Below the pieces are notes generated by a model. That model ran no database searches, was not told the DNA's origin, and worked only from the letters and a program-made list of their open reading frames with translations. Position numbers and translations under genes: made by a program. Of a DNA stretch of 64,000 nucleotides, positions 1 through 64,000 are shown piece by piece (position 1 is the first letter of the stretch; the number at the start of each line of letters is the position of its first letter). Location of the stretch: positions 124,001-188,000 of the forward strand of contig NZ_JAFMSZ010000003.1 in the NCBI RefSeq assembly GCF_017916505.1, read 5' to 3'. This DNA comes from Naasia sp. SYSU D00057. GTDB lineage: Bacteria; Actinomycetota; Actinomycetes; Actinomycetales; Microbacteriaceae.

Positions 1-1182
1 CGTCGCCTCGACCTGCGCCTGATAGTAGGCGGGCAGGTCCGACACCTCGATGTCGGTGTCGCGGATGACGGACGAGAGCGGGAAGGGGCCGATCGAGGCC
101 TGCACGCCCTGGTACACGGCGACGCGGCCGTTCGATTCGCCGATGTAGTACTGGTCCTGCGTCCAGCGGTAGCCGACGATCGCGGCGATGACGCCGGCGA
201 GCAGCACGACGCCGACGCCGGCCAGCCAGATGATGCGGCGGCGCCGGGCACGCCGGCGGTCCTCGGCGAGCAGGTTCTCGAGGTAGTCGTCGTCGGCCTC
301 GAGGTGCGTCTCGCGCGCGACCGCGGTCGCCTTGAGCGGGTGGAGGAGCAGGGTCGGCAGGCGCAGCCGCCGTCCGCCTTCGCCGTCGAACTCCAGGGGC
401 CCCGCGGCGCTGCCGACCGTCACCGCGGCGTTGGGGGAGTCCGCCTCGGGGGTCTCCGGCTCGATGTCGGCGACGATCACGGTGACGTTGTCCGGCGCGC
501 CCTGCTCGAGGGCCTCGCGAACCAGGCGGTCGGCCACGTCCGAGGGGCTCGCGTTGTCGCCCAGGATGGAGCGGATCCGCTCCTCCGACACGTAGCTGCT
601 GAGGCCGTCCGAGCAGAGCAGCCAGCGGTCGCCCTTGACCGTCGTGACGATGCTGGTGTCGATCTCGGGCGCCTGGTCGATGTCGCCGAGCACTCGCATC
701 AGGACGGAGCGGCGGGGGTGGATCAGCGCCTCCTCCGGCGTGATGCGGCCGCTGTCGACGAGGCGCTGGACGAAGGTGTGGTCGGTGGTGACCTGGGAGA
801 GCTCGCCGTCCCGCAGCAGGTAGATGCGCGAGTCGCCGATGTGGGCGATCGCCATGCTGTCGCCGACGCGGATCATCGCGGACACCGTGGTGCCCATCCC
901 GGTGAGCTCGGGGTGCTCGAAGACGGTCTCGGCGAGCAGCTGGTTCGCCGCGACGAGAGCGGACTGCAGCGCGAACTCGGCGTCCTGCGGCGACGAGTAC
1001 CGCGCGGTGTCGGTCTCGGCGATGCGGTTCACCGCGATGGCCGAGGCGACGTCACCGCCCGCGTGGCCGCCCATCCCGTCGGCGACGACGAAGAGCTGGG
1101 CCCCGGCGAAGCCGGAGTCCTGATTGTTGGAGCGCACCTTGCCGACGTGCGAGACCGCGGCTCCCAGTGTCTTCTGGACCAT
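1..1182 (-). CDS. pstP: PP2C-type Ser/Thr protein phosphatase PstP (C-terminal end outside the window)
   Basis: Metal-dependent protein phosphatase that removes phosphate from Ser/Thr kinases of the PknA/PknB type and their substrates in cell-wall and division control. 394 codons are visible and the frame is still open at base 1. PP2C motifs are clear: NNQDSG with Asp22, VADGMGGHAGG with Asp35, IGDSRIYLLRDG, LLCSDGLSSYVSEE and APDNVTVI. A basic juxtamembrane stretch and one membrane helix (IIWLAGVGVVLLAGVIAAIV) follow, then the start of the outer domain. The ATG lies 9 bases after the fhaB stop, so pstP is in an operon with both FHA genes. In relatives rodA, pbpA and kinases follow; they would lie outside this window. 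Confidence 0.95.
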   Translation of the reverse strand, partial: MVQKTLGAAVSHVGKVRSNNQDSGFAGAQLFVVADGMGGHAGGDVASAIAVNRIAETDTARYSSPQDAEFALQSALVAANQLLAETVFEHPELTGMGTTVSAMIRVGDSMAIAHIGDSRIYLLRDGELSQVTTDHTFVQRLVDSGRITPEEALIHPRRSVLMRVLGDIDQAPEIDTSIVTTVKGDRWLLCSDGLSSYVSEERIRSILGDNASPSDVADRLVREALEQGAPDNVTVIVADIEPETPEADSPNAAVTVGSAAGPLEFDGEGGRRLRLPTLLLHPLKATAVARETHLEADDDYLENLLAEDRRRARRRRIIWLAGVGVVLLAGVIAAIVGYRWTQDQYYIGESNGRVAVYQGVQASIGPFPLSSVIRDTDIEVSDLPAYYQAQVEAT

Positions 1183-1191
1183 CCGCGGGGG

Positions 1192-1725
1192 CTACCGTCG
1201 CAGCTCGAAGCTCGTCTGCCCGACCTTGACCGGAGTGTTCACCGGGACGGGGGTCGGTGCGGTGACGCGCTTGCCGTCGAGGAATGTTCCGTTGGTGGAG
1301 TCGAGGTCCTGGATGACCCACTCGTCGCCCCAGAGCAGCAGGCGGGCGTGGTGGGTGGAGGTGTAGTCGTCGAGGATCTGCAGCCCCGACTCGCTCGAGC
1401 GGCCGATGGTGAGCGGCTCGGTGCCGAGGGCGATGTCGGTGCCCGACTTCGGGCCCGACGTGATGACGAGCCGGCTCGCGGTGCGGGTCGTCGCCATCGG
1501 CTTCGACGCCCCCTGCGCCGGCATCGGCGGGCCTGTCGGCAGCGACTGGACGGCCGGCGGGGTCGCCACGGGTGGTGCGGGCGGCACGTAGGCGGGCTGC
1601 TCCTGCAGCCGCTTCACCCGGCTGCCGAAGAGATCGGAGCGCAGGGCGTAGACGATCGCGAACACGAACGCCCAGAGGATCGCGAGGAACGCGACGCGGA
1701 GGATGAGGAGGGTCAGTTCGCTCAT
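1192..1725 (-). CDS. fhaB: FHA domain protein FhaB (FipA-like) with N-terminal membrane helix
   Basis: Phosphothreonine-binding adaptor of 177 aa acting at the membrane, expected to be a substrate and partner of the PknA/PknB and PstP system. Residues about 5-28 form a hydrophobic helix followed by a basic stretch. A Pro/Ala-rich linker follows, then a C-terminal FHA domain (about 95-175) with LTIGRSSESG, TSTHHARL and DSTNGTFLDG, which hold the phosphopeptide-binding residues. Its ATG overlaps the fhaA stop (ATGA), indicating translational coupling. The assignment rests on domain layout and the conserved fhaA-fhaB-pstP order. Confidence 0.93.
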   Translation of the reverse strand: MSELTLLILRVAFLAILWAFVFAIVYALRSDLFGSRVKRLQEQPAYVPPAPPVATPPAVQSLPTGPPMPAQGASKPMATTRTASRLVITSGPKSGTDIALGTEPLTIGRSSESGLQILDDYTSTHHARLLLWGDEWVIQDLDSTNGTFLDGKRVTAPTPVPVNTPVKVGQTSFELRR

Positions 1726-2435
1726 CGCTCGCCCCAGAAGTTGCCGAGGTTGTCGGGCCGCTGCTGCTGCTCCTGCGGCACGATGCGGAACACGATCCGC
1801 GTGCGCCCGATCTGCACGACCGAGTCCTGGGGGAGCAGCGCCTTCGAGATGCGCTCGCCGTTGAGCGTCGTGCCGTTGGTGGAGCCGAGGTCGTTCACCT
1901 GCGCGCGGGTGCCGTCCCAGAGGATCTCGACGTGGCGGCGGCTCGTGCCGCTGTCGTCGATCGTGATGTCCGCGTCCGAGCCGCGGCCGATGACCGTGCG
2001 GCCCCGCTTCAGCGGGTACCGGGTGCCGGCGACCTCGATGACGGGCGTCCAGGAGACGTCGCCGCCCTGCGCCGTGCTGGAGTCGACCTGCACGAGGCCG
2101 GCGGCGAGGCTCTCGTCGCGATCGAGCCGGATCAGGACCGGCCCGGCGAACTGGTAACCCTGCGACCGTGCGTGCTGCTGGACGAGCGTGGTCAGCTCGC
2201 CGGTGAGGCTCGAACCCATCGCGCTCATCCTCTCGAAGTCTTCCGGCGAGAGGCGGACGGTGAGCCGGTTCGGCGCGAGGATCCGGTCGCGAGAGACGAC
2301 GGCGGCGTGGCTGTCGAGCTCCTTGCGCAGCGCGGCGGTGATCTCGATCGGCTGGAGACTGGACTTGAACGTCCGGGCGAAGGCCCCGTTGACCGCGCGC
2401 TCGAGACCTCTTTCGAAGTTGTCGAGTATGCCCAC
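1722..2435 (-). CDS. fhaA: FHA domain protein FhaA with DUF3662 N-terminus
   Basis: Cytosolic phosphothreonine-binding protein of 237 aa. The N-terminal about 115 residues (GILDNFERGLERAVNGAF onward) match the DUF3662 domain found only in actinobacterial FhaA. After a short linker, an FHA domain spans about 150-225 with TVIGRGSDADITI, SGTSRRHVE and LGSTNGTTLNG. In Mycobacterium FhaA binds phosphorylated pseudokinase MviN and tunes peptidoglycan synthesis. The start is GTG with GGAAGG about 12 bases upstream. It is shorter than mycobacterial FhaA because the long low-complexity linker is missing. It is the first gene of the leftward fhaA-fhaB-pstP operon. Confidence 0.93.
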   Translation of the reverse strand: MGILDNFERGLERAVNGAFARTFKSSLQPIEITAALRKELDSHAAVVSRDRILAPNRLTVRLSPEDFERMSAMGSSLTGELTTLVQQHARSQGYQFAGPVLIRLDRDESLAAGLVQVDSSTAQGGDVSWTPVIEVAGTRYPLKRGRTVIGRGSDADITIDDSGTSRRHVEILWDGTRAQVNDLGSTNGTTLNGERISKALLPQDSVVQIGRTRIVFRIVPQEQQQRPDNLGNFWGER

Positions 2436-2594
2436 GAGTTCGCGGCCTTCCGGTCGAGCGCGCGCGGGATCCCGCGCAATGGCTTATTGAATGGTAGCCG
2501 TCCGCCCTCGCGCCCCCGGTCCGCCGCACGGGCATGCCCCCTCGTATCACAGCCGGTTCTTCCCTCGTATGCCGTCGTTTCACCGGTGCTCGCT

Positions 2595-2650
2595 GCAACA
2601 GAACGGACGTCCTGCAACGGCGTGCGGTTGCGAAACGGTCGTCCTGTTGC
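2595..2650. repeat. Palindromic intergenic repeat, copy 1
   Basis: Nested inverted repeat in the 304-base gap between divergent fhaA and tRNA-Leu. The outer arms start GCAACAGAACG and end CGTCCTGTTGC; an inner GCAAC/GTTGC pair encloses GGCGTGCG. Bases 2612-2650 recur with two mismatches at 31129-31167. Nothing else is recognisable in the gap apart from presumed promoters for the flanking genes. Confidence 0.75.
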
Positions 2651-2739
2651 GGGTTCCGGCGCTGCTGTCGGCACCGCGGAGTTCGGCGGCCCTGTCGTCG
2701 CGTGCTAATCTCGACGATCGGCGCGCAAGCGCCCGGTGA

Positions 2740-2823
2740 GCGCGAGTGGCGGAATAGGCAGACGCGCACGGTTCAGGTCCGTGTGCCCGTGAGGGCGTGG
2801 GGGTTCAACTCCCCCCTCGCGCA
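2740..2823 (+). tRNA. leuT: tRNA-Leu (anticodon CAG)
   Basis: Cloverleaf with acceptor arms GCGCGAG (2740-2746) and CTCGCGC (2816-2822), discriminator A, and a long class II variable arm. The anticodon stem CACGG/CCGTG holds loop TTCAGGT, giving anticodon CAG for CUG codons. The T arm reads GGGGGTTCAACTCCCCC. The final CCA is not fully encoded (ACCG follows). A tRNA-Leu divergent from fhaA is also known from Mycobacterium (leuT), so this looks like ancestral synteny. The accessory DNA begins immediately downstream. Confidence 0.97.
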
Positions 2824-2876
2824 CCGAGAGCAGTGCAGCAAATGAGCTGGCACTGTTGAGCTTTGGGCTCGAGGGG

Positions 2877-2912
2877 AGGCCCGGACAGTCGGAATGACTG
2901 CCCGGGCCTTCT
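2877..2912 (+). terminator. Rho-independent-type hairpin downstream of tRNA-Leu
   Basis: Stem AGGCCCGGACAGTC (2877-2890) pairs with GACTGCCCGGGCCT (2896-2909) with a single mismatch around loop GGAAT, followed by TTCTC. Strong GC hairpin with a weak T tract, placed 54 bases after the tRNA. Confidence 0.7.
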
Positions 2913-2983
2913 CAGTTCCCGCTTGCGGCGGTCTTCGCGCTCGCCGTGCGGGCATCGTGGCCCCGGCGCTCGCGGTCCAACAT

Positions 2984-3016
2984 CAATTGCCCCTACTTCT
3001 GAGCAAGGGGCGATTG
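2984..3016. repeat. Inverted repeat in the gene-free stretch 2824-3137
   Basis: CAATTGCCCC (2984-2993) faces GGGGCGATTG (3007-3016) across 13 bases. It lies downstream of the leftward transposase remnant and could be its terminator or an old element end. Apart from this and the tRNA terminator, no gene is visible between 2824 and 3137. Confidence 0.5.
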
Positions 3017-3137
3017 ACCTGTGTTGGTGATCGTGCAGCGTGTGTCTAGGTCGTCAGCTGCCTGACGTGTTCTCGGCGTTGGGCGAGTGGGGGCGGGGCG
3101 GTTGGTTGCCCGCTTGCGGCTGGCTCGATCCTGGTTC

Positions 3138-3797
3138 CTAGGCCCAGCTCGTGGTGAGCCGGGTTGATAGGCGTGCCCTTCTCGCCAAAAGCTTGCGCGC
3201 TGCGCCTTCACGGAGGGCCATGAAGTTCCTGATGTTCGCGGCCTGCGACGATAAGCGCTGCCGCGAGGTAGCCGAAGGTGTTCCCCCGACTACGCCGCTT
3301 TCGGAGTTCTCGAGGTCCTCTTGCGTGCTGTCCCTCATGTGCGAGTAGCTACTTTCCACGGTGTTGCGGAGGCCGTACCAGCGCTGCCACTCGTCCCTCT
3401 TGTGGACGTACTTCTGGCTGTATTTGGCGCCGATCTCACCAGGAATCACTATGGTCCGTACAGAGGCGTTCTGTTTGATCTCACCGGTGATGTCGTCGTG
3501 CGATGACGCTCTCGGGGTCCGGATAGCTGAACTGCTGGCTGCCGTTGCGTCGGTCGCACCCTTCCTGAGGAGCCGGTACTGCTCCCGTTCACGCAGCTGG
3601 TTCACCAGGGGCGAGGACACGCCTGAGTGGATGGCCGAACGGAAGGCTTCCAAGCTCGCGCGGAACCTCCGCAACGCAATGGAGGGACTTGGCCGGTGTC
3701 TTCGTCGGCCTGATCGCGGTCCGCCCCCGACGTGTCCAAGCCGAACACGTCGAGCGGCCCGTGGGCCGATGTGGGTGCCGTCCGAGCGCGTCCGCAC
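3138..3797 (-). pseudogene. Truncated transposase-like gene (IS1182/DDE-type C-terminal remnant)
   Basis: The open frame covers 219 codons, but only the C-terminal two thirds resemble a protein family. AKYSQKYVHKRDEWQRWYGL, RNTVESSYSHMRD, SQAANIRNFMALR and the basic tail fit the end of the large transposase-like proteins common in actinobacterial genomes, where AKY..LPYG..W...Y...RNTIEG...KD and AANLRKI are typical. The N-terminal catalytic half is missing and nearby frames carry only scraps, so this is a 5'-truncated, probably dead gene. The family assignment is from remembered motifs and is moderately sure; decay is clear from the missing domains. Confidence 0.6.
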
Positions 3798-3904
3798 CCT
3801 CGCCGCACAGGTTCGCGCCGAGGTGGATAATCGTGCCGAGGTCGCAACACCCGCCTGGATTCTTGAGCTCGCCGAACGCGATCCTACGTGAATGAGGCGG
3901 GGTG

Positions 3905-4240
3905 ATGGTCGAAGACGCCGAGCCGGCGAGATTCCTTGACGAGATCCCCTCGGGTAGTCAAGCGCCGTTCAGGGTGAGAACCGCCTCCGGCGCTCTATGC
4001 GCGCTGGGCCTCCGCGCTCAAACGGTGAGGCGCCTGCGTTGGGACGGCGAGCGACTCGAGATGCCAAGCGACGCGCTCCGGCATGACGGCGACGCGCTTC
4101 CTCTGCTGCGGTTCGAGCGGTGCCGCGTGGGCGAGGACTCAGTGGTCCTGCTGACCGGAGTCAGCGACGAGCCAAGCATTATCTTCACAGTGCGCCGAAC
4201 GACACCGGTTGTATCCATCCCCGAGATCAGCCACCGTTGA
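3905..4240 (+). CDS. Hypothetical protein, 111 aa
   Basis: I do not recognise this gene. The frame starts ATG at 3905 (a GTG at 3902 is directly in front) and ends right before the ROK remnant. The protein is acidic at the N-terminus (MVEDAEPARFLDEIPSG), then mixed, and ends FTVRRTTPVVSIPEISHR. It shows no signal peptide, membrane helix or cysteine-rich motif. No good ribosome-binding site is visible. It sits in a stretch of decayed genes and could itself be a remnant or a chance frame. Confidence 0.35.
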   Translation: MVEDAEPARFLDEIPSGSQAPFRVRTASGALCALGLRAQTVRRLRWDGERLEMPSDALRHDGDALPLLRFERCRVGEDSVVLLTGVSDEPSIIFTVRRTTPVVSIPEISHR

Positions 4241-4491
4241 GATCTAAGCAGCGTCGAGGTCGCTGCTGGCGTCCGCCGCGGTTACAAGCGGCTGCGGACC
4301 AAGGTGGTAGGGCGCTCCCCAGATGCTGGTGTCGGAACTGGCGGCCACATTCGCCTGGATCCGCTCGGGCCGTACTGCGTCGAGGGACGCAAGGGGATGC
4401 GCTCGGGCGACTGATCGCCCTGACGGCTCACCTCACGCTGCAATCGTCCGTCGTGCTCGCAGGCGATGGCATTTGCTGTCTACCGCCTAGT

Positions 4492-5571
4492 TGTACTCGG
4501 TCACCAGGTTGGTAGCAGTTCGGGTCTTGTGAAGCAGGAGAACCTCCGGGCTTAGTGGAGATGTCTGACGTCTCTACCAACCGGAGGTTCTCGTGTCTCA
4601 CCGTAAGCTCGTCTGACGGTTCAGGGTCGGCTCCTGGTCGTCGCGAGGGCCAGTGCCGGCTGGAAAAAGGCACATATCGCGGCCGCGATGGGCCGCTCTC
4701 GAGGCTGCGTGGCGAAGTGGATCGCTCGCTATGCCGCTGAGGGCGAGGCCGGACTGCACGACCGGTCATCCCGACCGGGGCGTTCGCCGGCCAGAACGAA
4801 TGCCGTGATCGAAGAGCGCGTGGTTGAGCTGCGTGAGCAGCAGCGCCGCGGCCCCGCCTGGATCGCAGAAGAGGCGGGAGTGGTCGCTCGGACCGTGTCG
4901 CGGATCTTACGGCGACGGGGACTGCCGCACCTGTCCGACCTCGATCCCATGACCGGTCAGCTCATTCGGGCCTCGAGGATCACCGCGACCCGTTACGAAC
5001 GAGCCCAACCGGGCGAACTGGTGCACATGGACGTCAAAAAGCTCGGCAAGATCCCGGATGGCGGCGGCTGGCGAAGCAAGGGCGAGACAGCCGCGAACCA
5101 CCAGTCACGCGTCGACAAGACCCCGATCGGCTTCGACTACGTCCACTCCCTCGTCGACGATCACTCACGGCCGGCCTATTCGGAGATCCTGCCCGACGAG
5201 AAGGGAACCACCTGCTCCGCGTTCCTGCTGCGCGCGGCCGCCTACTTCGCCGCTCACGGCATTCCCCGCATCCAGCGGCTGATGACCGACAACGCGCTGG
5301 CCTATCGCAAGTCCCTGTCCCGCGCAGTCGCTCAGCTGGGCGCCCGACAAGTCTTCATCCGTCCGCACTGCCCTTGGCAGAACGGGAAGGTCGAGCGCCT
5401 CAACCGGATGCTGATGACCGAATGGGCTTACCGGGAGGCCTTCACCACCAACGCCCAGAGGGCATCCGCCCTTGCCCCATGGCTCGAGGACTACAACACT
5501 CGACGCAACCACAGGCCCTCGGAGGCAAGCCGCCGATCAGCCGCCTGACACCAACGTCCTGACCGAGTACA
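4492..5571. mobile_element. IS481-family insertion sequence (1080 bp)
   Basis: The element is bounded by perfect 12-bp inverted repeats TGTACTCGGTCA (4492-4503, and the complement at 5560-5571) that stay similar further in (GGTTGG versus CGTTGG). It begins TGT and ends ACA as IS481 members do. The 6-bp CCTAGT occurs directly outside both ends (4486-4491 and 5572-5577), so the target duplication is intact. Length and the single IS481-type transposase fit the family. The element interrupts a ROK gene remnant. Its transposase is frameshifted, so this copy is probably immobile unless complemented. Confidence 0.9.
4593..5562 (+). pseudogene. IS481-type transposase, two frameshifts
   Basis: DDE recombinase that would cut and paste this element. 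The GTG at 4593 follows CCGGAGG. After MSHRK the frame is lost near 4605 and regained as ARLTVQGRLL in the next frame. A 286-codon open stretch then carries the helix-turn-helix region and an intact catalytic core: HMDVKKLG, LMTDNALAYR and WQNGKVERLNRM supply D, D and E. Near 5514 a second single-base loss turns the expected NHSALGGKPPISRLT ending into NHRPSEAS. The natural stop TGA at 5560-5562 overlaps the right inverted repeat. Either true decay or assembly error at two sites could explain this. Confidence 0.88.
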
Positions 5572-5734
5572 CCTAGTCGCGGACAGGGCCGCTGAGCGAT
5601 TTGCGAGCGAACGGAGCAGCCGTGCGCAGCCGGTCTCTATCCACGTCGACTCGAGCGGATTCCGAGCTTGGGCGCGCGGGGCAGCGGCCGTCGCGATCCA
5701 AGACGCCGTCGGCAGGCTAACCGCCGAATACTGA

Positions 5735-6018
5735 CCGAGCAGTAACACTTCGATTCCATCGCGTGCTTGAAGTGCCCGCGATCATCATGCAAGCCGGTGC
5801 CAGGTCTGTCGCGGACTGCGCGGGCTGAGGAGCTCGTTCTCCTGATTGAGCCGTGTCCTACTGCGTGCTCGAGGGCCGATCGCTGGCAGCGGCCCAAAGC
5901 GGGACCTCGGCGAGAAGGTGCCCACGTTCGGGTGACCGATCGAGCGTTCATCGGTACTGGGAAGATTGACGGCCCCCGGTGAGACTTCCTAAACGCGCCG
6001 AGGACGACGGGCACGAGG
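5735..6018. other. Gene-free stretch between the ROK remnant and the sirtuin operon
   Basis: 284 bases with no recognisable gene, strong hairpin or repeat. Short open frames here lack ribosome-binding sites and family motifs. It may contain further eroded coding DNA. Confidence 0.4.
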
Positions 6019-6867
6019 CTACGAGTACTTCGTCTCGAGGTACTCGCTGAGAGTGCGCGGGGCGGCCCCGGTGATGTTCTCGATGGCGTGACTGACGGGT
6101 GCCATGACGTTGCTGGCGATGGCGGTGTAGGTACTGACCCAAGCGTCGAGCTGCCAGGCGGGTGCGCCGTACTTCGCTCGGGATGCGTAGGCTTCCTCGA
6201 TGCTCTCGTCGTAGTAGCTGACTTCGTTTCCGCGGGCGGCGCTGATCGTAGCGGCGACTTCAGCGAGGGAGAGGGCTTCGCGGCCGGTGAGGTCGTAGGT
6301 CTGGCCGGCGTGCTTGTCGGGGGCGGTGAGAATCTCGGCGGCGGTGCGGGCGACGTCGATTCGGGCGACGATGGCGCATCGTCCAGCTCCGGCGGGGCCG
6401 CGGATGACGCCGTCCTCGCCCACGAGAGCTTCCATGAAGTCGATATAGAAGCTGTCGCGGAGGAAGGTCCAGTTCATGCCGGAGGCCTTGATGTACTCCT
6501 CGGTGACGTAGTGATCGCGGGCGAGGGTGAAGGTGCTGTCGGGAGCGGCGGCGATGAACGAGGTGTAGACGATGTGCGACACTCCAGTGGCCGCGGCGGC
6601 GTCGATGAAGGCTCGATGCTGGTCCAGCCGGTCCGCGCTTTCGGAGGCGGACACCATGAACAGTGTCCCGACCCCATCGAGCGCGCCGGTGGCGGCGGCC
6701 TGGTCGGTGTAGCTGAACTGGTGCACGGTGGTGGCGGGCAGCTCTGGGGCCTTCGCAGGCGTGCGGACCAGGAGCCGCTGATGGATCCCACGGTCGGCGA
6801 GGTCACGGGCGACGAAGCCTCCGAGGACGCCGGTGGCGCCGGTGACGGCGATCGGGATGGTGGTCAT
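6019..6867 (-). CDS. NmrA-like NAD(P)-binding oxidoreductase (QorB-type SDR)
   Basis: Atypical short-chain dehydrogenase of 282 aa, most like NAD(P)H:quinone oxidoreductase QorB/YtfG. The N-terminus has the dinucleotide motif VTGATGVLGG, then the NmrA-type order: LLVRTPAKAPEL, a DGVGTLFMVSA strand, VSHIVYTSF in place of the classical YxxxK region, and LRDSFYIDF. It would be soluble and reduce quinones or other electrophiles with NAD(P)H. It overlaps the sirtuin gene upstream by 4 bases and is the last gene of the HxlR-macrodomain-SirTM-SDR operon. In Corynebacterium a related quinone reductase is controlled by the HxlR-type redox sensor QorR, which fits this context. The true substrate is unknown. 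Confidence 0.85.
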   Translation of the reverse strand: MTTIPIAVTGATGVLGGFVARDLADRGIHQRLLVRTPAKAPELPATTVHQFSYTDQAAATGALDGVGTLFMVSASESADRLDQHRAFIDAAAATGVSHIVYTSFIAAAPDSTFTLARDHYVTEEYIKASGMNWTFLRDSFYIDFMEALVGEDGVIRGPAGAGRCAIVARIDVARTAAEILTAPDKHAGQTYDLTGREALSLAEVAATISAARGNEVSYYDESIEEAYASRAKYGAPAWQLDAWVSTYTAIASNVMAPVSHAIENITGAAPRTLSEYLETKYS

Positions 6868-7763
6868 GCGCTTGGCCTTTCTACGGCGGTGATGAGGCGG
6901 TTGATGATGTCCCCGGCGTCGCCGCCGAGCGAGGCGGCGCGGCCGGTGAGCGGTTCAGGTACCCCTGGGTGGTCGCGATTGACTCGTATGAGGGTCGCTC
7001 TGGGAATGACGGTCGCGATGTGTTCGACCGGCCATCGGATGACGCTCGGGGTGTTGAAGCCGCTGCCGATCTCGACGATCGCCAGCGATTCGCCGCTGTC
7101 ACGTGTGTCGGTCAGCCAGTCGTTGAGGGAGTCCAGTTGGGGTTGGAAGTGGTCGTTGATGTACCAGGAGCCGGCAAAGACGTTGAGGAACACCTCTCCA
7201 CCACAGTTCGGGCACGACGGCACCGCATCCTCGGAGGTCTGACCGGTTAGGGGGTCGTAGTTCTCGAGGACGTGGGCGATGATGCCGCGGGCGTCCCAGA
7301 CGATGCGCGTGCATGGCTCGAGGCATTGGTAAAGCGCGTAATCGCCCTGTGGGGTGTAAACGGACTCGGAAGCGAATCCGTTTCGGGTGAAGAGGGCGTC
7401 GACGTTGGAGGACATGACGAAGTGCTCGCGGTCGCCCACGGCGGACCGCAGTGCCTGGTAAAGCGCGTTCGGTCCGTCGCCGAGGCGGATGTCGTTGACG
7501 TGGGTGGCCCAGTACCCCCACATGTGTCGTGGCGGGAGGGGGTAGCCGATGAGTTGGTAGCGCGCACTGAATCCGGCCGCGCTGAGTGCGGGGAAAAGCT
7601 CATGGAACCGTTCCCGGTCGGTGTAGTCATAGCCAGCGGCGGCGGAAAGTCCGGCTCCAGCACCGATGAGAACACGGTCTGCGGTGTGAATGGCGTCGAG
7701 CGCCTGGTCCTGGTCGAGGTCGCCGGCGGCGAGTTGGGGGAGGGACCGCTGATGGTGGCTCAT
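6864..7763 (-). CDS. Class M sirtuin (SirTM), predicted protein ADP-ribosyltransferase
   Basis: Sir2-fold protein of 299 aa. GAGAGLS (34-40) binds NAD, SSNVDALF (118-125) supplies the N-x-D motif, and TPQGD has Gln139 where deacetylating sirtuins carry the catalytic His. Cys147, Cys151, Cys184 and Cys187 (CLEPC and CPNC) form the zinc site. In the described SirTM family the enzyme ADP-ribosylates a lipoylated GcvH-like protein during redox stress and a partner macrodomain removes the mark. Here the macrodomain gene is directly upstream (4-base overlap), while the GcvH-L and LplA2 genes of the classical operon are absent. Transferase activity and target are inferred; the family call is firm. 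Confidence 0.88.
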   Translation of the reverse strand: MSHHQRSLPQLAAGDLDQDQALDAIHTADRVLIGAGAGLSAAAGYDYTDRERFHELFPALSAAGFSARYQLIGYPLPPRHMWGYWATHVNDIRLGDGPNALYQALRSAVGDREHFVMSSNVDALFTRNGFASESVYTPQGDYALYQCLEPCTRIVWDARGIIAHVLENYDPLTGQTSEDAVPSCPNCGGEVFLNVFAGSWYINDHFQPQLDSLNDWLTDTRDSGESLAIVEIGSGFNTPSVIRWPVEHIATVIPRATLIRVNRDHPGVPEPLTGRAASLGGDAGDIINRLITAVERPSA

Positions 7764-8590
7764 GCGGCGCGGAGTTTCTGAAGGGCCGCGCGGTAGACCG
7801 CTTCGTCGGCGGCGGTGAAGAGGCTGATGACGACGCGGAGGCGGCTTGAGGGGTTTTCAGCGAACCAGGCGGCGAGGACGGTGAGGCAGATGGTGGCGGC
7901 CGGGGCCTTGGGGAAGCCGAACACGCCTGTGGAGACGCTGCAGAGCCCGACCGAGTCGAGCCCTGCCGCTTCAGCTGCGGCGAGGATGCTGCGGTAGCTG
8001 TTGGTGAGCGCCTCCTCGTGGGCGGCGCGAAGCTCGCCGTGAACGATAGGACCGACGGTGTGGATGACGTGCTTGGCAGGCAGGTGGTAGCCCCCTGTGA
8101 TCGTGGCCGTGCCCGTGGGTTCGGCATGTCCTTGCTCGCTCATGTGGCGGGCGCACTCGGCGCGTAGCTCCGGCCCAGCAGCGGCGTGGATGACGTTATC
8201 GATGCAGGCGTGCTCGGGCCGGAAGCAGCCCAGCATCTGCGCATTGGCGGCGTTGACGATCGCGCCGGCGCGTAGCCGGGTGAGATCTCCACGCCAGAGG
8301 GCAATGCGGTCAATGGGAAGACCTGTGGCACCCACTTCTTCGACTGCGAGCGTGGGTAGATTCATCGCTTCGATGACGCCGCGCTCGTCACGCTCCCGGG
8401 ATAGCAGCAAGTCAAGCTCGTGGAGCACCTGAGCCGGGATGGGTCGTGGTGGCCGCATCGTCAGCATGGCCGCCAACAGCTCTCGCTGCCGCCCCCTGTC
8501 TCGCTCGCTGCGAACGTACTGCGCCTGATCGGAGGTCAGAACGTCGCCTGCGAAGTAGTCGATAAGACCGTCGAACTGTTGGTTCATCAC
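7760..8590 (-). CDS. Zinc-type macrodomain protein-ADP-ribose hydrolase
   Basis: Macrodomain protein of 276 aa expected to remove ADP-ribose put on proteins by the neighbouring SirTM. An N-terminal helical part (1-90) of the kind seen in SirTM-linked macrodomains precedes the fold. Signature segments are WRGDLTRLRAGAIVNAAN (99-116), GCFRPEHACIDNVIHAAAG with Cys122, His127 and Cys129 as likely zinc ligands, HLPAKHVIHTVGP, and the phosphate loop STGVFGFP (220-227). This Cys/His pattern defines the Zn-dependent macrodomain class. It overlaps hxlR by 4 bases and sirTM by 4 bases, so stoichiometric co-expression is likely. Confidence 0.9.
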   Translation of the reverse strand: MMNQQFDGLIDYFAGDVLTSDQAQYVRSERDRGRQRELLAAMLTMRPPRPIPAQVLHELDLLLSRERDERGVIEAMNLPTLAVEEVGATGLPIDRIALWRGDLTRLRAGAIVNAANAQMLGCFRPEHACIDNVIHAAAGPELRAECARHMSEQGHAEPTGTATITGGYHLPAKHVIHTVGPIVHGELRAAHEEALTNSYRSILAAAEAAGLDSVGLCSVSTGVFGFPKAPAATICLTVLAAWFAENPSSRLRVVISLFTAADEAVYRAALQKLRAA

Positions 8591-8940
8591 GCCGCAGCGA
8601 AACGTCGGCGCGCTTGCAGGATCGGTTCCATGTGCTCCTTAGCCCAGTCCTCGAGGGCCTTGAGCGGAACCTGGAGTGTGCGCCCGGCATCGCTCAACTC
8701 GTAGTCAACGCGCACCGGTACGGCGGCGGTGACGGTGCGGATGACCAAACCGTCCTCTTCCAGCGCCCGAAGCGTTTGCGTCAGCATCTTCTGCGATACC
8801 CCGTCGATGCGCGCCGCGAGCTCGGAGAAGCGCATCGGACCATCGGAGAGGGCTCCGATCACGAGGACGGTCCACCGATCCCCGATCCGATCGAGGAGCT
8901 TGCGCGTCGGACAGTTGCGGTCGTACGGGTTCCACTCCAC
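8587..8940 (-). CDS. HxlR-family regulator with a single N-terminal cysteine (redox sensor type)
   Basis: Winged-helix transcription factor of 117 aa, first gene of the sirtuin operon. NCPTRKLLDRIGDRWTVLVI and the wing region RFSELAARIDGVSQKMLTQT are textbook HxlR. The only cysteine is Cys10, at the place used for thiol-based sensing by YodB, CatR and QorR, so derepression by quinones, aldehydes or disulfide stress is a reasonable inference. The GTG start has GGAGG 5 bases upstream, which decides the start. The divergent gap to the NTF2-like lipoprotein contains two inverted repeats that could be its operators. Confidence 0.92.
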   Translation of the reverse strand: MEWNPYDRNCPTRKLLDRIGDRWTVLVIGALSDGPMRFSELAARIDGVSQKMLTQTLRALEEDGLVIRTVTAAVPVRVDYELSDAGRTLQVPLKALEDWAKEHMEPILQARRRFAAA

Positions 8941-8969
8941 CTAAGCCTCCAGTCACTAAAAAACCAGCA

Positions 8970-8987
8970 AGGCACTTTTCGGTGCCT
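8970..8987. promoter_or_regulatory. Inverted repeat AGGCAC-N6-GTGCCT, candidate HxlR operator
   Basis: Perfect 6-bp arms around TTTTCG, 30 bases upstream of the hxlR start in the divergent intergenic region. Position suits autoregulation; function is inferred. Confidence 0.5.
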
Positions 8988-9000
8988 ACTTCCGTCCGGC

Positions 9001-9021
9001 TTGTAACTCTCTTACGGTAAC
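9001..9021. promoter_or_regulatory. Repeated GTAA/TTAC half-sites, candidate second operator
   Basis: GTAA (9003-9006), TTAC (9012-9015) and GTAA (9017-9020) form two overlapping inverted repeats about 90 bases upstream of the lipoprotein GTG. This symmetric AT-rich spot in a GC-rich background could bind HxlR for the rightward gene. Confidence 0.4.
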
Positions 9022-9111
9022 TCATGCGTTCGGCGAATGGAACCCTGCCGTCCGGCGCGACGTACCCCAAGGACGCTCGTCGGAGCAGCCCCGAAATGAG
9101 AAAGCACCGTC

Positions 9112-9999
9112 GTGACCCGCACCTCCAGACGCCTCGCCGCCCTGAGCGGCCTCGTCATCGGCGCAACCGCCCTGGTCGGCTGCGCGCCCACTGCCTTTCC
9201 GCCCGCCCCTACAACCCCTGAGGAGACGACCATGAGCGACGACCAGACACCCGCCGAGATTGTGACGGCGGCGACCACCGCCGTCTTCGGCGACCGCGAC
9301 CTGTCGGCGATCGACGACTATTTCGGCCCCACCTACAGGCAGCACTCAACTCTCGCCACCGACGGTGTCGAGGGCCTGCGCGCCCTCGCCGGCTCGCTCG
9401 GCGACGACTTCCGCTACGAGCCCGCCCGCCTCATCGCCGACGGCGACCTCGTGATGACGCAGGGCACGTACTTCGGCTTCGGGCCGGACCCCCTCACCGG
9501 CTACGACGTCTGGCGCGTGGAAGACGGCAAGATCGTCGAGCACTGGGATTCACTCACGCCGGTTGTTACCGAGACCGTCAGCGGCCGTTCCCAGACCGAC
9601 GGGCCGACCGAGGTCACGGACCTCGACAAGACCGCGCAGAACAAGGAGCTCGTCACCGCGTTCGCCGAGAAGGTGCTGGTTGGGGCCGACTACAGCCTGC
9701 TGACCGACTACATCTCGGCGGAGCAGTACGACCAGCACAACCCGGAAGCCGCAGACGGACTCGCCGGCTTCGGTGCCGCCGTGGAGAAGTGGGCCGCAGA
9801 CGGCAAGAACCTGGCTTACAAGCAGGTGCATCAGGTCATCGCCCAGGGCAACTTCGTCTTCACCCGCTCCGAAGGCGACTTCGGCGTCCCGTCCATCTAC
9901 AACGACCTCTGGCGCGTTCAGGACGGCAAGATCGTCGAGCACTGGGACGTTGTCATCCCCGTGCCGGCCGACCTTCCGCACAGCAACGGCGTCTTCTAA
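9112..9999 (+). CDS. Double NTF2-like (SnoaL-type) protein with optional lipoprotein leader
   Basis: 295 aa from GTG 9112. Residues 1-24 are a lipoprotein signal ending LVGC. Two homologous SnoaL/NTF2-fold domains follow, each ending with the same phrase: YDVWRVEDGKIVEHWDSL and NDLWRVQDGKIVEHWDVV. The fold often binds small hydrophobic ligands or acts as cyclase/isomerase; no catalytic claim can be made. GTG 9112 has only a weak GAGAAAG, whereas an internal in-frame ATG at 9232 has a strong GAGGAG 6 bases upstream and would give a 255-aa cytosolic form. The gene is divergent from the HxlR/sirtuin operon and is probably co-regulated. Confidence 0.8.
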   Translation: MTRTSRRLAALSGLVIGATALVGCAPTAFPPAPTTPEETTMSDDQTPAEIVTAATTAVFGDRDLSAIDDYFGPTYRQHSTLATDGVEGLRALAGSLGDDFRYEPARLIADGDLVMTQGTYFGFGPDPLTGYDVWRVEDGKIVEHWDSLTPVVTETVSGRSQTDGPTEVTDLDKTAQNKELVTAFAEKVLVGADYSLLTDYISAEQYDQHNPEAADGLAGFGAAVEKWAADGKNLAYKQVHQVIAQGNFVFTRSEGDFGVPSIYNDLWRVQDGKIVEHWDVVIPVPADLPHSNGVF

Positions 10000-10008
10000 G
10001 CAAACGAC

Positions 10009-10044
10009 GGGGGCGCCGCGCAAGATCGCAGGCGCCCCCTTTCC
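10009..10044 (+). terminator. Intrinsic terminator after the NTF2-like gene
   Basis: GGGGGCGCC (10009-10017) pairs perfectly with GGCGCCCCC (10031-10039) and is followed by TTTCCTT, ten bases after the stop codon. Confidence 0.85.
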
Positions 10045-10195
10045 TTCCCTCGCCTCCAACCCGCGATGTGAACTTCTCCGCCGAGACGCGCTCGAGGCGG
10101 TGCGGGGCTGCCGTTGGCGATCGCGAAGGTCGCAAATATACGGACGTTCTGATAGTTTCGCCACGGACATGTAGCTGGCTTGAAGAAGGTGCTCC

Positions 10196-10750
10196 TTGAA
10201 TCGACCGCGGCGCAGCGATCCTGATCGCAGGACACGCATCCTGGAGGCGACTCTCGATGTCATCGCCCAGCACGGATCCCCCGGAGCCACCTACCGATCA
10301 GTAGCCGAAGCCGCTGACGTGCCCCTCGGCTCGATGACTTATCACTTTCCCACCCGCGACGAGATGCTCCTCAGCGCCTTTCAGCTTCTCGCCGACGAGC
10401 AGCACCGGCGGTTCGACGCGATCCTTGCCGACCTTCACGAGGGGGAGGATCCCCGTGACCGGATCGTCGAACTCATCGTCACTCTCGGAGCGGGATACGG
10501 GCGAGACATGGTGCTGTCGGCAGAGCTCTACGCCTTGGCAGTCCGCGACGCTCGGTATCGAGAGTTGATCCAGGCGTGGATGCACAAGTCGCGGCGCTCG
10601 ATCGAGCGGCACTTTCCCGCAGACCTCGCCGCCACGATCGACGCGCTTCAGGAGGGGCTCGTTCTTCATAGTCACATCTCCGCCGAGCCGTTCGACGCGG
10701 AACGTATCCGTCGAGCCGTCTACAGCCTCATTCCCGCGCCTTCTCGCTGA
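10196..10750 (+). CDS. TetR/AcrR-family repressor
   Basis: One-component DNA-binding regulator of 184 aa. The N-terminal helix-turn-helix (about 12-58) reads RILEATLDVIAQHGSPGATY, SVAEAADVPLGSMTYHFPTR, typical of TetR proteins. The variable all-helical C-terminal ligand domain gives no clue to the effector. The start is TTG with GAAGGT just upstream. It precedes an MFS exporter-like gene by 36 bases and an LLM flavoenzyme, so it probably represses its own operon in response to a compound that the pair exports or oxidises. The upstream region contains ACGGAC repeated twice (about 10140 and 10163), but no clear palindrome. Confidence 0.88.
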   Translation: MNRPRRSDPDRRTRILEATLDVIAQHGSPGATYRSVAEAADVPLGSMTYHFPTRDEMLLSAFQLLADEQHRRFDAILADLHEGEDPRDRIVELIVTLGAGYGRDMVLSAELYALAVRDARYRELIQAWMHKSRRSIERHFPADLAATIDALQEGLVLHSHISAEPFDAERIRRAVYSLIPAPSR

Positions 10751-10786
10751 AATCCCACTCCGCTCTCCTCTACCCCCTGGACCGTC

Positions 10787-11998
10787 GTGAAAAACCGCCC
10801 TGCCCTGACGCTTGCCCTGCTGATCTTCATCCCGGGCCTCGGGATCTCGTCCTGGGTGACGCGGTCCCCTGACCTTCGAGACGTTCTCGGCGCCTCGACC
10901 GTCGAGATCGGCCTCATCTTGTTGGGGCTGTCGCTCGGCTCAATGATCGGCATCCTGAGTTCCGGACCGTTGGTGGCGCGACTAGGCACTCGCCCGGTAA
11001 TCCTCACTGCCACCGCGTCGATCGTCGGAGGGGTGGCGATAATCGGGCTGGGAGGAGCCTTCGCTCAGGGTTTCGTCGTGGCGACCGGGCTCTTCTTCTT
11101 CGGGCTTGGGATGGGGGGCGGGGAAGTAGGGCTCAACGTCGCGGGCGCTGAGATCGAGCGCCAGCGAGGCAAGGATTTCCTACCGACGCTGCACGGGTGC
11201 TTCAGCCTCGGCACGACGGTCGGCGCCGGCGCCGGCATCGCCTGCACTGCCATGCAAGTGCCCGTGTCAGTGCACCTGGGCGTCGCCGCCGCTGTCGCAG
11301 CCGTGATGCTCCTCGCTGCCGCTCCCGGGGTGGTCGTCAACATCGGTCGGCAGACCGCAGCGACGCCGACCGGGCCTCGATCGCAGAGCGTGCTCCGGGA
11401 TCCGAAGCTGCTCGTCATCGGCGCCGTGGTGCTAGCGATGGCCTTCGCCGAGGGAACGGCAAACGATTGGCTGCCGCTGGTCATGGTCGATGGTCACGGC
11501 TTCGACCCCGCCTCAGGATCGGCGATGTACGCGCTCTTCGCTGTCGCCATGACGGTGGGGCGCTTCACTGGCGGATGGCTCAGCGCCAAGATTGCGCGAT
11601 CGGTGTTGCTCGCCGCGAGCGCAATGCTGGGAGCGGTCGGACTTGCGCTCGTGATCTTCGTCGACGGTAGTCCTGCGGTCCTCCTGGGCGCGATCGTCCT
11701 CTGGGGGCTGGGGGCTTCCCTCGGATTCCCTCTAGCGCTCTCCGCGGCTGGCGCCTCGGGCGAGAACTCTGCGGCTCGCGTCAGTTTTGCCTCGATCGTT
11801 GGGTACATGGCATTCCTGGTCGGGCCTCCCCTCCTCGGGGTCCTGGGCGAAGAGGTTGGCTTGCGGAACGCAATGATCGTCGTACTCGTAGTGGTCGGTG
11901 CCGCGATCTTCGCTGCTCCTGCAACCCGCCCAAGGCAGAACGCCCCTGTCGTTGCCGTCTCCGCAGTTCCCGAGCCTCGCGTCAGCAGCGACGCCTGA
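10787..11998 (+). CDS. MFS transporter (YbjJ/fucose-permease-like, 12 helices)
   Basis: Major facilitator of 403 aa with GTG start and about 12 hydrophobic helices. The first begins at residue 7 and VARLGTRPVIL is the loop 2-3 signature. The segment AFAEGTANDWLPLVMVDGHG is shared almost word for word with the MFS protein encoded at 29836-31071, so the two are paralogues of a family common in Actinobacteria whose substrate is unknown. It lies between the tetR gene and an LLM oxidoreductase gene in what looks like one transcription unit. Efflux of a toxic small molecule is plausible but unproven. Confidence 0.85.
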   Translation: MKNRPALTLALLIFIPGLGISSWVTRSPDLRDVLGASTVEIGLILLGLSLGSMIGILSSGPLVARLGTRPVILTATASIVGGVAIIGLGGAFAQGFVVATGLFFFGLGMGGGEVGLNVAGAEIERQRGKDFLPTLHGCFSLGTTVGAGAGIACTAMQVPVSVHLGVAAAVAAVMLLAAAPGVVVNIGRQTAATPTGPRSQSVLRDPKLLVIGAVVLAMAFAEGTANDWLPLVMVDGHGFDPASGSAMYALFAVAMTVGRFTGGWLSAKIARSVLLAASAMLGAVGLALVIFVDGSPAVLLGAIVLWGLGASLGFPLALSAAGASGENSAARVSFASIVGYMAFLVGPPLLGVLGEEVGLRNAMIVVLVVVGAAIFAAPATRPRQNAPVVAVSAVPEPRVSSDA

Positions 11999-12081
11999 GG
12001 TCCAGCTTTCCCTGATTGGGGCGACGGCACCGCACTGACCATCACCTTCGTCTCTTCCGGCACCGACACCAAGGAGTATTC

Positions 12082-13014
12082 ATGTTCTCGCCGCTGCCAA
12101 TCGGCGTCATGCTGCCACGCGACCTCAGTGCGAGCGATGTTCTCCACTTCGCCCGGAGCGCTGAAGCGGCCGGAGCTGCGGAGCTTTGGGTAGTTGAGGA
12201 CCTCGGCTTCCGAGGCGGCATTGCGCAAGCTGGAGCTGTGCTAGCGGCGACTACCTCACTACGAGTCGGCATCGGCATATTGCCTGCCGCCGTCCGAAAC
12301 CCCGTCTACCTGGCGATGGAACTGGCAACGCTGGCCCAACTATTCCCCGGAAGAATCGACGCTGGCATCGGACACGGCATGCCCGGCTGGCTTCGACAGA
12401 TCGACGCCTGGCCCTGGCGGCCTCTGGCCCTTCTCGAGCAGACTCTCATCACCGTCCGGAGGTTGCTCGCAGGGGAAGAAGCGGGCGGAGCACGTCTTGA
12501 TCCGGCTGCCGTCCCGATGGCACCACCCCCGCTGCTCGCGGGGGTTCGAGGCCCTCGATCCCTCGCCGTCGCAGGTCGCCTCGCTGACGGCACCGTTCTC
12601 GCTGAACCAGTGACGCCGGAGTACGCGACGGCGTCGCTGGCTCAGATCAAAGCCCGAGTGCCGCATCGCCTCGTTGCCTACAACGTTGCCAGCGTCGATG
12701 ACGACGAGCGGAAGGCGTTCGCAGCAGCTCGCCCAGCTCTCGCGTGGATCGGCGAACCGGACTGGGATGTACACGTCGCTGACCTGATCTTCGCGGATGA
12801 GTTCCGGGCGTTACGAGCCGTCGCAGACGGTCCCGAGGATTTCGCTCGTCAGCTCCCTGATGCGTGGGTCGCTGAACTCGCCCTCGCCGGAACAGCACAA
12901 CGAGTACGCAACCGACTAACGGCGCTGCGCAATGCAGGCGTGACGGAAGTCGTACTCCAGCCGACACCCTCGTCACCTTTTGCTGCAATCGATGCGCTCC
13001 ACGCGCTGGCATAG
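12082..13014 (+). CDS. LLM-class flavin-dependent oxidoreductase
   Basis: Luciferase-like TIM-barrel flavoenzyme of 310 aa using FMN or F420. Seen are PIGVMLPRDLSASDVLHFAR, ELWVVEDLGFRGG, the family strand TTSLRVGIGILPAAVRNPVY, and FPGRIDAGIGHG. The start ATG 12082 is set by AAGGAG 7 bases upstream; a longer frame from 12016 lacks such a site. The substrate is not predictable from sequence. It follows the MFS gene by 83 bases and is likely induced with it through the TetR protein. Confidence 0.88.
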   Translation: MFSPLPIGVMLPRDLSASDVLHFARSAEAAGAAELWVVEDLGFRGGIAQAGAVLAATTSLRVGIGILPAAVRNPVYLAMELATLAQLFPGRIDAGIGHGMPGWLRQIDAWPWRPLALLEQTLITVRRLLAGEEAGGARLDPAAVPMAPPPLLAGVRGPRSLAVAGRLADGTVLAEPVTPEYATASLAQIKARVPHRLVAYNVASVDDDERKAFAAARPALAWIGEPDWDVHVADLIFADEFRALRAVADGPEDFARQLPDAWVAELALAGTAQRVRNRLTALRNAGVTEVVLQPTPSSPFAAIDALHALA

Positions 13015-13025
13015 GAGGTGCAGTG

Positions 13026-14024
13026 TTAGGCAGATTCTCGGGTGATCACTCGAAGTTGAGGTGTCGGCACATCGTCTGACTGTTCACGATCGACAAGTTG
13101 CGCTAACTCAGCCACCCTGACCCGGTCGTGATCGATCAGACTGACGCTGGTGAGGGCAGGGATCGCCGCTGCCGCAAGAGGTGAGTCATCGACGCCGATG
13201 ACAGCGAGCTCTTGCGGTACGGCCAGGCCGAGATGTGAGGCGGCCGACAGAACGCAGAACGCGATTTCATCGTTGTAGGCAGCGATCGATCGTAAACCTG
13301 GCGATTGACGTCGAGCTGACACGAGGGCCTCTGCAATCGTGGCCACATCGTGACTGGAGCAGACGTGGACCGCCTCCATCTCGAGGATTGTCGCTTCGTC
13401 AAGAAGCGAGGCGAGCCGCACCTCGTCGAAATTGTTGAGCTGATCCTCATCGGTTCCGCAGTATCCAATGACCTCGTGGCCGCGAGAGTGCAGATACCGC
13501 ACCTGAGCCCGAGCGGCAGCACCGACCTCGCGCGCCAACGCTGCTGAGTCAGGGAACATCGAGAGGACTCTCTCCACACCGACCGATCGCAGCTCCTCCT
13601 TCAGTTCACGGCTCAACGGGGTCACCGTAACCACCACTTGTGGGGCGAGCACGGTCGCAAGCGAGCGAAGCCGAGAGCGCGCTGGATCGCTGCTGAGACC
13701 AGGGAAGTCGACGACCGGTAGGTAGCCGAGGCCGGTGAGTGCCTCGGCGGTTTCCCGCGCTGATCTCGCAACCAGGTCGCCATAGGGGATCTCGCTCAAG
13801 TCGATGACAGCGATCGTGGATTTCCCCACAGCGAGGGCGCGAGCGTGGGCGTTCGGCACATAGCCCAGCTCGCGGGCGACCCGCGTGACCTTGTCACGGG
13901 TTGCCTCTGGGATGCTCTGCCCCGGTGTGGCGTTGAGGACGTAGCTGACGGTAGCGCTGGACACCCCGCTCCGACGCGCCACATCTGCGGCAGTTGCCCG
14001 TTTCGCCGGTTCCTTCACGTGCAC
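13026..14024 (-). CDS. LacI-family regulator of the adjacent beta-glucoside genes
   Basis: Repressor of 332 aa. The N-terminal LacI helix-turn-helix reads ATAADVARRSGVSSATVSYV with the hinge helix PNAHARALAVGKS, followed by a periplasmic-binding-protein-like sugar domain ending with VIGVDDSPLAAAAIPALTSV. The start is GTG 14024. It is divergent from an MFS transporter, GH3 and GH1 set, and a good LacI-type palindrome lies at 14079-14098 between them, so local control by a beta-glucoside or similar sugar is a strong inference. Confidence 0.93.
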   Translation of the reverse strand: MHVKEPAKRATAADVARRSGVSSATVSYVLNATPGQSIPEATRDKVTRVARELGYVPNAHARALAVGKSTIAVIDLSEIPYGDLVARSARETAEALTGLGYLPVVDFPGLSSDPARSRLRSLATVLAPQVVVTVTPLSRELKEELRSVGVERVLSMFPDSAALAREVGAAARAQVRYLHSRGHEVIGYCGTDEDQLNNFDEVRLASLLDEATILEMEAVHVCSSHDVATIAEALVSARRQSPGLRSIAAYNDEIAFCVLSAASHLGLAVPQELAVIGVDDSPLAAAAIPALTSVSLIDHDRVRVAELAQLVDREQSDDVPTPQLRVITRESA

Positions 14025-14078
14025 ATGGTGACACAGACTCCCGCCGCGCTTCGTCGTGTGCTAGCTTGACTCCCCGTA

Positions 14079-14098
14079 CTACTTATGCGCTTAAGTAG
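14079..14098. promoter_or_regulatory. LacI-type operator
   Basis: CTACTTA (14079-14085) and TAAGTAG (14092-14098) form an 18-of-20 symmetric palindrome around a central GCGC-like core, typical of LacI/GalR sites. It lies 16 bases before the ATG of the MFS gene and 55 bases from the lacI-type start, well placed to repress the rightward promoter. Confidence 0.75.
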
Positions 14099-14114
14099 CC
14101 CCGAAGGAGTGGCA

Positions 14115-15407
14115 ATGACAACACCAATCGAACCGGCGAACTCCGCCGAAACTCTCGTCGAGCCGAGCAGGTCCGAGTCGCCCGTCAGCAAGAGAACCGT
14201 CGGCGCGTTCCTGGGCGCCTACGTCGGCGCGTTCCTAGTTCTCATCGTCCCCATCGCTTCGACTCTCGCGTTGAAGGTCGCTGAGGTCGCACCGGACTCG
14301 CGCGAAGCGTCGCTCGGAGTCATCTCAGCGATAGGCGCCTTCGCTGCGCTCGTGGCGAATCCGATATTTGGGGCACTCAGTGATCGGACTACATCGAGGT
14401 TCGGCATGCGGCGCCCGTGGGTTCTCGGCGGCGCGATCGTTGGTTTCGCGGCGGTGCTCGTCCTTGCCTCCGCACCCAACGTGCTGGTTGTCGGACTCGC
14501 TTGGACGATTGTTCAGCTGGCGATGAACGCTGTCCTGTCGGGTCTGGCAGCTTTCCTGCCGGACCGAGTCCCGGAGCAGCAGCGCGGCAAAGTGTCGGCG
14601 TTCACTGGGGTCGCGCAGCAGCTAGCGCCTTTCATCGGCCTGCTTGTCGCCAACGTCGCATTCGGTTTCGGCGGCGGACTGACCGGCATGTTCATCGTGC
14701 CCTCGGCCCTCGGTCTCGCGCTCATCGTCCTCTACGTTCTGACGACTAGGGACCGCGTTCTGTCCCCCAACCTCCGGCAGTCCTTCAGGATCTCGACTGT
14801 TTTCAAAGCCTTCGCGTTCAACCCTCGCCGCAATCCCGACTTCGCGTGGGCGTGGCTCGGGCGTTTCCTCATCGTTCTCGCGTTCGCGGCGAACAGCACC
14901 TACCAGGTGTACTTCCTAAACGAACGCCTGGGCATTCCGCTCGAGCAGGCGGCGCTCTACCAGTTGGGTCTCGCCGTTCTGTCGGCAGTACTGCTCACAA
15001 TCAGTGCGAGCGTCTCCGGAGCGATTTCTGACCGTCTGAAGCGTCGGAAGGTGTTTGTCTTCATCGCGTCAGGACTTGTTGCTGCGGGGAGCCTAATCAC
15101 GGCCTTCTCCTTCGAGTTGCCGGTATACCTGATCGCGGCTGCCGTCACCGCAATCGCGACGGGAACGTACTTCGCCGTCGACCTTGCTCTCGTGACCGAC
15201 GTCCTGCCGAACAAGGAGACGGCGGCTGCGAAGGACATGGGGATCTTCAACATCGCGAACGCCCTTCCCCAGTCGTTGGCGCCGGCCCTCGCGCCGCTCT
15301 TGCTCTCTATCGGAGGCGGCGGAAACTACACCGCCCTCTTCATCGGTGCAGCGATCGTCGCCGTATTGGGTGCGCTGACCGTCGTTCCGATCAAAAAGGT
15401 TCGCTGA
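14115..15407 (+). CDS. MFS sugar (glycoside) transporter
   Basis: Membrane transporter of 430 aa with about 12 helices. GALSDRTTSRFGMRRPWVLGG is the loop 2-3 signature seen in glycoside/disaccharide porters of the GPH/SLC45-like type, and SGAISDRLKRRKVFV is its second-half copy. ATG 14115 is chosen because GAAGGAG lies 6 bases upstream; an ATG at 14085 sits inside the operator. It is first in a LacI-controlled unit with two beta-glucosidases, so uptake of beta-glucosides or cellobiose-like sugars is the likely job. Confidence 0.85.
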   Translation: MTTPIEPANSAETLVEPSRSESPVSKRTVGAFLGAYVGAFLVLIVPIASTLALKVAEVAPDSREASLGVISAIGAFAALVANPIFGALSDRTTSRFGMRRPWVLGGAIVGFAAVLVLASAPNVLVVGLAWTIVQLAMNAVLSGLAAFLPDRVPEQQRGKVSAFTGVAQQLAPFIGLLVANVAFGFGGGLTGMFIVPSALGLALIVLYVLTTRDRVLSPNLRQSFRISTVFKAFAFNPRRNPDFAWAWLGRFLIVLAFAANSTYQVYFLNERLGIPLEQAALYQLGLAVLSAVLLTISASVSGAISDRLKRRKVFVFIASGLVAAGSLITAFSFELPVYLIAAAVTAIATGTYFAVDLALVTDVLPNKETAAAKDMGIFNIANALPQSLAPALAPLLLSIGGGGNYTALFIGAAIVAVLGALTVVPIKKVR

Positions 15408-15437
15408 CCTCCGACCACGATTAGGAAGGCCTCTTCC

Positions 15438-17696
15438 ATGCATCCCCACGTCTCACAACTCACACTCGAAGAGAAGGCAGGACTACTGTCCGGCGGCTCC
15501 TTCTGGAAGACCCGCGCCGTAGACCGACTGGGCATCCCCTCCATGGTGCTGACCGATGGACCGCACGGCGTGCGCTATCAGCGGGAGGACAGCGACCATC
15601 TCGGCCTGTTCGACAGCGAACCCGCCACCAGCTTCCCGACGGCTTCGGCAACGGGATCTTCATGGGATCCCGAACTCGTCGAGGAGATGGGCCGAGCTCT
15701 TGGCGCTGAAAGCAGGGCCATCGGTGTCAACATCCTTCTCGGGCCGGGCGTCAACATGAAGCGCTCACCCCTGTGCGGACGGAACTTCGAGTACTTCGGC
15801 GAGGATCCGCTACTGGCCGGCGTGCTCGGCTCCGCGTGGGTAAGGGGCATCCAGTCCCAGGGAGTCGGCGCCTCGGTCAAGCACTACGCGGCAAACAACC
15901 AGGAGACCGACCGCATGCGGGTAAGCGCTGAGGTCGATGAGCGGACCTTGCGGGAGATCTACCTTCCCGCTTTCGAACGAATTGTTTGTGAGACACAGCC
16001 GGCGACGATCATGTGTTCTTACAACAAGGTGAACGGCGTCTACGCGTCACAGAACCGTTGGCTTTTGAGCGACACGCTGCGCGGGGACTGGGGCTTCGAG
16101 GGCTACGTCGTCTCGGACTGGGGGGCCGTTGTGGATCCGGTCGCGGCAGTGGCGGCCGGTCTCGATCTGGCGATGCCCGGCGCGGGAGAGAGTGTCCCAG
16201 AATCCATCGTGGAAGCGGTGCGTTCCGGAAACCTCGATGAGGCCAGCGTCGACACGGCGGTGTCGAACATACTCACCGTGCATGATCGTCTCCTCGCCGA
16301 TCGCCCTGCGGTCACCCCCGATCACGCGGCGAACCACGCCTTGGCTCGGCGAATCGCAACCGAGAGTTCGGTGCTGCTGACCAACGAAGGCAGCATCCTC
16401 CCCCTGGAAGCAGGTCAAGGCGGAAACATCGCGGTTATCGGAGAGTTCGCACGGACTCCGCGATATCAGGGCGCGGGAAGTTCACACATCAAGCCCACTC
16501 GCCTGGACGACGCATTGAGCGCTATCAGGGCAATGAGCGACCGCGAGATCGGCTTCGCAGCGGGGTTCAGCTTCGACGGAGCTGACGACTCGACGCTTCG
16601 CGCGGAAGCCGTGGAGCTAGCCTCACGCTCTGAGGTCGTGGTCTTGTTCCTCGGTCTGTCCGACGCCGAAGAATCCGAGGGTTTCGACCGCAAGAATCTG
16701 TTGCTGCCGGAGACGCAACGCCTGCTCGTCGCGGACGTGGTCGCGGCGAACCCGAACGTCATCGTCGTGCTGAGCAATGGCGGCGTGGTCACCCTTGACG
16801 GGATCGCCGGCGTCGTTCCGGCAGTCCTCGAGATGTGGCTCGGAGGCCAAGCTTCCGGTTCAGCAGCGGCTGAGATCCTGTTTGGTGCTGCAGAGCCAGG
16901 CGGGCGTCTCGCGGAAACCATCCCGCTTGCTCTGTCACACAACCCCGCGCATGTCAATTGGCCGGGGTCGGACGGGATCGTTCGGTACGGCGAGGGGGTA
17001 TACATCGGCTACCGCTGGTACGACGCGACCGACCGTGAGGTGGCGTTCCCGTTCGGGTACGGACTCAGCTACACCCGCTTCGAGTACTCCGACCTCGCCG
17101 TCAGGGTGGCCGACCGTACGGTCGCACAGGCGACGGTGCAGGTGACAATCGAGAACACTGGGGCACGCGCCGGCTCCGACGTTGTTCAGGTGTATGTCGG
17201 AGACGTTGAATCCACTGTCGATCGCCCCGCTCGCGAGCTTAAGGGCTTCGTCAAGGTGCACCTGGAGCCTGGAGAACGACGCACGGTGACCATCGACCTC
17301 GATGACCGCGCCTTCGCGTTCTGGCGTCAGGGATCCTGGGTGGTCGAACCCGGAGCCTTCACGATAGAGGTCGGGTCCCACTCGAGGAGTCTCCCGCTGC
17401 GCGAAGTGATCGAACTGGAGGTGCCCACACCTGTGATCGTTCCGGACAGGGATTCGACGGTTGCAGAGTGGGCTGATCACCCTTCCGGCATGAAGGCACT
17501 CCGCGAGGTGCTCAGCCACTTCGGCCCCGCGGCGGAGGCCATGGTGGGGGAGGAAACGTTGCAGATGGTCGGTTCGATGCCTCTGCGGACGATGCTGACC
17601 TTCGCAGCACAGGCGGCTCCGGAAACTGTTGACCTCGATGAGATCATCGAATCCCTCCTGTCAGAGGTACAGCAAGCCGGGCCGGTTCCCGCATAA
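15438..17696 (+). CDS. Glycoside hydrolase family 3 beta-glucosidase
   Basis: 752-aa GH3 enzyme hydrolysing terminal beta-linked sugars. LTDGPHGVR and GPGVNMKRSPLCGRNFEYFG mark the TIM-barrel domain, SVKHYAANNQETDR the Lys-His substrate motif, and GYVVSDWGA holds nucleophile Asp227. The alpha/beta sandwich domain follows (about 300-510) and a C-terminal fibronectin-III-like domain includes RELKGFVKVHLEPGERRTV. No signal peptide, so the sugar is imported first by the MFS protein. The stop TAA overlaps the ATG of the GH1 gene. Confidence 0.95.
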   Translation: MHPHVSQLTLEEKAGLLSGGSFWKTRAVDRLGIPSMVLTDGPHGVRYQREDSDHLGLFDSEPATSFPTASATGSSWDPELVEEMGRALGAESRAIGVNILLGPGVNMKRSPLCGRNFEYFGEDPLLAGVLGSAWVRGIQSQGVGASVKHYAANNQETDRMRVSAEVDERTLREIYLPAFERIVCETQPATIMCSYNKVNGVYASQNRWLLSDTLRGDWGFEGYVVSDWGAVVDPVAAVAAGLDLAMPGAGESVPESIVEAVRSGNLDEASVDTAVSNILTVHDRLLADRPAVTPDHAANHALARRIATESSVLLTNEGSILPLEAGQGGNIAVIGEFARTPRYQGAGSSHIKPTRLDDALSAIRAMSDREIGFAAGFSFDGADDSTLRAEAVELASRSEVVVLFLGLSDAEESEGFDRKNLLLPETQRLLVADVVAANPNVIVVLSNGGVVTLDGIAGVVPAVLEMWLGGQASGSAAAEILFGAAEPGGRLAETIPLALSHNPAHVNWPGSDGIVRYGEGVYIGYRWYDATDREVAFPFGYGLSYTRFEYSDLAVRVADRTVAQATVQVTIENTGARAGSDVVQVYVGDVESTVDRPARELKGFVKVHLEPGERRTVTIDLDDRAFAFWRQGSWVVEPGAFTIEVGSHSRSLPLREVIELEVPTPVIVPDRDSTVAEWADHPSGMKALREVLSHFGPAAEAMVGEETLQMVGSMPLRTMLTFAAQAAPETVDLDEIIESLLSEVQQAGPVPA

Positions 17697-18874
17697 TGCC
17701 CCTCCCGAAGGACTTCCTCTGGGGGGCGGCCACTTCAGCCCATCAGGTAGAGGGCGGGAATTGGACGAGTGACTGGTGGCGGATCGAACGCACCTCCGGT
17801 GCCCCGCTGGAACCGAGCGGCGACGCGGTGGATCACTATCACCGCTACCCCGAGGACATGCAGCTGCTGGCAGATGCGGGCCTCAACGCGTACCGGTTCA
17901 GCATCGAGTGGGCTCGGATTGAGCCGGAGAAGGGCGAGTACTCGCGCGCCCAACTCCAGCACTACCGAAGGATGATTGACACCGCTCGCGAGGCGGGTCT
18001 CGAGCCCGTCGTAACTCTGCACCACTTCTCGAATCCGGCGTGGTTCGCCGCCGAGAGCGGATGGACCACCCCAGGCGGGGTGGACCATTTCGCCATGTAT
18101 GTCGAGACCGTGTCGTCGATTCTCGACGGAGCGGGTTGGGTTGCGACGATCAACGAGCCCAACATCCTCTCCCTCATGGAAGCTATGCGGCAGGCGAGCT
18201 CCTCCGGAGCGGTAGCGTCTAGATTAACCGCTGCTCAAATGCCAATCCCGGATGAGGAGACGGGACTAGTGCTGGTCGAAGCGCATCGACGTGCTGTAGA
18301 AATCCTCCGAGCGAACACGTCGGCGAGGGTCGGCTGGACGGTCGCGCAGCAAGCATTCGTTCCAGGGCCCGGCAGCGAGGAGACCTTTCCTCGCATCTCG
18401 TGGCTCTGGGAGGACCTATACCTTCAAGCGTCGCGAGGCGACGACTTCGTGGGTACTCAGTCCTACACAAGCCAGACAATCGACTCCAACGGCGTGGTAC
18501 CTCATCCCGACAGTCCTGACAACACCCTGAACGGATGGGCCTACCGCCCTGACGCGCTAGGCATTGCGTTGCGTCATGCTCATGAGGTCACAGAAGGGGT
18601 CCCCCTCCTCGTGACCGAGAACGGGATAGCGACCGCCGACGACGAACGTCGAATTGCCTACACAAGCGCGGCACTGGAGCACCTAACCGCAGCCGTTGAG
18701 GACGGCATTGACGTGCGGGGCTACCTCCACTGGTCCGCCCTCGACAACTTCGAGTGGGGAGACTGGGCGCCGACCTTCGGGCTGATTGCCGTAGATCGCG
18801 ACACGTTCGCGCGGCACCCGAAACCGAGCTTGGCGTGGCTCGGCTCGGTGGCTCAGAACAACGGGGTGATCTGA
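17696..18874 (+). CDS. Glycoside hydrolase family 1 beta-glucosidase
   Basis: 392-aa cytosolic retaining beta-glycosidase. FLWGAATSAHQVEGG is the N-terminal signature, INEPN holds acid/base Glu154 and VTENGI holds nucleophile Glu308; WSALDNFEWGDW closes the aglycone pocket. It is somewhat shorter than the usual 440-480 residues because loops are reduced. No phospho-sugar binding pattern is obvious, which fits non-PTS uptake. Coupled to the GH3 gene by a one-base stop/start overlap and last of the LacI-controlled set. Confidence 0.95.
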   Translation: MPLPKDFLWGAATSAHQVEGGNWTSDWWRIERTSGAPLEPSGDAVDHYHRYPEDMQLLADAGLNAYRFSIEWARIEPEKGEYSRAQLQHYRRMIDTAREAGLEPVVTLHHFSNPAWFAAESGWTTPGGVDHFAMYVETVSSILDGAGWVATINEPNILSLMEAMRQASSSGAVASRLTAAQMPIPDEETGLVLVEAHRRAVEILRANTSARVGWTVAQQAFVPGPGSEETFPRISWLWEDLYLQASRGDDFVGTQSYTSQTIDSNGVVPHPDSPDNTLNGWAYRPDALGIALRHAHEVTEGVPLLVTENGIATADDERRIAYTSAALEHLTAAVEDGIDVRGYLHWSALDNFEWGDWAPTFGLIAVDRDTFARHPKPSLAWLGSVAQNNGVI

Positions 18875-18956
18875 TACTGCTTGATTCGAGACGAACCGGA
18901 GGCGGCGAGGCACGTGATCCGTGCGGTTCGATTCAACGAGCGGCGCAGAGGTTTGA

Positions 18957-19352
18957 ATGTGTGCCTTCCCCCGAGTAACCAGGGCTTCCATTGGCTCATG
19001 GACGAATTGTGCGCGAACGACTCGATCAACGTTTCGCGTTCATAACCACTTGGGCCGAGCCATGGCCGACCGCACCCGTTCACGCATCCTGCTTCGCCTC
19101 CTCGAGGGGCCCGCCTACCCGGCCGTCCTTGCCGAGGAGCTCGGTGCGACGCGGCAGAACGTCTCCAATCACCTGGCGTGCCTGCGCGACTGCGGGATCG
19201 TGGTGGTGCAGCACGAGGGGCGGCAGACCCGCTACGAGATCGCCGATTCGCACCTCACGGCGGCACTGAACTCGCTGCTCTCCGTAGACGACTCCACCCC
19301 GTGCCTCGATCCCGTCTGTCCGATCCCCGGCTGTTGCGAGGCGCGCGAGTGA
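18957..19352 (+). CDS. ArsR/SmtB-family metal sensor repressor, possibly with damaged N-terminus
   Basis: Winged-helix metalloregulator. The core from about residue 36 reads LGRAMADRTRSRILLRLLEG, RQNVSNHLACLRDCGIVVV and RQTRYEIAD, as in CmtR/CadC-like sensors. The Cys residues of LACLRDC and the tail CLDPVCPIPGCC are likely metal ligands. The first 30 residues of this frame do not look like the family, while the neighbouring frame from ATG 18999 reads MDELCANDSIN, a typical start for these sensors, and stops at 19044. A single-base loss near 19034 may therefore have broken the N-terminus. The stop overlaps the GTG of a decayed CDF transporter gene. Confidence 0.75.
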   Translation: MCAFPRVTRASIGSWTNCARTTRSTFRVHNHLGRAMADRTRSRILLRLLEGPAYPAVLAEELGATRQNVSNHLACLRDCGIVVVQHEGRQTRYEIADSHLTAALNSLLSVDDSTPCLDPVCPIPGCCEARE

Positions 19353-19517
19353 CCGCGCTGGAAACAGCGGAGACGGCACGGCTGACTCACCGCGGGCTGC
19401 GCCTCGCCCAGTTTCACCCTCGCCCACAACGTCGCTAAGGGGATCGTCTCAGGGGAGGCTCGGGAGGGCGATCTGCTCGAGGATGATGAGGATGATCGCG
19501 ACGAGGAGGTGAAGTGA
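19349..19517 (+). pseudogene. Cation diffusion facilitator remnant with large internal deletion
   Basis: From GTG 19349 the sequence reads LETAETARLTHRGLRLAQF, the start of CDF metal exporters that follow ArsR genes in Actinobacteria. One extra T near 19412 shifts the frame. In the corrected frame it continues TLAHNVAKGIVSGEAREGDL, LEDDEDDRDEEVK and stops at 19517. The second half matches the acidic end of such CDF proteins (EGREAWEGEL..DD), so about 170-200 middle residues with all transmembrane helices have been deleted. Transport function is lost. The gene still provides the ribosome-binding region for the next small ORF. Confidence 0.72.
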
Positions 19518-19582
19518 TGGACACCTGCTGCGACGGAAGCTGCTGCACCGGAGCATGCGCCGACGGCTGCACCTGCTGCTGA
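19517..19582 (+). CDS. 21-residue cysteine-rich peptide (8 Cys), metallothionein-like candidate
   Basis: ATG 19517 overlaps the stop of the CDF remnant (TGATG) and has an excellent GAGGAGG 7 bases upstream, so translation is well supported. The product has cysteines at positions 4, 5, 9, 10, 14, 18, 20 and 21 of 21, in CC-x3-CC-x3-C-x3-C-x-CC spacing, with Asp, Gly, Thr and Ala between. Such density implies thiolate metal binding. I know no named family with this exact pattern; mycobacterial MymT is a larger analogue. It sits between an ArsR/CDF metal pair and an arsenic gene set. It could instead be the surviving start of a longer lost gene. Confidence 0.55.
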   Translation: MDTCCDGSCCTGACADGCTCC

Positions 19583-19623
19583 CCGGACGGGGTCATGCCT
19601 CGGCCTCCCCACGGACGGTCTAT

Positions 19624-19678
19624 ATTGACATTCATCGATGCAGGCGGCCATACTCGCCGCATCGACATACTTCGATGC
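19624..19678 (+). promoter_or_regulatory. Promoter with two ArsR-type boxes
   Basis: TTGACA (19625-19630) and CATACT (19649-19654) are spaced by 18 bases. The -35 is embedded in ATTGACATTCATCGATGC, an ArsR-like imperfect palindrome, and a second, perfect one, GCATCGA-N6-TCGATGC, covers 19659-19678. Both would block polymerase until metal or arsenite is bound. Confidence 0.7.
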
Positions 19679-19713
19679 GGCGGCCGGCGGACGCCGCAGA
19701 TCAGGACCGCAAC

Positions 19714-21027
19714 GTGACCCTCCTCGACCTCACCGTCCCTCGGCCCCGCTCGTCGCGACTGGACGGCCTGCCCATCGCCATCATCGGTGCCGGTCCCATC
19801 GGACTCGCCGCCGCCGCCGAACTGCTGGAGCGGGGCCTCGACTTCGCGATCTACGAGGCGGGGGAGAAGGCCGGAGACGCCGTCGCGTCCTGGGGGCACA
19901 TCCGCCTGTTCTCGCCGTGGCGGCAACTCGTCGACCCGGCGGCCCGCCGCCTGCTGGTCGCCGCCGGATGGAGGGAGCCGGCCCCCGAGGCGCTCCCGAC
20001 CGGAGCGGATCTCGTATCGGAGTACCTGGCGCCCCTCGCCGCGCTTCCCGAGATCGCGTCGCGCCTCGTGACCGGCGCGGCGGTGGTCGGTGTCAGCCGG
20101 GAGGGGATGGACCGCACGCGCTCCACGGGGCGAGCCGCGACTCCTTTCCTGCTGCGGCTGAGCACCGCCGACGGCGTCGAGGAGGTGACCGCGCGCGCCG
20201 TGATCGACGCATCCGGCACCTACCGGACCCCGAACAGCCTCGGATCGAGCGGCCTGGACCCGCTCGGTATCGAGGACGTGAGGGACCGGATCACGAGCGC
20301 GATGCCCGATGTGCACGGCGCCGAGCGGCAGCGCTTCGCGGGTCGCCGCGTGGCGGTGGTCGGCGCCGGCCACTCCGCCGCAGGCACCCTCCTGAACCTG
20401 GCCGCGCTCGCCGAGGAGGAGCCGGGCACCGAGGTCGTCTGGGTCATCCGCAACGCGAGCGCCGTGCGGATTCGCACCTCCGCGGATGACGAGCTCCAGG
20501 TCCGTGCCTCCCTCGGCTCTCGGCTCGATGCACTCGTCGAGCGCGGAGCGATCAAGCGCGTCGACGGCTTCGAGATCGTCCGCCTCGGGAAAACCGCGGA
20601 CGGTCGCGTGGAGGTCGTGGGGCGCCGGGGGAACGGACTCGAGCGGATCGAGGTGGACGTCGTGGTGAACGCGACCGGTTTCCGCCCGGACCTCGACATG
20701 CTCCGCGAGGTGCGGCTGGAGCTCGACGAGATAGTCGAGGCGCCGAAGCGGCTCGCACCGCTCATCGATCCGAACGTGCACACCTGCGGGACGGTGGAGC
20801 CGCACGGCTTCGCGGAGCTCCAGCAGCCGGAGCCGGACTTCTTCCTCGCCGGGATGAAGAGCTACGGACGCGCCCCGACCTTCCTGCTCGCCACGGGCTA
20901 CGAGCAGGTGCGCTCGATCGTCGCCTGGCTCGCCGGCGACGCCGCCGCCGCACGCGATGTTCGACTCACGCTGCCCGCCACCGGAGTCTGCTCCACGAAT
21001 CCGAGCGGCGGCTCGTCCTGCTGTTGA
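19714..21027 (+). CDS. ArsO-like FAD-dependent monooxygenase of the arsenic locus
   Basis: 437-aa flavoprotein from GTG 19714 (GGA about 8 bases upstream; longer frames run through the operators). IIGAGPIGLAAAAELLE binds FAD, VVGAGHSAAGTLLNLA binds NAD(P)H, and the final VVVNATGFRPD is the family's second flavin motif. The layout is that of group B monooxygenase-like ArsO proteins found in actinobacterial ars operons. Its tail ends in Cys-Cys, with a further Cys ten residues earlier. The exact reaction is uncertain; oxidation linked to arsenical resistance is inferred from neighbours (ArsR-type boxes, ArsR-ArsC, ArsC). Confidence 0.75.
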   Translation: MTLLDLTVPRPRSSRLDGLPIAIIGAGPIGLAAAAELLERGLDFAIYEAGEKAGDAVASWGHIRLFSPWRQLVDPAARRLLVAAGWREPAPEALPTGADLVSEYLAPLAALPEIASRLVTGAAVVGVSREGMDRTRSTGRAATPFLLRLSTADGVEEVTARAVIDASGTYRTPNSLGSSGLDPLGIEDVRDRITSAMPDVHGAERQRFAGRRVAVVGAGHSAAGTLLNLAALAEEEPGTEVVWVIRNASAVRIRTSADDELQVRASLGSRLDALVERGAIKRVDGFEIVRLGKTADGRVEVVGRRGNGLERIEVDVVVNATGFRPDLDMLREVRLELDEIVEAPKRLAPLIDPNVHTCGTVEPHGFAELQQPEPDFFLAGMKSYGRAPTFLLATGYEQVRSIVAWLAGDAAAARDVRLTLPATGVCSTNPSGGSSCC

Positions 21028-21055
21028 CGCCCGTCCGGCGTCGGCCCGACCCTCG

Positions 21056-21061
21056 TAGACT
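21056..21061 (+). promoter_or_regulatory. -10 box, leaderless start of the ArsR-ArsC gene
   Basis: TAGACT ends 7 bases before ATG 21069, so the transcript probably starts at the start codon. Confidence 0.6.
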
Positions 21062-21068
21062 CGCGGCC

Positions 21069-22016
21069 ATGCCGGACGGACAGGAGGTCGGTGTCGTCGA
21101 CCGGAGCGCCGCGGAGCGAACCGCTCGCACCGCCCGCGCTCTGACGGACCCGACTCGGATGCAGATCCTCAGCCTCATCGTCAGCAGCCCTGACGGGCGG
21201 GCGCTCGTCGGACAGCTCGCCGACCGGCTCCTTCTCCGTCAGCCCACCGTCAGCCACCATGTCCGCGTCATGGTGGACGAGGGCGTCCTCGACCGCCATA
21301 AGGAGGGGCGGGTGGTGTGGTACTCGGTCCGCCCGGATCGCCTGCCGCAGGTCCTCGATCTCCTGCACGGTGCCGCACCGGCTGGCAATGACGAGTCCGT
21401 GCTGGATCGCATCGCCGACGACCTCGCCCTCCGCTTCGAGGGGGTGTTCTCTCCGGAGACGGTGAGCCGGTACGTGCGGGAGAGCTACGAACTGCTGGCG
21501 TCCGAGGCGGGGATCACGAAGTACCTGCCGTCGCTGACGGGCAGGTTCGCCGCCGAGCGGCTGCGCGCCCTCGCTCGTGCAGAGCGCGACGAGGATGCCG
21601 GGGTGCCGGAGGTCCTGTTCGTGTGCGTGCAGAACGCCGGACGATCCCAGATCGCGTCCGCGATCCTTCGGTTCCTCGCCGGGGACGGGGTGGAGGTGCG
21701 CACCGCAGGCTCGGCCCCGGCAGCTGATGTCAATCCCACGATCGTCCGGGTCCTCGACGAGATCGGCGTGCCCCTGGCGGGCGAGTTCCCGAAGCCCCTC
21801 ACGGACGAGGTGGTCCGCGCGTCGGACTACGTCATCACCATGGGGTGCGGGGACGCCTGCCCCGTGTACCCCGGCAAGACCTACCTCGACTGGGACCTGC
21901 CCGACCCGGTCGGCAAGGGCATCGACGAGGTGCGCCTGATCCGCGATGACATCTCCATACGGGTGCGCGCCCTTCTCGCCGAGATGGGCTTCCCGTCCCG
22001 GGTGAACGCACGGTGA
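21069..22016 (+). CDS. ArsR-ArsC fusion: arsenic sensor plus thioredoxin-type arsenate reductase
   Basis: 315-aa two-domain protein. Residues about 10-95 are an ArsR winged helix (ARALTDPTRMQILSLIVSS, QPTVSHHVRVMVDEGVLDRH, GRVVWYSVRPD). A helical linker leads to a low-molecular-weight phosphatase-type reductase (about 180-310) with P-loop CVQNAGRS (Cys186 to Arg192) and the resolving pair GCGDACPVYPGK. Such fusions are known in Actinobacteria and couple sensing with As(V) reduction; whether the fused sensor binds As(III) cannot be seen. The next gene is a stand-alone ArsC behind a separate palindrome, so this protein may control it. Confidence 0.88.
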   Translation: MPDGQEVGVVDRSAAERTARTARALTDPTRMQILSLIVSSPDGRALVGQLADRLLLRQPTVSHHVRVMVDEGVLDRHKEGRVVWYSVRPDRLPQVLDLLHGAAPAGNDESVLDRIADDLALRFEGVFSPETVSRYVRESYELLASEAGITKYLPSLTGRFAAERLRALARAERDEDAGVPEVLFVCVQNAGRSQIASAILRFLAGDGVEVRTAGSAPAADVNPTIVRVLDEIGVPLAGEFPKPLTDEVVRASDYVITMGCGDACPVYPGKTYLDWDLPDPVGKGIDEVRLIRDDISIRVRALLAEMGFPSRVNAR

Positions 22017-22043
22017 ATCTCCGGCGGAGACCCTTCCTTCATC

Positions 22044-22061
22044 CATAGACAGACGTCTATG
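22044..22061 (+). promoter_or_regulatory. Palindromic operator before arsC
   Basis: CATAGAC-AGAC-GTCTATG has perfect 7-bp arms, 29 bases before the arsC ATG. It is a probable site for an ArsR-type protein, perhaps the ArsR-ArsC fusion next door. Confidence 0.65.
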
Positions 22062-22090
22062 CTTTTGGGAGCATCGAAGGAGAGACCCTC

Positions 22091-22501
22091 ATGAGCGACA
22101 AGCCCACCGTCCTGTTCGTCTGTGTCCACAACGCGGGCCGATCCCAGATGGCCGCCGGGTACATGGAGGCGCTGTCCGAGGGACGCGTCCAAGTGCTGTC
22201 CGCCGGATCCGCGCCGAAGAACCAGATCAACCCCGTCGCCGTGCAGGCCATGGCGGAGGAGGGGATCGACATCGCGAACAACGTGCCGAAGATCCTCACT
22301 TCCGAGGCGGTGAAGGAATCCGATGTCGTGATCACCATGGGCTGTGGTGACACCTGCCCCTACTTCCCGGGCAAGCGCTACGAGGACTGGGAGCTCGTCG
22401 ACCCGGCCGGCAAGGACATCACGGTCGTGCGCGAGGTGCGGAACGACATCAAGCGCCGCATCGAGCAGCTCCTGTCCGAGATCCTGCCCGTCACCGCCTG
22501 A
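22091..22501 (+). CDS. arsC: Arsenate reductase ArsC (LMW-phosphatase type)
   Basis: 136-aa cytosolic enzyme reducing arsenate to arsenite. CVHNAGRSQMA provides nucleophile Cys11 and Arg17 of the Cx5R loop; GCGDTCPYFPGK gives Cys85 and Cys89 for the disulfide relay, and ELVDP the conserved Asp-Pro loop. GAAGGAG upstream sets the ATG. It is very similar to the reductase half of the preceding fusion. Arsenite formed here needs an exporter (Acr3/ArsB), and none is present in the window. Confidence 0.92.
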   Translation: MSDKPTVLFVCVHNAGRSQMAAGYMEALSEGRVQVLSAGSAPKNQINPVAVQAMAEEGIDIANNVPKILTSEAVKESDVVITMGCGDTCPYFPGKRYEDWELVDPAGKDITVVREVRNDIKRRIEQLLSEILPVTA

Positions 22502-22558
22502 TCGACGAGTTCCGAATCGGCCCTGCTTCGGCTCGGCTCGCATCACCGTGTGACTCTT

Positions 22559-22583
22559 TGCACCGGAAGTGCAGTATGGTGCA
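22559..22583 (+). promoter_or_regulatory. Inverted repeat and -10 box before the XRE-cupin gene
   Basis: TGCACC (22559-22564) and GGTGCA (22578-22583) form an inverted repeat spanning TATGGT (22575-22580), which lies 6 bases before ATG 22587. Layout suits a leaderless, autoregulated promoter. Confidence 0.6.
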
Positions 22584-22586
22584 CTG

Positions 22587-23192
22587 ATGCACGACAGCAC
22601 CGCCGTTCTCGCCGCGTCGATCGGCGCGCGCGTCCGCCAGGAGCGCCAAGCACGACATTGGACTCTCGATCAGCTCGCGGATGCCGCGGACGTCAGCCGC
22701 CGCATGGTGGTGAACATCGAGCAGGGCGCGACCAACCCCAGTGTCGGGACGCTGTTGAAGATCAGTGACGCGCTGGGCGTCGGGCTGCCGGCACTCGTCT
22801 CGCCCCCTCAGCCCAAGCCGGTGCGCGTGACCCGGCGCGGGGAAGGGGCCGTGCTCTGGAGCGGCGACGCGGGGGGCCGCGGTGTGCTGGTGGCCGGCAC
22901 CGACGTGCCCGATGTGCTCGAGCTGTGGGAGTGGACGCTCGGCGTCCGCGACGAGCACACGACCGAGGCGCACGCCGCCGGCACCCGGGAGGTGCTGCAG
23001 GTCCAGGAGGGCGTGATCCGGATGGAGGTGGCCGGTCAGTCGGTCGTCCTGGAGCCGGGCGACGCCATCGCGTTCCCGGGCGACGTCCCGCACTCCTACG
23101 TCAACGCCGGAGAGCGAAAAGCGCGCTTCACGGTCGCCGTGTCGGAGCCCGGCTTCGGGTCGCGATCCCGATCGGAGCCGGCCGATGCGTGA
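22587..23192 (+). CDS. XRE-family regulator with C-terminal cupin domain
   Basis: 201-aa regulator. The N-terminal Cro/CI helix-turn-helix (RVRQERQARHWTLDQLADAA, VSRRMVVNIEQGATNPSVGT) covers about residues 12-65. The C-terminal cupin barrel (about 110-195) has EVLQVQEGVIRMEVAGQSVV and LEPGDAIAFPGDVPHSYVNA, a small-molecule sensing fold. It heads an overlapping operon with a B3/B4 protein, an FMN-binding PaiB-like protein and an EamA transporter, so it probably senses an amino acid or related metabolite moved or handled by these. The inverted repeat at its start suggests autoregulation. Confidence 0.88.
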   Translation: MHDSTAVLAASIGARVRQERQARHWTLDQLADAADVSRRMVVNIEQGATNPSVGTLLKISDALGVGLPALVSPPQPKPVRVTRRGEGAVLWSGDAGGRGVLVAGTDVPDVLELWEWTLGVRDEHTTEAHAAGTREVLQVQEGVIRMEVAGQSVVLEPGDAIAFPGDVPHSYVNAGERKARFTVAVSEPGFGSRSRSEPADA

Positions 23193-23922
23193 CACCGATC
23201 AGCTGCAGCGATTCCTGGATCAGGCCTTCGTCGAGCCTGCCGTGTTCGACCTCCGCCCCGACTACAGAGCGCTGCTCCTCGCCGCCGATGGGCTTCGTCC
23301 GGGCCCGAGCGACGCGGCCGGCGACGACGCCCTGACGGCCGCCGAGACCGCGGCACGCGAAGCTCTGCGGGACACGCCCGTCGAGGACCTGCCGCACGTC
23401 GCCGCCTGGCGCGATGCCTACCGGGCCTTCGGCGCGAAGCCGCAGCGCACGCGCAACAGCCTCGAGGCGCTTCTGCGGCGCGCATCCGGCGGCCTACCCC
23501 GGGTGAACCGGCTCACCGACCTCTACAACGCGGTCTCCGTGTTGCACCTGGTTCCGCTCGGAGGCGAGGATCTCGACCGGTATGCGGGTGCGCCCCGTCT
23601 GATCCGCGCGGTCGGCGACGAGCAGTTCGACACCGTGGCGGATGGCAGCGCGATCGTCGAGCATCCGGAGCCGGGCGAGGTCGTGTGGTGTGACGACGAC
23701 GGTGTCACCTGCCGGCGGTGGAACTGGCGGCAGGGGCGCCGGACCGCGCTCGCCGACTCGACCACGTCGGCGCTGTTCATCCTCGACGCCCTCCATCCGA
23801 TGCCGGACGACGCCCTTGCGGCCGCCGGCGACGAGCTGTCCGAAGCCCTGACGCGTCTCGGACCCGAGGTGCGGGTCGCCCGCCGCCTGATCGGCGGCCC
23901 GGCCTTGAACGGAGGGCGCTGA
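23185..23922 (+). CDS. B3/B4 (PheRS beta-like) domain protein
   Basis: 245-aa soluble protein carrying only the B3/B4 domain otherwise found in the beta subunit of phenylalanyl-tRNA synthetase, where it edits misacylated tRNA. WRDAYRAFGAKPQRTRNSLE, LPRVNRLTDLYNAVSVLHLVP and STTSALFILDALHP are the typical phrases of stand-alone members. Its role may be hydrolysis of wrong aminoacyl-tRNA or binding of amino-acid-like ligands; this is not established. It overlaps the XRE-cupin gene by 8 bases and is one base from the next gene. Confidence 0.82.
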   Translation: MRDTDQLQRFLDQAFVEPAVFDLRPDYRALLLAADGLRPGPSDAAGDDALTAAETAAREALRDTPVEDLPHVAAWRDAYRAFGAKPQRTRNSLEALLRRASGGLPRVNRLTDLYNAVSVLHLVPLGGEDLDRYAGAPRLIRAVGDEQFDTVADGSAIVEHPEPGEVVWCDDDGVTCRRWNWRQGRRTALADSTTSALFILDALHPMPDDALAAAGDELSEALTRLGPEVRVARRLIGGPALNGGR

Positions 23923-23923
23923 C

Positions 23924-24592
23924 ATGCTGATCCACCCCTGGGACGCTGCGCTCGAGCCCGCCGAGTGGCGGAAGTGGCTCGAGTCCACCGACCGCTTCGG
24001 GCTGCTCGTCGTGAACAACACGGACCAGGCTGCGGCTCCGCTCGTGGTCCCCAGCCACTTCACGGTCGCGGGCGACGACGAGCTGCTGCTGCACCTCGCC
24101 CGGCCCAACCCGGTGTGGCCGCACCTGGAGGCGGCGGCCGAGGTGCGCGTCGCGGTCGTCGGCGACTACGTCTACATCCCCGCCTACTGGCGCGCGAAGG
24201 ACGGCTCGCCCGAGGAGGAGGGCGTGCCCACCAGCTACTACGCCGCGGTGCAGTTCGTCTGCCGCCCGAGCATCGTCGACGACCCGGAGGACAAGGCGGC
24301 CCTGCTCGCCGCGCAGCTCAGCGACCTCCAGCCGGAGGGGCGGCACGCCGAGGTCGCCCCTGGCGCCGGCCCCTACGGGCGCATGCTGCCCGGAATCCGA
24401 GGGGTGCGCCTGGCCGTCCTGCGTGTCGAGGCGAAGTTCAAGTACGACGACGCCAAGCCCGTCGAGCACCGGGAGCGGGTGATCCGGCGGCTCGAAGAGC
24501 GCGGGCACGGGTTGGACGCCGCCGCCGCGGCGCAGCAGCGGCGGCGCCTCGGGGCGATCGGCGAGTGGCGGAGCCGGGGAGGGGAGCGATGA
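23924..24592 (+). CDS. FMN-binding, PaiB-like protein
   Basis: 222-aa flavin-binding split-barrel protein of the PaiB type (FMN-binding negative transcriptional regulator in annotation lists). It begins MLIHPWDA, followed by FGLLVVNN, VVPSHF, LLLHLARPNPVWPHL and YVYIPAYWRAKDGS, the usual order for the family. No DNA-binding motif is visible, so an oxidoreductase or ligand-binding role is as likely as regulation. It overlaps the EamA gene by 4 bases. Confidence 0.85.
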   Translation: MLIHPWDAALEPAEWRKWLESTDRFGLLVVNNTDQAAAPLVVPSHFTVAGDDELLLHLARPNPVWPHLEAAAEVRVAVVGDYVYIPAYWRAKDGSPEEEGVPTSYYAAVQFVCRPSIVDDPEDKAALLAAQLSDLQPEGRHAEVAPGAGPYGRMLPGIRGVRLAVLRVEAKFKYDDAKPVEHRERVIRRLEERGHGLDAAAAAQQRRRLGAIGEWRSRGGER

Positions 24593-25488
24593 CCGCGCGC
24601 GGCCGGTCGGCCGTTCCCGCCCCCTGGGCGCTCGCCGTCGGGGCGATGCTCTCGGTCCAGCTCGGCTCGGCGCTCTCGGTGGGGCTCATCGAGGAAGTCG
24701 GCCCGGCGGGGACCGCCTGGCTGCGGCTCACCGCCGGCGCGCTGCTGTTCCTGGCGATCGCCCGGCCGCCGCTGCGGTCGATCCGCCGTGCCGACGTGCC
24801 CGCCATCCTCGGCCTCGGCGTGGCGACCGGGCTCATGACGCTCTCGTTCCTGGCCGCGCTCGAGCGCATCCCGCTCGGCACCGCCGTCGCCATCGAGTTC
24901 CTCGGGCCTCTCACGGTGGCCGCGGTGCGCAGTCACCGCGCCCGGGCGCTCGCCTGGCCCGCACTGGCGCTGATCGGGGTCGTGCTGCTCACGGAGCCCT
25001 GGCACGGCGAGGTGGACCCGCTCGGCGTCGGGTTCGCGGCGTTCGGCGCCGTGGGCTGGGGCGCCTACATCCTGCTCACCCAGCACGTCGGCGACCGCTT
25101 CACCGGCATCCGGTCGCTGTCGCTGACGATCCCCATCGCCGCGGCGGTGGCCGCGGTGGTCGGCGTCCCGCAAGCCGCCGGCTCCCTCACCTGGGGGATC
25201 GCGGCGGCGGCGCTGGGGCTCGCCGTCCTGCTCCCCGTGCTGCCCTTCGCGCTCGAGATGCTCGCCCTGCGCCACTTGACGCCGACCGCGTTCGGCACGC
25301 TGATGGCTCTCGAGCCGGCCTTCGGCGTGGTGCTCGGGCTGCTCGTGCTGCATCAGACGCCGACCCTTCCGCAGGTCGGGGGCATCGTGCTGGTCGTGTT
25401 CGCCGGTGCGGCCGCACAGCGCGGCGGCCGGCGTGCAGCGGCGACGGCGTCCGCCGCCGAGATCGCAGCAGCGGAGGCTCCGCGCTAG
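24589..25488 (+). CDS. EamA/RhtA-like metabolite exporter
   Basis: 299-aa membrane protein with ten hydrophobic segments in two EamA repeats. GPAGTAWLRLTAGALLFLAI, LGTAVAIEFLGPLTVAAV and LTPTAFGTLMALEPAFGVVL are close to threonine/homoserine exporter RhtA. GGGGAGGGGAGCG precedes ATG 24589. Export of an amino acid or a similar compound sensed by the XRE-cupin protein would make sense of this four-gene operon, but the substrate is not shown by sequence. Confidence 0.85.
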   Translation: MTARGRSAVPAPWALAVGAMLSVQLGSALSVGLIEEVGPAGTAWLRLTAGALLFLAIARPPLRSIRRADVPAILGLGVATGLMTLSFLAALERIPLGTAVAIEFLGPLTVAAVRSHRARALAWPALALIGVVLLTEPWHGEVDPLGVGFAAFGAVGWGAYILLTQHVGDRFTGIRSLSLTIPIAAAVAAVVGVPQAAGSLTWGIAAAALGLAVLLPVLPFALEMLALRHLTPTAFGTLMALEPAFGVVLGLLVLHQTPTLPQVGGIVLVVFAGAAAQRGGRRAAATASAAEIAAAEAPR

Positions 25489-25565
25489 GGCGTCCTCGTC
25501 CAAACTCGATCGAAGGCTGCATTCTCGATCCGCCCGCGCCGGTGCAGCGGAAGCGGGAAGCGCCG

Positions 25566-26639
25566 CTAGGCGGACGCGCCCTCCGCCTCGCCGGCTCCGA
25601 TCGGTCGGCCGCGAGGTGACTCCGTCGCCGGCTCCGACTTCGGCGAACGCTGCCGGCGGCCGTCGAGTGACGTCACCGCGACCGCCACCAGGGTGAGGGC
25701 GATGCCGATCAGGGCGGAGGTCTGCACCCCCGCTGTCGGCACGACGAGCTCGAGGATCAGGGCGCCGATCAGCTGTCCGGCCACCGTGCCGAGACCGAGG
25801 AGCAGCACGCCCAGCCGGTGGACGAGGACCGCTCCGATGGCCACACCGATGGGGCCGATGACGCCGCCGAGGAACAGCCACGGCTCGCTCGGGAGGGAGA
25901 AGCGGGTGAAGTCGCCGGGCGCGCTGGCGACGAGAAGCGTCACGATCACCAGGAGGCCGACGAGGTGGTTGAGCATTCCCGCGGTGGCGACGCTGCGCGA
26001 GGCGGACTGGACGCGGCCCGTCGCACCCGACGCCGCCGCCAGTCCGAGGCCCGCGACGAACGCCATGGCGATGAGCCCCAGGTCGATCGTCGAGTCGTCG
26101 CCCGCGACGGCGCCCCAGCTGACCGCGGCGATCGCGAGCACGGAGCCGAGGACGCGGTACAGGGTGGGGGAGCGGCGCTCGCCGCCGGCGATGCCGATCC
26201 AGTCGAAGACGAGTCCGCCGACCACCTGCCCGGCCACCACCGCCATGCCGAACATGGCGAGACCCAGCACGCCGGCGGCGGTCCCCTGGGTGACGACGAA
26301 GAACATGCCGGCCAGTCCGCCGAGAAGGGCCCACCAGGGCAGCGTCCGGGTCCGCACCGCGGTCGCGACGCTGCGGAATCCGCGTCGCGCAGGCCGGGAG
26401 ACGATCACGATCACGAGGAGGATCAGGGTGCCGGTGATGACCGTCACCCATGCCGCGCTGTAGACGTCGGACCGCTCGGCCAGGTCGGCGCTCACCCGGG
26501 CCTGGATCGATATCAGGCAGCCGAGCGCCACCGCGACCAGCAGCTGCAGCCACCGGGGCACCGCCCGCCGCTTCGGCTCGTTCGTCTCGGCGTCTCCGCG
26601 ATCCACGTCATCCCCTTCGACTCGCCCGGAACCGGTCAC
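25566..26639 (-). CDS. DMT-superfamily transporter (YdcZ/DUF606 duplicated type)
   Basis: 357-aa membrane protein made of two similar halves of five helices each. Each half has the family phrase around the middle helices: AMFGMAVVAGQVVGGLVFDW and GLGTVAGQLIGALILELVVP. Hydrophilic tails of about 28 residues at each end are charged. Substrate unknown. It is transcribed leftward, convergent with the EamA gene, and is not in an operon. Confidence 0.82.
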   Translation of the reverse strand: MTGSGRVEGDDVDRGDAETNEPKRRAVPRWLQLLVAVALGCLISIQARVSADLAERSDVYSAAWVTVITGTLILLVIVIVSRPARRGFRSVATAVRTRTLPWWALLGGLAGMFFVVTQGTAAGVLGLAMFGMAVVAGQVVGGLVFDWIGIAGGERRSPTLYRVLGSVLAIAAVSWGAVAGDDSTIDLGLIAMAFVAGLGLAAASGATGRVQSASRSVATAGMLNHLVGLLVIVTLLVASAPGDFTRFSLPSEPWLFLGGVIGPIGVAIGAVLVHRLGVLLLGLGTVAGQLIGALILELVVPTAGVQTSALIGIALTLVAVAVTSLDGRRQRSPKSEPATESPRGRPIGAGEAEGASA

Positions 26640-26782
26640 GCTACCGAGGCGGCTCCGTCGGCGTCCGGGGGTTTACATAGGGCAACTATTGAGGCACGGG
26701 GGCGTTCGGCTGTGCATTGTCCGAGGCCCCGACGAGGAATGCCGGCGGAGGCATACGGTGGGAGCGGCGGAAGGGAGCACCC

Positions 26783-27277
26783 ATGGCGTCGACGAGGAGC
26801 GCGGGTCTGATCCGAGCGGCGGGCGTCGGGGTGCTGTGCGGGATCGCCGGCGTCGCCGCGATGACGGCAGGCGAGAAGCTCGAGCAGGCGATCACCTCGC
26901 GGCCGAACTCGTCGACGCCCGCGCGCACGCTGCTCGCCCTGCTCGGCCGACGACCGGGCGACGGCCCGCAGCCGGCGGTGTGGAACCATGCGATGCACTG
27001 GGGAACGGGAGCCCTGCTCGGTGCGCTGCGCGGCATCTGGGCCGCGACGGGCATCCGCGGCCCCATCGCGTCGGCCACCCACACGGTCGTTCGGCTCGCG
27101 TTCGACCAGACGCTCGAGAACGCGACAGGAGTCGGCGCTCCGCCGCCCACCTGGCCGAAGGGCGAGCAGGCGGTCGACCTCGGGCACAAGGCGGTCTACT
27201 CCTTCGTCACCGGCGCTGTCGCCGACCTCCTGATCGCGCCGGCGCTCGAGTCGCGGCGCGGCCGCACCTCGCACTGA
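26783..27277 (+). CDS. Conserved hypothetical protein, 164 aa
   Basis: Function not recognised. ATG 26783 is preferred because GGAAGGGAG lies upstream. The protein has three weak hydrophobic stretches (AAGVGVLCGIAGVAAMTAG, HWGTGALLGALRGIWAATG, YSFVTGAVADLLIAPALE) separated by polar loops, suggesting a small membrane-associated protein. It is alone between the divergent DMT gene and a small membrane protein gene. Confidence 0.65.
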   Translation: MASTRSAGLIRAAGVGVLCGIAGVAAMTAGEKLEQAITSRPNSSTPARTLLALLGRRPGDGPQPAVWNHAMHWGTGALLGALRGIWAATGIRGPIASATHTVVRLAFDQTLENATGVGAPPPTWPKGEQAVDLGHKAVYSFVTGAVADLLIAPALESRRGRTSH

Positions 27278-27324
27278 CCCCGGTCCTCCACCGATCGCGA
27301 CCGGCCGCCTTCCCGCTCGGACGG

Positions 27325-27330
27325 TAGAGT
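27325..27330 (+). promoter_or_regulatory. -10 box, leaderless start at 27339
   Basis: TAGAGT ends 8 bases before the GTG start codon. Confidence 0.55.
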
Positions 27331-27338
27331 CGGGCGAC

Positions 27339-27695
27339 GTGAGCCGCGGCGGAAGCGAGCGGCCGGCGCGGATCCGGCCGGCCTTCCTTCCCGGCATCCT
27401 CGGCGCCGCGGTCGCATTCGCCGGAACGGGCCTTCTCGGGTCGGATGCCTATCTCGTGATCCGATTCGCGGTCAGCATCCTCGCGCTCATCATGGCGGTG
27501 TACGCCGTGCAGGGCCGGCGCTTCCTGTGGGTGCTCCCGCTCGCCGCGCTCGCCGTCGTGTGGAATCCGGTGATCCCGTTCGACTTCGAGGGACCGCCCT
27601 GGCTGTTCGCTCACGTCGCAGCTGCCGCAGTGTTCCTGATCGTCGGCCTCCTGCTCACGGTGCCCGATCCCGACCCGGATCGGCGGCGGCGCTGA
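27339..27695 (+). CDS. Small membrane protein (DUF6804-like)
   Basis: 118 aa with four hydrophobic helices: FLPGILGAAVAFAGTGLL, YLVIRFAVSILALIMAVYAV, LWVLPLAALAVVWNPVIPF and FAHVAAAAVFLIVGLLLTV. The phrase LPLAALAVVWNPVIPF is characteristic of this short uncharacterised family. The tail is acidic then basic (DPDPDRRRR). The stop overlaps a possible CTG start of the next lipoprotein gene, which suggests an operon. Confidence 0.72.
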   Translation: MSRGGSERPARIRPAFLPGILGAAVAFAGTGLLGSDAYLVIRFAVSILALIMAVYAVQGRRFLWVLPLAALAVVWNPVIPFDFEGPPWLFAHVAAAAVFLIVGLLLTVPDPDPDRRRR

Positions 27696-28147
27696 ACGGG
27701 CCGTCCCGTCGCGCCGGTGTCCGCGCGTCTGCGGCCGTCGGTGCCGCAGCGGCCGCTGCCCTGCTCATCACGGCCTGCACGACGACGAGCAGCGAGGCCG
27801 GGCTCAGCATTCCGACCGCCGACCTGCTGCCCGCCTCCGACGTGCAGGAGAGCGTCGCCGGGACGGTGCTCGTGGCGGACGACGGCTGCTTCCACCTGGA
27901 CACGGAGGCGGGCCGACGATTCGTCGTCTGGCCGGTCGGCACGCAGCAGGACGGAGCGCTCGTGCGCCTGCCGGACGGGCGCGAACTCGGGCAGGGCGAC
28001 CCGGTCTCGGGACGCGGCTGGCAGCTCGAGGCTGCGGAGGCGATCGCCGCGGCCGATGGGCCGGACGGCTACCTCGCCACGGTGATCGGCTTCTGCGCCG
28101 ACGACGGGGAACCCCTGGCCGTGCTCGCGGAGGCGGCGCCGGTCTAG
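27692..28147 (+). CDS. Putative lipoprotein with unusual start
   Basis: 151 aa if begun at CTG 27692, which overlaps the previous stop (CTGA); no ATG, and no suitable GTG or TTG, lies near the leader, while in-frame GTGs far upstream would add an implausible N-terminus. Residues 1-29 form a twin-Arg-free signal with hydrophobic core AAVGAAAAAALLITAC and lipobox ITAC. The mature part is acidic with DGCFHLDTEAGRRFVVWPVG and IGFCADDGEP, one Cys in each, perhaps a disulfide. Function unknown. It converges with the HAD gene; the two stops share CTAG. Confidence 0.6.
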   Translation: MNGPSRRAGVRASAAVGAAAAAALLITACTTTSSEAGLSIPTADLLPASDVQESVAGTVLVADDGCFHLDTEAGRRFVVWPVGTQQDGALVRLPDGRELGQGDPVSGRGWQLEAAEAIAAADGPDGYLATVIGFCADDGEPLAVLAEAAPV

Positions 28148-28824
28148 TCGCTGCCGGTGGCGGGCAGCGCCTCGCCGAGCAGCAGAGCCGGCAGATCCTC
28201 GGGGTCGTCCGCGATCGCGATGCTCCCCGTGCTCTCGATCTCGGAGCCGTAGCCCCAGTCGACGAAGATCGTGGGCACATGATTGGCGGTGGCGCCCTCG
28301 ACGTCGTGGAACCGGTCGCCCACCATCACCGGGCGCGACAGGTCCACGCCGAGCGCGCGCAGGTTGTCGAGCACGTAGGCGATGACGTCGGCCTTCTCGC
28401 TGCGCACCTCGTCCTCGGAGGCGCCGCCGATGAAGGTGAACAGGTCGGCCAGGCCGTAGTGCTCGAGCATGCGGCGCGCCTGCAGCTCCGGCTTCGAGGT
28501 CGCGAGCGCGAGGGGCAGCCGTGCGTCGTGCAGGGTGTGCAGAGCCTCCCGGATGCCCGGGAAGACGCTGCTGTCGAAGGCGCCCCGGTCGTGGTATCGC
28601 CGCCGGTAGAGGGCGAGCGCGCGGTGGCTCTCCTCCTCGTTGAGCCCGAGCGCCGCGAATCCGTCCATGATCGGCGGACCGACGAACTCGACGAGCTGCG
28701 AGGGGGTGGGCACGGGCTTCCCCATCGCCTCCAGAGTGTGCGACAGGGTCGAGGTGATGCCCGCGGCGGAGTCCGCGATCGTGCCGTCCAGGTCGAACAG
28801 CACGCAGCTCCAGCCCGTGTCCAT
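28144..28824 (-). CDS. HAD-family phosphatase (phosphoglycolate phosphatase-like)
   Basis: 226-aa cytosolic hydrolase. Motif I FDLDGT has Asp11 and Asp13, motif II is LATSK, the motif III Lys is in RSEKADV, and motif IV is MVGDRFHDVEG. A helical cap domain (about 17-85) places it in subclass I with Gph and beta-phosphoglucomutase relatives. The phrase VGPPIMDGFAALGL is common to Gph/PpaX-like members. The substrate is not determined. A leaderless start is suggested by TAGTCT 7 bases before ATG. Confidence 0.88.
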   Translation of the reverse strand: MDTGWSCVLFDLDGTIADSAAGITSTLSHTLEAMGKPVPTPSQLVEFVGPPIMDGFAALGLNEEESHRALALYRRRYHDRGAFDSSVFPGIREALHTLHDARLPLALATSKPELQARRMLEHYGLADLFTFIGGASEDEVRSEKADVIAYVLDNLRALGVDLSRPVMVGDRFHDVEGATANHVPTIFVDWGYGSEIESTGSIAIADDPEDLPALLLGEALPATGSD

Positions 28825-28831
28825 GCGTCCC

Positions 28832-28837
28832 AGACTA
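28832..28837 (-). promoter_or_regulatory. -10 box for the HAD phosphatase gene
   Basis: TAGTCT on the minus strand, 7 bases from the ATG at 28824. Confidence 0.55.
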
Positions 28838-28883
28838 CGTCGGCCGCCTCTGCCGCCTCTGCCGCCCGTTCGCGGGGGAGACG

Positions 28884-29081
28884 TCAGATGCCCTGAGCGC
28901 CGCCGCGAGCCGGGCTGGCCGGCGGCAGCTGGTCGTCGTCGCCCGCGTCCCGCTCGGCGGCGTTCGACAGCTCGCCCTCGGCGGTGCCGTCCGATTCGCC
29001 GAGCTGGTCGCCCGCGAGGCCGTTGGTCTGATCGAAGGGCTCGCCGACGGCGTCGTCGCGGCCCGTGCCGGAAGTGCTCAT
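28884..29081 (-). CDS. Small acidic hypothetical protein, 65 aa
   Basis: Disordered, Asp/Glu/Gly-rich protein without cysteines or helices of note, starting MSTSGTGRDDAVGEPFDQTN. Similar short proteins occur in Microbacteriaceae, but I cannot name a function. A -10-like TAGCGT lies 6 bases before the ATG, which supports a real leaderless gene. It is transcribed leftward between nucS and the HAD gene. Confidence 0.6.
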   Translation of the reverse strand: MSTSGTGRDDAVGEPFDQTNGLAGDQLGESDGTAEGELSNAAERDAGDDDQLPPASPARGGAQGI

Positions 29082-29087
29082 GGGCGC

Positions 29088-29093
29088 ACGCTA
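29088..29093 (-). promoter_or_regulatory. -10 box for the 65-aa protein gene
   Basis: TAGCGT on the minus strand, 6 bases from the ATG at 29081. Confidence 0.5.
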
Positions 29094-29130
29094 CGCCGAA
29101 CGGCCGGACCCCGCTACGGGTCGACGGTCG

Positions 29131-29826
29131 TCAGAAAAGGCGGGCGTGGGCGTCGTCCATGCCGCGCATGGCGTCGTAGTCGAGCACGAGGCAGCGGATG
29201 CCGCGGTCCTGGGCCAGCGTGCGGGCCTGCGGCTTGATCTCCTGGGCGGCGAAGATCCCCGTCACGGGCGCGAGGTGCGGATCCCGATTCATCAGCTCGA
29301 GGTAGCGAGTGAGCTGCTCGACGCCGTCGATCTCGCCCCGGCGCTTGATCTCGACCGCCACCGCCTTGCCCTCGGAGTCGCGCGCGAGGATGTCGACCGG
29401 GCCGATCGCGGTCATGTACTCGCGGCGGACGAGGGTGTGCCCGTCGCCGAGGAGCCCGATCTGCTCGGCGAGCAGCTTCTGCAGGTCCGCCTCTACGCCG
29501 TCCTTCACGAGGCCGGGGTCGACGCCCAGCTCGTGGCTCGTGTCCGAGAGCACCTCGTGCAGCGAGACGACGAGCATGTCGCTCGTCTTCGCGTGCGTCA
29601 CGGTCCACTGCTCCACGACGCCCGCTGCGCGCAGGTCCTCGTCCGGCTCGGTGACGACGAGCGAGCAGGGCGGGCTCATCCAGTTGAGCGGCTTGTACGA
29701 GCCGCCGTCGGAGTGCACGAGCACCGAGCCGTCGGCCTTCACCATGAGCACGCGGGTGGCGAGCGGGAGGTGGGCGCTGAGGCGGCCCGCGTAGTCGACG
29801 GAGCAGCGGGCGACGACGAGACGCAT
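29131..29826 (-). CDS. nucS: Mismatch-specific endonuclease NucS (EndoMS)
   Basis: 231-aa nuclease that cuts both strands at mismatches and serves as the mismatch-repair route in Actinobacteria lacking MutS/MutL. The N-terminal dimerisation domain (1-100) has [20 protein letters not shown]. The C-terminal PD-(D/E)xK domain has GPVDILAR with Asp145 and VAVEIKRRG with Glu159 and Lys161, then YLELMNRD. The end [12 protein letters not shown] is close to the C-terminal clamp-binding tail (LF ending). A leaderless promoter overlaps the stop of the upstream MFS gene. Confidence 0.95.
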
Positions 29827-29832
29827 CCGTCG

Positions 29833-29838
29833 AGCCTA
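29833..29838 (-). promoter_or_regulatory. -10 box for nucS overlapping the MFS stop codon
   Basis: TAGGCT, 6 bases before ATG 29826; its first three bases are the TAG stop of the preceding MFS gene. Confidence 0.6.
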
Positions 29839-31071
29839 ACCGCGGCTCGCCGGCACCTCGGGCTCGCCGCGCAGCGCGGGCCGCGGCTCGCGTGCGGCGC
29901 TCGACGCTGCGCCCGCGAGGGCCACGAGGGCGAGCACCACGGTGAGCGCCCACAGGAGGCCGATCTGGTCCGCGAGGAAGCCGATCAGCGGCGGACCGGC
30001 GAGGAAGGCGACGTAGCCGATGGTGGCCACGGCGCTCACCCGCGCGGCGGCGCGGGCCGGGTCGTCCGCCGCGGCGGACATGCCGACCGGGAAGCCGAGC
30101 GCGGCGCCGAGACCCCACAGCACGGCACCCACCACGGCGAGGACGGGCGTCGAGCCGAAGATGATGAAGCCGAGGCCGAGCGCCGCCAGCAGGGCGGAGA
30201 CGCGGAGCACCGGAACCCGGCCGAAGCGGTCGAGCACCGCGCCGCCGAGGACCCGGCCGGTCGTCATCGCGGTGAGGAACACGGCGAGCACGAGCGCCCC
30301 GGTCGCGTTGTCGAGCCCGTGCCCGTCGACCATGGCGAGCGGCAGCCAGTCGTTGGCCGATCCCTCCGCGAACGCCATGCCGAGCACGACCAGACCGATG
30401 AGGAGGGTGCGCGGCTCCGCCCAGGCGCTCAGCCGGGAGCGCCATCCGCGCGGAGCCTCCTCGCCCGGCGACGCCGGCACGTCGTGCTCCTCGTCCTGGT
30501 AGAAGCGCACGGCGACGATCACGGCCGCGAGGATCGCGACGGTGACGACCGAGACGTGCACGAGGATCGGCACGCCCCACGCCTCGGCGAGGGCGCCGAT
30601 GCCCACACCGACGACCGTCCCACCGCTGAAGAGCGCGTGGAAGAGCGGCATGATCGTCCGGCCCAGGGCGCGCTCGTTCGAGGCGCCGGCGACGTTCATG
30701 CCGACGTCGCAGAGGCCGTTGCCGAAGCCGAACACGACGAGCCCGAGGAATGCGACGAGAGGGCTGCCGACGGCGGAGCCGACCGCCGCGAGCGGCAGGC
30801 CCAGCACACCGATCCCCAGCGCGAGGAGCACGGTGCGCGCCGTGCCGACATGCGCGATGACGTGACTCGAGATGGTCAGGCCCACCATCGAGCCGACCGC
30901 GATGCCGAACAGCACGAAGCCGAGCGTCGTCGTGCTCACCGCCAGCTCGTCGCGCACCGCGGGCACGCGCGACATCCAGGTCGCCACCGCGAGACCCGAC
31001 AGGGCGAAGGTGACGAGGACGGCGTTGCGCCAGGCGGTGATCTGCGACCGGGTCAGAGCGGGGGAGGACAC
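29836..31071 (-). CDS. MFS transporter (YbjJ/fucose-permease-like)
   Basis: 411 aa, about 12 helices, GTG start. It is a clear paralogue of the transporter at 10787-11998: AFAEGSANDWLPLAMVDGHG here against [20 protein letters not shown] there, and both have WGLGA(A/S)LGFP. SRVPAVRDELAVSTTTLGFV and GFGNGLCDVGMNVAG are further family phrases. A hydrophilic loop of about 30 residues separates the halves. Substrate unknown. A TAGCGT box 6 bases upstream suggests a leaderless transcript. Confidence 0.87.
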   Translation of the reverse strand: MSSPALTRSQITAWRNAVLVTFALSGLAVATWMSRVPAVRDELAVSTTTLGFVLFGIAVGSMVGLTISSHVIAHVGTARTVLLALGIGVLGLPLAAVGSAVGSPLVAFLGLVVFGFGNGLCDVGMNVAGASNERALGRTIMPLFHALFSGGTVVGVGIGALAEAWGVPILVHVSVVTVAILAAVIVAVRFYQDEEHDVPASPGEEAPRGWRSRLSAWAEPRTLLIGLVVLGMAFAEGSANDWLPLAMVDGHGLDNATGALVLAVFLTAMTTGRVLGGAVLDRFGRVPVLRVSALLAALGLGFIIFGSTPVLAVVGAVLWGLGAALGFPVGMSAAADDPARAAARVSAVATIGYVAFLAGPPLIGFLADQIGLLWALTVVLALVALAGAASSAAREPRPALRGEPEVPASRG

Positions 31072-31077
31072 CCGTCA

Positions 31078-31083
31078 ACGCTA
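31078..31083 (-). promoter_or_regulatory. -10 box for the MFS gene
   Basis: TAGCGT on the minus strand, 6 bases from the GTG start at 31071. Confidence 0.55.
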
Positions 31084-31128
31084 CGGGAGGTCCCCCGCGG
31101 CGAAAGCTCCTTCAACCGGGCGACGATT

Positions 31129-31167
31129 CTGCAACGGCGTGCGGTTGCGGAACGGTCGTTCTGTTGC
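31129..31167. repeat. Palindromic intergenic repeat, copy 2
   Basis: 37 of 39 bases match 2612-2650. With flanking bases from 31121 it forms a stem of about 15 bp around loop GGCGTGCG. It fills most of the gap between the MFS start and the MATE stop. Confidence 0.75.
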
Positions 31168-31179
31168 ACGGCGTGGTGG

Positions 31180-32526
31180 TCAGCGGTGCGGGACGTCGCC
31201 CAGCCAGCGGGTGCCGCGCACCCGGAGCCCGAGGGTCAGCGCGCGCGGCCCCAGCATCCCGACCGCGAACGCCGCCCACAGCGCCGCCGTGGCGGCGGCG
31301 CCCTCGGGGCGCAGCAGCAGGACCGGGGCCAGCACCAGCCCGTAGCCGGCCAGGTTGGCGAGCCCCGCGACGGCCAGGTAGCGGTTGTCGCCCATCCCGA
31401 TGAGGACCCCGTCGAGCACGAACACGTAGCCGGCCAGCGGCAGCGCGGCCGCCAGGATGAGCAGCGCGATCGGCAGCGCCTCGAGCACCGCCGGGTCGGT
31501 CGTGAACGCGTACCCGGCGACGCCCGCGAGTGCGGCGGTGGGCAGCGCGAGCACGACTCCGGAGAGCACGCCGAGCAGCGCGACGCGACCGGCGATCGCC
31601 CGGATGCGCGCGCTGTCGCCACGCCCGCGGGCGTGGCCGAGCATCGCCTGCGCCGCGATCGCCAGCGCGTCGAGGGCGAGCGCCAGCGCGAAGAAGACGG
31701 TGAGCGCGACCTGCGCCGTCGCGAGGGCGGCGAGGCCGAGCCCCGCCGCCGCGACGGTCGTCAGCACGAGCGAGGCCCGAAGGGTCACGGTCCGGAGCAG
31801 CAGCCAGCCGCCCGACCGCGCGACCTGGCCGAGCGCCACCGGTGACGGGCTGAGGCGGGCGCCGGTCGCCCGCGCCGAGCGCACCGCGAGAACGGCGTAG
31901 ACGGCGGCCATCGCGTACTGGGCGATCACGGTGCCGAGCGCGGACCCGGCCACGCCGAGGCCGGCCGGGTAGATGAGGATCGCGTTCAGCACGGCATTGA
32001 CCGCGAACCCGGCCCCGGCGACGACGAGGGTGGTGCGGGTGTCCTGCAGGCCGCGCAGCAGTCCGGTGCCCGCGATGACGACGAGCATCGCGGGAAGCCC
32101 GGCGAGGGAGACGAGCAGGTAGGCGGTGCCCAGCTCGGCGACCGCGCCGCCGACACCGAACGCCGCCACAGCGGGTCCGGCGAGCGGGACCGCCGCGAGC
32201 GCGAGCACCACCCCGATGGCGAGGGCCAGCCACATGCCGTCGATGCCGGCCGCCACGGCTCCGGCTCTGTCGCCCTCCCCGAGGCGCCGAGCGACGAGCG
32301 GGGTGGTCGCATAGGCGAGGAACACGAGGAGGCCCACCACGGTCTGCAGCACCGTGGACGCCACCCCGACACCCGCGAGGGACTCGGCGCCGAGGTGCCC
32401 GACCAGCGCGGTGTCGGTGAGCAGGAACAGCGGCTCCGCGACCAGCGCCCCGAGCGCGGGCACCGCGAGCCGCGCGATGTCGCGATCGAGGGGAGAGGGG
32501 CGCAGCCCGCGGAGAAGACCCGGCAC
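31180..32526 (-). CDS. MATE-family (DinF-like) efflux transporter
   Basis: 448-aa cation-coupled multidrug/toxin exporter with 12 helices in two halves. The DinF branch is suggested by LAVPALGALVAEPLFLLTDT, VGHLGAESLAGVGVAS, GTGLLRGLQDTRTTL and VLDGVLIGMGDNRYLAVAG. The GTG start lies 9 bases after a TAGGGT box. It is divergent from the M13 peptidase gene with only 60 bases between starts. Confidence 0.9.
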   Translation of the reverse strand: MPGLLRGLRPSPLDRDIARLAVPALGALVAEPLFLLTDTALVGHLGAESLAGVGVASTVLQTVVGLLVFLAYATTPLVARRLGEGDRAGAVAAGIDGMWLALAIGVVLALAAVPLAGPAVAAFGVGGAVAELGTAYLLVSLAGLPAMLVVIAGTGLLRGLQDTRTTLVVAGAGFAVNAVLNAILIYPAGLGVAGSALGTVIAQYAMAAVYAVLAVRSARATGARLSPSPVALGQVARSGGWLLLRTVTLRASLVLTTVAAAGLGLAALATAQVALTVFFALALALDALAIAAQAMLGHARGRGDSARIRAIAGRVALLGVLSGVVLALPTAALAGVAGYAFTTDPAVLEALPIALLILAAALPLAGYVFVLDGVLIGMGDNRYLAVAGLANLAGYGLVLAPVLLLRPEGAAATAALWAAFAVGMLGPRALTLGLRVRGTRWLGDVPHR

Positions 32527-32535
32527 GGAAAGCCG

Positions 32536-32541
32536 ACCCTA
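32536..32541 (-). promoter_or_regulatory. -10 box for the MATE gene
   Basis: TAGGGT on the minus strand, 9 bases from GTG 32526. Confidence 0.5.
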
Positions 32542-32572
32542 GCCTCTCCGGTGCCGCCGGGGAGCCGCCGCC

Positions 32573-32578
32573 TAGGCT
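32573..32578 (+). promoter_or_regulatory. -10 box for the M13 peptidase gene
   Basis: TAGGCT, 8 bases before ATG 32587; the spacer GGGGAGCC could also act as a short ribosome-binding site. Confidence 0.55.
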
Positions 32579-32586
32579 GGGGAGCC

Positions 32587-34587
32587 ATGAGCGACAACGC
32601 CACCGCCACCGCCTCCGAAGGGACGCTGTCGGCGTCCGGGATCGCCCTCGACGAGCTGGACCCGGCCGTCCGCCCGCAGGACGACCTGTACCGGCACGTC
32701 AACGGGCGCTGGATCGAGCGGACCGAGATCCCCTCCGACCGCGCGCGCTACGGCTCCTTCTACCTGCTGGCGGAGGAGGCCGAGAAGGCGGTCCGCGACA
32801 TCATCACCGAGGCGCAGTCGGCTCCGGAGGGCACCGAGGAGCGCAAGCTCGGCGACCTCTACACGAGCTTCCTCGACGAGGAGCGCGTCGAGCAGCTCGG
32901 GGCGTCGCCCCTCGCGGAGGTCCTCGCCTCGGCGGACGCGATCGACTCCATCCCGTCCTTCCTCGCCACCGTCGGCCGACTCGAGCGCACGGGAGCGCCC
33001 GGCTTCCTGCAGCTGTTCGTCGACAACGACCCCGGCAACCCGGAGCGGTACCTCGTGTTCGCCGAGCAGGGCGGACTCGGCCTCCCCGACGAGAGCTACT
33101 ACCGCGAGGAGAAGTTCGCCGAGATCCGCACCGCCTACCTCGGACACGTCGAGCGCCTGCTCGCCCTCGCCGGCTTCGAGGACGCGGCCGACCGGGCGCG
33201 GGCGGCAGTCGACCTGGAGACGGCGCTCGCCGCGTCGCACTGGGACAACGTCCGGACGAGGGACAGCCAGGCCACGTACAACCTGCGCACGTGGGCCGAC
33301 ACGGCGGCGCTGGCGGCCTCCGCCTCGGGGGCCGATCTCACGCCGTGGCGTGAGGCGCTCGGCGCGCCCGAGGACGTGTTCGCGGAGCTCGTGGTCCGCG
33401 AGCCGAGCTTCCTCGAGGGCCTCGGCGCGCTCCTCGTCGAGGACAGGCTCGACGCGTGGCGCAGCTGGCTGACCTGGCAGCTCGTCCACCAGGCCGCCCC
33501 GTACCTGTCCTCCGGGTTCGTGGAGGAGAACTTCGACTTCTACGGCCGCACCCTCACCGGCACGCCGGAGCTGCGGGCGCGGTGGAAGCGCGGCGTCTCG
33601 CTCGTCGAGGGAGCCCTCGGCGAGGCGGTCGGCAAGGTGTACGTCGAGCGGCACTTCCCGCCCGCCGCGAAGGAGGCGATGGACGAGCTCGTCGCGAACC
33701 TCGTCGAGGCCTACCGGCAGTCGATCTCGTCGCTCGACTGGATGAGCGAGGAGACCCGGCAGCGCGCGCTGCAGAAGCTCGAGAAGTTCACCCCCAAGAT
33801 CGGCTACCCGGTCAAGTGGCGCGACTACTCCGCGCTCGCGATCGACGCGGGCGACCTGCTCGGCAACGTCCGGCGGGCGGCGGAGTTCGAGTTCAACCGC
33901 GAGCTCGGGAAGATCGGCAAGCCGCTCGACCGCGACGAGTGGTTCATGACCCCGCAGACGGTCAACGCGTACTACAACCCCGGGTTCAACGAGATCGTCT
34001 TCCCGGCCGCCATCCTGCAGTTCCCGTTCTTCACCGCGGACCGCGACCCGGCCGCGAACTACGGGGCGATCGGCGCCGTCATCGGCCACGAGATCGGCCA
34101 CGGCTTCGACGACCAGGGGTCGCGCTTCGACGGCGACGGCCGGCTCACCGACTGGTGGACCGCGGAGGACCGCGCCGCGTTCGAGCAGCGCACCGCGTCC
34201 CTCATCGCCCAGTACGACGCCCTCGCACCGGCCCAGACGCCGGACGCGCACGTCAACGGCGCCCTCACCATCGGCGAGAACATCGGCGACCTCGGCGGAC
34301 TCGGCATCGCCTGGAAGGCCTACCTCCTCTCCCTCGGCGGGGAGGAGCCGCCCGTGATCGACGGACTCACCGGCGCGGAGCGCTTCTTCCTGTCCTGGGC
34401 GCAGTCCTGGCAGCTGAAGGCGCGCGACGAGGAGGTGCGCCGTCTGCTCACCATCGATCCCCACTCGCCGAGCGAGTTCCGCTGCAACCAGATCGTGCGC
34501 AACCTCGACCCGTTCTACGAGACGTTCGGGGTCACCGAGACGGATGCCCTGTGGCTGCCCCCGGCGGAGCGCGTCACGATCTGGTGA
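32587..34587 (+). CDS. M13-family (neprilysin-like) zinc metallopeptidase
   Basis: 666-aa zinc peptidase of the PepO/neprilysin type cleaving oligopeptides. The active site is VIGHEIGHGFDD with His501, Glu502 and His505; GENIGDLGG gives the third ligand Glu564 and Asp568. The N-terminal lid domain starts PQDDLYRHVNGRWIER. The family phrase VNAYYNPGFNEIVFPAAILQ is present and the C-terminus ends in W as usual. There is no signal peptide, so it is probably intracellular in peptide turnover. The stop overlaps the start of the next gene. Confidence 0.95.
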   Translation: MSDNATATASEGTLSASGIALDELDPAVRPQDDLYRHVNGRWIERTEIPSDRARYGSFYLLAEEAEKAVRDIITEAQSAPEGTEERKLGDLYTSFLDEERVEQLGASPLAEVLASADAIDSIPSFLATVGRLERTGAPGFLQLFVDNDPGNPERYLVFAEQGGLGLPDESYYREEKFAEIRTAYLGHVERLLALAGFEDAADRARAAVDLETALAASHWDNVRTRDSQATYNLRTWADTAALAASASGADLTPWREALGAPEDVFAELVVREPSFLEGLGALLVEDRLDAWRSWLTWQLVHQAAPYLSSGFVEENFDFYGRTLTGTPELRARWKRGVSLVEGALGEAVGKVYVERHFPPAAKEAMDELVANLVEAYRQSISSLDWMSEETRQRALQKLEKFTPKIGYPVKWRDYSALAIDAGDLLGNVRRAAEFEFNRELGKIGKPLDRDEWFMTPQTVNAYYNPGFNEIVFPAAILQFPFFTADRDPAANYGAIGAVIGHEIGHGFDDQGSRFDGDGRLTDWWTAEDRAAFEQRTASLIAQYDALAPAQTPDAHVNGALTIGENIGDLGGLGIAWKAYLLSLGGEEPPVIDGLTGAERFFLSWAQSWQLKARDEEVRRLLTIDPHSPSEFRCNQIVRNLDPFYETFGVTETDALWLPPAERVTIW

Positions 34588-35480
34588 TCCCCGGGAGCAC
34601 GCGGCGCGGCGGGCGACGGCAGGCGACCGGCCGTCACCGCGGCTTCGACGCCGCCGAGAACTTCGTGGCGAGCTTCGCCGCGCTCGCCGACGCCGCACTC
34701 GGCGGCGCCCGGGTGTCGGCCCGCGCCGTCGACCTGCGGACGGGACGCGTCCTGCTCTCCGTCGACGACACCGTCGTGCTGCCGACGGCCAGCATGGGAA
34801 AGGTCCTGCTGCTGCTCGAGGTGTCGGCCCGGCTCTCGGAGGGGAGCGAGTCGCGGTACGAGATCCTCGACAAGCTGCCCGAGGACGAGGTGGCCGACTC
34901 GGGGCTGTGGCAGCACCTGTCCGCGCCGTCGTTTCCACTCGCCGACCTCGCGGTGCTCGTCGCCTCGACGAGCGACAACCTCGCGACCAACGCTCTGCTG
35001 CGGCGGATCGGTCTCGATTCCGTGCGGATGCGCGCCGACTCGATCGGCATCGCGAAGACCGCGCTCCTCGACCGGGTGCGCGACCGCCGCGGCCCGGACG
35101 ACGCACCGCAGCTGTCCGTGGGCTCCGCCGACGAGCTGGCGTGGCTGTTCGCCGGGCTGGCCCGCGGCGAGGTGGTGGACGCGAGCACGAGCTACCGCGT
35201 CGCCGACTGGCTCGCGCTCGGCACGGACCTGTCGATGGTCGCCAGCGCATTCGGCCTCGACCCGCTCGCGCACACGCGGTCCGACCACAGCATCGCCCTG
35301 TTCAACAAGACCGGCACCGACGCCGGCGTCCGCGCCGAGGCGGGGGTGCTGCGCGGTCCGCGCGCGGGGGTCGCCTACTCGGTGATCATCGGCTTCGAGG
35401 ACCGCCGCCTCGCCGACCGCCTCGAGGTGCTGGGCGCGATGCGCACCGTGGGCCTCGACATCCTCGAGTACGTGCACTGA
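34584..35480 (+). CDS. Class A beta-lactamase-like serine hydrolase
   Basis: 298 aa from GTG 34584, overlapping the M13 stop (GTGA). Penicillin-binding motifs are Ser70-Met-Gly-Lys73, Ser130-Asp-Asn132 and Lys242-Thr-Gly, spaced as in class A beta-lactamases. The omega-loop glutamate motif (ExxLN) that deacylates beta-lactams is not seen; QLSVGSADELAWLF stands there instead. No signal peptide or lipobox is present, odd for a wall enzyme. A cytosolic esterase or peptidase of this fold is the safer reading, possibly linked with the coupled metallopeptidase. Confidence 0.82.
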   Translation: MIPGSTRRGGRRQATGRHRGFDAAENFVASFAALADAALGGARVSARAVDLRTGRVLLSVDDTVVLPTASMGKVLLLLEVSARLSEGSESRYEILDKLPEDEVADSGLWQHLSAPSFPLADLAVLVASTSDNLATNALLRRIGLDSVRMRADSIGIAKTALLDRVRDRRGPDDAPQLSVGSADELAWLFAGLARGEVVDASTSYRVADWLALGTDLSMVASAFGLDPLAHTRSDHSIALFNKTGTDAGVRAEAGVLRGPRAGVAYSVIIGFEDRRLADRLEVLGAMRTVGLDILEYVH

Positions 35481-35494
35481 GGGGGAGGTCCTCC

Positions 35495-35597
35495 GGTGGT
35501 TGAGGAGCGCGCCGCAGGCGCGCGTCTCGAAACCACCAGTCGGAGGGGAGTCCGTGTGTGGTCTTCGAGGCTCGCTGCGCTCGCACCTCGACCACCG
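35495..35597. repeat. Two palindromic TTGAGGAGC-type repeats at a convergent junction
   Basis: Unit A (35495-35537) has arms GGTGGTTGAGGAGCGCGCC and a complement ending CTCGAAACCACC. Unit B (35558-35597) pairs TGGTCTTCGAGG with CCTCGACCACC. Both form long hairpins between the serine hydrolase and hemA stops. Related units occur at 46596-46729 and 53791-53835. Confidence 0.8.
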
Positions 35598-35616
35598 GAG
35601 GGGTCCACGGAAGGGG

Positions 35617-36879
35617 TCAGCCGGCGGCCTCGTCCTGCGCCGCGTCCTCCTCGTCGAGGGTGGCGCCCAGCGCGAACAGGGTGTTGAAGGCGTCGACCGC
35701 GCGCTCGCCCTGCCCCATCCGCGCCAGCTCCTTGGCGCGCTGGCTCGGCTGGTGCACGAGCACGCTGACCAGGTGGCGCAGGGCGCGCTCCGTGGTGCCG
35801 TCGGCGGCGCCGCGGGCGTTCAGACGCGCGAGCTCCTGCTCGAGGATGCCGAACACGTGCGTGCGGAAGGCCACGACCGCAGAGGTGACCTGATGCTCGC
35901 CGCTCTCGGCGGTGAACTGGGCCGCGGCACGGCCGACGAGGTCGCGCGCGTCCTCCGGCGCGTTCAGCTCGCTGAGCGGGGCGTGCAGGCGCACCGTCTC
36001 GAGGTCGAGCAGCTCGATGCCGGTCAGCTCGCCGACCCGGGGGTCGACGTTGCGCGGCAGGCCGAGGTCGATGACGAAGACGGGCGAGGTCGCCGTGCGT
36101 GCGGCGACGAGCTCCGGGGTCAGGACGTAGCTCCCGGCACCGCTGCACGTGACGACGACGGTGGCGCGCTCGAGGGCCGCCGCCAGGTCGGTGATGGGGC
36201 GGACTCCCTCTCGGGTGGCGAACTTCGACGCGCGTCCCGAGGGGGAGTAGACGCCGACCTCGGTGACGCCGCGGTCGCGCAGGGCGGCGAGGCTCGCGCC
36301 CGCGTAGGCGCCGGTGCCGACGAGGAGCACATCCTGGTCGCGCCAGTCGGCGATGCGCGAGGAGGCGAGGTCGAGGGCGAGGCGCACGATCGAGCGCCCG
36401 GCACCGCCGAGGCCGGTGCGGTTCTGCACCTCGCGGGAGGCGGTGGAGGCCCGCTGGAACAGGCGCTCCAGCTGAGGGGACGTGGTGCCGCGGGCGCGCG
36501 CCGCCTCGAGGGCGCGGCGCACCTGTCCGGAGATCTCGCCCTCTCCGACCACGACGGACTCGAGTCCGCTGGAGACGGCGAAGAGGTGTTCGGCGACGGC
36601 CGACTCGGAATGGACGACGACCGCTCGGCGCAGCTCCTCGACGTCGACGCCGGTGAGCTCGGACACGCGGGTCAGGGCGTTCCGGCTCTCGTCCGCGCGC
36701 GCCGTGCCGTCCACGTCGAGGTAGGCCTCGAAGCGGTTGCACGTCGCCAGGACGACGGCGCCGTCGACGCTGTCGCCCGCCCGGACGAGTCCCTCGCCGA
36801 GGTCGGCTGCGCCGACCGAGAGCCGCTCCAGGAGGTCGAAGGCCGCGGTGCGATGACTCGCGGACAGACACAGGAGCAC
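35617..36879 (-). CDS. hemA: Glutamyl-tRNA reductase
   Basis: 420-aa NADPH enzyme making glutamate-1-semialdehyde from Glu-tRNA, the entry to heme. The catalytic Cys47 is in [27 protein letters not shown] and [20 protein letters not shown] are signature segments, and [16 protein letters not shown] is the NADPH fold. The C-terminal dimer domain ends with an acidic tail. GTG 36879 is chosen because TACAAT sits 6 bases upstream (leaderless) and because [11 protein letters not shown] matches the family start. It is divergent from hemE, so both arms of the pathway share a 104-bp control region. Confidence 0.95.
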
Positions 36880-36885
36880 CCCGGA

Positions 36886-36891
36886 ATTGTA
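36886..36891 (-). promoter_or_regulatory. -10 box for hemA
   Basis: TACAAT on the minus strand, 6 bases before GTG 36879; near-consensus. Confidence 0.7.
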
Positions 36892-36971
36892 GGCCTTCTC
36901 GCTGGGGAGTCCGCCCAGGGAGCATGCAGCCGCATGAAGTCCGCCCGAGCTTCGGCCCCTGGCTCGCGTGG

Positions 36972-36977
36972 AACACT
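36972..36977 (+). promoter_or_regulatory. Candidate -10 box for hemE
   Basis: AACACT, 6 bases before GTG 36984; weaker match but same spacing as neighbours. Confidence 0.4.
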
Positions 36978-36983
36978 GGACGC

Positions 36984-38051
36984 GTGCCACTCCCGTCCAG
37001 TCATCCCCTCGTCGACGGGCGCACCTCCGGGTCGCCGATCGTCCGCGCCTACCGGGGAGAGCGCCAGGCGACCCCGCCGATCTGGTTCATGCGCCAGGCG
37101 GGGCGCTCCCTCCCCGAGTACCGCGCGGTCCGGGAGGGCATCCCGATGCTGGAGTCCTGCCTGCGCCCCGAGCTGGCGAGCGAGATCACGCTGCAGCCGG
37201 TGCGCCGGCACGGCGTCGACGCGGCGGTGTTCTTCAGCGACATCGTGATCCCGCTGAAGCTCGCCGGAGTGGGCGTCGACATCGTCCCCGGTCGCGGTCC
37301 TGTGCTCGAGCAGCCAGTGCGCACCGCCGACGACGTCGCCCGGCTCCGCGAGCTGGTGCTCGAGCCCGCAGCCCTCGCGCCGGTGATCGACGCCGTCGCC
37401 CTCACGGTGGACGCACTGGGCGGCACGCCGCTCATCGGCTTCGCCGGTGCTCCCTTCACGCTCGCCGCGTACCTGGTCGAGGGCGGACCGTCGAAGGACC
37501 ACCTCCGTGCGCGCACTCTCATGCACGCCGACCCGGACACCTGGCACGGCCTGCTCGAGTGGGCGGCGGACGCGTCGGGCGTCTTCCTCCGCGCCCAGCT
37601 CGAGGCGGGAGCGAGCGCCGGCCAGCTCTTCGACTCGTGGGCCGGGTCGCTGTCGCGCCAGGACTACGTGGACTCGGTCGCCTGGGCCTCCCGCCGGGTG
37701 CTCGACGCGGTGCGCGACCTCGGCGCCCCGCTCGTGCACTTCGGCGTGGGCACCGGCGAGATCCTCGGCGACCTCCGCTCGGCGGGAGCCGACGTGATCG
37801 GCGTCGACTGGCGGATCCCCCTCGACGAGGCCGCCCGGCGGACCGGCCCGGTGCCGCTGCAGGGCAACATCGACCCCGCCATGCTGGCCGCGCCGCCGCC
37901 GGTGCTCGAGCGGCACGTCCTCGACGTGATCGAGCGGGGCCGGGCCGCGCCCGCCCACGTGCTCAACCTCGGCCACGGCGTCCCGCCCGACGCCGACCCG
38001 GAGGTGCTCACGCGCCTCGTCGCCTTCGTGCACGGACTCTCCTCCTCGTGA
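36984..38051 (+). CDS. hemE: Uroporphyrinogen III decarboxylase
   Basis: 355-aa enzyme converting uroporphyrinogen III to coproporphyrinogen [19 protein letters not shown] holds the substrate arginines, [13 protein letters not shown] the conserved Asp, and [17 protein letters not shown] and [13 protein letters not shown] are PROSITE-like signatures. GTG 36984 gives the usual short leader; frames further up are longer than the family. The stop overlaps hemY by 4 bases (GTGA). Confidence 0.95.
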
Positions 38052-39385
38052 CGGACGTCCTCGTCGTCGGCGGCGGCGTCGCCGGTCTGGTCGCCGCGCG
38101 CGCGGCGGTGCTGGCCGGCTCGGATGTCGCACTCGTCGAGGCGTCCACGCGGCTCGGCGGCGCCGTCGCCGGGGAGGAGGTGGCCGGACTCCGGCTCGAC
38201 ACCGGCGCCGAGAGCGTGGCCGCCCGGGGAGGCGCCGCGCTCGACCTGCTCGCCGCGCTCGAGCTTCCCGTGGTCGCTCCCGCCGAGCACGGAGCGTGGC
38301 TCGAGACGGCGAACGGGGCGCACCCCCTCCCCGCCGCAGGGGTCCTCGGCATCCCCGGCTCGCCGCTCGCCGACGACGTCCGGGCGGTCATCGGCGGTCG
38401 CGCGTCGATCCGTGCATGGCTGGATCGCGTCCTGCCCCTCCTCACGGTCGGACGCGAGCAGAACCTGGGCGCGCTCGTGCGCCGGCGGATGGGCCCGGCG
38501 GTGCTCGACAGCCTCGTCGCACCGGTCGTGGCGAACGTCTACGCCGTCGATCCCGACGAGGCCGAGGTCGACTCCCTCGCCCCGGGCCTCAACGGCGCGC
38601 TCACCCGGACAGGGTCCCTCTCGGCAGCAGTGCTGCAGCTGCGCGAGTCCGCCCCGGCCGGCTCGGCGGTCAAGGGGATCGACGGCGGGATGCACGCCCT
38701 GGTCGCCGCGCTCGAGCGCGACCTGGCGCGGTTCGGTGTGGACGTCCGGACCCGGACGCCGGTCACCTCGATCCGCCGCAGCGACGACGGGTGGCGGGCG
38801 ACCACCGACGAGGACGTGCTGCACGCGGACCGCATCGTGGTCGCGATCGACGGCGACGCCGCGCGCGGCCTGCTCGCGCCCCTGCTGCCGGGCCTCCTCG
38901 AGGAGTGGCCCGCGCCGCACCGCACGGTCGTCGTCACGCTCGTCGTCGACGCCCCCGCGCTCGACACCGCCCCGCGCGGCTCGGGAGTGCTCGTCGCGCC
39001 CGGCGTCGGGGGCGTCACCGCGGGCGCGCTCACGCACAGCTCCGCGAAGTGGCCCTGGCTGGCGGCGCAGCTGCCCGCCTCCCGGCACGCCCTCCGCCTC
39101 AGCTACCGCGGCCCTGCCGCTGACCTCGCGAGCGAGAGCACGGCGCTCGCCGACGCCGCTCGCCTCCTCGGCGTGCCTCGGGACGAGCTGCGAGTCGTCG
39201 GCTCGGCGGTCAGCGACTGGCGGCAGGAGAGCCAGCGTGCCCTTCTCGGCATGCGTCGCCGGATCGAGGATGTGCGCTCGGCGGTGGCCGAGCTGGCCGG
39301 CCTCGAGGTGACCGGTGCCTGGGTCGCGGGGACCGGGCTCGCCTCCGTCATCGCCGATGCGGATCGCGCGGGCCGAGCCGTCTGA
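38048..39385 (+). CDS. hemY: Coproporphyrinogen III oxidase (HemY/CgoX type)
   Basis: 445-aa FAD oxidase. In Gram-positive Actinobacteria this enzyme oxidises coproporphyrinogen III to coproporphyrin III, feeding HemH and HemQ. VLVVGGGVAGLVAARAAV binds FAD, GGMHALVAALERDLARFGVD is the usual middle segment, and TGAWVAGTGLASVIADA is the C-terminal flavin motif. The GTG start is coupled to hemE. No oxygen-independent or HemF-type enzyme is in the window. Confidence 0.9.
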   Translation: MTDVLVVGGGVAGLVAARAAVLAGSDVALVEASTRLGGAVAGEEVAGLRLDTGAESVAARGGAALDLLAALELPVVAPAEHGAWLETANGAHPLPAAGVLGIPGSPLADDVRAVIGGRASIRAWLDRVLPLLTVGREQNLGALVRRRMGPAVLDSLVAPVVANVYAVDPDEAEVDSLAPGLNGALTRTGSLSAAVLQLRESAPAGSAVKGIDGGMHALVAALERDLARFGVDVRTRTPVTSIRRSDDGWRATTDEDVLHADRIVVAIDGDAARGLLAPLLPGLLEEWPAPHRTVVVTLVVDAPALDTAPRGSGVLVAPGVGGVTAGALTHSSAKWPWLAAQLPASRHALRLSYRGPAADLASESTALADAARLLGVPRDELRVVGSAVSDWRQESQRALLGMRRRIEDVRSAVAELAGLEVTGAWVAGTGLASVIADADRAGRAV

Positions 39386-39552
39386 GCCGACCCGTTCCCG
39401 GCGTGCCCGCGCTCGCCCGCTTCGACGCCCTCCGGCGCCCGGGAACCCCTCTATCGGGCACCCGGGGGGACCTGTCAACCCGCCCGGCGGCCTTCGGACA
39501 TGTGCCGCTAATCTGAGGGAACTCGTCTGTCACCGTTCGGATCGGAGCGATC

Positions 39553-39948
39553 ATGAAGGGCAAGTTGGTATTCCTCGCGGGGACCACGCTCGGCTACGTG
39601 CTGGGCGCTCGCGCCGGCCGCAAGCGCTACGAGCAGATCCGCTCCGGCGCCGAGAAGTTCTGGAACAGCCAGGCCGTGCAGAAGCGCGTCGACCAGGTGC
39701 AGAGCTTCGTCGACGACCGGGCTCCCGAGATCCAGTCGAAGTTCTCGGGCGGGGCGAAGAAGGTCGTCGACCAGGTCTCCAAGCGCGCCGGCGGGCGCGG
39801 CCCGCAGAAGGGCGACGGCGCGACCTCCGACTCGAGCGGGTCGGTCTCGGGCACCCCGTCCACCTCGGTCTCGAGCGCACCGTCCACCACCGTCTCGTCC
39901 GGCACCTCCGAGTCCCCGGCATCCGGCCCGTCGCCGGACGGCGTGTGA
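39553..39948 (+). CDS. YtxH-like membrane-anchored small protein
   Basis: 131 aa. An N-terminal hydrophobic segment with glycine pairs (LVFLAGTTLGYVLGARAGRK) resembles YtxH-type proteins. An amphipathic stretch rich in Lys, Gln and Val follows, then a Ser/Thr/Pro/Gly-rich disordered tail from about residue 88. Function unknown; such proteins are often stress related. It begins a three-gene block (YtxH-like, holin-X-like, DUF3618) that sits inside the heme cluster between hemY and hemQ. The stop overlaps the next GTG. Confidence 0.72.
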   Translation: MKGKLVFLAGTTLGYVLGARAGRKRYEQIRSGAEKFWNSQAVQKRVDQVQSFVDDRAPEIQSKFSGGAKKVVDQVSKRAGGRGPQKGDGATSDSSGSVSGTPSTSVSSAPSTTVSSGTSESPASGPSPDGV

Positions 39949-40376
39949 CCGCCGGAGCAGTCCCCGTTCCGCCCCGCGACGAGGGGCGCAAGAAGTCGCT
40001 GATCCAGCTCATCGGCGACCTCCCGGGCCTCGTCGGGCAGCTGATCCGGGACGAGATCGAGCAGATCAAGAAAGAGCTCACCGAGAAGCTCACCAAGCTC
40101 GGCGTGGGCGCCGGCCTCTTCGCGGGGGCCGCGTTCTTCGGCTTCTTCGGGTTCGCCGTGCTCGTGACCACGGCGATCCTCGCGCTCGCCCTCGTGCTGC
40201 CGGCGTGGCTGGCAGCCCTCATCGTGGCCGTGCTGCTCCTGCTCGTGACGGGTGCGCTCGCGTTCCTCGGACTGCGTCAGGTGAAGAAGGGCGTTCCGCC
40301 CGTGCCCGAGGGATCCATCCAGAGCGTGAAGGAAGACGTGCGCGCCTTCAAGGGAATGGGGAAGTATGACCGCTGA
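39945..40376 (+). CDS. Phage holin-X-like (Actinobacterial Holin-X) membrane protein
   Basis: 143 aa from GTG 39945. SLIQLIGDLPGLVGQLIRDE, IEQIKKELTEKLTKLGVGAG and two membrane helices (about 55-80 and 85-110) followed by VKKGVPPVPEGSIQSVKEDV match the actinobacterial putative holin-X family. The holin name is historic; a role in membrane stress or shape is more likely. It overlaps the DUF3618 gene by 11 bases. Confidence 0.85.
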   Translation: MTAGAVPVPPRDEGRKKSLIQLIGDLPGLVGQLIRDEIEQIKKELTEKLTKLGVGAGLFAGAAFFGFFGFAVLVTTAILALALVLPAWLAALIVAVLLLLVTGALAFLGLRQVKKGVPPVPEGSIQSVKEDVRAFKGMGKYDR

Positions 40377-40638
40377 CGACTCGAACCTGAGCCACAAGGA
40401 GCGGCAGCTGGGGGAGATCCGGTCGGACATCGAGTCGACGCGGGAGAAGCTCGCCCAGACTCTCGACGCGATCGAGGACAAGCTCAACGTGCCGAAGCAG
40501 GCGCAGGCCGTGCTCGGCCGCGGTCGCGATGTGCTCGACCGGACCCTGAAGGACAACCCGGTCGCGGTGTACGCCGCGGCGGGCGGGGTCGCCCTCGTCA
40601 CCGCGGGCCTCGTGGTCTGGAGGATCGTGCGCCGCTGA
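40366..40638 (+). CDS. DUF3618 protein
   Basis: 90 aa. The N-terminal coil IRSDIESTREKLAQTLDAIE is the DUF3618 hallmark. A C-terminal helix AAAGGVALVTAGLVVWRIVRR anchors it in the membrane. DUF3618 and holin-X proteins are regularly encoded together, as here. Function unknown. Confidence 0.88.
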   Translation: MTADDSNLSHKERQLGEIRSDIESTREKLAQTLDAIEDKLNVPKQAQAVLGRGRDVLDRTLKDNPVAVYAAAGGVALVTAGLVVWRIVRR

Positions 40639-40673
40639 GCGCCGCTCACTTTGGTCCCCTCAGACGACGGGTG

Positions 40674-40679
40674 GACAAT
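40674..40679 (+). promoter_or_regulatory. -10 box for hemQ
   Basis: GACAAT, 7 bases before ATG 40687; gives hemQ-hemH-hemC-hemD-hemB-hemL their own leaderless promoter after the membrane-protein block. Confidence 0.6.
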
Positions 40680-40686
40680 GGAACCC

Positions 40687-41346
40687 ATGACGTCCACCGC
40701 TTTTGCGCTGTGGGCCGTGCTCCGACGCAATCCCTCACAGCCGGGCCCCAGCGGCTCGGTGAGGGAGGTCGAGAACCTCGTCGCCGAGCTCTCCGCTGAG
40801 GGTGTCACGGTGCGCGGCTTCTACGATGTGTCCTCCCTCCGTGCCGACGCCGACGTGATGGTGTGGCTCGTCGGGAACGCCGCCGAGGACCTGCAGATGG
40901 CCCTCCGCCAGCTCCGCCGCACGGCGCTCTTCGCAACCCTGCTGCCCACCTGGAACGCCCTCGGCGTTCACCGCGAGGCCGAGTTCAACACCGCCCACAC
41001 CCCGGGCTTCCTCCGCGGCGAGCGGGCCCGGCAATGGCTCACCGTGTACCCCTTCGTGCGCTCGTACGACTGGTACGTGCTGCCGGAGGACGAGCGGAAG
41101 CGGATGCTCGCGGAGCACGGCCGGAAGGGCGCGGCCTACAAGTCGGTCGTCGCCAACACGGTCGCCGCGTTCGCACTCGGCGACTACGAATGGATCCTGC
41201 CCATGGAGTCCGACGTGCTCGTCGACCTCGTCGACATGATGCGCGAGCTGCGCGCCACCGACGCACGCATGCACGTGCGCGAGGAGGTCCCGTTCTTCAC
41301 GGGCCGCCTCATCTCGGTGGAGGAGCTGGCCGAGGTGCTCTCGTGA
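40687..41346 (+). CDS. hemQ: Coproheme decarboxylase HemQ (ChdC)
   Basis: 219-aa chlorite-dismutase-fold enzyme that turns coproheme into heme b with hydrogen peroxide, the last step of the coproporphyrin route. YPFVRSYDWY carries the likely catalytic Tyr121, and LAEHGRKGAAYK the likely proximal His144. EFNTAHTPGFLRGE and PFFTGRLI are family phrases. ATG 40687 is preferred over an in-frame ATG 9 bases earlier because of the -10 spacing. The stop overlaps hemH. Confidence 0.95.
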   Translation: MTSTAFALWAVLRRNPSQPGPSGSVREVENLVAELSAEGVTVRGFYDVSSLRADADVMVWLVGNAAEDLQMALRQLRRTALFATLLPTWNALGVHREAEFNTAHTPGFLRGERARQWLTVYPFVRSYDWYVLPEDERKRMLAEHGRKGAAYKSVVANTVAAFALGDYEWILPMESDVLVDLVDMMRELRATDARMHVREEVPFFTGRLISVEELAEVLS

Positions 41347-42518
41347 GCGACCAGGCCACCGGCCGGGTGCTCGCCGCCACCGAGGCCGCCGCCGGCGGAC
41401 CCGAGCACGTCGAGGTCCCCGTCGACTACGACGCGATCCTGCTCGCCAGCTTCGGCGGCCCCGAAGGCCAGGACGACGTCATCCCGTTCCTCCGCAACGT
41501 GACCCGCGGCCGGGGCATCCCGGACGAGCGGCTCGAGGAGGTGGCGCACCACTACCGCGCGTTCGGCGGGGTGAGCCCCATCAACGACCAGAACCGCGAG
41601 CTGAAGGCCGCGATCGAGGCCGAGCTGGAGCGCCGCGGCATCGACCTGCCCGTGCTCTGGGGCAACCGCAACTGGGATCCCTACCTCCGCGACACCCTTC
41701 GCGAGGCGGCGGACGCGGGCCACCGCAAGCTGCTCGCCATCGCGACGAGCGCCTACAGCTCCTACTCGAGCTGCCGCCAGTACCGCGAGGACATCGCGCT
41801 CGCGCTCGACGAGACCGGCCTCGCCGGCACGCTGGAGGTCGACAAGGTCCGCCAGTTCTTCGACCACCCCGGCTTCGTCGAGCCCTTCATCGAGGGCGTC
41901 CGCGATGGCATCGCCCAGCTCGAGGAGGCGCTGCCGGGCATCGACGTGGCGACCGAGGCGCACGTCCTGTTCGCCACCCACTCCATCCCGACCGAGGACG
42001 CCCGGCGCTCCGGACCCACCGAGCGCGGCTTCGGAGAGGGCGGCGCCTACGCGGCGCAGCACCTCGCCGTGGCCGAGGTCGTCATGGCCGAGTCGGGTCG
42101 GGGGCTGCCCTGGGACCTCGTCTACCAGTCGCGCAGCGGCCCGCCGAGCCAGCCCTGGCTGGAGCCGGACATCAACGACCGCATCGAGGAGCTGGCCGAG
42201 GCCGGCGTCCGCGCCGTGGTGATCGTCCCGCTCGGCTTCGTGAGCGACCACATGGAGGTCAAGTGGGACCTCGACACCGAGGCGCTCGAGACGGCGGGCG
42301 AGCACGGGGTGCTCGCGGTGCGCGTGCCGACGCCCGGTGTGCACGCACGCTACGTGTCCGGCCTCGTCGACCTGGTGCTCGAGCGACGGGACGGCGTCCC
42401 GGCAGCCGAGCGTCCCGCGCTGACGGCACTCGGTCCCTGGTACGACGTCTGCCGTCCCGGCTGCTGCGAGAACGTGCGGCTCGGCTTCAAGCCGGCCATC
42501 TCCGGGCTGGCTCCGTGA
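41343..42518 (+). CDS. hemH: Coproporphyrin ferrochelatase HemH (CpfC)
   Basis: 391-aa enzyme inserting Fe2+ into coproporphyrin III. LLASFGGPEGQDDVIPFLRN is the N-terminal signature, FATHSIPTEDA holds the catalytic His, and VVIVPLGFVSDHMEVKWDLD the metal-site Glu. Cys in SSCRQYRED and the C-terminal VCRPGCCEN fit the ligands of the [2Fe-2S] cluster known in actinobacterial ferrochelatases. GTG 41343 is coupled to hemQ by GTGA. Confidence 0.95.
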   Translation: MSDQATGRVLAATEAAAGGPEHVEVPVDYDAILLASFGGPEGQDDVIPFLRNVTRGRGIPDERLEEVAHHYRAFGGVSPINDQNRELKAAIEAELERRGIDLPVLWGNRNWDPYLRDTLREAADAGHRKLLAIATSAYSSYSSCRQYREDIALALDETGLAGTLEVDKVRQFFDHPGFVEPFIEGVRDGIAQLEEALPGIDVATEAHVLFATHSIPTEDARRSGPTERGFGEGGAYAAQHLAVAEVVMAESGRGLPWDLVYQSRSGPPSQPWLEPDINDRIEELAEAGVRAVVIVPLGFVSDHMEVKWDLDTEALETAGEHGVLAVRVPTPGVHARYVSGLVDLVLERRDGVPAAERPALTALGPWYDVCRPGCCENVRLGFKPAISGLAP

Positions 42519-43447
42519 CGATCCGGGTCGGAACCCGGGGGAGTGCGCTCGCCCTCGCCCAGGCAGGAGCGGTCGCCGACGCCCTCGCGGCACAGGCGGG
42601 CACCGACGTGGAGCTCGTGCCGCTCGTCAGCGAGGGCGACGTGCGCACGGAGTCGCTGTCGCTGCTCGGCGGCCGCGGCGTCTTCGCCGGCACCCTCCGC
42701 ACCGCCCTCGCCGAGGGCCGCTGCGACCTCGTCGTGCACTCCCTGAAGGACCTGCCCACCGCACCGGCGGAGGGACTGACGCTCGTCGCCGTCCCCGCCC
42801 GCGAGGACGCGCGCGACGTCGTCTGCACGCGGGGCGGTGCCGGCCTCGCCGACCTCCCCGCGGGCGCGCGCATCGGCACCGGCTCCCCTCGCCGCATCGC
42901 CCAGGTCCGCGCGGCTCGGCCCGACCTCGAGGTCGTCGACCTCCGCGGCAACGTCGATACCCGCCTCGGCCAGGTCGAGAGCGGCCGGCTCGACGCCGTG
43001 ATCCTCGCCGCCGCCGGCCTCGGCCGCCTCGGCCGCACCGCCGCCATCAGCGAGACGCTGCCGCTCGAGGAGTGGCCGACCGCTCCCGGTCAGGGCGCCC
43101 TCGCGCTCGAGGTGCGCACCGGCGACGCCGTCGGCACCGAGCTCGCGGCGGCCGCCCGGGCCCTGGCCGACCTCGACGCCGAGAGCGCCATCGCCGCCGA
43201 GCGCGAGGTCCTCCGCGGCCTCGGCGCGGGCTGCACCGCCCCCGTCGCCGCCTCGACCAGCATCCGGTCGGGCGTGCTCACCCTCTGGGCCGCCGTCTAC
43301 CGTCCCGACGGCAGCGAGAGCCTCCGCGGATCGGTCGAGTCGCGCATCGACGCCGGCGAGTCGCCTGTCGACGCCGGACGCCGCCTGGTGGAGCAGCTCC
43401 TCGCCGCGGGTGCCGCCTCCCTCGCACCGCTCGGAGCCGGAGCATGA
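42515..43447 (+). CDS. hemC: Porphobilinogen deaminase
   Basis: 310-aa hydroxymethylbilane synthase joining four porphobilinogens. VGTRGSALALAQA opens the protein, VVHSLKDLPT and GTGSPRRIAQVRAARPDL bind substrate, and Cys240 in LGAGCTAPVA carries the dipyrromethane cofactor. GTG 42515 overlaps the hemH stop by 4 bases. The end runs directly into hemD (ATGA). Confidence 0.95.
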   Translation: MTIRVGTRGSALALAQAGAVADALAAQAGTDVELVPLVSEGDVRTESLSLLGGRGVFAGTLRTALAEGRCDLVVHSLKDLPTAPAEGLTLVAVPAREDARDVVCTRGGAGLADLPAGARIGTGSPRRIAQVRAARPDLEVVDLRGNVDTRLGQVESGRLDAVILAAAGLGRLGRTAAISETLPLEEWPTAPGQGALALEVRTGDAVGTELAAAARALADLDAESAIAAEREVLRGLGAGCTAPVAASTSIRSGVLTLWAAVYRPDGSESLRGSVESRIDAGESPVDAGRRLVEQLLAAGAASLAPLGAGA

Positions 43448-44217
43448 ACGGGCGCAAGCCGTTGAGCGGCTGGCGCGTCCTCGTGCCCCGTGGCGGACCA
43501 TGGGGCCATGGCGTCGCCGCCGACCTCCGCGTTCAGGGCGCGTCGCCCATCGTCGCGCCGATGATCAACTTCGCGTCCACGGCCGACGCCCCCGCCCTCG
43601 ACCAGGCCCTCGCGCGGCTCGCGGACGGCGGCTTCGACTGGATGAGCGTGACGAGCGCGACCACCGTCGACGTGCTCTCCTCGCACCGCGCGCGCGTGCC
43701 CGCACGCACCCGCATCGCCGCGGTCGGCGAGACCACGTCCGCCGCGCTCGTCGCCGCCGGCTACCGCGTCGACTTCGTGCCGACCGGCGACAACTCGGCA
43801 AGTGGACTGCTGCGCGAGTGGACCGACGTGACCCAGGCGTCGACGCCCCAGCGCATCCTCGCCCTGCGCTCCGACATCGCGAAGCCGGTCCTCACCGACG
43901 GCCTCCGCGCGCTCGGGCACGAGGTCGAGTCGGTCGTCGCCTACCGCACCGTCGGCGTGCCGGTCGACGAGGCCATCCGCAACGACGTGTCGGAGGGGCG
44001 CGTGGACGCGATCCTCGTCACCTCCGGCAGCGTCGCCGAGCAGGTCCAGCTGCAGCTTGGCCCCGTGCCCGAGGGCACGCTCGTGGCCTGCATCGGCCCC
44101 CGCACCGCAACGGACGCCCGCGCCGCCGGACTCCGCGTCGACCTCGTGGCGGCCGAACGGAGTGCCGAGTCCTTGATCACGTCCCTCGTCGAGGCCGCCG
44201 CGGAGCGGCAGCGATGA
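43444..44217 (+). CDS. hemD: Uroporphyrinogen III synthase
   Basis: 257-aa enzyme cyclising hydroxymethylbilane with inversion of ring D. Sequence is poorly conserved in this family, but the two-lobed layout is seen: [54 protein letters not shown] in the first half, and [16 protein letters not shown] and [20 protein letters not shown] in the second. Position between hemC and hemB with 4-base overlaps on both sides makes the call secure. Confidence 0.93.
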
Positions 44218-45191
44218 ATCCGGTCAGGCCCCGGCGCCTCCGGGAGACCCCCGCCATGCGGCGACTGGTCGCGGAGACCCGGCTGCACCGGGCGGAGCTC
44301 GTCCTCCCGATGTTCCTGCGGGAGGGCGCCGCCGCACCGATCCCGATCTCCTCGATGCCGGGCGTGATGCAGCACTCCGAGGACAGCTTCCGGGCCGCCC
44401 TCGTCGGGGCTGCGGAGGCCGGCATCGGCGGCGTCATGCTGTTCGGAGTCCCCGAGCGCCGCGACGCCGAGGGCAGCGGCGCGACCGATCCGGACGGCGT
44501 CCTCAACGTCGCCACCCGCATCGCGGCCGAGGAGGTGGGCGACGCGCTCGTCGTCCAGACCGACCTGTGCCTCGACGAGTTCACCGACCACGGCCACTGC
44601 GGCGTGCTGGCGGCGGACGGCTCCGTCGACAACGATGCGACCCTCGAGCGGTACCGCGACATGGCGATCGCGCAGGCGGCCAGCGGCTCCCAGCTGCTCG
44701 GACTGTCCGGGATGATGGACCACCAGGTCGCCGCCGTCCGCGACGCCCTCGACTCCGGGGGCTACGCCGGAACGCCGATCCTCGCCTATGCCGGCAAGTA
44801 CGCCTCCGCGTTCTACGGTCCCTTCCGCGAGGCCGTCGACTCCCAGCTGAAGGGCGACCGCCGCTCGTACCAGATCGACCCCGCCAACGGCCGCGCCGGG
44901 GCCCGGGAGGCTGCGCTCGACGAGGCGGAAGGCGCCGACGTGGTGATGGTGAAGCCGGCGTCGAGCTATCTCGACGTGCTGGCCGAGGTGGCGGCCGTTT
45001 CGTCCATTCCCGTCTGGGCATATCAGGTGTCCGGCGAGTACGCGATGCTCGAGGCCGCCGCCGCGAACGGCTGGATCGACCGCCGCCGCGCCGTGCTCGA
45101 GTCGATCACCGCCATCCGCCGTGCGGGTGCCGAGGCGGTGCTCACCTACTGGGCCGTCGAGGTCGCCGGCTGGCTGAAGGAGGAGCGGTGA
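44214..45191 (+). CDS. hemB: Delta-aminolevulinic acid dehydratase (porphobilinogen synthase)
   Basis: 325-aa enzyme condensing two aminolevulinates. [20 protein letters not shown] opens it; [15 protein letters not shown] is the metal-site loop, [15 protein letters not shown] has the first active Lys, and [11 protein letters not shown] contains Schiff-base Lys247. QVSGEYAML is the C-terminal signature. Coupled to hemD and hemL by 4-base overlaps. Confidence 0.97.
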
Positions 45192-46573
45192 ACGCACCGG
45201 CCAACGAAGACCTGTTCGAGCGCGCGCAGCGCTCCATCCCCGGCGGCGTGAACTCGCCCGTGCGGGCGTTCGGCTCCGTCGGCGGCACCCCGCGCTTCCT
45301 GGTCCGCGCGTCCGGCGCCACGGTCACCGACAGCGAGGGCACCGAGTACGTCGACCTCGTCGCGTCGTGGGGTCCCGCGATCCTGGGGCACGCTCATCCC
45401 GAGGTGGTCGCCGCCGTGCAGGACGCGGCCGCGCGCGGCCTCTCCTTCGGCGCCTCCACGCCCTCGGAGACGGAGCTCGCCGAACTCGTCCGCGACCGGG
45501 TGCGGGCGAACGGCGTCGCGCCGATCGAGCGGCTGCGCCTCGTCTCCACGGGCACCGAGGCGACGATGACCGCCATCCGGCTGGCGCGCGGCGCGACCGG
45601 CCGGGACCTGCTCGTGAAGTTCGCCGGGCACTACCACGGCCACTCCGATGCCCTGCTCGCCGAGGCGGGCTCCGGGGTCGCGACTCTGGCGCTGCCGGGA
45701 TCGGCGGGGGTCCCGGCGGCGGTCGCCGGCACGACGCTCGTCGTCCCCTACAACGACGTCGCCGCGCTCCAGGCGGTCTTCGAGCGGCACGGCGCGAACA
45801 TCGCCGCCGTCATCACCGAGGCGGCCGCCGCGAATATGGGCGTCGTTCCGCCCGCGCCCGGGTTCAACGCCGCGCTGCACCGCATCGCGCACGAGCACGG
45901 CGCGCTCGTCATCTCCGACGAGGTGCTCACCGGCTTCCGGGTCGGCAGCGCCGGCTGGTGGGGTCTCGAGAACGCCGACGGCGTCGACTACACGCCCGAC
46001 CTCTTCACGTTCGGCAAGGTGATCGGCGGCGGGATGCCCCTCGCCGCGCTCGGCGGACGCGCCGACGTGATGGAGCTGCTCGCCCCTCGCGGGCCCGTGT
46101 ACCAGGCGGGCACCCTCTCCGGGAACCCGGTCGCGGTCGCGGCGGGTCTCACCACGCTCCGCCTCGCGGACTCAGCGGTCTACGACTCCCTGGACGCCAC
46201 CGCGGCGCGCATCTCGGCCGCGACATCTGCGGCGCTCGATGCGGCGGGAGTGGCGCACAGCATCCAGCGCGCCGGGAACCTGTTCAGCATCGTGTTCGGC
46301 GACCTGCCGCTCCCCACCGACTACGCCGGGGTCAAACGGCAGGAGGGGTGGCGGTATCCGCCGTTCTTCCACGCGATGCTCGACGCGGGCGTCTCGCTGC
46401 CGCCGTCGGTCTTCGAGGCGTGGTTCGTCACCGCCGCCCACGACGAAGCGGCGATCGCCCGCATCGAGGCGGCCCTGCCGGGCGCGGCCCGCGCGGCCGC
46501 CGCGGCGACCGCGCCGGAGGACGTGAAGCCGGCGTCGCCGACTCCGCCCCCGAGCTCCGGGCGCGGCCAGTAG
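45188..46573 (+). CDS. hemL: Glutamate-1-semialdehyde 2,1-aminomutase
   Basis: 461-aa PLP enzyme making 5-aminolevulinate, the step after Hem[18 protein letters not shown] is the family start, [11 protein letters not shown] and [10 protein letters not shown] line the cofactor, and Lys277 in [11 protein letters not shown] binds PLP. The last about 30 residues are an Ala/Pro/Ser tail beyond the usual end. GTG 45188 overlaps hemB. Last gene of the heme operon, followed by palindromic repeats that may end transcription. Confidence 0.96.
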
Positions 46574-46595
46574 CGCGTCCTGGCGGCCCCCTTCC

Positions 46596-46729
46596 GGTGA
46601 TTGAGGAGCCCGCGCAGCGGGCGTCTCGAAATCACCCGACGCGCCTTCGGACGAACCCAGGCAGGGTGGCCGGGTCCGGAGATCGGCGTGCGTGATTTCG
46701 AGACGCGGCTGCGCCGCTCCTCAATCACC
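46596..46729. repeat. Pair of inverted TTGAGGAGC-type palindromes at the hemL/MDR convergent junction
   Basis: Unit C (46596-46636) runs GGTGATTGAGGAGCCC to CGTCTCGAAATCACC. Unit D (46692-46729) is the same in opposite orientation, GTGATTTCGAGACG to CTCCTCAATCACC. A degenerate third copy follows at about 46759-46800. The non-coding gap 46574-46811 holds nothing else recognisable. Confidence 0.82.
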
Positions 46730-46811
46730 GGCGGTGGGGCTGCCTTCACCCGACGCGCCGAGACGCGGCCGCGCCACTCCTCGACCGCCGGCGGTGGACC
46801 GCCGACCGGGA

Positions 46812-47804
46812 CTACGCGGTGACGTCGACCACCACTCGGCCCGCCACCCGACCGTCGAGGACGTCGCGGGCGACCGCCACCGCCTCGCGCAGGCCGACCT
46901 CGCGCGGGGCGATCGCCCCGATGATCTGCGGCGAGATGTGCCCCGCGAGGAGATTCCAGGCCGCCTCGCGATGATCGCGGGGCGCGTCCACCGAGTTCAC
47001 GCCGGCGAGTGTGACGGCGCGCAGGATGAACGGCATCACCGTCGCCGGCAGCGCAGAGCTTCCCGCCAGCCCGCACGCGGCCACGACGCCGCCGTACCGC
47101 GTCTGCGCGAGCGCGTTGGCGAGCGGGACGCCGCCGACCGAGTCGACGACCGCGGCCCAGCGCGCACTCTGCAGCGGCTTGCCGCCCGCCGCGATCTCGG
47201 CGCGATCCACCACCCCGGAGGCGCCAAGGGCCTTGAGCTCGGGTCCCCGCTCGGGCACCCGTCCGGTCGAGGCGACCACCTCGTAGCCCAGCGCGGCGAG
47301 CAGGGCCACGGCGAACGAGCCGACGCCGCCGCCCGCACCCGTGACGAGGACCTCGCCCCCGCCCGGCGCCACGCCCTGCCGCTCGAGCGTGAGCGCGGCG
47401 AGGGCCGCGGTGAAACCCGCCGTGCCGATGGCGGCGGCGTCGCGCGCGGACAGGCCGTCGGGCACCGGGAGCACCGTGTCGGCGGGCGCGAGCACCTCGC
47501 CCGCGAGCCCACCGTCCGTCCGCTCGCCGAGTCCGGCGCCGTTGACGAGCACGGGCATGCCGGCGGGGATCCCTTCCGTGCCGTCCGCGAGGACGCCGAC
47601 AGCGTCGATCCCCGGCACCATCGGCAGAGCGCGGAGGACGCCCTTCCCGCCGGTGAGGGCGATCGCGTCCTTGTAGTTGACGGACGAGTGGCTCACCTGG
47701 ATCCGGAGCGCGTCCCCGGGCGGCACGGCGAACGGGCCGGGAACGGTGCGGATGCGGGCCTCGGGCGGGGTGCCCTCCTCGACGACGACGGCTCGGTACG
47801 ACAT
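46812..47804 (-). CDS. MDR-family oxidoreductase (AcuI/YhdH acrylyl-CoA reductase-like)
   Basis: 330-aa medium-chain dehydrogenase without the structural zinc lobe. SHSSVNYKDAIALTGGKGVL and PMVPGIDAVGVLADGTEGIP are close to AcuI/YhdH, and VLVTGAGGGVGSFAVALLAA binds NADPH. WNLLAGHISPQIIGAIAPRE is also typical of that branch, whose characterised members reduce acryloyl-CoA. ATG 47804 has GGGAGGGAGAGC upstream. It is divergent from the glycosylase gene. Confidence 0.88.
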   Translation of the reverse strand: MSYRAVVVEEGTPPEARIRTVPGPFAVPPGDALRIQVSHSSVNYKDAIALTGGKGVLRALPMVPGIDAVGVLADGTEGIPAGMPVLVNGAGLGERTDGGLAGEVLAPADTVLPVPDGLSARDAAAIGTAGFTAALAALTLERQGVAPGGGEVLVTGAGGGVGSFAVALLAALGYEVVASTGRVPERGPELKALGASGVVDRAEIAAGGKPLQSARWAAVVDSVGGVPLANALAQTRYGGVVAACGLAGSSALPATVMPFILRAVTLAGVNSVDAPRDHREAAWNLLAGHISPQIIGAIAPREVGLREAVAVARDVLDGRVAGRVVVDVTA

Positions 47805-47864
47805 GGCGCTCTCCCTCCCCGCGGACAGGCCGCCCCCACACGCTAACGGCCTGAGCGCCTCACG

Positions 47865-47870
47865 TACCAT
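47865..47870 (+). promoter_or_regulatory. -10 box for the glycosylase gene
   Basis: TACCAT, 6 bases before GTG 47877. Confidence 0.55.
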
Positions 47871-47876
47871 GACCGG

Positions 47877-48845
47877 GTGGGGGCACTCGGGACGATCGCG
47901 GCGGTCGACGACGCGGCCCTCAGCACGGTCTGGGATCCGGCAGTCCCCGTCGACCTGCGACTCGTCCTCGCCCAGCTGGGACGCGGTCCGGGAGACCCGA
48001 CGCTGCTCTGGGACCCGGCCGGTCGGCACGGTCCCGCGGGGGTCTGGCGCACCCTGCGCACCCCTGAAGGCCCTGCCACCCTGCACCTGGCACAGAGCGC
48101 GCGCGGCGCCGTGCACGCCCGCGCCTGGGGCGCCGGTGCGGAGTGGGCGATCGCGGGCGTCCCCGAATTGCTCGGCGCCGGCGACGACGCGAGCGGTTTC
48201 GACCTGTCCGCGGCCCCGGCGCTCGCCGAGGCGGCGCGACGGCTGCCGGGACTCCGCCTCGCGCGGGTCGGGCTCGTCTTCGAGATGCTCCTCGCGGCGA
48301 TCCTCGAGCAGAAGGTCACCGTCAAGGAGGCGCACGCCGCCTGGCGGCAGCTCATGCGCCGGCATGGCGAGACGCCGCCCGGACCCGCCCCCGAGGGCAT
48401 GAAGGTCTTCCCCGAGGCGGGCGTCTGGCGACGTATTCCGTCGTGGGAATGGCATCGTGCCGGCGTCGATCCGCGCCGGTCGCGCACGTGCGTCGAGGCC
48501 GCGAAGGTCGCCTCGTCCCTCGAGCGGACCCTCGACCTCGGCCGCGGGGGACCGCAGGTGCACTCCCGGCTGCGCAGCCTCGGGGGAGTGGGCATCTGGA
48601 CGGCCGCGGAGACGAGCCAGCGCGCCCACGGCGACCCCGACGAGGTGAGCGTCGGCGACTACCACCTGCACGACATCGTCGGCTGGGCCCTCGCGGGCAA
48701 GCCCGTCGACGACGACGGCATGCTCGAGCTGCTGGAGCCGTGGCGCGGGCACCGCCAGCGGGTGGTGCGGATCATCCTCGCGAGCGGGTTCCGCAAGCCG
48801 CGCTTCGGCCCGAAGATGACGATCCAGGACCACCGGAGCCACTGA
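47877..48845 (+). CDS. AlkA-like DNA-3-methyladenine glycosylase (HhH-GPD)
   Basis: 322-aa base-excision repair enzyme. The helix-hairpin-helix LRSLGGVGIWTAAETSQRAH is followed by DEVSVGDYHLHD, where the Asp of VGDYHL is the likely catalytic residue of the HhH-GPD fold. FEMLLAAILEQKVTVKEAHA is the usual inner helix. The N-terminal third (about 1-120) matches the beta-rich domain of AlkA-type proteins. No Fe-S cysteines. It would remove alkylated purines; the precise lesion is unknown. Confidence 0.87.
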   Translation: MGALGTIAAVDDAALSTVWDPAVPVDLRLVLAQLGRGPGDPTLLWDPAGRHGPAGVWRTLRTPEGPATLHLAQSARGAVHARAWGAGAEWAIAGVPELLGAGDDASGFDLSAAPALAEAARRLPGLRLARVGLVFEMLLAAILEQKVTVKEAHAAWRQLMRRHGETPPGPAPEGMKVFPEAGVWRRIPSWEWHRAGVDPRRSRTCVEAAKVASSLERTLDLGRGGPQVHSRLRSLGGVGIWTAAETSQRAHGDPDEVSVGDYHLHDIVGWALAGKPVDDDGMLELLEPWRGHRQRVVRIILASGFRKPRFGPKMTIQDHRSH

Positions 48846-48875
48846 CCGCCGGGAGCGAGCCGCGGTGCGCCGCCG

Positions 48876-50246
48876 TCATGGCCCGTAGGCGAAGACCCCG
48901 TCCGGATCCCAGGCGGTGCGCGTCGACGCGAGCCGGTCGAAGGCATGGCTCGGCCAGGCGCTCGCGAACTGCTGGGTCGACGCCACGTGCCCGAGGAAGT
49001 TGATGTTCGTCTCGCTCGCGATCCAGGGCAGGATCCCCGATACGACGTAGTCGGACTTCTGCGGCATCGCGATCGCGAACAGCTCGGGGACCGGCACCCC
49101 GATCATCACGAGCGTGAACGGCGCCTGCCGGCCGCCGACCGCGGTGCCGCCGTGCTGCTCCTCGGCTGCGGCGCCGCCGATGTGCCGGATCTCGATCGCG
49201 ATGAAGGGCACATCCGAGCCGGCACCGGCCCGCGCGAGGAACGCGGTCACGAAGTCCTGGTCGATGTCCTTCAGCTGCATGCCGCGATCCCAGGCGGGCC
49301 CGGGCTGGTCGGCGTCGTTGTGGATCGAGCCGATCGCGGAGGTCGGCATCTCCCCGACCAGGTCGAGGAACGCGGGCGCCGCATCCCGGATCGGCGCGAG
49401 CAGGCGCTCGCCCTCGGCGTCGTCGCCGACGAACGCGAAGCGCAGGTGCAGCACGAACTTGCCGCGGAGCGCCTCCGGCACCTCCTCGATGGGCGGGAAG
49501 CGCACGAGCGCGACGGACGAGGTGACGGTGTCCGGCACGGTGTGCACCCAGTCCACCCAGGCGCGCATCGCGTCCTCGATGTGGGCGGTGTCGAAGAAGA
49601 GCCCGCCGCCGTAGACGTGCGTGAGAGGAACGAGCTCGAGGTCCATCTCCACGACGACGCCGAGCCCGCCCTTGCCGCCGCGGAGCGCCCAGAACAGGTC
49701 GGGGTTCTCCTCGGCGGTCGCCCGGACGACCCGTCCGTCGGCGGTGACGACGGTGAAGCCGCGCGCCCAGTCGGCGGTGAACCCGTAGGTGCGGGAGAGG
49801 GGGCCGAGACCGCCGCCCAGGGTGTAGCCGATGGCGCCGACGCTGATGGAGGAGCCGGTGATGGGCGCGAGCCCGTACCGCGCGCCCGCCTCGACGACCT
49901 CGCCCCAGCGGGTGCCCGCGTCGATGGTGGCGATCCGGCTGGCGGGGTCGATGCTGACGCCCGTCATCCGGCCCGTCGTGATGAGGACGCCGCTCGTGAT
50001 GGGCGCGAAGGCGCCGTGTCCGGTGGCCTGCACGAAGACGGGGACGCCGTGCTCGCCCGCGAAGCGGACCGCCATGACGACGTCGTCCACGGTGCCGGCG
50101 CCGACGACCACGTCGGGGTCGTGCACGATCGCGGTGTTGTAGCAGGCGGCCTCGTCGTCGAGTCCCTCGTCGCCGCGGACGTAGACGACGCCGGACACGC
50201 TCTCGCGCAGGTCGGCGACCGCGTCCAGGGTGATGGGCGTCGCCAT
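48876..50246 (-). CDS. FAD-binding (PCMH/BBE-type) oxidoreductase
   Basis: 456-aa flavoprotein of the berberine-bridge-enzyme-like family. VVVGAGTVDDVVMAVRFAGE, VFVQATGHGAFAP with the His that often binds FAD covalently, IDAGTRWGEVVEAGARYGL and ISVGAIGYTLGGGLGPLSRT form the PCMH domain. The paired Cys for a second covalent link is replaced (GSSISVG). The C-terminal BBE motif is weak, ending RTAWDPDGVFAYG. It oxidises an unknown alcohol or sugar. Leaderless start with TAGTCT 6 bases upstream; divergent from putA. Confidence 0.88.
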   Translation of the reverse strand: MATPITLDAVADLRESVSGVVYVRGDEGLDDEAACYNTAIVHDPDVVVGAGTVDDVVMAVRFAGEHGVPVFVQATGHGAFAPITSGVLITTGRMTGVSIDPASRIATIDAGTRWGEVVEAGARYGLAPITGSSISVGAIGYTLGGGLGPLSRTYGFTADWARGFTVVTADGRVVRATAEENPDLFWALRGGKGGLGVVVEMDLELVPLTHVYGGGLFFDTAHIEDAMRAWVDWVHTVPDTVTSSVALVRFPPIEEVPEALRGKFVLHLRFAFVGDDAEGERLLAPIRDAAPAFLDLVGEMPTSAIGSIHNDADQPGPAWDRGMQLKDIDQDFVTAFLARAGAGSDVPFIAIEIRHIGGAAAEEQHGGTAVGGRQAPFTLVMIGVPVPELFAIAMPQKSDYVVSGILPWIASETNINFLGHVASTQQFASAWPSHAFDRLASTRTAWDPDGVFAYGP

Positions 50247-50252
50247 ATCGTG

Positions 50253-50258
50253 AGACTA
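50253..50258 (-). promoter_or_regulatory. -10 box for the FAD oxidoreductase gene
   Basis: TAGTCT on the minus strand, 6 bases from ATG 50246. Confidence 0.55.
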
Positions 50259-50342
50259 CCGTTCCCGCAAGTGGCGCGTCCCCCATCCTGGGGTGTTTCC
50301 GGCCCCGCCCCGCGGCGGAACGCCGCCTCGGTCGCGCCCGCC

Positions 50343-50348
50343 TATCCT
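50343..50348 (+). promoter_or_regulatory. -10 box for putA
   Basis: TATCCT, 7 bases before ATG 50356, no ribosome-binding site between. Confidence 0.6.
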
Positions 50349-50355
50349 TCGAAGC

Positions 50356-53300
50356 ATGGTGCAGGTCTCCGAGGAGCGCACGGTCGCGCTCGTCCGATCC
50401 TGGCTCGCGCGCAGCGCCGACGCCCCGACCGATGCGGCGGCTGCGCGGCTCGCCGGCGTGCTGCGGGATCCCAAGGGGCTGCCGTTCACGGTCGGCTTCA
50501 TCGACGGAGTGGTGCGCCCCGAGGATCTCCGCGTCGCCGCCCGCAACCTGTGGCGGCTGCGGCGGGTGCTCCCGCGGTTCCTGCCGCTGTACCAGCGGGC
50601 GGCGATCCTCGCCGGCGGGCTCGCGGGGCTGATCCTGCCGTGGCCGGTGGTGCCGATCGCGCGCGAGGTGCTGCGGCGGATGGTCGGCCACCTCGTGCTC
50701 GACGCCACGCCCCGCCGGCTCGGCCGCTCGATCGCGCGGCTGCGCTCCCGCGGCGCGCGCCTCAACCTCAACCTGCTCGGCGAGGCGGTGCTCGGGGAGG
50801 ACGAGGCGAAGCGCCGGCTCGCGGGCACCCGCAAGCTGCTCGCGCGCGACGACGTCGACTACGTCTCCGTCAAGGTGTCGGCGATCGCCGGGCAGCTCAC
50901 CATGTGGGGGTTCGACGAGACGGTCGACCGGGTGGTGGACCGTCTCCTGCCGCTGTACCGCTTCGCCGCCTCGTCGCCGAGCCGCAAGTTCATCAACCTC
51001 GACATGGAGGAGTACCGCGACCTCGACCTGACGCTCGCGGTCTTCATGCGCCTCCTCGACCTCCCCGAGCTGCGGGGCCTGGAGGCCGGGATCGTGCTGC
51101 AGGCTTACCTGCCGGACGCGCTCGACGCCATGCAGCGCCTCAACGGCTGGGCCCGGGAGCGGCGCGGGAAGGGCGGCGCCGCGATCAAGGTCCGCGTCGT
51201 CAAGGGCGCGAACCTCGCCATGGAGCGCGTCGACGCGGCGGTGCACGACTGGCCGCTCGCCACCCTGCCGAGCAAGCAGGAGACGGACACGAACTACAAG
51301 CGGGTGCTCGACTGGGCGATGACCCCCGAGCGCACCGACGCCGTCCGCCTCGGAGTCGCCGGCCACAATCTCTTCGACCTCGCGTACGCGTGGCTGCTCG
51401 CCCAGGACCGCGGCGTGACCGACCGGGTGGACGTCGAGATGCTGCTCGGCATGGCGACGGGGCAGGCGGCGGCGATCAGCGAGGACGTGGGCGGCCTGCT
51501 GCTCTACACGCCGGTCGTGGCGCCCCGCGAGTTCGACGTCGCGATCTCCTACCTGGTGCGGCGGCTCGAGGAGAACGCGAGCGACGAGAACTTCATGTCC
51601 GCCGTCTTCGACCTCGCCTCGGACGAGGGCGTCTTCCAGCGTGAGCGCGAGCGGTTCGCGCGGTCCCTGGCCGCGCTGAGGGAGCCGAGGGAGCTGCGCC
51701 CGAACCGGCGCCAGGACCGGCGCACCGAGCAATACGCCCCGCGGGCCGGAGCTCCGTTCGAGAACGAGCCGGACACCGACCCGTCGCTCCCCGCCAACCG
51801 CGAGTGGGGGCGCGCCATCCTCGCGCGGGCGAAGGACACGCGGCTGGGCGTCGAGACCCTGCGGGAGGGGCGGATCGAGACCGAGGCCGAGCTCGACCGG
51901 CTCCTCGCGGGCGTCGCCCGCGCCGGCGCCGAGTGGGGGGCACGGTCCGGAGCCGAGCGGGCGGCCGTGCTCGAACGCGCCGCCGCGGCGCTCGCCGCCG
52001 CCCGGGCCGAGCTGCTCGAGATCGCTGCGTTCGAGACGGGCAAGACGCTCGCGGAGGGTGACCCCGAGGTGAGCGAGGCCATCGACTTCGCCGCCTACTA
52101 CGCGGAGCGCGCGCGCGAGCTCGACGAGATCCCCGGCGCCGACTTCGTTCCCGCGGCCGTCACCCTCGTGGCTCCGCCCTGGAACTTCCCCGCCTCCATC
52201 CCGGCCGGATCGGTGCTCGCCGCGCTCGCCGCGGGCAGCGGCGTCGTCTTCAAGCCGGCCCCGCAGGCCCGGCGCGTCGGGGCCGTCCTCGCCGAGGCGC
52301 TGCGGCGGGCCGGGTTCCCGCGCGACCTGCTCGCCTTCGCCGACGTCGACGAGGAGACCCTCGGCCGCCGGTTGATCGAGGATCCCCGCGTGGACCGCGT
52401 CGTGCTGACCGGCTCGTGGGAGACCGCGGCGCTGTTCCGCTCCTGGCGCCCGGACCTGCCGCTGCTCGCCGAGACGAGCGGCAAGAACTCGATCATCGTC
52501 ACGCCGAGCGCCGACCTCGACCTGGCCGCGGCGGACGTGGTGAAGTCCGCCTTCGGCCACGCCGGCCAGAAGTGCTCGGCCGCCAGCCTCGTGATCCTCG
52601 TCGGGTCCGCGGCGAAGTCCGGGCGGTTCCTCTCGCAGCTCGCCGACGCCACCCGGTCGCTCACCGTCGGACCCGCCGAGGACCCCGCGACCCAGATGGG
52701 GCCCGTCATCGAGCCGCCCTCCGGCAAGCTGCTCGACGCCCTCACCACGCTCGGCGACGGCGAGGAGTGGCTCGTCCAGCCCGAACGGCGAGGCGCACGC
52801 CTCTGGACCCCCGGCATCCGGACCGGCGTGCAGCCCGGTTCGCCGTTCCACCTCACCGAGTACTTCGGGCCGGTGCTCGGCGTGATGACCGCCGCGAGCC
52901 TGGACGAGGCGATCGAGCTGCAGAACGCGGTCCCCTTCGGGCTGACGGCCGGGCTGCATTCGCTCGACCCGGACGAGGTCACGGCCTGGGCGGAGCGGGT
53001 GCAGGCGGGCAACCTCTACGTGAACCGCGGCATCACGGGCGCGATCGTGCGGCGGCAGCCGTTCGGCGGCTGGAAGCGCTCGTCCGTCGGCGGCGGAGCG
53101 AAGGCCGGCGGCCCCAACTACCTGTACGGGCTCGGCACGCTGCGGCCCCAGGAGGTCGCGCCGGGCGGCGGCCTGAAGCTCGCCGGGCTGTCGAAGCGCG
53201 TCGGGCGCCTGCTCGACGCCGCGACGGGCGACCTGTCCTACGAGGGGTTCGAGTTCGTCCGCACCGCCGCCCGGCACGACGAGGACGCGTGGCAGGCCGA

Positions 53301-53790
53301 GTTCGGAGTCGTCCGCGACGCCACCGGCCTCGGCGTCGAGCGGAACCTGTTCCGCTACCGGCCCGCCGACATCACGCTGCGGCTGCCCGAGGGCGCGCCG
53401 GTCGCGTCCCTCGTCCGCCTCGCCGTCGCCGCGGCGCGAACGCGTGCCGAGACCGAGGTGAGCACGGCCTGGCCGCTGTCCGAGCGGCTGCGCAACGGCC
53501 TGCTCGGCATCGGCATCGAGGTGCGGGACGAGACCGACGACCAGTTCGCGGCACGCGTCCGGGAGGGGCTCGGCACGTCGCGCCTGCGGATGGCCGGCGG
53601 TGAGCCCGGCGCGATCGCCCGCCTCCTCGGCGGCGACCCGGACCTCACGGTCTACGACGGCCCCGTCACCACGGCGGGACGCGTCGAGCTGCTCGCGTTC
53701 CTCCGCGAGCAGGCGGTGTCGATCACCGCCCACCGGTTCGGGGCGCTGGGCGCGCTCGACGGGGTGCTGCCCGAGACGGCGGCCCGCTGA
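50356..53790 (+). CDS. putA: Bifunctional proline dehydrogenase / glutamate-semialdehyde dehydrogenase PutA
   Basis: 1144-aa enzyme degrading proline to glutamate. The N-terminal FAD barrel (about 100-430) has DDVDYVSVKVSAIAGQL, LDMEEYRDLDLTL, KVRVVKGAN and the proline-binding GVAGHNLFDLAYAW. The aldehyde dehydrogenase half (about 480-960) has APPWNFPASIPAGSVLAAL, LLAETSGKNS with Glu706, GHAGQKCSAAS with Cys740, and QPFGGWKRSSVGGGAKAGGP. A C-terminal about 180-residue domain follows. No ribbon-helix-helix DNA-binding domain, so it is not self-regulating. Divergent from the FAD oxidoreductase gene. Confidence 0.96.
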   Translation: MVQVSEERTVALVRSWLARSADAPTDAAAARLAGVLRDPKGLPFTVGFIDGVVRPEDLRVAARNLWRLRRVLPRFLPLYQRAAILAGGLAGLILPWPVVPIAREVLRRMVGHLVLDATPRRLGRSIARLRSRGARLNLNLLGEAVLGEDEAKRRLAGTRKLLARDDVDYVSVKVSAIAGQLTMWGFDETVDRVVDRLLPLYRFAASSPSRKFINLDMEEYRDLDLTLAVFMRLLDLPELRGLEAGIVLQAYLPDALDAMQRLNGWARERRGKGGAAIKVRVVKGANLAMERVDAAVHDWPLATLPSKQETDTNYKRVLDWAMTPERTDAVRLGVAGHNLFDLAYAWLLAQDRGVTDRVDVEMLLGMATGQAAAISEDVGGLLLYTPVVAPREFDVAISYLVRRLEENASDENFMSAVFDLASDEGVFQRERERFARSLAALREPRELRPNRRQDRRTEQYAPRAGAPFENEPDTDPSLPANREWGRAILARAKDTRLGVETLREGRIETEAELDRLLAGVARAGAEWGARSGAERAAVLERAAAALAAARAELLEIAAFETGKTLAEGDPEVSEAIDFAAYYAERARELDEIPGADFVPAAVTLVAPPWNFPASIPAGSVLAALAAGSGVVFKPAPQARRVGAVLAEALRRAGFPRDLLAFADVDEETLGRRLIEDPRVDRVVLTGSWETAALFRSWRPDLPLLAETSGKNSIIVTPSADLDLAAADVVKSAFGHAGQKCSAASLVILVGSAAKSGRFLSQLADATRSLTVGPAEDPATQMGPVIEPPSGKLLDALTTLGDGEEWLVQPERRGARLWTPGIRTGVQPGSPFHLTEYFGPVLGVMTAASLDEAIELQNAVPFGLTAGLHSLDPDEVTAWAERVQAGNLYVNRGITGAIVRRQPFGGWKRSSVGGGAKAGGPNYLYGLGTLRPQEVAPGGGLKLAGLSKRVGRLLDAATGDLSYEGFEFVRTAARHDEDAWQAEFGVVRDATGLGVERNLFRYRPADITLRLPEGAPVASLVRLAVAAARTRAETEVSTAWPLSERLRNGLLGIGIEVRDETDDQFAARVREGLGTSRLRMAGGEPGAIARLLGGDPDLTVYDGPVTTAGRVELLAFLREQAVSITAHRFGALGALDGVLPETAAR

Positions 53791-53835
53791 GCTCGCACCT
53801 CGACCACCGGGGTCGAAGCGAGCTCCTCGATCAGC
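53791..53835. repeat. TTGAGGAGC-type palindrome at the putA/GntR convergent junction
   Basis: GCTCGCACCTCGACCACCGG (53791-53810) is identical to bases 35579-35598. The complement GAAGCGAGCTCCTCGATCA follows, so a hairpin spans the gap and the end of the GntR gene. Same family as the repeats after the serine hydrolase and hemL. Confidence 0.75.
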
Positions 53836-54190
53836 GCTGGAGGGCGGCCCTCACCAGGTCGAGGGCCTCGTCGGCGCCGAGACCGAGGGAGCGGACGCGG
53901 TCGGCGTAGGCGATCGCCGCCTCCTGGGCCTGGCGCTGCACCGGATCCTCGGAGGCCGACGAGACGAGCGTGCCGTTGCGGCCGTTCGTCTCGAGCAGGC
54001 CGTCCTGCTCCAGGTCGCGATACACCTTGGCGACCGTGCCCGGCGCGATGCCCAGCTGATTCGCGAGACCGCGCACGGTCGGCAGCTTCGCGGCGGGCGG
54101 CAGGGCTCCCGAGCGGATGCGGTCGATGAGCTGGCGTCGCAGCTGCTCGCCGGCGGGGGTGCGGTCGCGGGGATCGATCCGGAGGTCCAC
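53831..54190 (-). CDS. GntR-family (YtrA-like) regulator
   Basis: 119-aa repressor with an N-terminal GntR winged helix (PAGEQLRRQLIDRIRSGALP, TVRGLANQLGIAPGTVAKVY, LEQDGLLETNGRNGTLV) and only a short helical tail of about 45 residues. Such small GntR proteins form the YtrA branch, which usually controls ABC transporters; none is adjacent here. It lies 2 bases from the lrp-like gene, so both are likely in one leftward transcript. Confidence 0.87.
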   Translation of the reverse strand: MDLRIDPRDRTPAGEQLRRQLIDRIRSGALPPAAKLPTVRGLANQLGIAPGTVAKVYRDLEQDGLLETNGRNGTLVSSASEDPVQRQAQEAAIAYADRVRSLGLGADEALDLVRAALQR

Positions 54191-54192
54191 GG

Positions 54193-54630
54193 TCAGTCCG
54201 TCCTGCGCTGGATGAGGCGCGACAGCACGATCGCGCTCCGGGTGTGGTCGACGTTCGGCGCGATCCGCACCCGCTCCAGTGCCAGCTCGAGACTCGGGAT
54301 GTCCCGGCTGCGCATGAGCAGGACCGCATCGGCGCTGCCCGTCACAGTACCGGCATAGATGACCTCGGGCACCCCCGACAGGATGCGCTTCAGCTCGGCG
54401 GGGGCGACGGTGCCGCGGCAGAAGATCTCGACGTACGCCTCGGTCGACGAGCCCTCGATGTCGGGATCGACCTGGATCGTGAAGGAGCGGATGACGCCGT
54501 CCGCCACGAGGCGGTCGACTCGCCGCTTCACCGCGGACGCCGAGAGGCCGACCACGCTGCCGATGTCGCCGTAGCCGGAGCGGGCGTTGAGGCGGAGCAG
54601 GTCGATGATCCGGTGGTCGATGTTGTCCAC
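54193..54630 (-). CDS. Lrp/AsnC-family regulator
   Basis: 145-aa feast/famine regulator. The N-terminal helix-turn-helix reads DHRIIDLLRLNARSGYGDIG, SVVGLSASAVKRRVDRLVAD; the C-terminal RAM domain (about 65-140) has IRSFTIQVDPDIEGSSTEAY and YAGTVTGSADAVLLMRSRD. It is divergent from the dimethylargininase-ornithine aminotransferase pair, and Lrp-type proteins commonly control adjacent arginine/ornithine genes. GTG 54630 is set by TACACT 6 bases upstream. Confidence 0.92.
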   Translation of the reverse strand: MDNIDHRIIDLLRLNARSGYGDIGSVVGLSASAVKRRVDRLVADGVIRSFTIQVDPDIEGSSTEAYVEIFCRGTVAPAELKRILSGVPEVIYAGTVTGSADAVLLMRSRDIPSLELALERVRIAPNVDHTRSAIVLSRLIQRRTD

Positions 54631-54636
54631 AAGGCG

Positions 54637-54642
54637 AGTGTA
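54637..54642 (-). promoter_or_regulatory. -10 box for the lrp-like gene
   Basis: TACACT on the minus strand, 6 bases before GTG 54630. Confidence 0.6.
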
Positions 54643-54794
54643 CGAAACGACGTTGCGTGAAAGAGAGCAGAACGGCGGATTCGTGCGTTCGCGCCGACTA
54701 ATCGTCGCGGTGAGCCCGGCACACTGATGACCGGCGTCCCGACCCGGGGCCTCGAATGAGGCGACCTCGTCCGCCCCCGTCCAGGAGGAGAACG

Positions 54795-55658
54795 ATGACC
54801 CTGACCGCACCCGATCCCACCGTCGAAGGCGCCGCGCGCGTCGCCGTGCCGCGCACCTGGCTGATGTGCCGGCCCGAGCACTTCACCGTGGAGTACCGCA
54901 TCAACCCGTGGATGCATCCCGAGCACCCGACCGACACGTCCCGCGCGCTCGCGCAGTGGCAGCGCCTGCACGACCTCTACGTCGAGCTCGGCCATGACGT
55001 CCGGCTGATCGATCCGGAGCCCGGCCTGCCCGACATGGTCTACGCCGCGAACGGCGGGTTCACGATCGACGGCATCGCCTACGCGCCCCGGTTCGCGCAC
55101 CCGGAGCGGGCCGGTGAGGCGCCCGCATACTCGCGATGGTTCGCCGACAACGGGTTCCGCCTCGTCGAGGCTGCCGAGACGAACGAGGGGGAGGGCGACT
55201 TCCTGCTCGTCGGCGACACGATCCTCGCCGGCACCGGCTTCCGCAGCTCCAACAGCAGCCACGAGGAGGTCGGCCGGGTCTTCGACCGCGAGGTCGTGAG
55301 CCTCGAGCTCGTCGACCCGCGGTTCTACCACCTCGACACCGCGCTCGCCGTGCTCGACCCGGTGACCCCGGCCGTCGGCGCGCCCAATATCGCGTACCTG
55401 CCGGGCGCGTTCGACGACCGCAGCCGCGCGGAGCTCGAGCGGCGCTATCCGGACGCCGTGCTCGTCAGCGACGAGGACGCCGTCTGGCTCGGCCTCAACT
55501 GCATCAGCGACGGCTACAACGTCGTCATCGCCGAGCGCGCCACCGGCTTCGAGGCCTCGCTGCGGGAGCGCGGCTACAACCCGATCGGCGTCGACCTGTC
55601 CGAGCTGCTCCTCGGGGGAGGTGGGGTCAAGTGCTGCACGCTGGAGCTCCGCTACTGA
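54795..55658 (+). CDS. ddaH: Dimethylargininase (DDAH-like amidinohydrolase)
   Basis: 287-aa amidinotransferase-fold enzyme that hydrolyses N-methylarginines or arginine-like compounds to citrulline. LMCRPEHFTVEYRINPWM, DMVYAANGGFTIDG, EGEGDFLLVG, FYHLDTALAVLDP with the catalytic His, and the end GGGGVKCCTLELRY with Cys280/Cys281 match the actinobacterial dimethylargininase group. GGAGGAG upstream fixes ATG 54795. The next gene, ornithine aminotransferase, overlaps it, which suggests a joint arginine/ornithine breakdown route under the divergent Lrp protein. Confidence 0.9.
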   Translation: MTLTAPDPTVEGAARVAVPRTWLMCRPEHFTVEYRINPWMHPEHPTDTSRALAQWQRLHDLYVELGHDVRLIDPEPGLPDMVYAANGGFTIDGIAYAPRFAHPERAGEAPAYSRWFADNGFRLVEAAETNEGEGDFLLVGDTILAGTGFRSSNSSHEEVGRVFDREVVSLELVDPRFYHLDTALAVLDPVTPAVGAPNIAYLPGAFDDRSRAELERRYPDAVLVSDEDAVWLGLNCISDGYNVVIAERATGFEASLRERGYNPIGVDLSELLLGGGGVKCCTLELRY

Positions 55659-56890
55659 ACGGGAACGGCCCAGGCCCCGCCGGGAACGCTGCGCTCGCCG
55701 GAGACGCAGCGCTCGTCAGGAACGCGGCGCTCGCCAGGAACTACGCGCCCCTGCCCGTGACACTGGCGTCCGGGCAGGGCGCGTGGGTGACGGGCGTCGA
55801 GGGCCGGCGCTATCTCGACTTCCTCGCCGCCTACTCCGCCGTCAACTTCGGGCACTCGCATCCGCGTCTCGTCGCCGCGGCGAAGGAGCAGCTGGAGCGC
55901 ATCACGCTGACGAGCCGTGCCTTCGACAACGACCGGCTCGGTCCGTTCGCCACCGCGCTCGCGGCCCTCGCCCGCAAGGACCTGGTGCTGCCCATGAACA
56001 CCGGCGCCGAGGCGGTCGAGTCGGCCATCAAGGTGGTGCGCGCTTGGGGGTATCGGCGGAAGGGCGTGCCTGCCGGGCAGGCCACGATCCTCGTCGCGTC
56101 CGGCAACTTCCACGGCCGCACGACCACGATCGTCAGCTTCAGCGACGACGCGAGCGCGCGCGACGACTTCGGTCCGTACACGCCGGGCTTCCGCATCGTG
56201 CCCTACGGCGACGTGGCCGCCCTGAGGGATGCCCTGGACGACACCACGGTCGCCATCCTGCTCGAGCCCATCCAGGGCGAGGCGGGCGTGATCGTCCCGC
56301 CCGCCGACTACCTGCCTGCTGTGCGGGCGCTCTGCGACGAGCGGAACGTGCTCTTCGTTGCCGACGAGATCCAGTCCGGGCTCGGCCGCACCGGAAGCAC
56401 CTTCGCGTGCGACCTCGTGGGTGTCGTGCCCGACCTCTACCTGCTCGGCAAGGCGCTCGGCGGCGGCATCGTGCCGGTGTCCGCCGTGGTCGGCGACGAG
56501 GACGTGCTCGGCGTGCTGCGTCCCGGCGAGCACGGGTCGACGTTCGGCGGCAACCCGCTCGCCGCGGCCGTCGGCCTCGAGGTGGTCCGGATGCTCGAGT
56601 CCGGCGAGTACCAGGAGCGGGCGCGCGAGCTCGGCGAGCACCTGCACGGGCGGCTGCACGCCCTCGTCGGGTCCGGCGTCACCGCCGTCCGGGGCGCGGG
56701 ACTGTGGGCCGGCATCGACATCGACCCGTCCGTCGGCACGGGCCGCCAGGTGTGCCTCGCCCTGCTGGAGCGCGGAGTCCTCGCGAAGGACACTCACGGC
56801 TCGACGGTTCGCATGGCGCCGCCCCTCGTGGTGGAGCGCGACGAGATCGACTTCGCCGTCGACGCGCTGGAGGCGGTCCTCCGCACCTGA
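55631..56890 (+). CDS. rocD: Ornithine--oxo-acid transaminase
   Basis: PLP aminotransferase of 419 aa converting ornithine to glutamate-5-semialdehyde. YLDFLAAYSAVNFGHSHPRL, LPMNTGAEAVESAIKVVRAW, FVADEIQSGLGRTG and LLGKALGGGIVPVSAVV with PLP Lys274 are classical. The start GTG 55631 lies 28 bases inside ddaH; the following about 35 residues are an Ala/Asn repeat made by an 18-bp tandem repeat and are not part of the conserved fold. Its product feeds the second half of PutA encoded nearby. Confidence 0.93.
   Translation: MLHAGAPLLNGNGPGPAGNAALAGDAALVRNAALARNYAPLPVTLASGQGAWVTGVEGRRYLDFLAAYSAVNFGHSHPRLVAAAKEQLERITLTSRAFDNDRLGPFATALAALARKDLVLPMNTGAEAVESAIKVVRAWGYRRKGVPAGQATILVASGNFHGRTTTIVSFSDDASARDDFGPYTPGFRIVPYGDVAALRDALDDTTVAILLEPIQGEAGVIVPPADYLPAVRALCDERNVLFVADEIQSGLGRTGSTFACDLVGVVPDLYLLGKALGGGIVPVSAVVGDEDVLGVLRPGEHGSTFGGNPLAAAVGLEVVRMLESGEYQERARELGEHLHGRLHALVGSGVTAVRGAGLWAGIDIDPSVGTGRQVCLALLERGVLAKDTHGSTVRMAPPLVVERDEIDFAVDALEAVLRT
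55682..55735. repeat. 18-bp tandem repeat, three units, in the rocD leader
   Basis: Units 55682-55699, 55700-55717 and 55718-55735 each follow (A/G)GGAACGCNGCGCTCGCC with few changes, encoding (G/R)NAALA-like blocks before the conserved domain. Confidence 0.75.
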
Positions 56891-57062
56891 CCCCGAATCG
56901 GAAACGGGCCGATCCGCAGAACCGGCCCTCCTCGCCGCCATCGAGGAGGGCCGCCGGGATGACGCCGCTGCCTGATGACCGCGCACATCACCGGCTATTA
57001 CCGTGAAGCGGCGGCGGAATAAAGCCCTCCCCTCCAGCCGCGTGCTTCTCCGCCCGCCGGGG

Positions 57063-57068
57063 TAGAAC
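57063..57068 (+). promoter_or_regulatory. -10 box for the GH13 gene
   Basis: TAGAAC, 6 bases before GTG 57075. Confidence 0.5.
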
Positions 57069-57074
57069 TGACGC

Positions 57075-59351
57075 GTGGACGAGTTCTCCGAGGAATCCGC
57101 GGCCGAGATCGCCGACCCTTCGACTGAGATCACCTACGACGAACAGAGGTACCCGGCCCGGCCCCGCCGACTGCGGCCGCGCGACCAATTCCGGGGTGGC
57201 ACCCTCCGCCGTTTCGCCACCGATCCGCGCAGCGCCAACGGGACCAACCCCGCCTACGTCGAGTGGCTCGTCCGCCAGTCGATGCTGAAGGACGCCGACG
57301 TGCTGAGCCGGCACCTCTCCGGGCAGCCGTCCATGTGGCGCAACCCCTACGCCCGCCCCGACGCGCGGCGCGCGATCGGGACGAGCGACGTGTGGTTCAC
57401 CGCCTATCCGATCTCGCTCATCACCCCGCCCGGGGTGTCCTTCCTGCAGGCCCTCGGCGAGGACCGGCTCTGGGAGGCGTTCGAGCGGATCGGCATCAAC
57501 GGCATCCACACCGGCCCCGTGAAGCGCGCGGGCGGCATCACCGGCTGGCAGCAGACGCCGAGCGTCGACGGCCACTTCGACCGCATCAGCACCCAGATCG
57601 ACCCGGCCTTCGGCGACGAGGAGGCGTTCCGGCGGCTGTGCGACGTCGCGGACCAGCACCACGGCAGCGTCATCGACGACATCGTGCCCGGCCACACCGG
57701 CAAGGGCGCGGACTTCCGCCTCGCCGAGATGGCCTACAAGGACTACCCGGGCATCTATCACATGGTCGAGATCCCGGCCGAGGACTGGCACCTGCTGCCC
57801 GAGGTTCCCGAGGGCCGGGACGCGGTCAACCTCGACCCGGCGACCGAGCAGAAGCTCAGCGAGCACGGCTACATCATCGGCGAGCTCCAGCGGGTCATCT
57901 TCTACACGCCGGGCGTGAAGGAGACCAACTGGAGCGCGACCGGCCCGGTCGTCGGCACGGACGGCGTCCAGCGGCGCTGGGTCTACCTGCACTACTTCAA
58001 GCAGGGCCAGCCCTCCATCAACTGGCTCGACCCCACGTTCGCGGGGATGCGGCTCGTGATCGGCGACGCCCTGCACTCGCTCGGCGACCTCGGCACGAGC
58101 GCCTTGCGGCTCGACGCCAACGGCTTCCTCGGAGTCGAGAAGAGCGCAGAGGGTCTCCCCGCCTGGTCGGAGGGGCACCCCCTCTCGCACGCGGCGAACC
58201 ACATCATCGCGGGCATGGTCCGCAAGGTCGGCGGCTTCACCTTCCAGGAGCTGAACCTGACCATGGAGGACATCCGCGACACCGGTGCGGTCGGGGCGGA
58301 CCTCTCCTACGACTTCGTCAGCCGGCCCGCCTACCACCACGCGCTCGCGACGGGGCAGACCGAGTTCCTGCGGCTCACCCTCACCACCGCGCTCGAGGTC
58401 GGCGTCGAGCCGGTGCAGCTCGTGCACGGGATGCAGAACCACGACGAGCTCACCTACGAGCTCGTGCACTGGGCGACCACCCACCGCGACGACACCTACT
58501 TCTTCCGCCACCGGGAGGTGACGGGCGGCCAGCTGGCCGAGGAGATCCGCGCCGACCTCACCGAGAAGCTGGTCGGAACGGGCGACTACAACCGGGTCTT
58601 CACGCAGAACGGCATCGCCTGCACCACGGCGTCGATCATCGCCGCCTCCCAGGGCTTCGCGCGCCTCGAGGACATCACCGAGGAGGACGTGCCGCTGATC
58701 CGGGACGCCCACCTGCTGCTCGCGAAGTACAACGCGTGGCAGCCCGGCGTGTTCGCACTGTCCGCGTGGGACCTCATGGGCATCCTCACCCTGCCCGCCG
58801 ACGATGTGCGCGAGCTCATCGAGTCGGGCGACACACGCTGGATCTCGCGCGGCGCGCACGACCTGCTCGACACCTCGCCGGACGCCACCCGCTCGCAGGC
58901 CGGCATGCTGCGCGGCCGCTCGCTCTACGGCTCGCTGCCCGCGCAGTTCGAGCAGCCCGACTCATTCGCCGCGGGGCTGACCTCGGTGCTCGACATCCGC
59001 CGCGAGCACTCGATCGCGACCGCCACCCAGCTCGACATCCCCCCGGTCGCGCACCAGAGCATGCTGGTCCTGGTGCACCGGCTCGACGACGGCGACCGCA
59101 CGAAGGAGGATGCGCCCATCCAGGTGACGGTGCTCAACTTCTCCGGCGAGACCATCGAGGGCACCGTGCACTCGGAGGCCCTCGTGCCTCAGCGGAACGT
59201 CGTCGACGCGGCGACGGGCCAGGTGGTGGCGCACGTCGACGACCTGCAGAGCTTCGGGGTGCATCTGGCGCCGTACGCGGGCCTGTTCCTGATCCTCGAC
59301 GGTCAGGTGGAGGGCGGACCGGCGGCGGCAGGCGGCGAGCCGGGGGAGTAG
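57075..59351 (+). CDS. GH13-family alpha-glucan enzyme (trehalose synthase/amylase-like)
   Basis: 758-aa alpha-amylase superfamily protein. The catalytic set is visible: [12 protein letters not shown] with nucleophile Asp347, TFQELNL with acid/base Glu392, and MQNHDE with Asp457. Region I reads [11 protein letters not shown] where the family usually has DxVxNH. A C-terminal beta domain (about 650-745) has [20 protein letters not shown]. It is nearest to actinobacterial proteins annotated as trehalose-synthase-like GH13, but maltose isomerase activity is not shown. No signal peptide; intracellular. It stands alone with a leaderless promoter. Confidence 0.8.
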
Positions 59352-59457
59352 TCCCGGCCGGGCCTTCTGTCCTCGTTCCCCGACCGCGCCGTCTCGCCGA
59401 CCGGGAGGCGCCGCCGCAACCCCCGATCCCGAAACAATCCGGCAACACGGCCCTCGC

Positions 59458-59463
59458 TATTCT
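59458..59463 (+). promoter_or_regulatory. -10 box for the ATP-grasp operon
   Basis: TATTCT, 6 bases before ATG 59470. Confidence 0.6.
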
Positions 59464-59469
59464 CGGCTC

Positions 59470-61191
59470 ATGGGCGACCTCTTCGACGGTTACGCCGCCC
59501 CGGCGGCCCGCCCCCGGCCTGCGCCGCCGCGTCCCGCCTGGGACGAGATGTTCGAGATCGCGCCCGACGGTGAAGGGCACGGCGTCGCCCGCGACCACTA
59601 TCGCGAGATCCACTCCGCACTCGCCCGGATGACGCAGTCCGAGCTCCGCGGGCGCACCGAAGCGCTGGCCTCGAGCTACCTCGCCCAGGGCGTCACCTTC
59701 GACTTCGCGGGCGAGGAGCGCCCCTTCCCGCTCGACGCCGTGCCCCGGGTCATCGACCAGCAGGAGTGGTCGCGCATCGACTCCGGCGTGAAGCAGCGGG
59801 TGCGCGCGCTCGAGGCGTTCCTCGCCGACGTGTACGGCCCGCAGCGGGCGGTGCGCGACGGCGTGATCCCCGCCTCACTGCTCACCTCGTCCTCGCACTA
59901 CCACCGCCAGGCGGCCGGGATCGAGCCGGCGAACGGCGTGCGCATCCAGGTGTCCGGCATCGACCTCATCCGCGACGAGGCCGGCGACTGGCGGGTCCTC
60001 GAGGACAACGTGCGCGTGCCGAGCGGCGTCAGCTACGTCATCTCCAACCGCCGGGTGATGGCGCAGACGCTGCCCGAGCTGTTCGTCTCGATGCGGGTGC
60101 GGCCGGTCGGCGACTACCCGAACCGGCTCTTCCAGGCGCTGCGGGCGAGCGCGCCGGCGGGCGTCGAGGATCCGACGGTCGTCGTGCTCACTCCCGGGGT
60201 CTACAACTCCGCGTACTTCGAGCACACCCTCCTCGCGCGGCTGATGGGGGTCGAGCTCGTCGAGGGCCGCGACCTGTTCTGCTCGGGCGGCCGCGTCTTC
60301 ATGCGGACCACGGCGGGCCCCACGCGCGTCGATGTGATCTACCGCCGCGTCGACGACGAGTTCCTCGATCCGCTGCAGTTCCGGGCCGACTCGATGCTGG
60401 GGTCGCCGGGCCTGATGCTCGCGGCGCGGCTCGGCAACGTGACCATCGCGAACGCGGTCGGCAACGGCGTCGCCGACGACAAGCTCGTCTACACGTACCT
60501 GCCGGACCTGATCCGCTACTACCTGGGCGAGGACGCGATCCTGCCGAACGTGCAGACGTGGCGCCTCGAGGATCCGGGCGCGCTCGAGGAGGTCCTCGAC
60601 CGCCTCGACGAGCTCGTCGTGAAGCCGGTCGACGGCTCGGGCGGCAAGGGCCTCGTCGTCGGCCCCGCCGCGTCGCGGGCCGAACTCGACGCGCTCCGCA
60701 CCCGCCTCCTGGGCGACCCGCGCGGCTGGATCGCCCAGCCGGTCGTGCAGCTGTCGACCATCCCCACCCTCGTCGAGGACGGCGTCCGGCCGCGGCACGC
60801 CGACCTGCGGCCCTTCGCGGTCAACGACGGCGACGACGTGTGGGTGCTGCCGGGCGGGCTGACCCGCGTCGCCCTGCCGGAGGGGCAGCTCGTCGTGAAC
60901 TCGAGCCAGGGCGGCGGGTCGAAGGACACGTGGGTCGTCGGCAGCGCCGTCCTCTCCGCCCCGCGCGAGGGCGGCATCGCTGGCCTGGTCGCCGGCCAGG
61001 CGTCCACCCAGTCGATCCCGATCATCCGCGAGCACGCCCCGGACCACTCGCCCGAGGACCGCCCCCGCGGCGGCACCGAGCAGCAGCAACAGCAGCAGCA
61101 GTCCCGCCAGGTGTCCGTTCCGGCGCCGAGGAACGCCTGCACCGGGCACGCCGCGCCGGAACGGGCACTCGGGGAGGGGGCGCCATGCTGA
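59470..61191 (+). CDS. Circularly permuted ATP-grasp type 2 protein
   Basis: 573-aa predicted peptide ligase (carboxylate-amine). DEMFEIAPDGEGHGVARDHY opens the family domain; FDFAGEERPFPLDAVPRVID, HYHRQAAGIEPANG, WRVLEDNVRVPSGVSYVISN, VYRR-like DVIYRRVDDEFLDPL and LDELVVKPVDGSGGKGLVVG are its conserved blocks, the last holding ATP-binding Lys. The C-terminal about 60 residues are disordered and include seven glutamines (61081-61101). It forms an operon with alpha-E and transglutaminase genes, a combination proposed by comparative genomics to make and trim peptide tags or small peptides. Confidence 0.9.
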   Translation: MGDLFDGYAAPAARPRPAPPRPAWDEMFEIAPDGEGHGVARDHYREIHSALARMTQSELRGRTEALASSYLAQGVTFDFAGEERPFPLDAVPRVIDQQEWSRIDSGVKQRVRALEAFLADVYGPQRAVRDGVIPASLLTSSSHYHRQAAGIEPANGVRIQVSGIDLIRDEAGDWRVLEDNVRVPSGVSYVISNRRVMAQTLPELFVSMRVRPVGDYPNRLFQALRASAPAGVEDPTVVVLTPGVYNSAYFEHTLLARLMGVELVEGRDLFCSGGRVFMRTTAGPTRVDVIYRRVDDEFLDPLQFRADSMLGSPGLMLAARLGNVTIANAVGNGVADDKLVYTYLPDLIRYYLGEDAILPNVQTWRLEDPGALEEVLDRLDELVVKPVDGSGGKGLVVGPAASRAELDALRTRLLGDPRGWIAQPVVQLSTIPTLVEDGVRPRHADLRPFAVNDGDDVWVLPGGLTRVALPEGQLVVNSSQGGGSKDTWVVGSAVLSAPREGGIAGLVAGQASTQSIPIIREHAPDHSPEDRPRGGTEQQQQQQQSRQVSVPAPRNACTGHAAPERALGEGAPC

Positions 61192-62111
61192 GCCGCATCG
61201 CGGAGAGCCTCTTCTGGATCGGGCGCTACATCGAGCGCAGCGACGGGACCGCGCGCATCCTCGACGTGCACCTGCAGCTGCTGCTCGAGGACCCGTGGAC
61301 CCCCGAGGACGTCGCCTGCCGCTCCCTCCTCTCGGTGATGGGCAGCTCCGCTCCGGACGATCGCGAGCTCACCCGCGAGGACGTGCTCGCGATCCTCGCC
61401 GTCGACCGCACCCATCCCGCCTCCATCGCCTACTCGCTCGGCGCCGCGCGTGAGAACGCCCGGCGAGCCCGCGAGATCGTCTCCACCGAGCTGTGGGAGT
61501 GCCTCAACACGACCCGCGCCCGCATGCCGCGGCGGATCTCCTCCGAGAAGGTGCACGAGTTCTTCGGGTGGGTGCGGGAGCGGGCCGCGCTCGCCGTCGG
61601 CGTCATCGAGTCGGCGACGAGCCGCGACGAGGCCTGGCTGTTCTTCACCCTCGGGCGCAGCCTCGAGCGCGCCGACATGACCGCCCGCCTGCTCGCCACC
61701 CGCGCCCTCACGGAGGCCAGCGGACCGAGCTGGACGACCATCCTCCGCTCCTGCGGCGCGTACGAGGCGTACCTGCGCACCTACCGCGGGATGCCGTCGG
61801 CGCGGAACGCCGCCGAGTTCCTGCTCCTCGACCGCCTGTTCCCGCGGTCGGTGCTGTTCAGCGTGTCGCGCGCCGAGGAGTGCCTCCGCCAGCTGGAGCC
61901 GCGCACCGACCGGGTCGGCGTCTCGGACCAGGCCCAGCGCCTGCTGGGACGCATCCGGAGCCAGCTCGAGTACCGGCCGATCGCCGAGATCCTCGACGAC
62001 CTGCCGCACCAGATGGACGCGGTCCAGGAGGTCACCTCCGAGGCCTCGGAGGCGATCCGGCGCCGCTACTTCCCGACGGGCGCCGCCCCGTCCTGGCGGG
62101 AGGAGGACTGA
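61185..62111 (+). CDS. Alpha-E domain protein
   Basis: 308-aa all-helical protein. MLSRIAESLFWIGRYIERSD is the hallmark start; ARENARRAREIVSTELWECL, TLGRSLERADMTARLLATRA and SVSRAEECLRQLEP repeat the E-R pattern that names the domain. It is always linked with the circularly permuted ATP-grasp protein and is thought to work with it, but the biochemical role is unknown. It overlaps the ATP-grasp gene by 7 bases. Confidence 0.92.
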   Translation: MLSRIAESLFWIGRYIERSDGTARILDVHLQLLLEDPWTPEDVACRSLLSVMGSSAPDDRELTREDVLAILAVDRTHPASIAYSLGAARENARRAREIVSTELWECLNTTRARMPRRISSEKVHEFFGWVRERAALAVGVIESATSRDEAWLFFTLGRSLERADMTARLLATRALTEASGPSWTTILRSCGAYEAYLRTYRGMPSARNAAEFLLLDRLFPRSVLFSVSRAEECLRQLEPRTDRVGVSDQAQRLLGRIRSQLEYRPIAEILDDLPHQMDAVQEVTSEASEAIRRRYFPTGAAPSWREED

Positions 62112-62956
62112 TGAAGCGCCTTCGGGTCCGGCACGAGACCGGCTTCCGCTACGACGGCGAGGTCACGGCGTCCTACAACGAGGCCCGGATGCTGCCGGTG
62201 AGCGGCGAGGGGCAGTTCGTGCTCCACTCCCACCTCGACGTGCGGCCCACCTCGTCGCAGCACGGCTACGTCGACTACTGGGGCACGCGGGTCAGCTCGT
62301 TCGAGGTCCTGGCCCCGCATCGGGAGCTGTCCCTCACCGCGACGAGCCTCGTCGAGGTCCGCGACCGCGAGCACAGCGGCAGTCGCCTCACCTGGGAGGA
62401 GCTGCCCGCCGCCGCCGCACGACAGGTGGCGTCCGTCGAGCAGGCGCCGCAGACGCCGCTGACCGACCCGCCCGAGGACCTCTCGGCGCTGGCCGCGGAG
62501 ATCGCGGCGGACAGCGCGGACCCCTGCGCGGCCGCCGAGGCGATCTGCCGGATGGTGGGCGAGAGCGTCGAGTACATGCAGGGCGTCACCGGTGTCGGCT
62601 CCACCGCGCGCGAGGCGTGGGCCGAGCGCAAGGGTGTCTGCCAGGACATCACGCAGCTCGCGATCGGGGCGGTCCGCTCGGTCGGCATCCCGGCCCGCTA
62701 CGTGTCCGGATACCTGCACCCCGTGGCCGAGCCGGCGATCGGGGAGACCGTCGCCGGGGAGTCGCACGCCTGGGTCGAGTGGTTCTGCGGCGACTGGCAC
62801 GGGTTCGATCCGACGAACCAGCTGCCGATCGGAGACCGCCACGTGCTCGTCGGCCGCGGCCGCGACTACCGCGACGTGCCGCCGCTCCGAGGCGTGTACG
62901 CCGGCCCCGCCCGCTCGCAGCTGTTCGTGACCGTCGAGATCACCCGCGAGGCCTGA
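62111..62956 (+). CDS. Transglutaminase-like protease
   Basis: 281-aa protein with an N-terminal beta domain (RVRHETGFRYDGEVTASYNE) and a papain-like transglutaminase core. The catalytic triad is Cys177 in GVCQDITQL, His219 in ESHAWVEW and Asp233 in GFDPTNQ. In this operon type the enzyme is predicted to be a peptidase acting on the ATP-grasp product. TGATG couples it to the alpha-E gene. Confidence 0.93.
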   Translation: MKRLRVRHETGFRYDGEVTASYNEARMLPVSGEGQFVLHSHLDVRPTSSQHGYVDYWGTRVSSFEVLAPHRELSLTATSLVEVRDREHSGSRLTWEELPAAAARQVASVEQAPQTPLTDPPEDLSALAAEIAADSADPCAAAEAICRMVGESVEYMQGVTGVGSTAREAWAERKGVCQDITQLAIGAVRSVGIPARYVSGYLHPVAEPAIGETVAGESHAWVEWFCGDWHGFDPTNQLPIGDRHVLVGRGRDYRDVPPLRGVYAGPARSQLFVTVEITREA

Positions 62957-63030
62957 TCCCGTTGCCCGCCGGCCCTCCGCCGGTGGCGAACACCCTCCCG
63001 TTCGCGGCCCGCCGGGTGCAAGGTGTCCGC

Positions 63031-63954
63031 ATGAACGACGACGAGGCGCTGGACGCCTACTCGCGAGCCGTCGTCGGTGTCGCGGAGCGGGTCCTGCCGA
63101 GCGTCGCGAGCCTCGCCGTGCGAGGTCCGCGCGGCGCCGGCGCGGGCAGCGCGAGCGTGATCACCGAGGACGGCGTCCTGCTGACGAGCGCGCACGTCGT
63201 GGCTGGTGCCGACTCGGTGGAGGCGGCGTTCACCGACGGCAGCACGGTGTCCGCCGAGGTGCTCGGGCGCGACCCGCTGTCCGACCTCGCGGTGCTGCGG
63301 GCGCACGGTCCCGTGCCGCCGCCCGTGCCGATCGGCGACGCCGCGACGCTGCGCGTCGGGCAGCTCGTGGTCGCGCTCGGCAATCCCCTGGGCCTCGCCG
63401 GCAGCGTCACCGCCGGCATCGTCTCGGCCCTCGGCCGGTCCCTGCCCACGGCGTCCGGCCGGATCATCGACGAGGTGATCCAGACGGATGCTGCGCTCAA
63501 CCCCGGCAACAGCGGCGGCGTGCTCGCGGACAGTGCCGGACGCGCGATCGGCGTCAACACCGCGGTGGCCGGAATCGGGGTGGGGCTGGCCGTCCCGCTC
63601 AATGCGACGACCGGCGCGATCATCGCGTCCCTGTGCGCGCGTGGTCGGGTCCGCAGGGCATGGCTCGGCATCGCGGGCGCTCAGGTGCCCCTCCCGGTCG
63701 AGCTCGGCACGCGCGTCGGCTCTGCCCAGGGGCTCCGGGTCGCCGGGGTCTCCGAGCACTCGCCCGCCGCGGCGGCAGGGCTCCGCCCCGGCGACATCGT
63801 CGTCGAGATCGCCGGCACCCAGGTCGTGAGCACCACCGAGGTCCAGCGGCTGCTCGTCGAGGACGCGATCGACCGCGAGATCGAGATGACCGTCTGGCGC
63901 AACGGCGCCCTCGTCGACGTCTTCGTCACGCCGCGCGAGCTGGCCGTCCACTAG
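63031..63954 (+). CDS. HtrA/DegP-like serine protease with PDZ domain, no signal peptide
   Basis: 307-aa trypsin-fold protease. His55 (TSAHVV), Asp85 (LSDLAVL) and Ser161 (NPGNSGG) form the triad; ALGNPLGLAGSVTAGIVSAL precedes it. A C-terminal PDZ domain (about 215-300) has AWLGIAG, SEHSPAAAAGLRPGDIVVEI. Unlike most HtrA proteins there is no signal peptide or membrane anchor, so it should be cytosolic. It follows the transglutaminase gene by 74 bases. Nothing is recognisable after its stop to the window end except a TTGACA-like motif at about 63994. Confidence 0.9.
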   Translation: MNDDEALDAYSRAVVGVAERVLPSVASLAVRGPRGAGAGSASVITEDGVLLTSAHVVAGADSVEAAFTDGSTVSAEVLGRDPLSDLAVLRAHGPVPPPVPIGDAATLRVGQLVVALGNPLGLAGSVTAGIVSALGRSLPTASGRIIDEVIQTDAALNPGNSGGVLADSAGRAIGVNTAVAGIGVGLAVPLNATTGAIIASLCARGRVRRAWLGIAGAQVPLPVELGTRVGSAQGLRVAGVSEHSPAAAAGLRPGDIVVEIAGTQVVSTTEVQRLLVEDAIDREIEMTVWRNGALVDVFVTPRELAVH

Positions 63955-64000
63955 CCGGAACGCCCCCGTCGGCACAGGCACGCCGATTCGCGCTTGACAC

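Follow-up and report, generated by a model that had tools for sequence, protein, structure and literature searches.

What does a class M sirtuin (SirTM) paired with a Zn-type macrodomain act on, and under which control, in a genome where GcvH-L was not found, given that lipoylated GcvH-L is the sole known SirTM substrate (PMC11490716)? The question was raised by a gene unit of Naasia sp. SYSU D00057, located in a window of 64,000 nucleotides (the whole stretch of DNA that was analysed).

Gene layout and recurrence of the unit

The features of the window, with strand and predicted product, were as follows.

6019..6867, minus strand: NmrA-type SDR like E. coli YtfG/QorB, predicted NAD(P)H-dependent reductase (Pfam PF05368, 79.5 bits)
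6864..7763, minus strand: class M sirtuin (SirTM), predicted ADP-ribosyltransferase (matches to solved SirTMs)
7760..8590, minus strand: Zn-type macrodomain, predicted (ADP-ribosyl)hydrolase (Pfam PF01661, 119 bits)
8587..8940, minus strand: HxlR/DUF24-family regulator (Pfam PF01638, 100 bits; GTG start, GGAGG upstream)
8971..8990, minus strand: candidate HxlR operator, inverted repeat AGTAGGCAC-N6-GTGCC, 30 bp before the HxlR start
9112..9999, plus strand: tandem SnoaL/NTF2-like protein, divergent from HxlR (Pfam SnoaL_2, 75.6 bits, two stretches)
5572..18913, unstranded: segment shared with Herbiconiux

The HxlR, Zn-macrodomain, SirTM and SDR genes described in the earlier note were all confirmed in place on the minus strand, and gene coordinates and junction bases (GTGA, ATGA and ATGA) bore out a 4-base overlap at each of the three junctions. 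The extent given there (6019-8940) was too short on one side, since the divergent tandem-SnoaL gene, which had been overlooked, belongs to the unit. Identical gene order with the same three overlaps was found in L044 (Herbiconiux) at 95-99% protein identity, and both were kept in L242, from another genus, where HxlR, macrodomain, SirTM and SDR were 88, 59, 66 and 77% identical. Because the order recurs with the same overlaps in these two loci, the four-gene arrangement is more than chance, and the objection that the earlier note had tied to its absence elsewhere therefore fails. The five-gene layout including the divergent gene was also present in the Herbiconiux and L242 genomes and was rearranged in a fourth genome. 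DNA identity to Herbiconiux was about 96% across the shared segment and mostly 72-84% in the flanks; the segment has probably undergone recent transfer.

In the tandem-SnoaL protein, QH and EHWD were retained in both halves, and the model had a pLDDT of 93. The long form has a lipobox (LVGC) and would be exported, hence apart from SirTM; an internal ATG at 9232 is preceded by GAGGAG. Relatives accompany SirTM in organisms ranging from Streptomyces to Vibrio and Clostridia. At an identity of at least 54%, the protein occurred in all three genomes of the class with a true SirTM and in 1 of 391 without.

The best solved relative of the SDR was E. coli YtfG (2zcu, 125 bits over residues 6-275), which agrees with its earlier description as QorB-like, the activity being predicted; triphenylmethane reductases gave 91 bits. 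Close relatives (216 bits or more) were present in 48 of 245 other genomes of the class, at most three of these with a true SirTM, and HxlR, macrodomain or SirTM lay within 1.5 kb of none of the 29 best, so the SDR was rejected as a hallmark of the module. A ready-made HxlR-SDR pair split by SirTM and macrodomain was likewise unsupported for this SDR group by the same 29 relatives. A luciferase-like monooxygenase gene lies 3 kb away from the unit, but in a separate TetR/MFS neighbourhood.

The HxlR regulator and its candidate operator

The nearest solved relatives of the regulator were 1yyv, 7kd3 and YodB. Its conserved N-terminal Cys10 (DRNCPTRK) is its single Cys, as the earlier note had held. 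It was the one clear HxlR in the genome, a second match being borderline (20.7 bits). The available part of PMC7835342 reports the N-terminal Cys of this family as a sensor of electrophiles or oxidants. A Cys within the first 30 residues was observed in 37 of 39 HxlRs, hence it is a family-wide feature and could not name the inducer. In addition, B. subtilis HxlR is, in the available part of its description, an activator triggered by formaldehyde, so both the direction and the signal proposed for this regulator are tentative.

Since the operator pattern was derived from the window itself, an exact match in it is built in. Of 16 upstream regions, 7 contained GCAC-N6-GTGC, whereas no pair exceeded 5 in any of 20 shuffles, and 15 of 42 SirTM-linked HxlR upstream regions scored above all 50 of their own shuffles. 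L242 has a weak version of the repeat (9 of 13 positions), and none was recognised in the HxlR upstream region of L046. No position could be assigned to two of 29 HxlR upstream regions (L175 and L186), and several of the rest begin within coding sequence.

An HxlR lay within 5 kb of SirTM in 39 of the 90 listed related loci; AraC-type and Rrf2 regulators took its place in others, and 29 of the 90 had none of the three within this distance. HxlR density near SirTM was 34 per 636 kb within 4 kb versus 0 per 269 kb at 6-8.5 kb, in neighbour profiles built from the loci themselves, which are related, with L044 excluded from the counts and with the far bins and LysR, ABC, AKR and MATE as internal controls. 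The operator-like repeat and the comparative context support the earlier proposal that HxlR controls the unit, which is probable from sequence. Among closely related HxlRs outside SirTM loci, 24 of 29 faced a divergent NAD(P)H reductase. The reductases that this HxlR group habitually faces belong to groups other than that of the SDR here.

The sirtuin-macrodomain pair and its possible target

The sirtuin matched no Pfam model at E<=0.001; meanwhile its sequence matched solved SirTMs (8rsn, 132 bits; 5a3a, 68 bits), and its model (pLDDT 90.9) had 5a3a as the top Foldseek match (E 8.9e-24, TM 0.85), also 8rsn, with the next sirtuins at about 1e-12. The catalytic HG is replaced by QG (TPQGDY), with Q in 90 of 91 aligned sequences and one gap. 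Class-level 'SirTM' matches in 13 of 16 matching genomes were HG sirtuins and were set aside. Asn120 and Gln139 (Asn118 and Gln137 of SpySirTM), Asp122 and four Cys are kept, and Phe196 stands in the place of Arg192, a residue essential in SpySirTM of S. pyogenes. Since Arg192 is replaced, the activity of this SirTM may differ or be lost. Eight sequences of the subclade have F, F, N, Y, H, F, N and N at this position and share a His at 205, versus Arg in 85 of 86 other aligned sequences, the sole exception being a fragment.

The macrodomain scored 268.7 bits against the NCBIfam protein-ADP-ribose hydrolase, slightly below the cut-off of 272, and its closest solved structures were 8rsi and 8rsm. 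The Zn-loop is CFRPEHACIDN, and both C-x4-H-x-C and D-x3-H are present (CFRPEHACIDNVIH). Cys122, His127, Cys129, Asn116 and Asp131 were found in all 70 aligned relatives and the second His of the Zn motif in 67 of them. This family has been reported to cleave Cys-ADP-ribose (PMC11490716). The overlap with the SirTM gene links the two genetically, and both were kept as intact frames at 50-66% identity. Matches to solved SirTMs, the QG motif and the Zn-loop bore out the SirTM/Zn-macrodomain pair of the earlier note.

The genome scan covered the best 80 of 588 relatives, and 8 of 27 plasmid matches were examined. The tree comprised 46 hand-picked rows of the remaining 88, with L029, L060 and L109 excluded. 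Left unmended were the L029 fragment, the L060 sirtuin, whose frame looks disrupted, and the L058 SnoaL, which spans two frames; gene calls were rough in high-GC loci.

The one clear GcvH of the genome was canonical (140.7 bits with the gcvH model versus 67.4 with the GcvH-like model) and adjoins gcvT and gcvP (frames read by eye), and two further GCV_H matches were weak (26.8 and 21.8 bits) and in very long frames. No GcvH-L was found among these profile matches; meanwhile one LplAB-like lipoate ligase was present about 58 kb away. Thus the earlier claim of missing classical substrate genes held for GcvH-L and failed for the ligase. The genome searches scored a small number of candidates per genome, and their absences are therefore not strict. 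None of 91 related loci contained GcvH or lipoate ligase with the genome's own GcvH and partial ligase as queries, a result that says little on extended operons because similarity to this SirTM was the basis on which the loci were chosen. The lack of GcvH-L and LplA2, which the earlier note had pointed out, is not new in itself, since such pairs form a known class already published (PMC4518038 and PMC11490716, in the parts available). What is new here is the conserved five-gene module and the SirTM subclade without Arg192.

The classical mechanism, in which SirTM would modify the canonical lipoylated GcvH or a lipoylated E2, could draw on the canonical GcvH and lipoate ligase of the genome and on the lipoylated nature of the only known substrate. 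It is unlikely, since S. aureus and S. pyogenes SirTMs leave canonical GcvH unmodified (PMC4518038, in the part available), the one minimal-operon macrodomain tested and fusion macrodomains did not act on GcvH-L (PMC11490716), and Arg192 is missing. The loss of Arg192, the varied residues in its place and the common His205 would also fit a drifted sirtuin whose main activity is NAD+ cleavage or a reaction on a small molecule, the product then being handled by the macrodomain; this is improbable in view of the retained Asn120, Asp122, Gln139 and four Cys, the retained Zn and catalytic residues of the macrodomain, and the intact frames of both genes.

An operon-encoded target, SDR or tandem SnoaL, whose activity would be switched by ADP-ribose, agrees with the linkage of each to SirTM and macrodomain in more than one arrangement. 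However, no SDR was detected in the HxlR-macrodomain-SirTM loci L045 and L046 (the L046 contig stops 788 bases past SirTM), so the SDR, a candidate of the earlier note, is unlikely as the sole target; its close relatives occur mostly without SirTM, L045 has SnoaL genes with a single domain and only 32-34% identity, and the predicted export of the long form adds to making such targets distinctly improbable. A writer and eraser on a mobile segment might further suggest a toxin-antitoxin or anti-phage pair, with a harmful SirTM guarded by the macrodomain. There is very little chance of this: no PADLOC model matched macrodomain, SirTM or SDR, HxlR gave only weak Csa3 matches, the recurrent neighbours are redox enzymes and regulators, and the viral collection held only two relatives (28-30%; loci L198 and L199, left unread).

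Proposed working and comparison with known systems

The preferred reading, to which we give about an even chance, is a horizontally mobile, HxlR-controlled stress module with its ADP-ribosylation target outside the operon. It would most likely be an electrophile- or thiol-stress module, of which we infer the inducer, direction of regulation, catalytic activity and target. HxlR would occupy the inverted repeat in the divergent intergenic region, and its only cysteine would be modified by a thiol-reactive compound (quinone, aldehyde or disulfide stress), whereupon HxlR-macrodomain-SirTM-SDR and the tandem-SnoaL gene would be switched on. The SDR, as NAD(P)H reductase, and the tandem SnoaL, with its cyclase/epoxide-hydrolase-like fold, would act on the reactive small molecule. 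Meanwhile SirTM would mark a protein with ADP-ribose, using NAD+, and the Zn-macrodomain would take the mark off; the marked protein would most likely be encoded outside the operon and not be GcvH-L.

Tentatively, and with somewhat less than even probability, SirTM/Zn-macrodomain pairs without GcvH-L may across phyla be accessory units of electrophile/thiol stress regulons and act on a target independent of lipoyl groups; such regulons would comprise an HxlR, Rrf2 or AraC-type regulator, a tandem SnoaL and an NAD(P)H or flavin reductase. In this view one actinobacterial subclade would also have remodelled its sirtuin towards a new acceptor, through loss of Arg192 and gain of His205. Much less likely than such regulons, and hardly probable, is that the lone HxlR cysteine is itself ADP-ribosylated and then freed by the Zn-macrodomain. 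The related sets in distant bacteria are a concrete place to seek the target of this protein modification. A defined regulator and a candidate operator are on hand in this locus and related ones, as are two linked small-molecule enzymes and a sirtuin subclade altered at a catalytic position, and the question on the target thus leads to specific tests in environmental actinobacteria.

YodB, QorR and YtfH-type HxlR regulators beside NAD(P)H reductases likewise have one Cys, likely autoregulation and a reductase under shared control, whereas here the SirTM and macrodomain genes separate the regulator from the SDR, and the divergent position is taken by the tandem SnoaL. The latter shares the NTF2-like fold of SnoaL/NTF2-like cyclases and epoxide hydrolases (3g0k, Lsd19 4rzm, MonBI/MonBII; Foldseek E about 1e-7), but full-length TM was only 0.35-0.42 at 15-34% identity, and here the gene is linked to SirTM and macrodomain.

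The extended SirTM operon of S. aureus and S. pyogenes (GcvH-L, LplA2, OYE, LLM) is alike in the SirTM-macrodomain pair, the linked oxidoreductases and the proposed oxidative stress role. In contrast, no GcvH-L was found in this genome, the oxidoreductase is an SDR instead of OYE, and there is no positively selected GcvH-L partner. Minimal SirTM/Zn-macrodomain operons (e.g. Methanobrevibacter oralis) share the adjacent pair, QG, the Zn-loop and an operon without GcvH-L/LplA2, and the available parts of PMC11490716 and PMC4518038, which describe them, name no HxlR or SnoaL partner. The unit of Naasia differs from them by HxlR and a QorB-like SDR in one overlapping unit, the divergent tandem SnoaL and a sirtuin without Arg192.

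Gene content and layout of the unit

As the earlier note had claimed, the HxlR, macrodomain, sirtuin and SDR genes lie on one strand, each of the three junctions being a 4-base overlap. A fifth gene, divergent from them, belongs to the same unit.

8587-8940, minus strand, HxlR regulator
7760-8590, minus strand, Zn-macrodomain protein
6864-7763, minus strand, class M sirtuin (SirTM)
6019-6867, minus strand, QorB-like NmrA-type SDR
9112-9999, divergent from HxlR, tandem SnoaL/NTF2-like protein

HxlR, macrodomain and SDR were confirmed by Pfam, and the sirtuin was identified by sequence match to solved SirTMs. The nearest solved relatives of the macrodomain were the Zn-macros 8rsi, 8rsm, 8rsn and 5kiv. 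The sirtuin model (pLDDT 90.9) was best matched by SpySirTM of S. pyogenes (5a3a, TM 0.85), with the fungal fusion 8rsn also a top match and other sirtuins far behind both. E. coli YtfG is also called QorB, and YodB, QorR and YtfH belong to the redox or electrophile regulators of the HxlR family.

The four-gene order was looked for in other genomes and found. Herbiconiux sp. SYSU D00978 (L044) has the same five-gene order and overlaps, and so does G1016 of the same family (L242; identities of SnoaL 79%, HxlR 88%, macrodomain 59%, SirTM 66%, SDR 77%). In G869 (L244), HxlR, macrodomain and SirTM run in one direction, with an NAD-binding reductase, SnoaL and SDR in the opposite one. The same trio is flanked on each side by single SnoaL genes in Nocardioides (L045), and is preceded by a divergent NAD-binding reductase in Brooklawnia (L046). 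In three Streptomyces loci (L051, L060, L061) an SDR 58-60% identical adjoins the SirTM and macrodomain genes in a different order. HxlR, SnoaL and SDR were all undetected within the 16 kb read around the macrodomain-SirTM pair of G951 (L243). At locus L101 SirTM is divergent from the macrodomain and HxlR genes, which share a strand; the eraser is thus not co-transcribed with the writer.

Relatives of the tandem SnoaL protein accompany SirTM at 54-66% identity in Streptomyces, Lentzea and G556, at 41-47% in Corallococcus, Shewanella, Grimontia, Enterovibrio and Vibrio (split over two frames in Vibrio), and at 37-43% in three clostridial loci. Nocardioides has single-domain SnoaL proteins (32-34%), and some Streptomyces loci carry such genes in addition. 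QH and EHWD motifs are retained in both halves of the tandem protein. Among 394 genomes of the class, a tandem SnoaL of at least 54% identity was present in 3/3 true-SirTM genomes vs 1/391 others (Fisher p 4e-7), or 2/2 without the query genome; in the sole SirTM-less carrier, G497, the gene adjoins an AraC-type gene. The long form of the window protein carries a lipobox and may be exported, but an internal ATG at 9232 is preceded by GAGGAG. Lipoprotein-type signals, with lipobox, were likewise found in L244 (5282-6226), L056 and L057; the Streptomyces and G1016 proteins had no signal peptide by eye. Going by these predicted signals, the SnoaL partner would be exported in some loci and intracellular in others.

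HxlR and its candidate operator

The HxlR protein does hold a single cysteine, as had been noted. Its gene is preceded, at a distance of 30 bp, by an inverted repeat, AGTAGGCAC-N6-GTGCC; the exact match there is by construction, since the pattern was read from that site. Genome-wide, no second site was found with fewer than two mismatches, and the 17 sites with two mismatches are at the level of a reversed-pattern control (21 matches in all). Upstream of the closest HxlRs, GCAC-N6-GTGC was among the two commonest spaced pairs (7/16; maximum 5 for any pair in 20 shuffles). For 15 of 42 SirTM-linked HxlRs, including the window, L044, G935 and several Clostridia, the upstream region beat all 50 of its own mononucleotide shuffles, and thus similar candidate sites occur in other clades. 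In L045 the repeat scored no higher than shuffles, the L242 copy was weak, and L046 had no recognisable one.

Outside SirTM loci, a divergent NAD(P)H reductase faces 24 of the 29 close HxlRs with DNA given (8 NAD-binding, 8 NmrA-type, 8 zinc-type dehydrogenase/quinone reductase). The repeat and this context strengthen the earlier idea of HxlR control.

Neighbours were counted in 90 loci (the window, 10 from plasmids or further genomes, and 79 of the best 80 among 588 relatives in the genome collection). Within 5 kb of SirTM, 39 loci have HxlR, 13 an AraC-type regulator and 12 Rrf2; 29 have no regulator of these three kinds, and 39 hold one or more of six redox families. HxlR counts were 34 in the 636 kb lying within 4 kb of SirTM and 0 in the 269 kb at 6-8.5 kb, a drop that LysR, ABC, AKR and MATE genes did not share. 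Identity of the window HxlR is 70-88% with its counterparts in L045, L046, L242 and L244 and 47% with the one in G935; elsewhere in the class sample it does not exceed 68%, and among the clostridial SirTM-linked HxlRs listed it stays at or below 49%. Together with the tree, on which HxlR presence must have changed at least six times, this pattern suggests that HxlR was recruited to SirTM-macrodomain pairs more than once.

In clostridial loci such as L031, L078, L088 and L117, HxlR, radical-SAM (annotated as ACGX type in L031), nitroreductase, PPOX or 4Fe-4S genes cluster with, and precede, macrodomain and/or SirTM. Elsewhere SirTM is often followed by DUF1848. On an Enterococcus casseliflavus plasmid (L030), Rrf2, SDR, macrodomain, SirTM, PPOX-family and Nudix hydrolase genes are consecutive; genes for an HxlR-like protein and a flavodoxin-fold reductase lie shortly beyond this row. 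Two contigs of a viral collection (L198, L199) carry distant SirTM relatives (28-30% identity).

Occurrence, probable transfer and the sirtuin subclade

True SirTM, with QG in place of HG, was found in two of 299 genomes of the family sample (its own and Herbiconiux), 3/394 of the class and 6/396 of the order (its own, G1016, G951, G869, G935 and G715); the last count excludes seven further matches of at most 68 bits, among them G470, which has HG. DNA identity to Herbiconiux is about 96% over window 5572-18913 and 72-84% in the flanks, apart from one 90% stretch (3690-4315), so the segment has probably moved recently.

2740-2825, tRNA-Leu (cag), near the left end of the segment
4688-5548, IS481-type transposase gene, near the left end
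10196-13014, TetR regulator, MFS transporter and luciferase-like monooxygenase (LLM; PF00296, 117 bits), on the segment

Mutation of Asn118, Gln137 or Arg192 dramatically lowers SpySirTM activity, according to PMC4518038. Equivalents of Asn118 and Gln137 are kept in the window sirtuin, and the Arg192 position aligns with Phe196. Arginine stands there in 85/91 sequences; the six without it are those of the window, Herbiconiux, Nocardioides, Brooklawnia and Lentzea, plus a fragment. The residue is also missing from G1016 (F), G951 (N) and G869 (N), and is present in G935 and G715. In G715 (L246, 7362-8300), an actinobacterial SirTM with QG and Arg192, no macrodomain was detected within the 16 kb read. 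All eight Arg192-less sirtuins, the fragment aside, share a His at 205. The first five named (window to Lentzea) form one tree group, which is not firm at a support of 84/88. The simplest reading is that Arg192 was lost once, with possible compensation.

Substrate and comparison with known systems

The earlier note had asked whether GcvH-L and LplA2 are absent genome-wide. The one clear GcvH is canonical, between gcvT and gcvP (frames read by eye); two weak lipoyl/biotinyl-type matches were also obtained. One ligase exists as the sole LplA/LipB-type match.

G000:C15:190695-191300, LplAB-like lipoate ligase (partial frame scored), right of the window, about 58 kb from the operon

The SDR had been proposed as a target; it is a poor candidate for the sole one, since no SDR could be detected in either L045 or L046.

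A previous survey of operons that use NAD, made by comparative genomics, may list some SirTM neighbours. In a literature library with few subscription journals, no paper joined SirTM with HxlR, or SnoaL with sirtuin and macrodomain; a broader search listed nothing on the SirTM-HxlR pairing. The prior art covered PMC11490716, PMC4518038, PMC7835342 and PMC6306002. The novelty attached to the missing GcvH-L is weakened, because such SirTM pairs are already described in PMC11490716, where the M. oralis macrodomain (the one minimal-operon case tested) and fusion ones leave ADP-ribose on GcvH-L. The extended SirTM operon also has an LLM associate; the presence of the window LLM near SirTM, on the transferred segment, is probably a coincidence. 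The SirTM locus is a real, conserved module and a variant of the minimal SirTM/Zn-macrodomain system.
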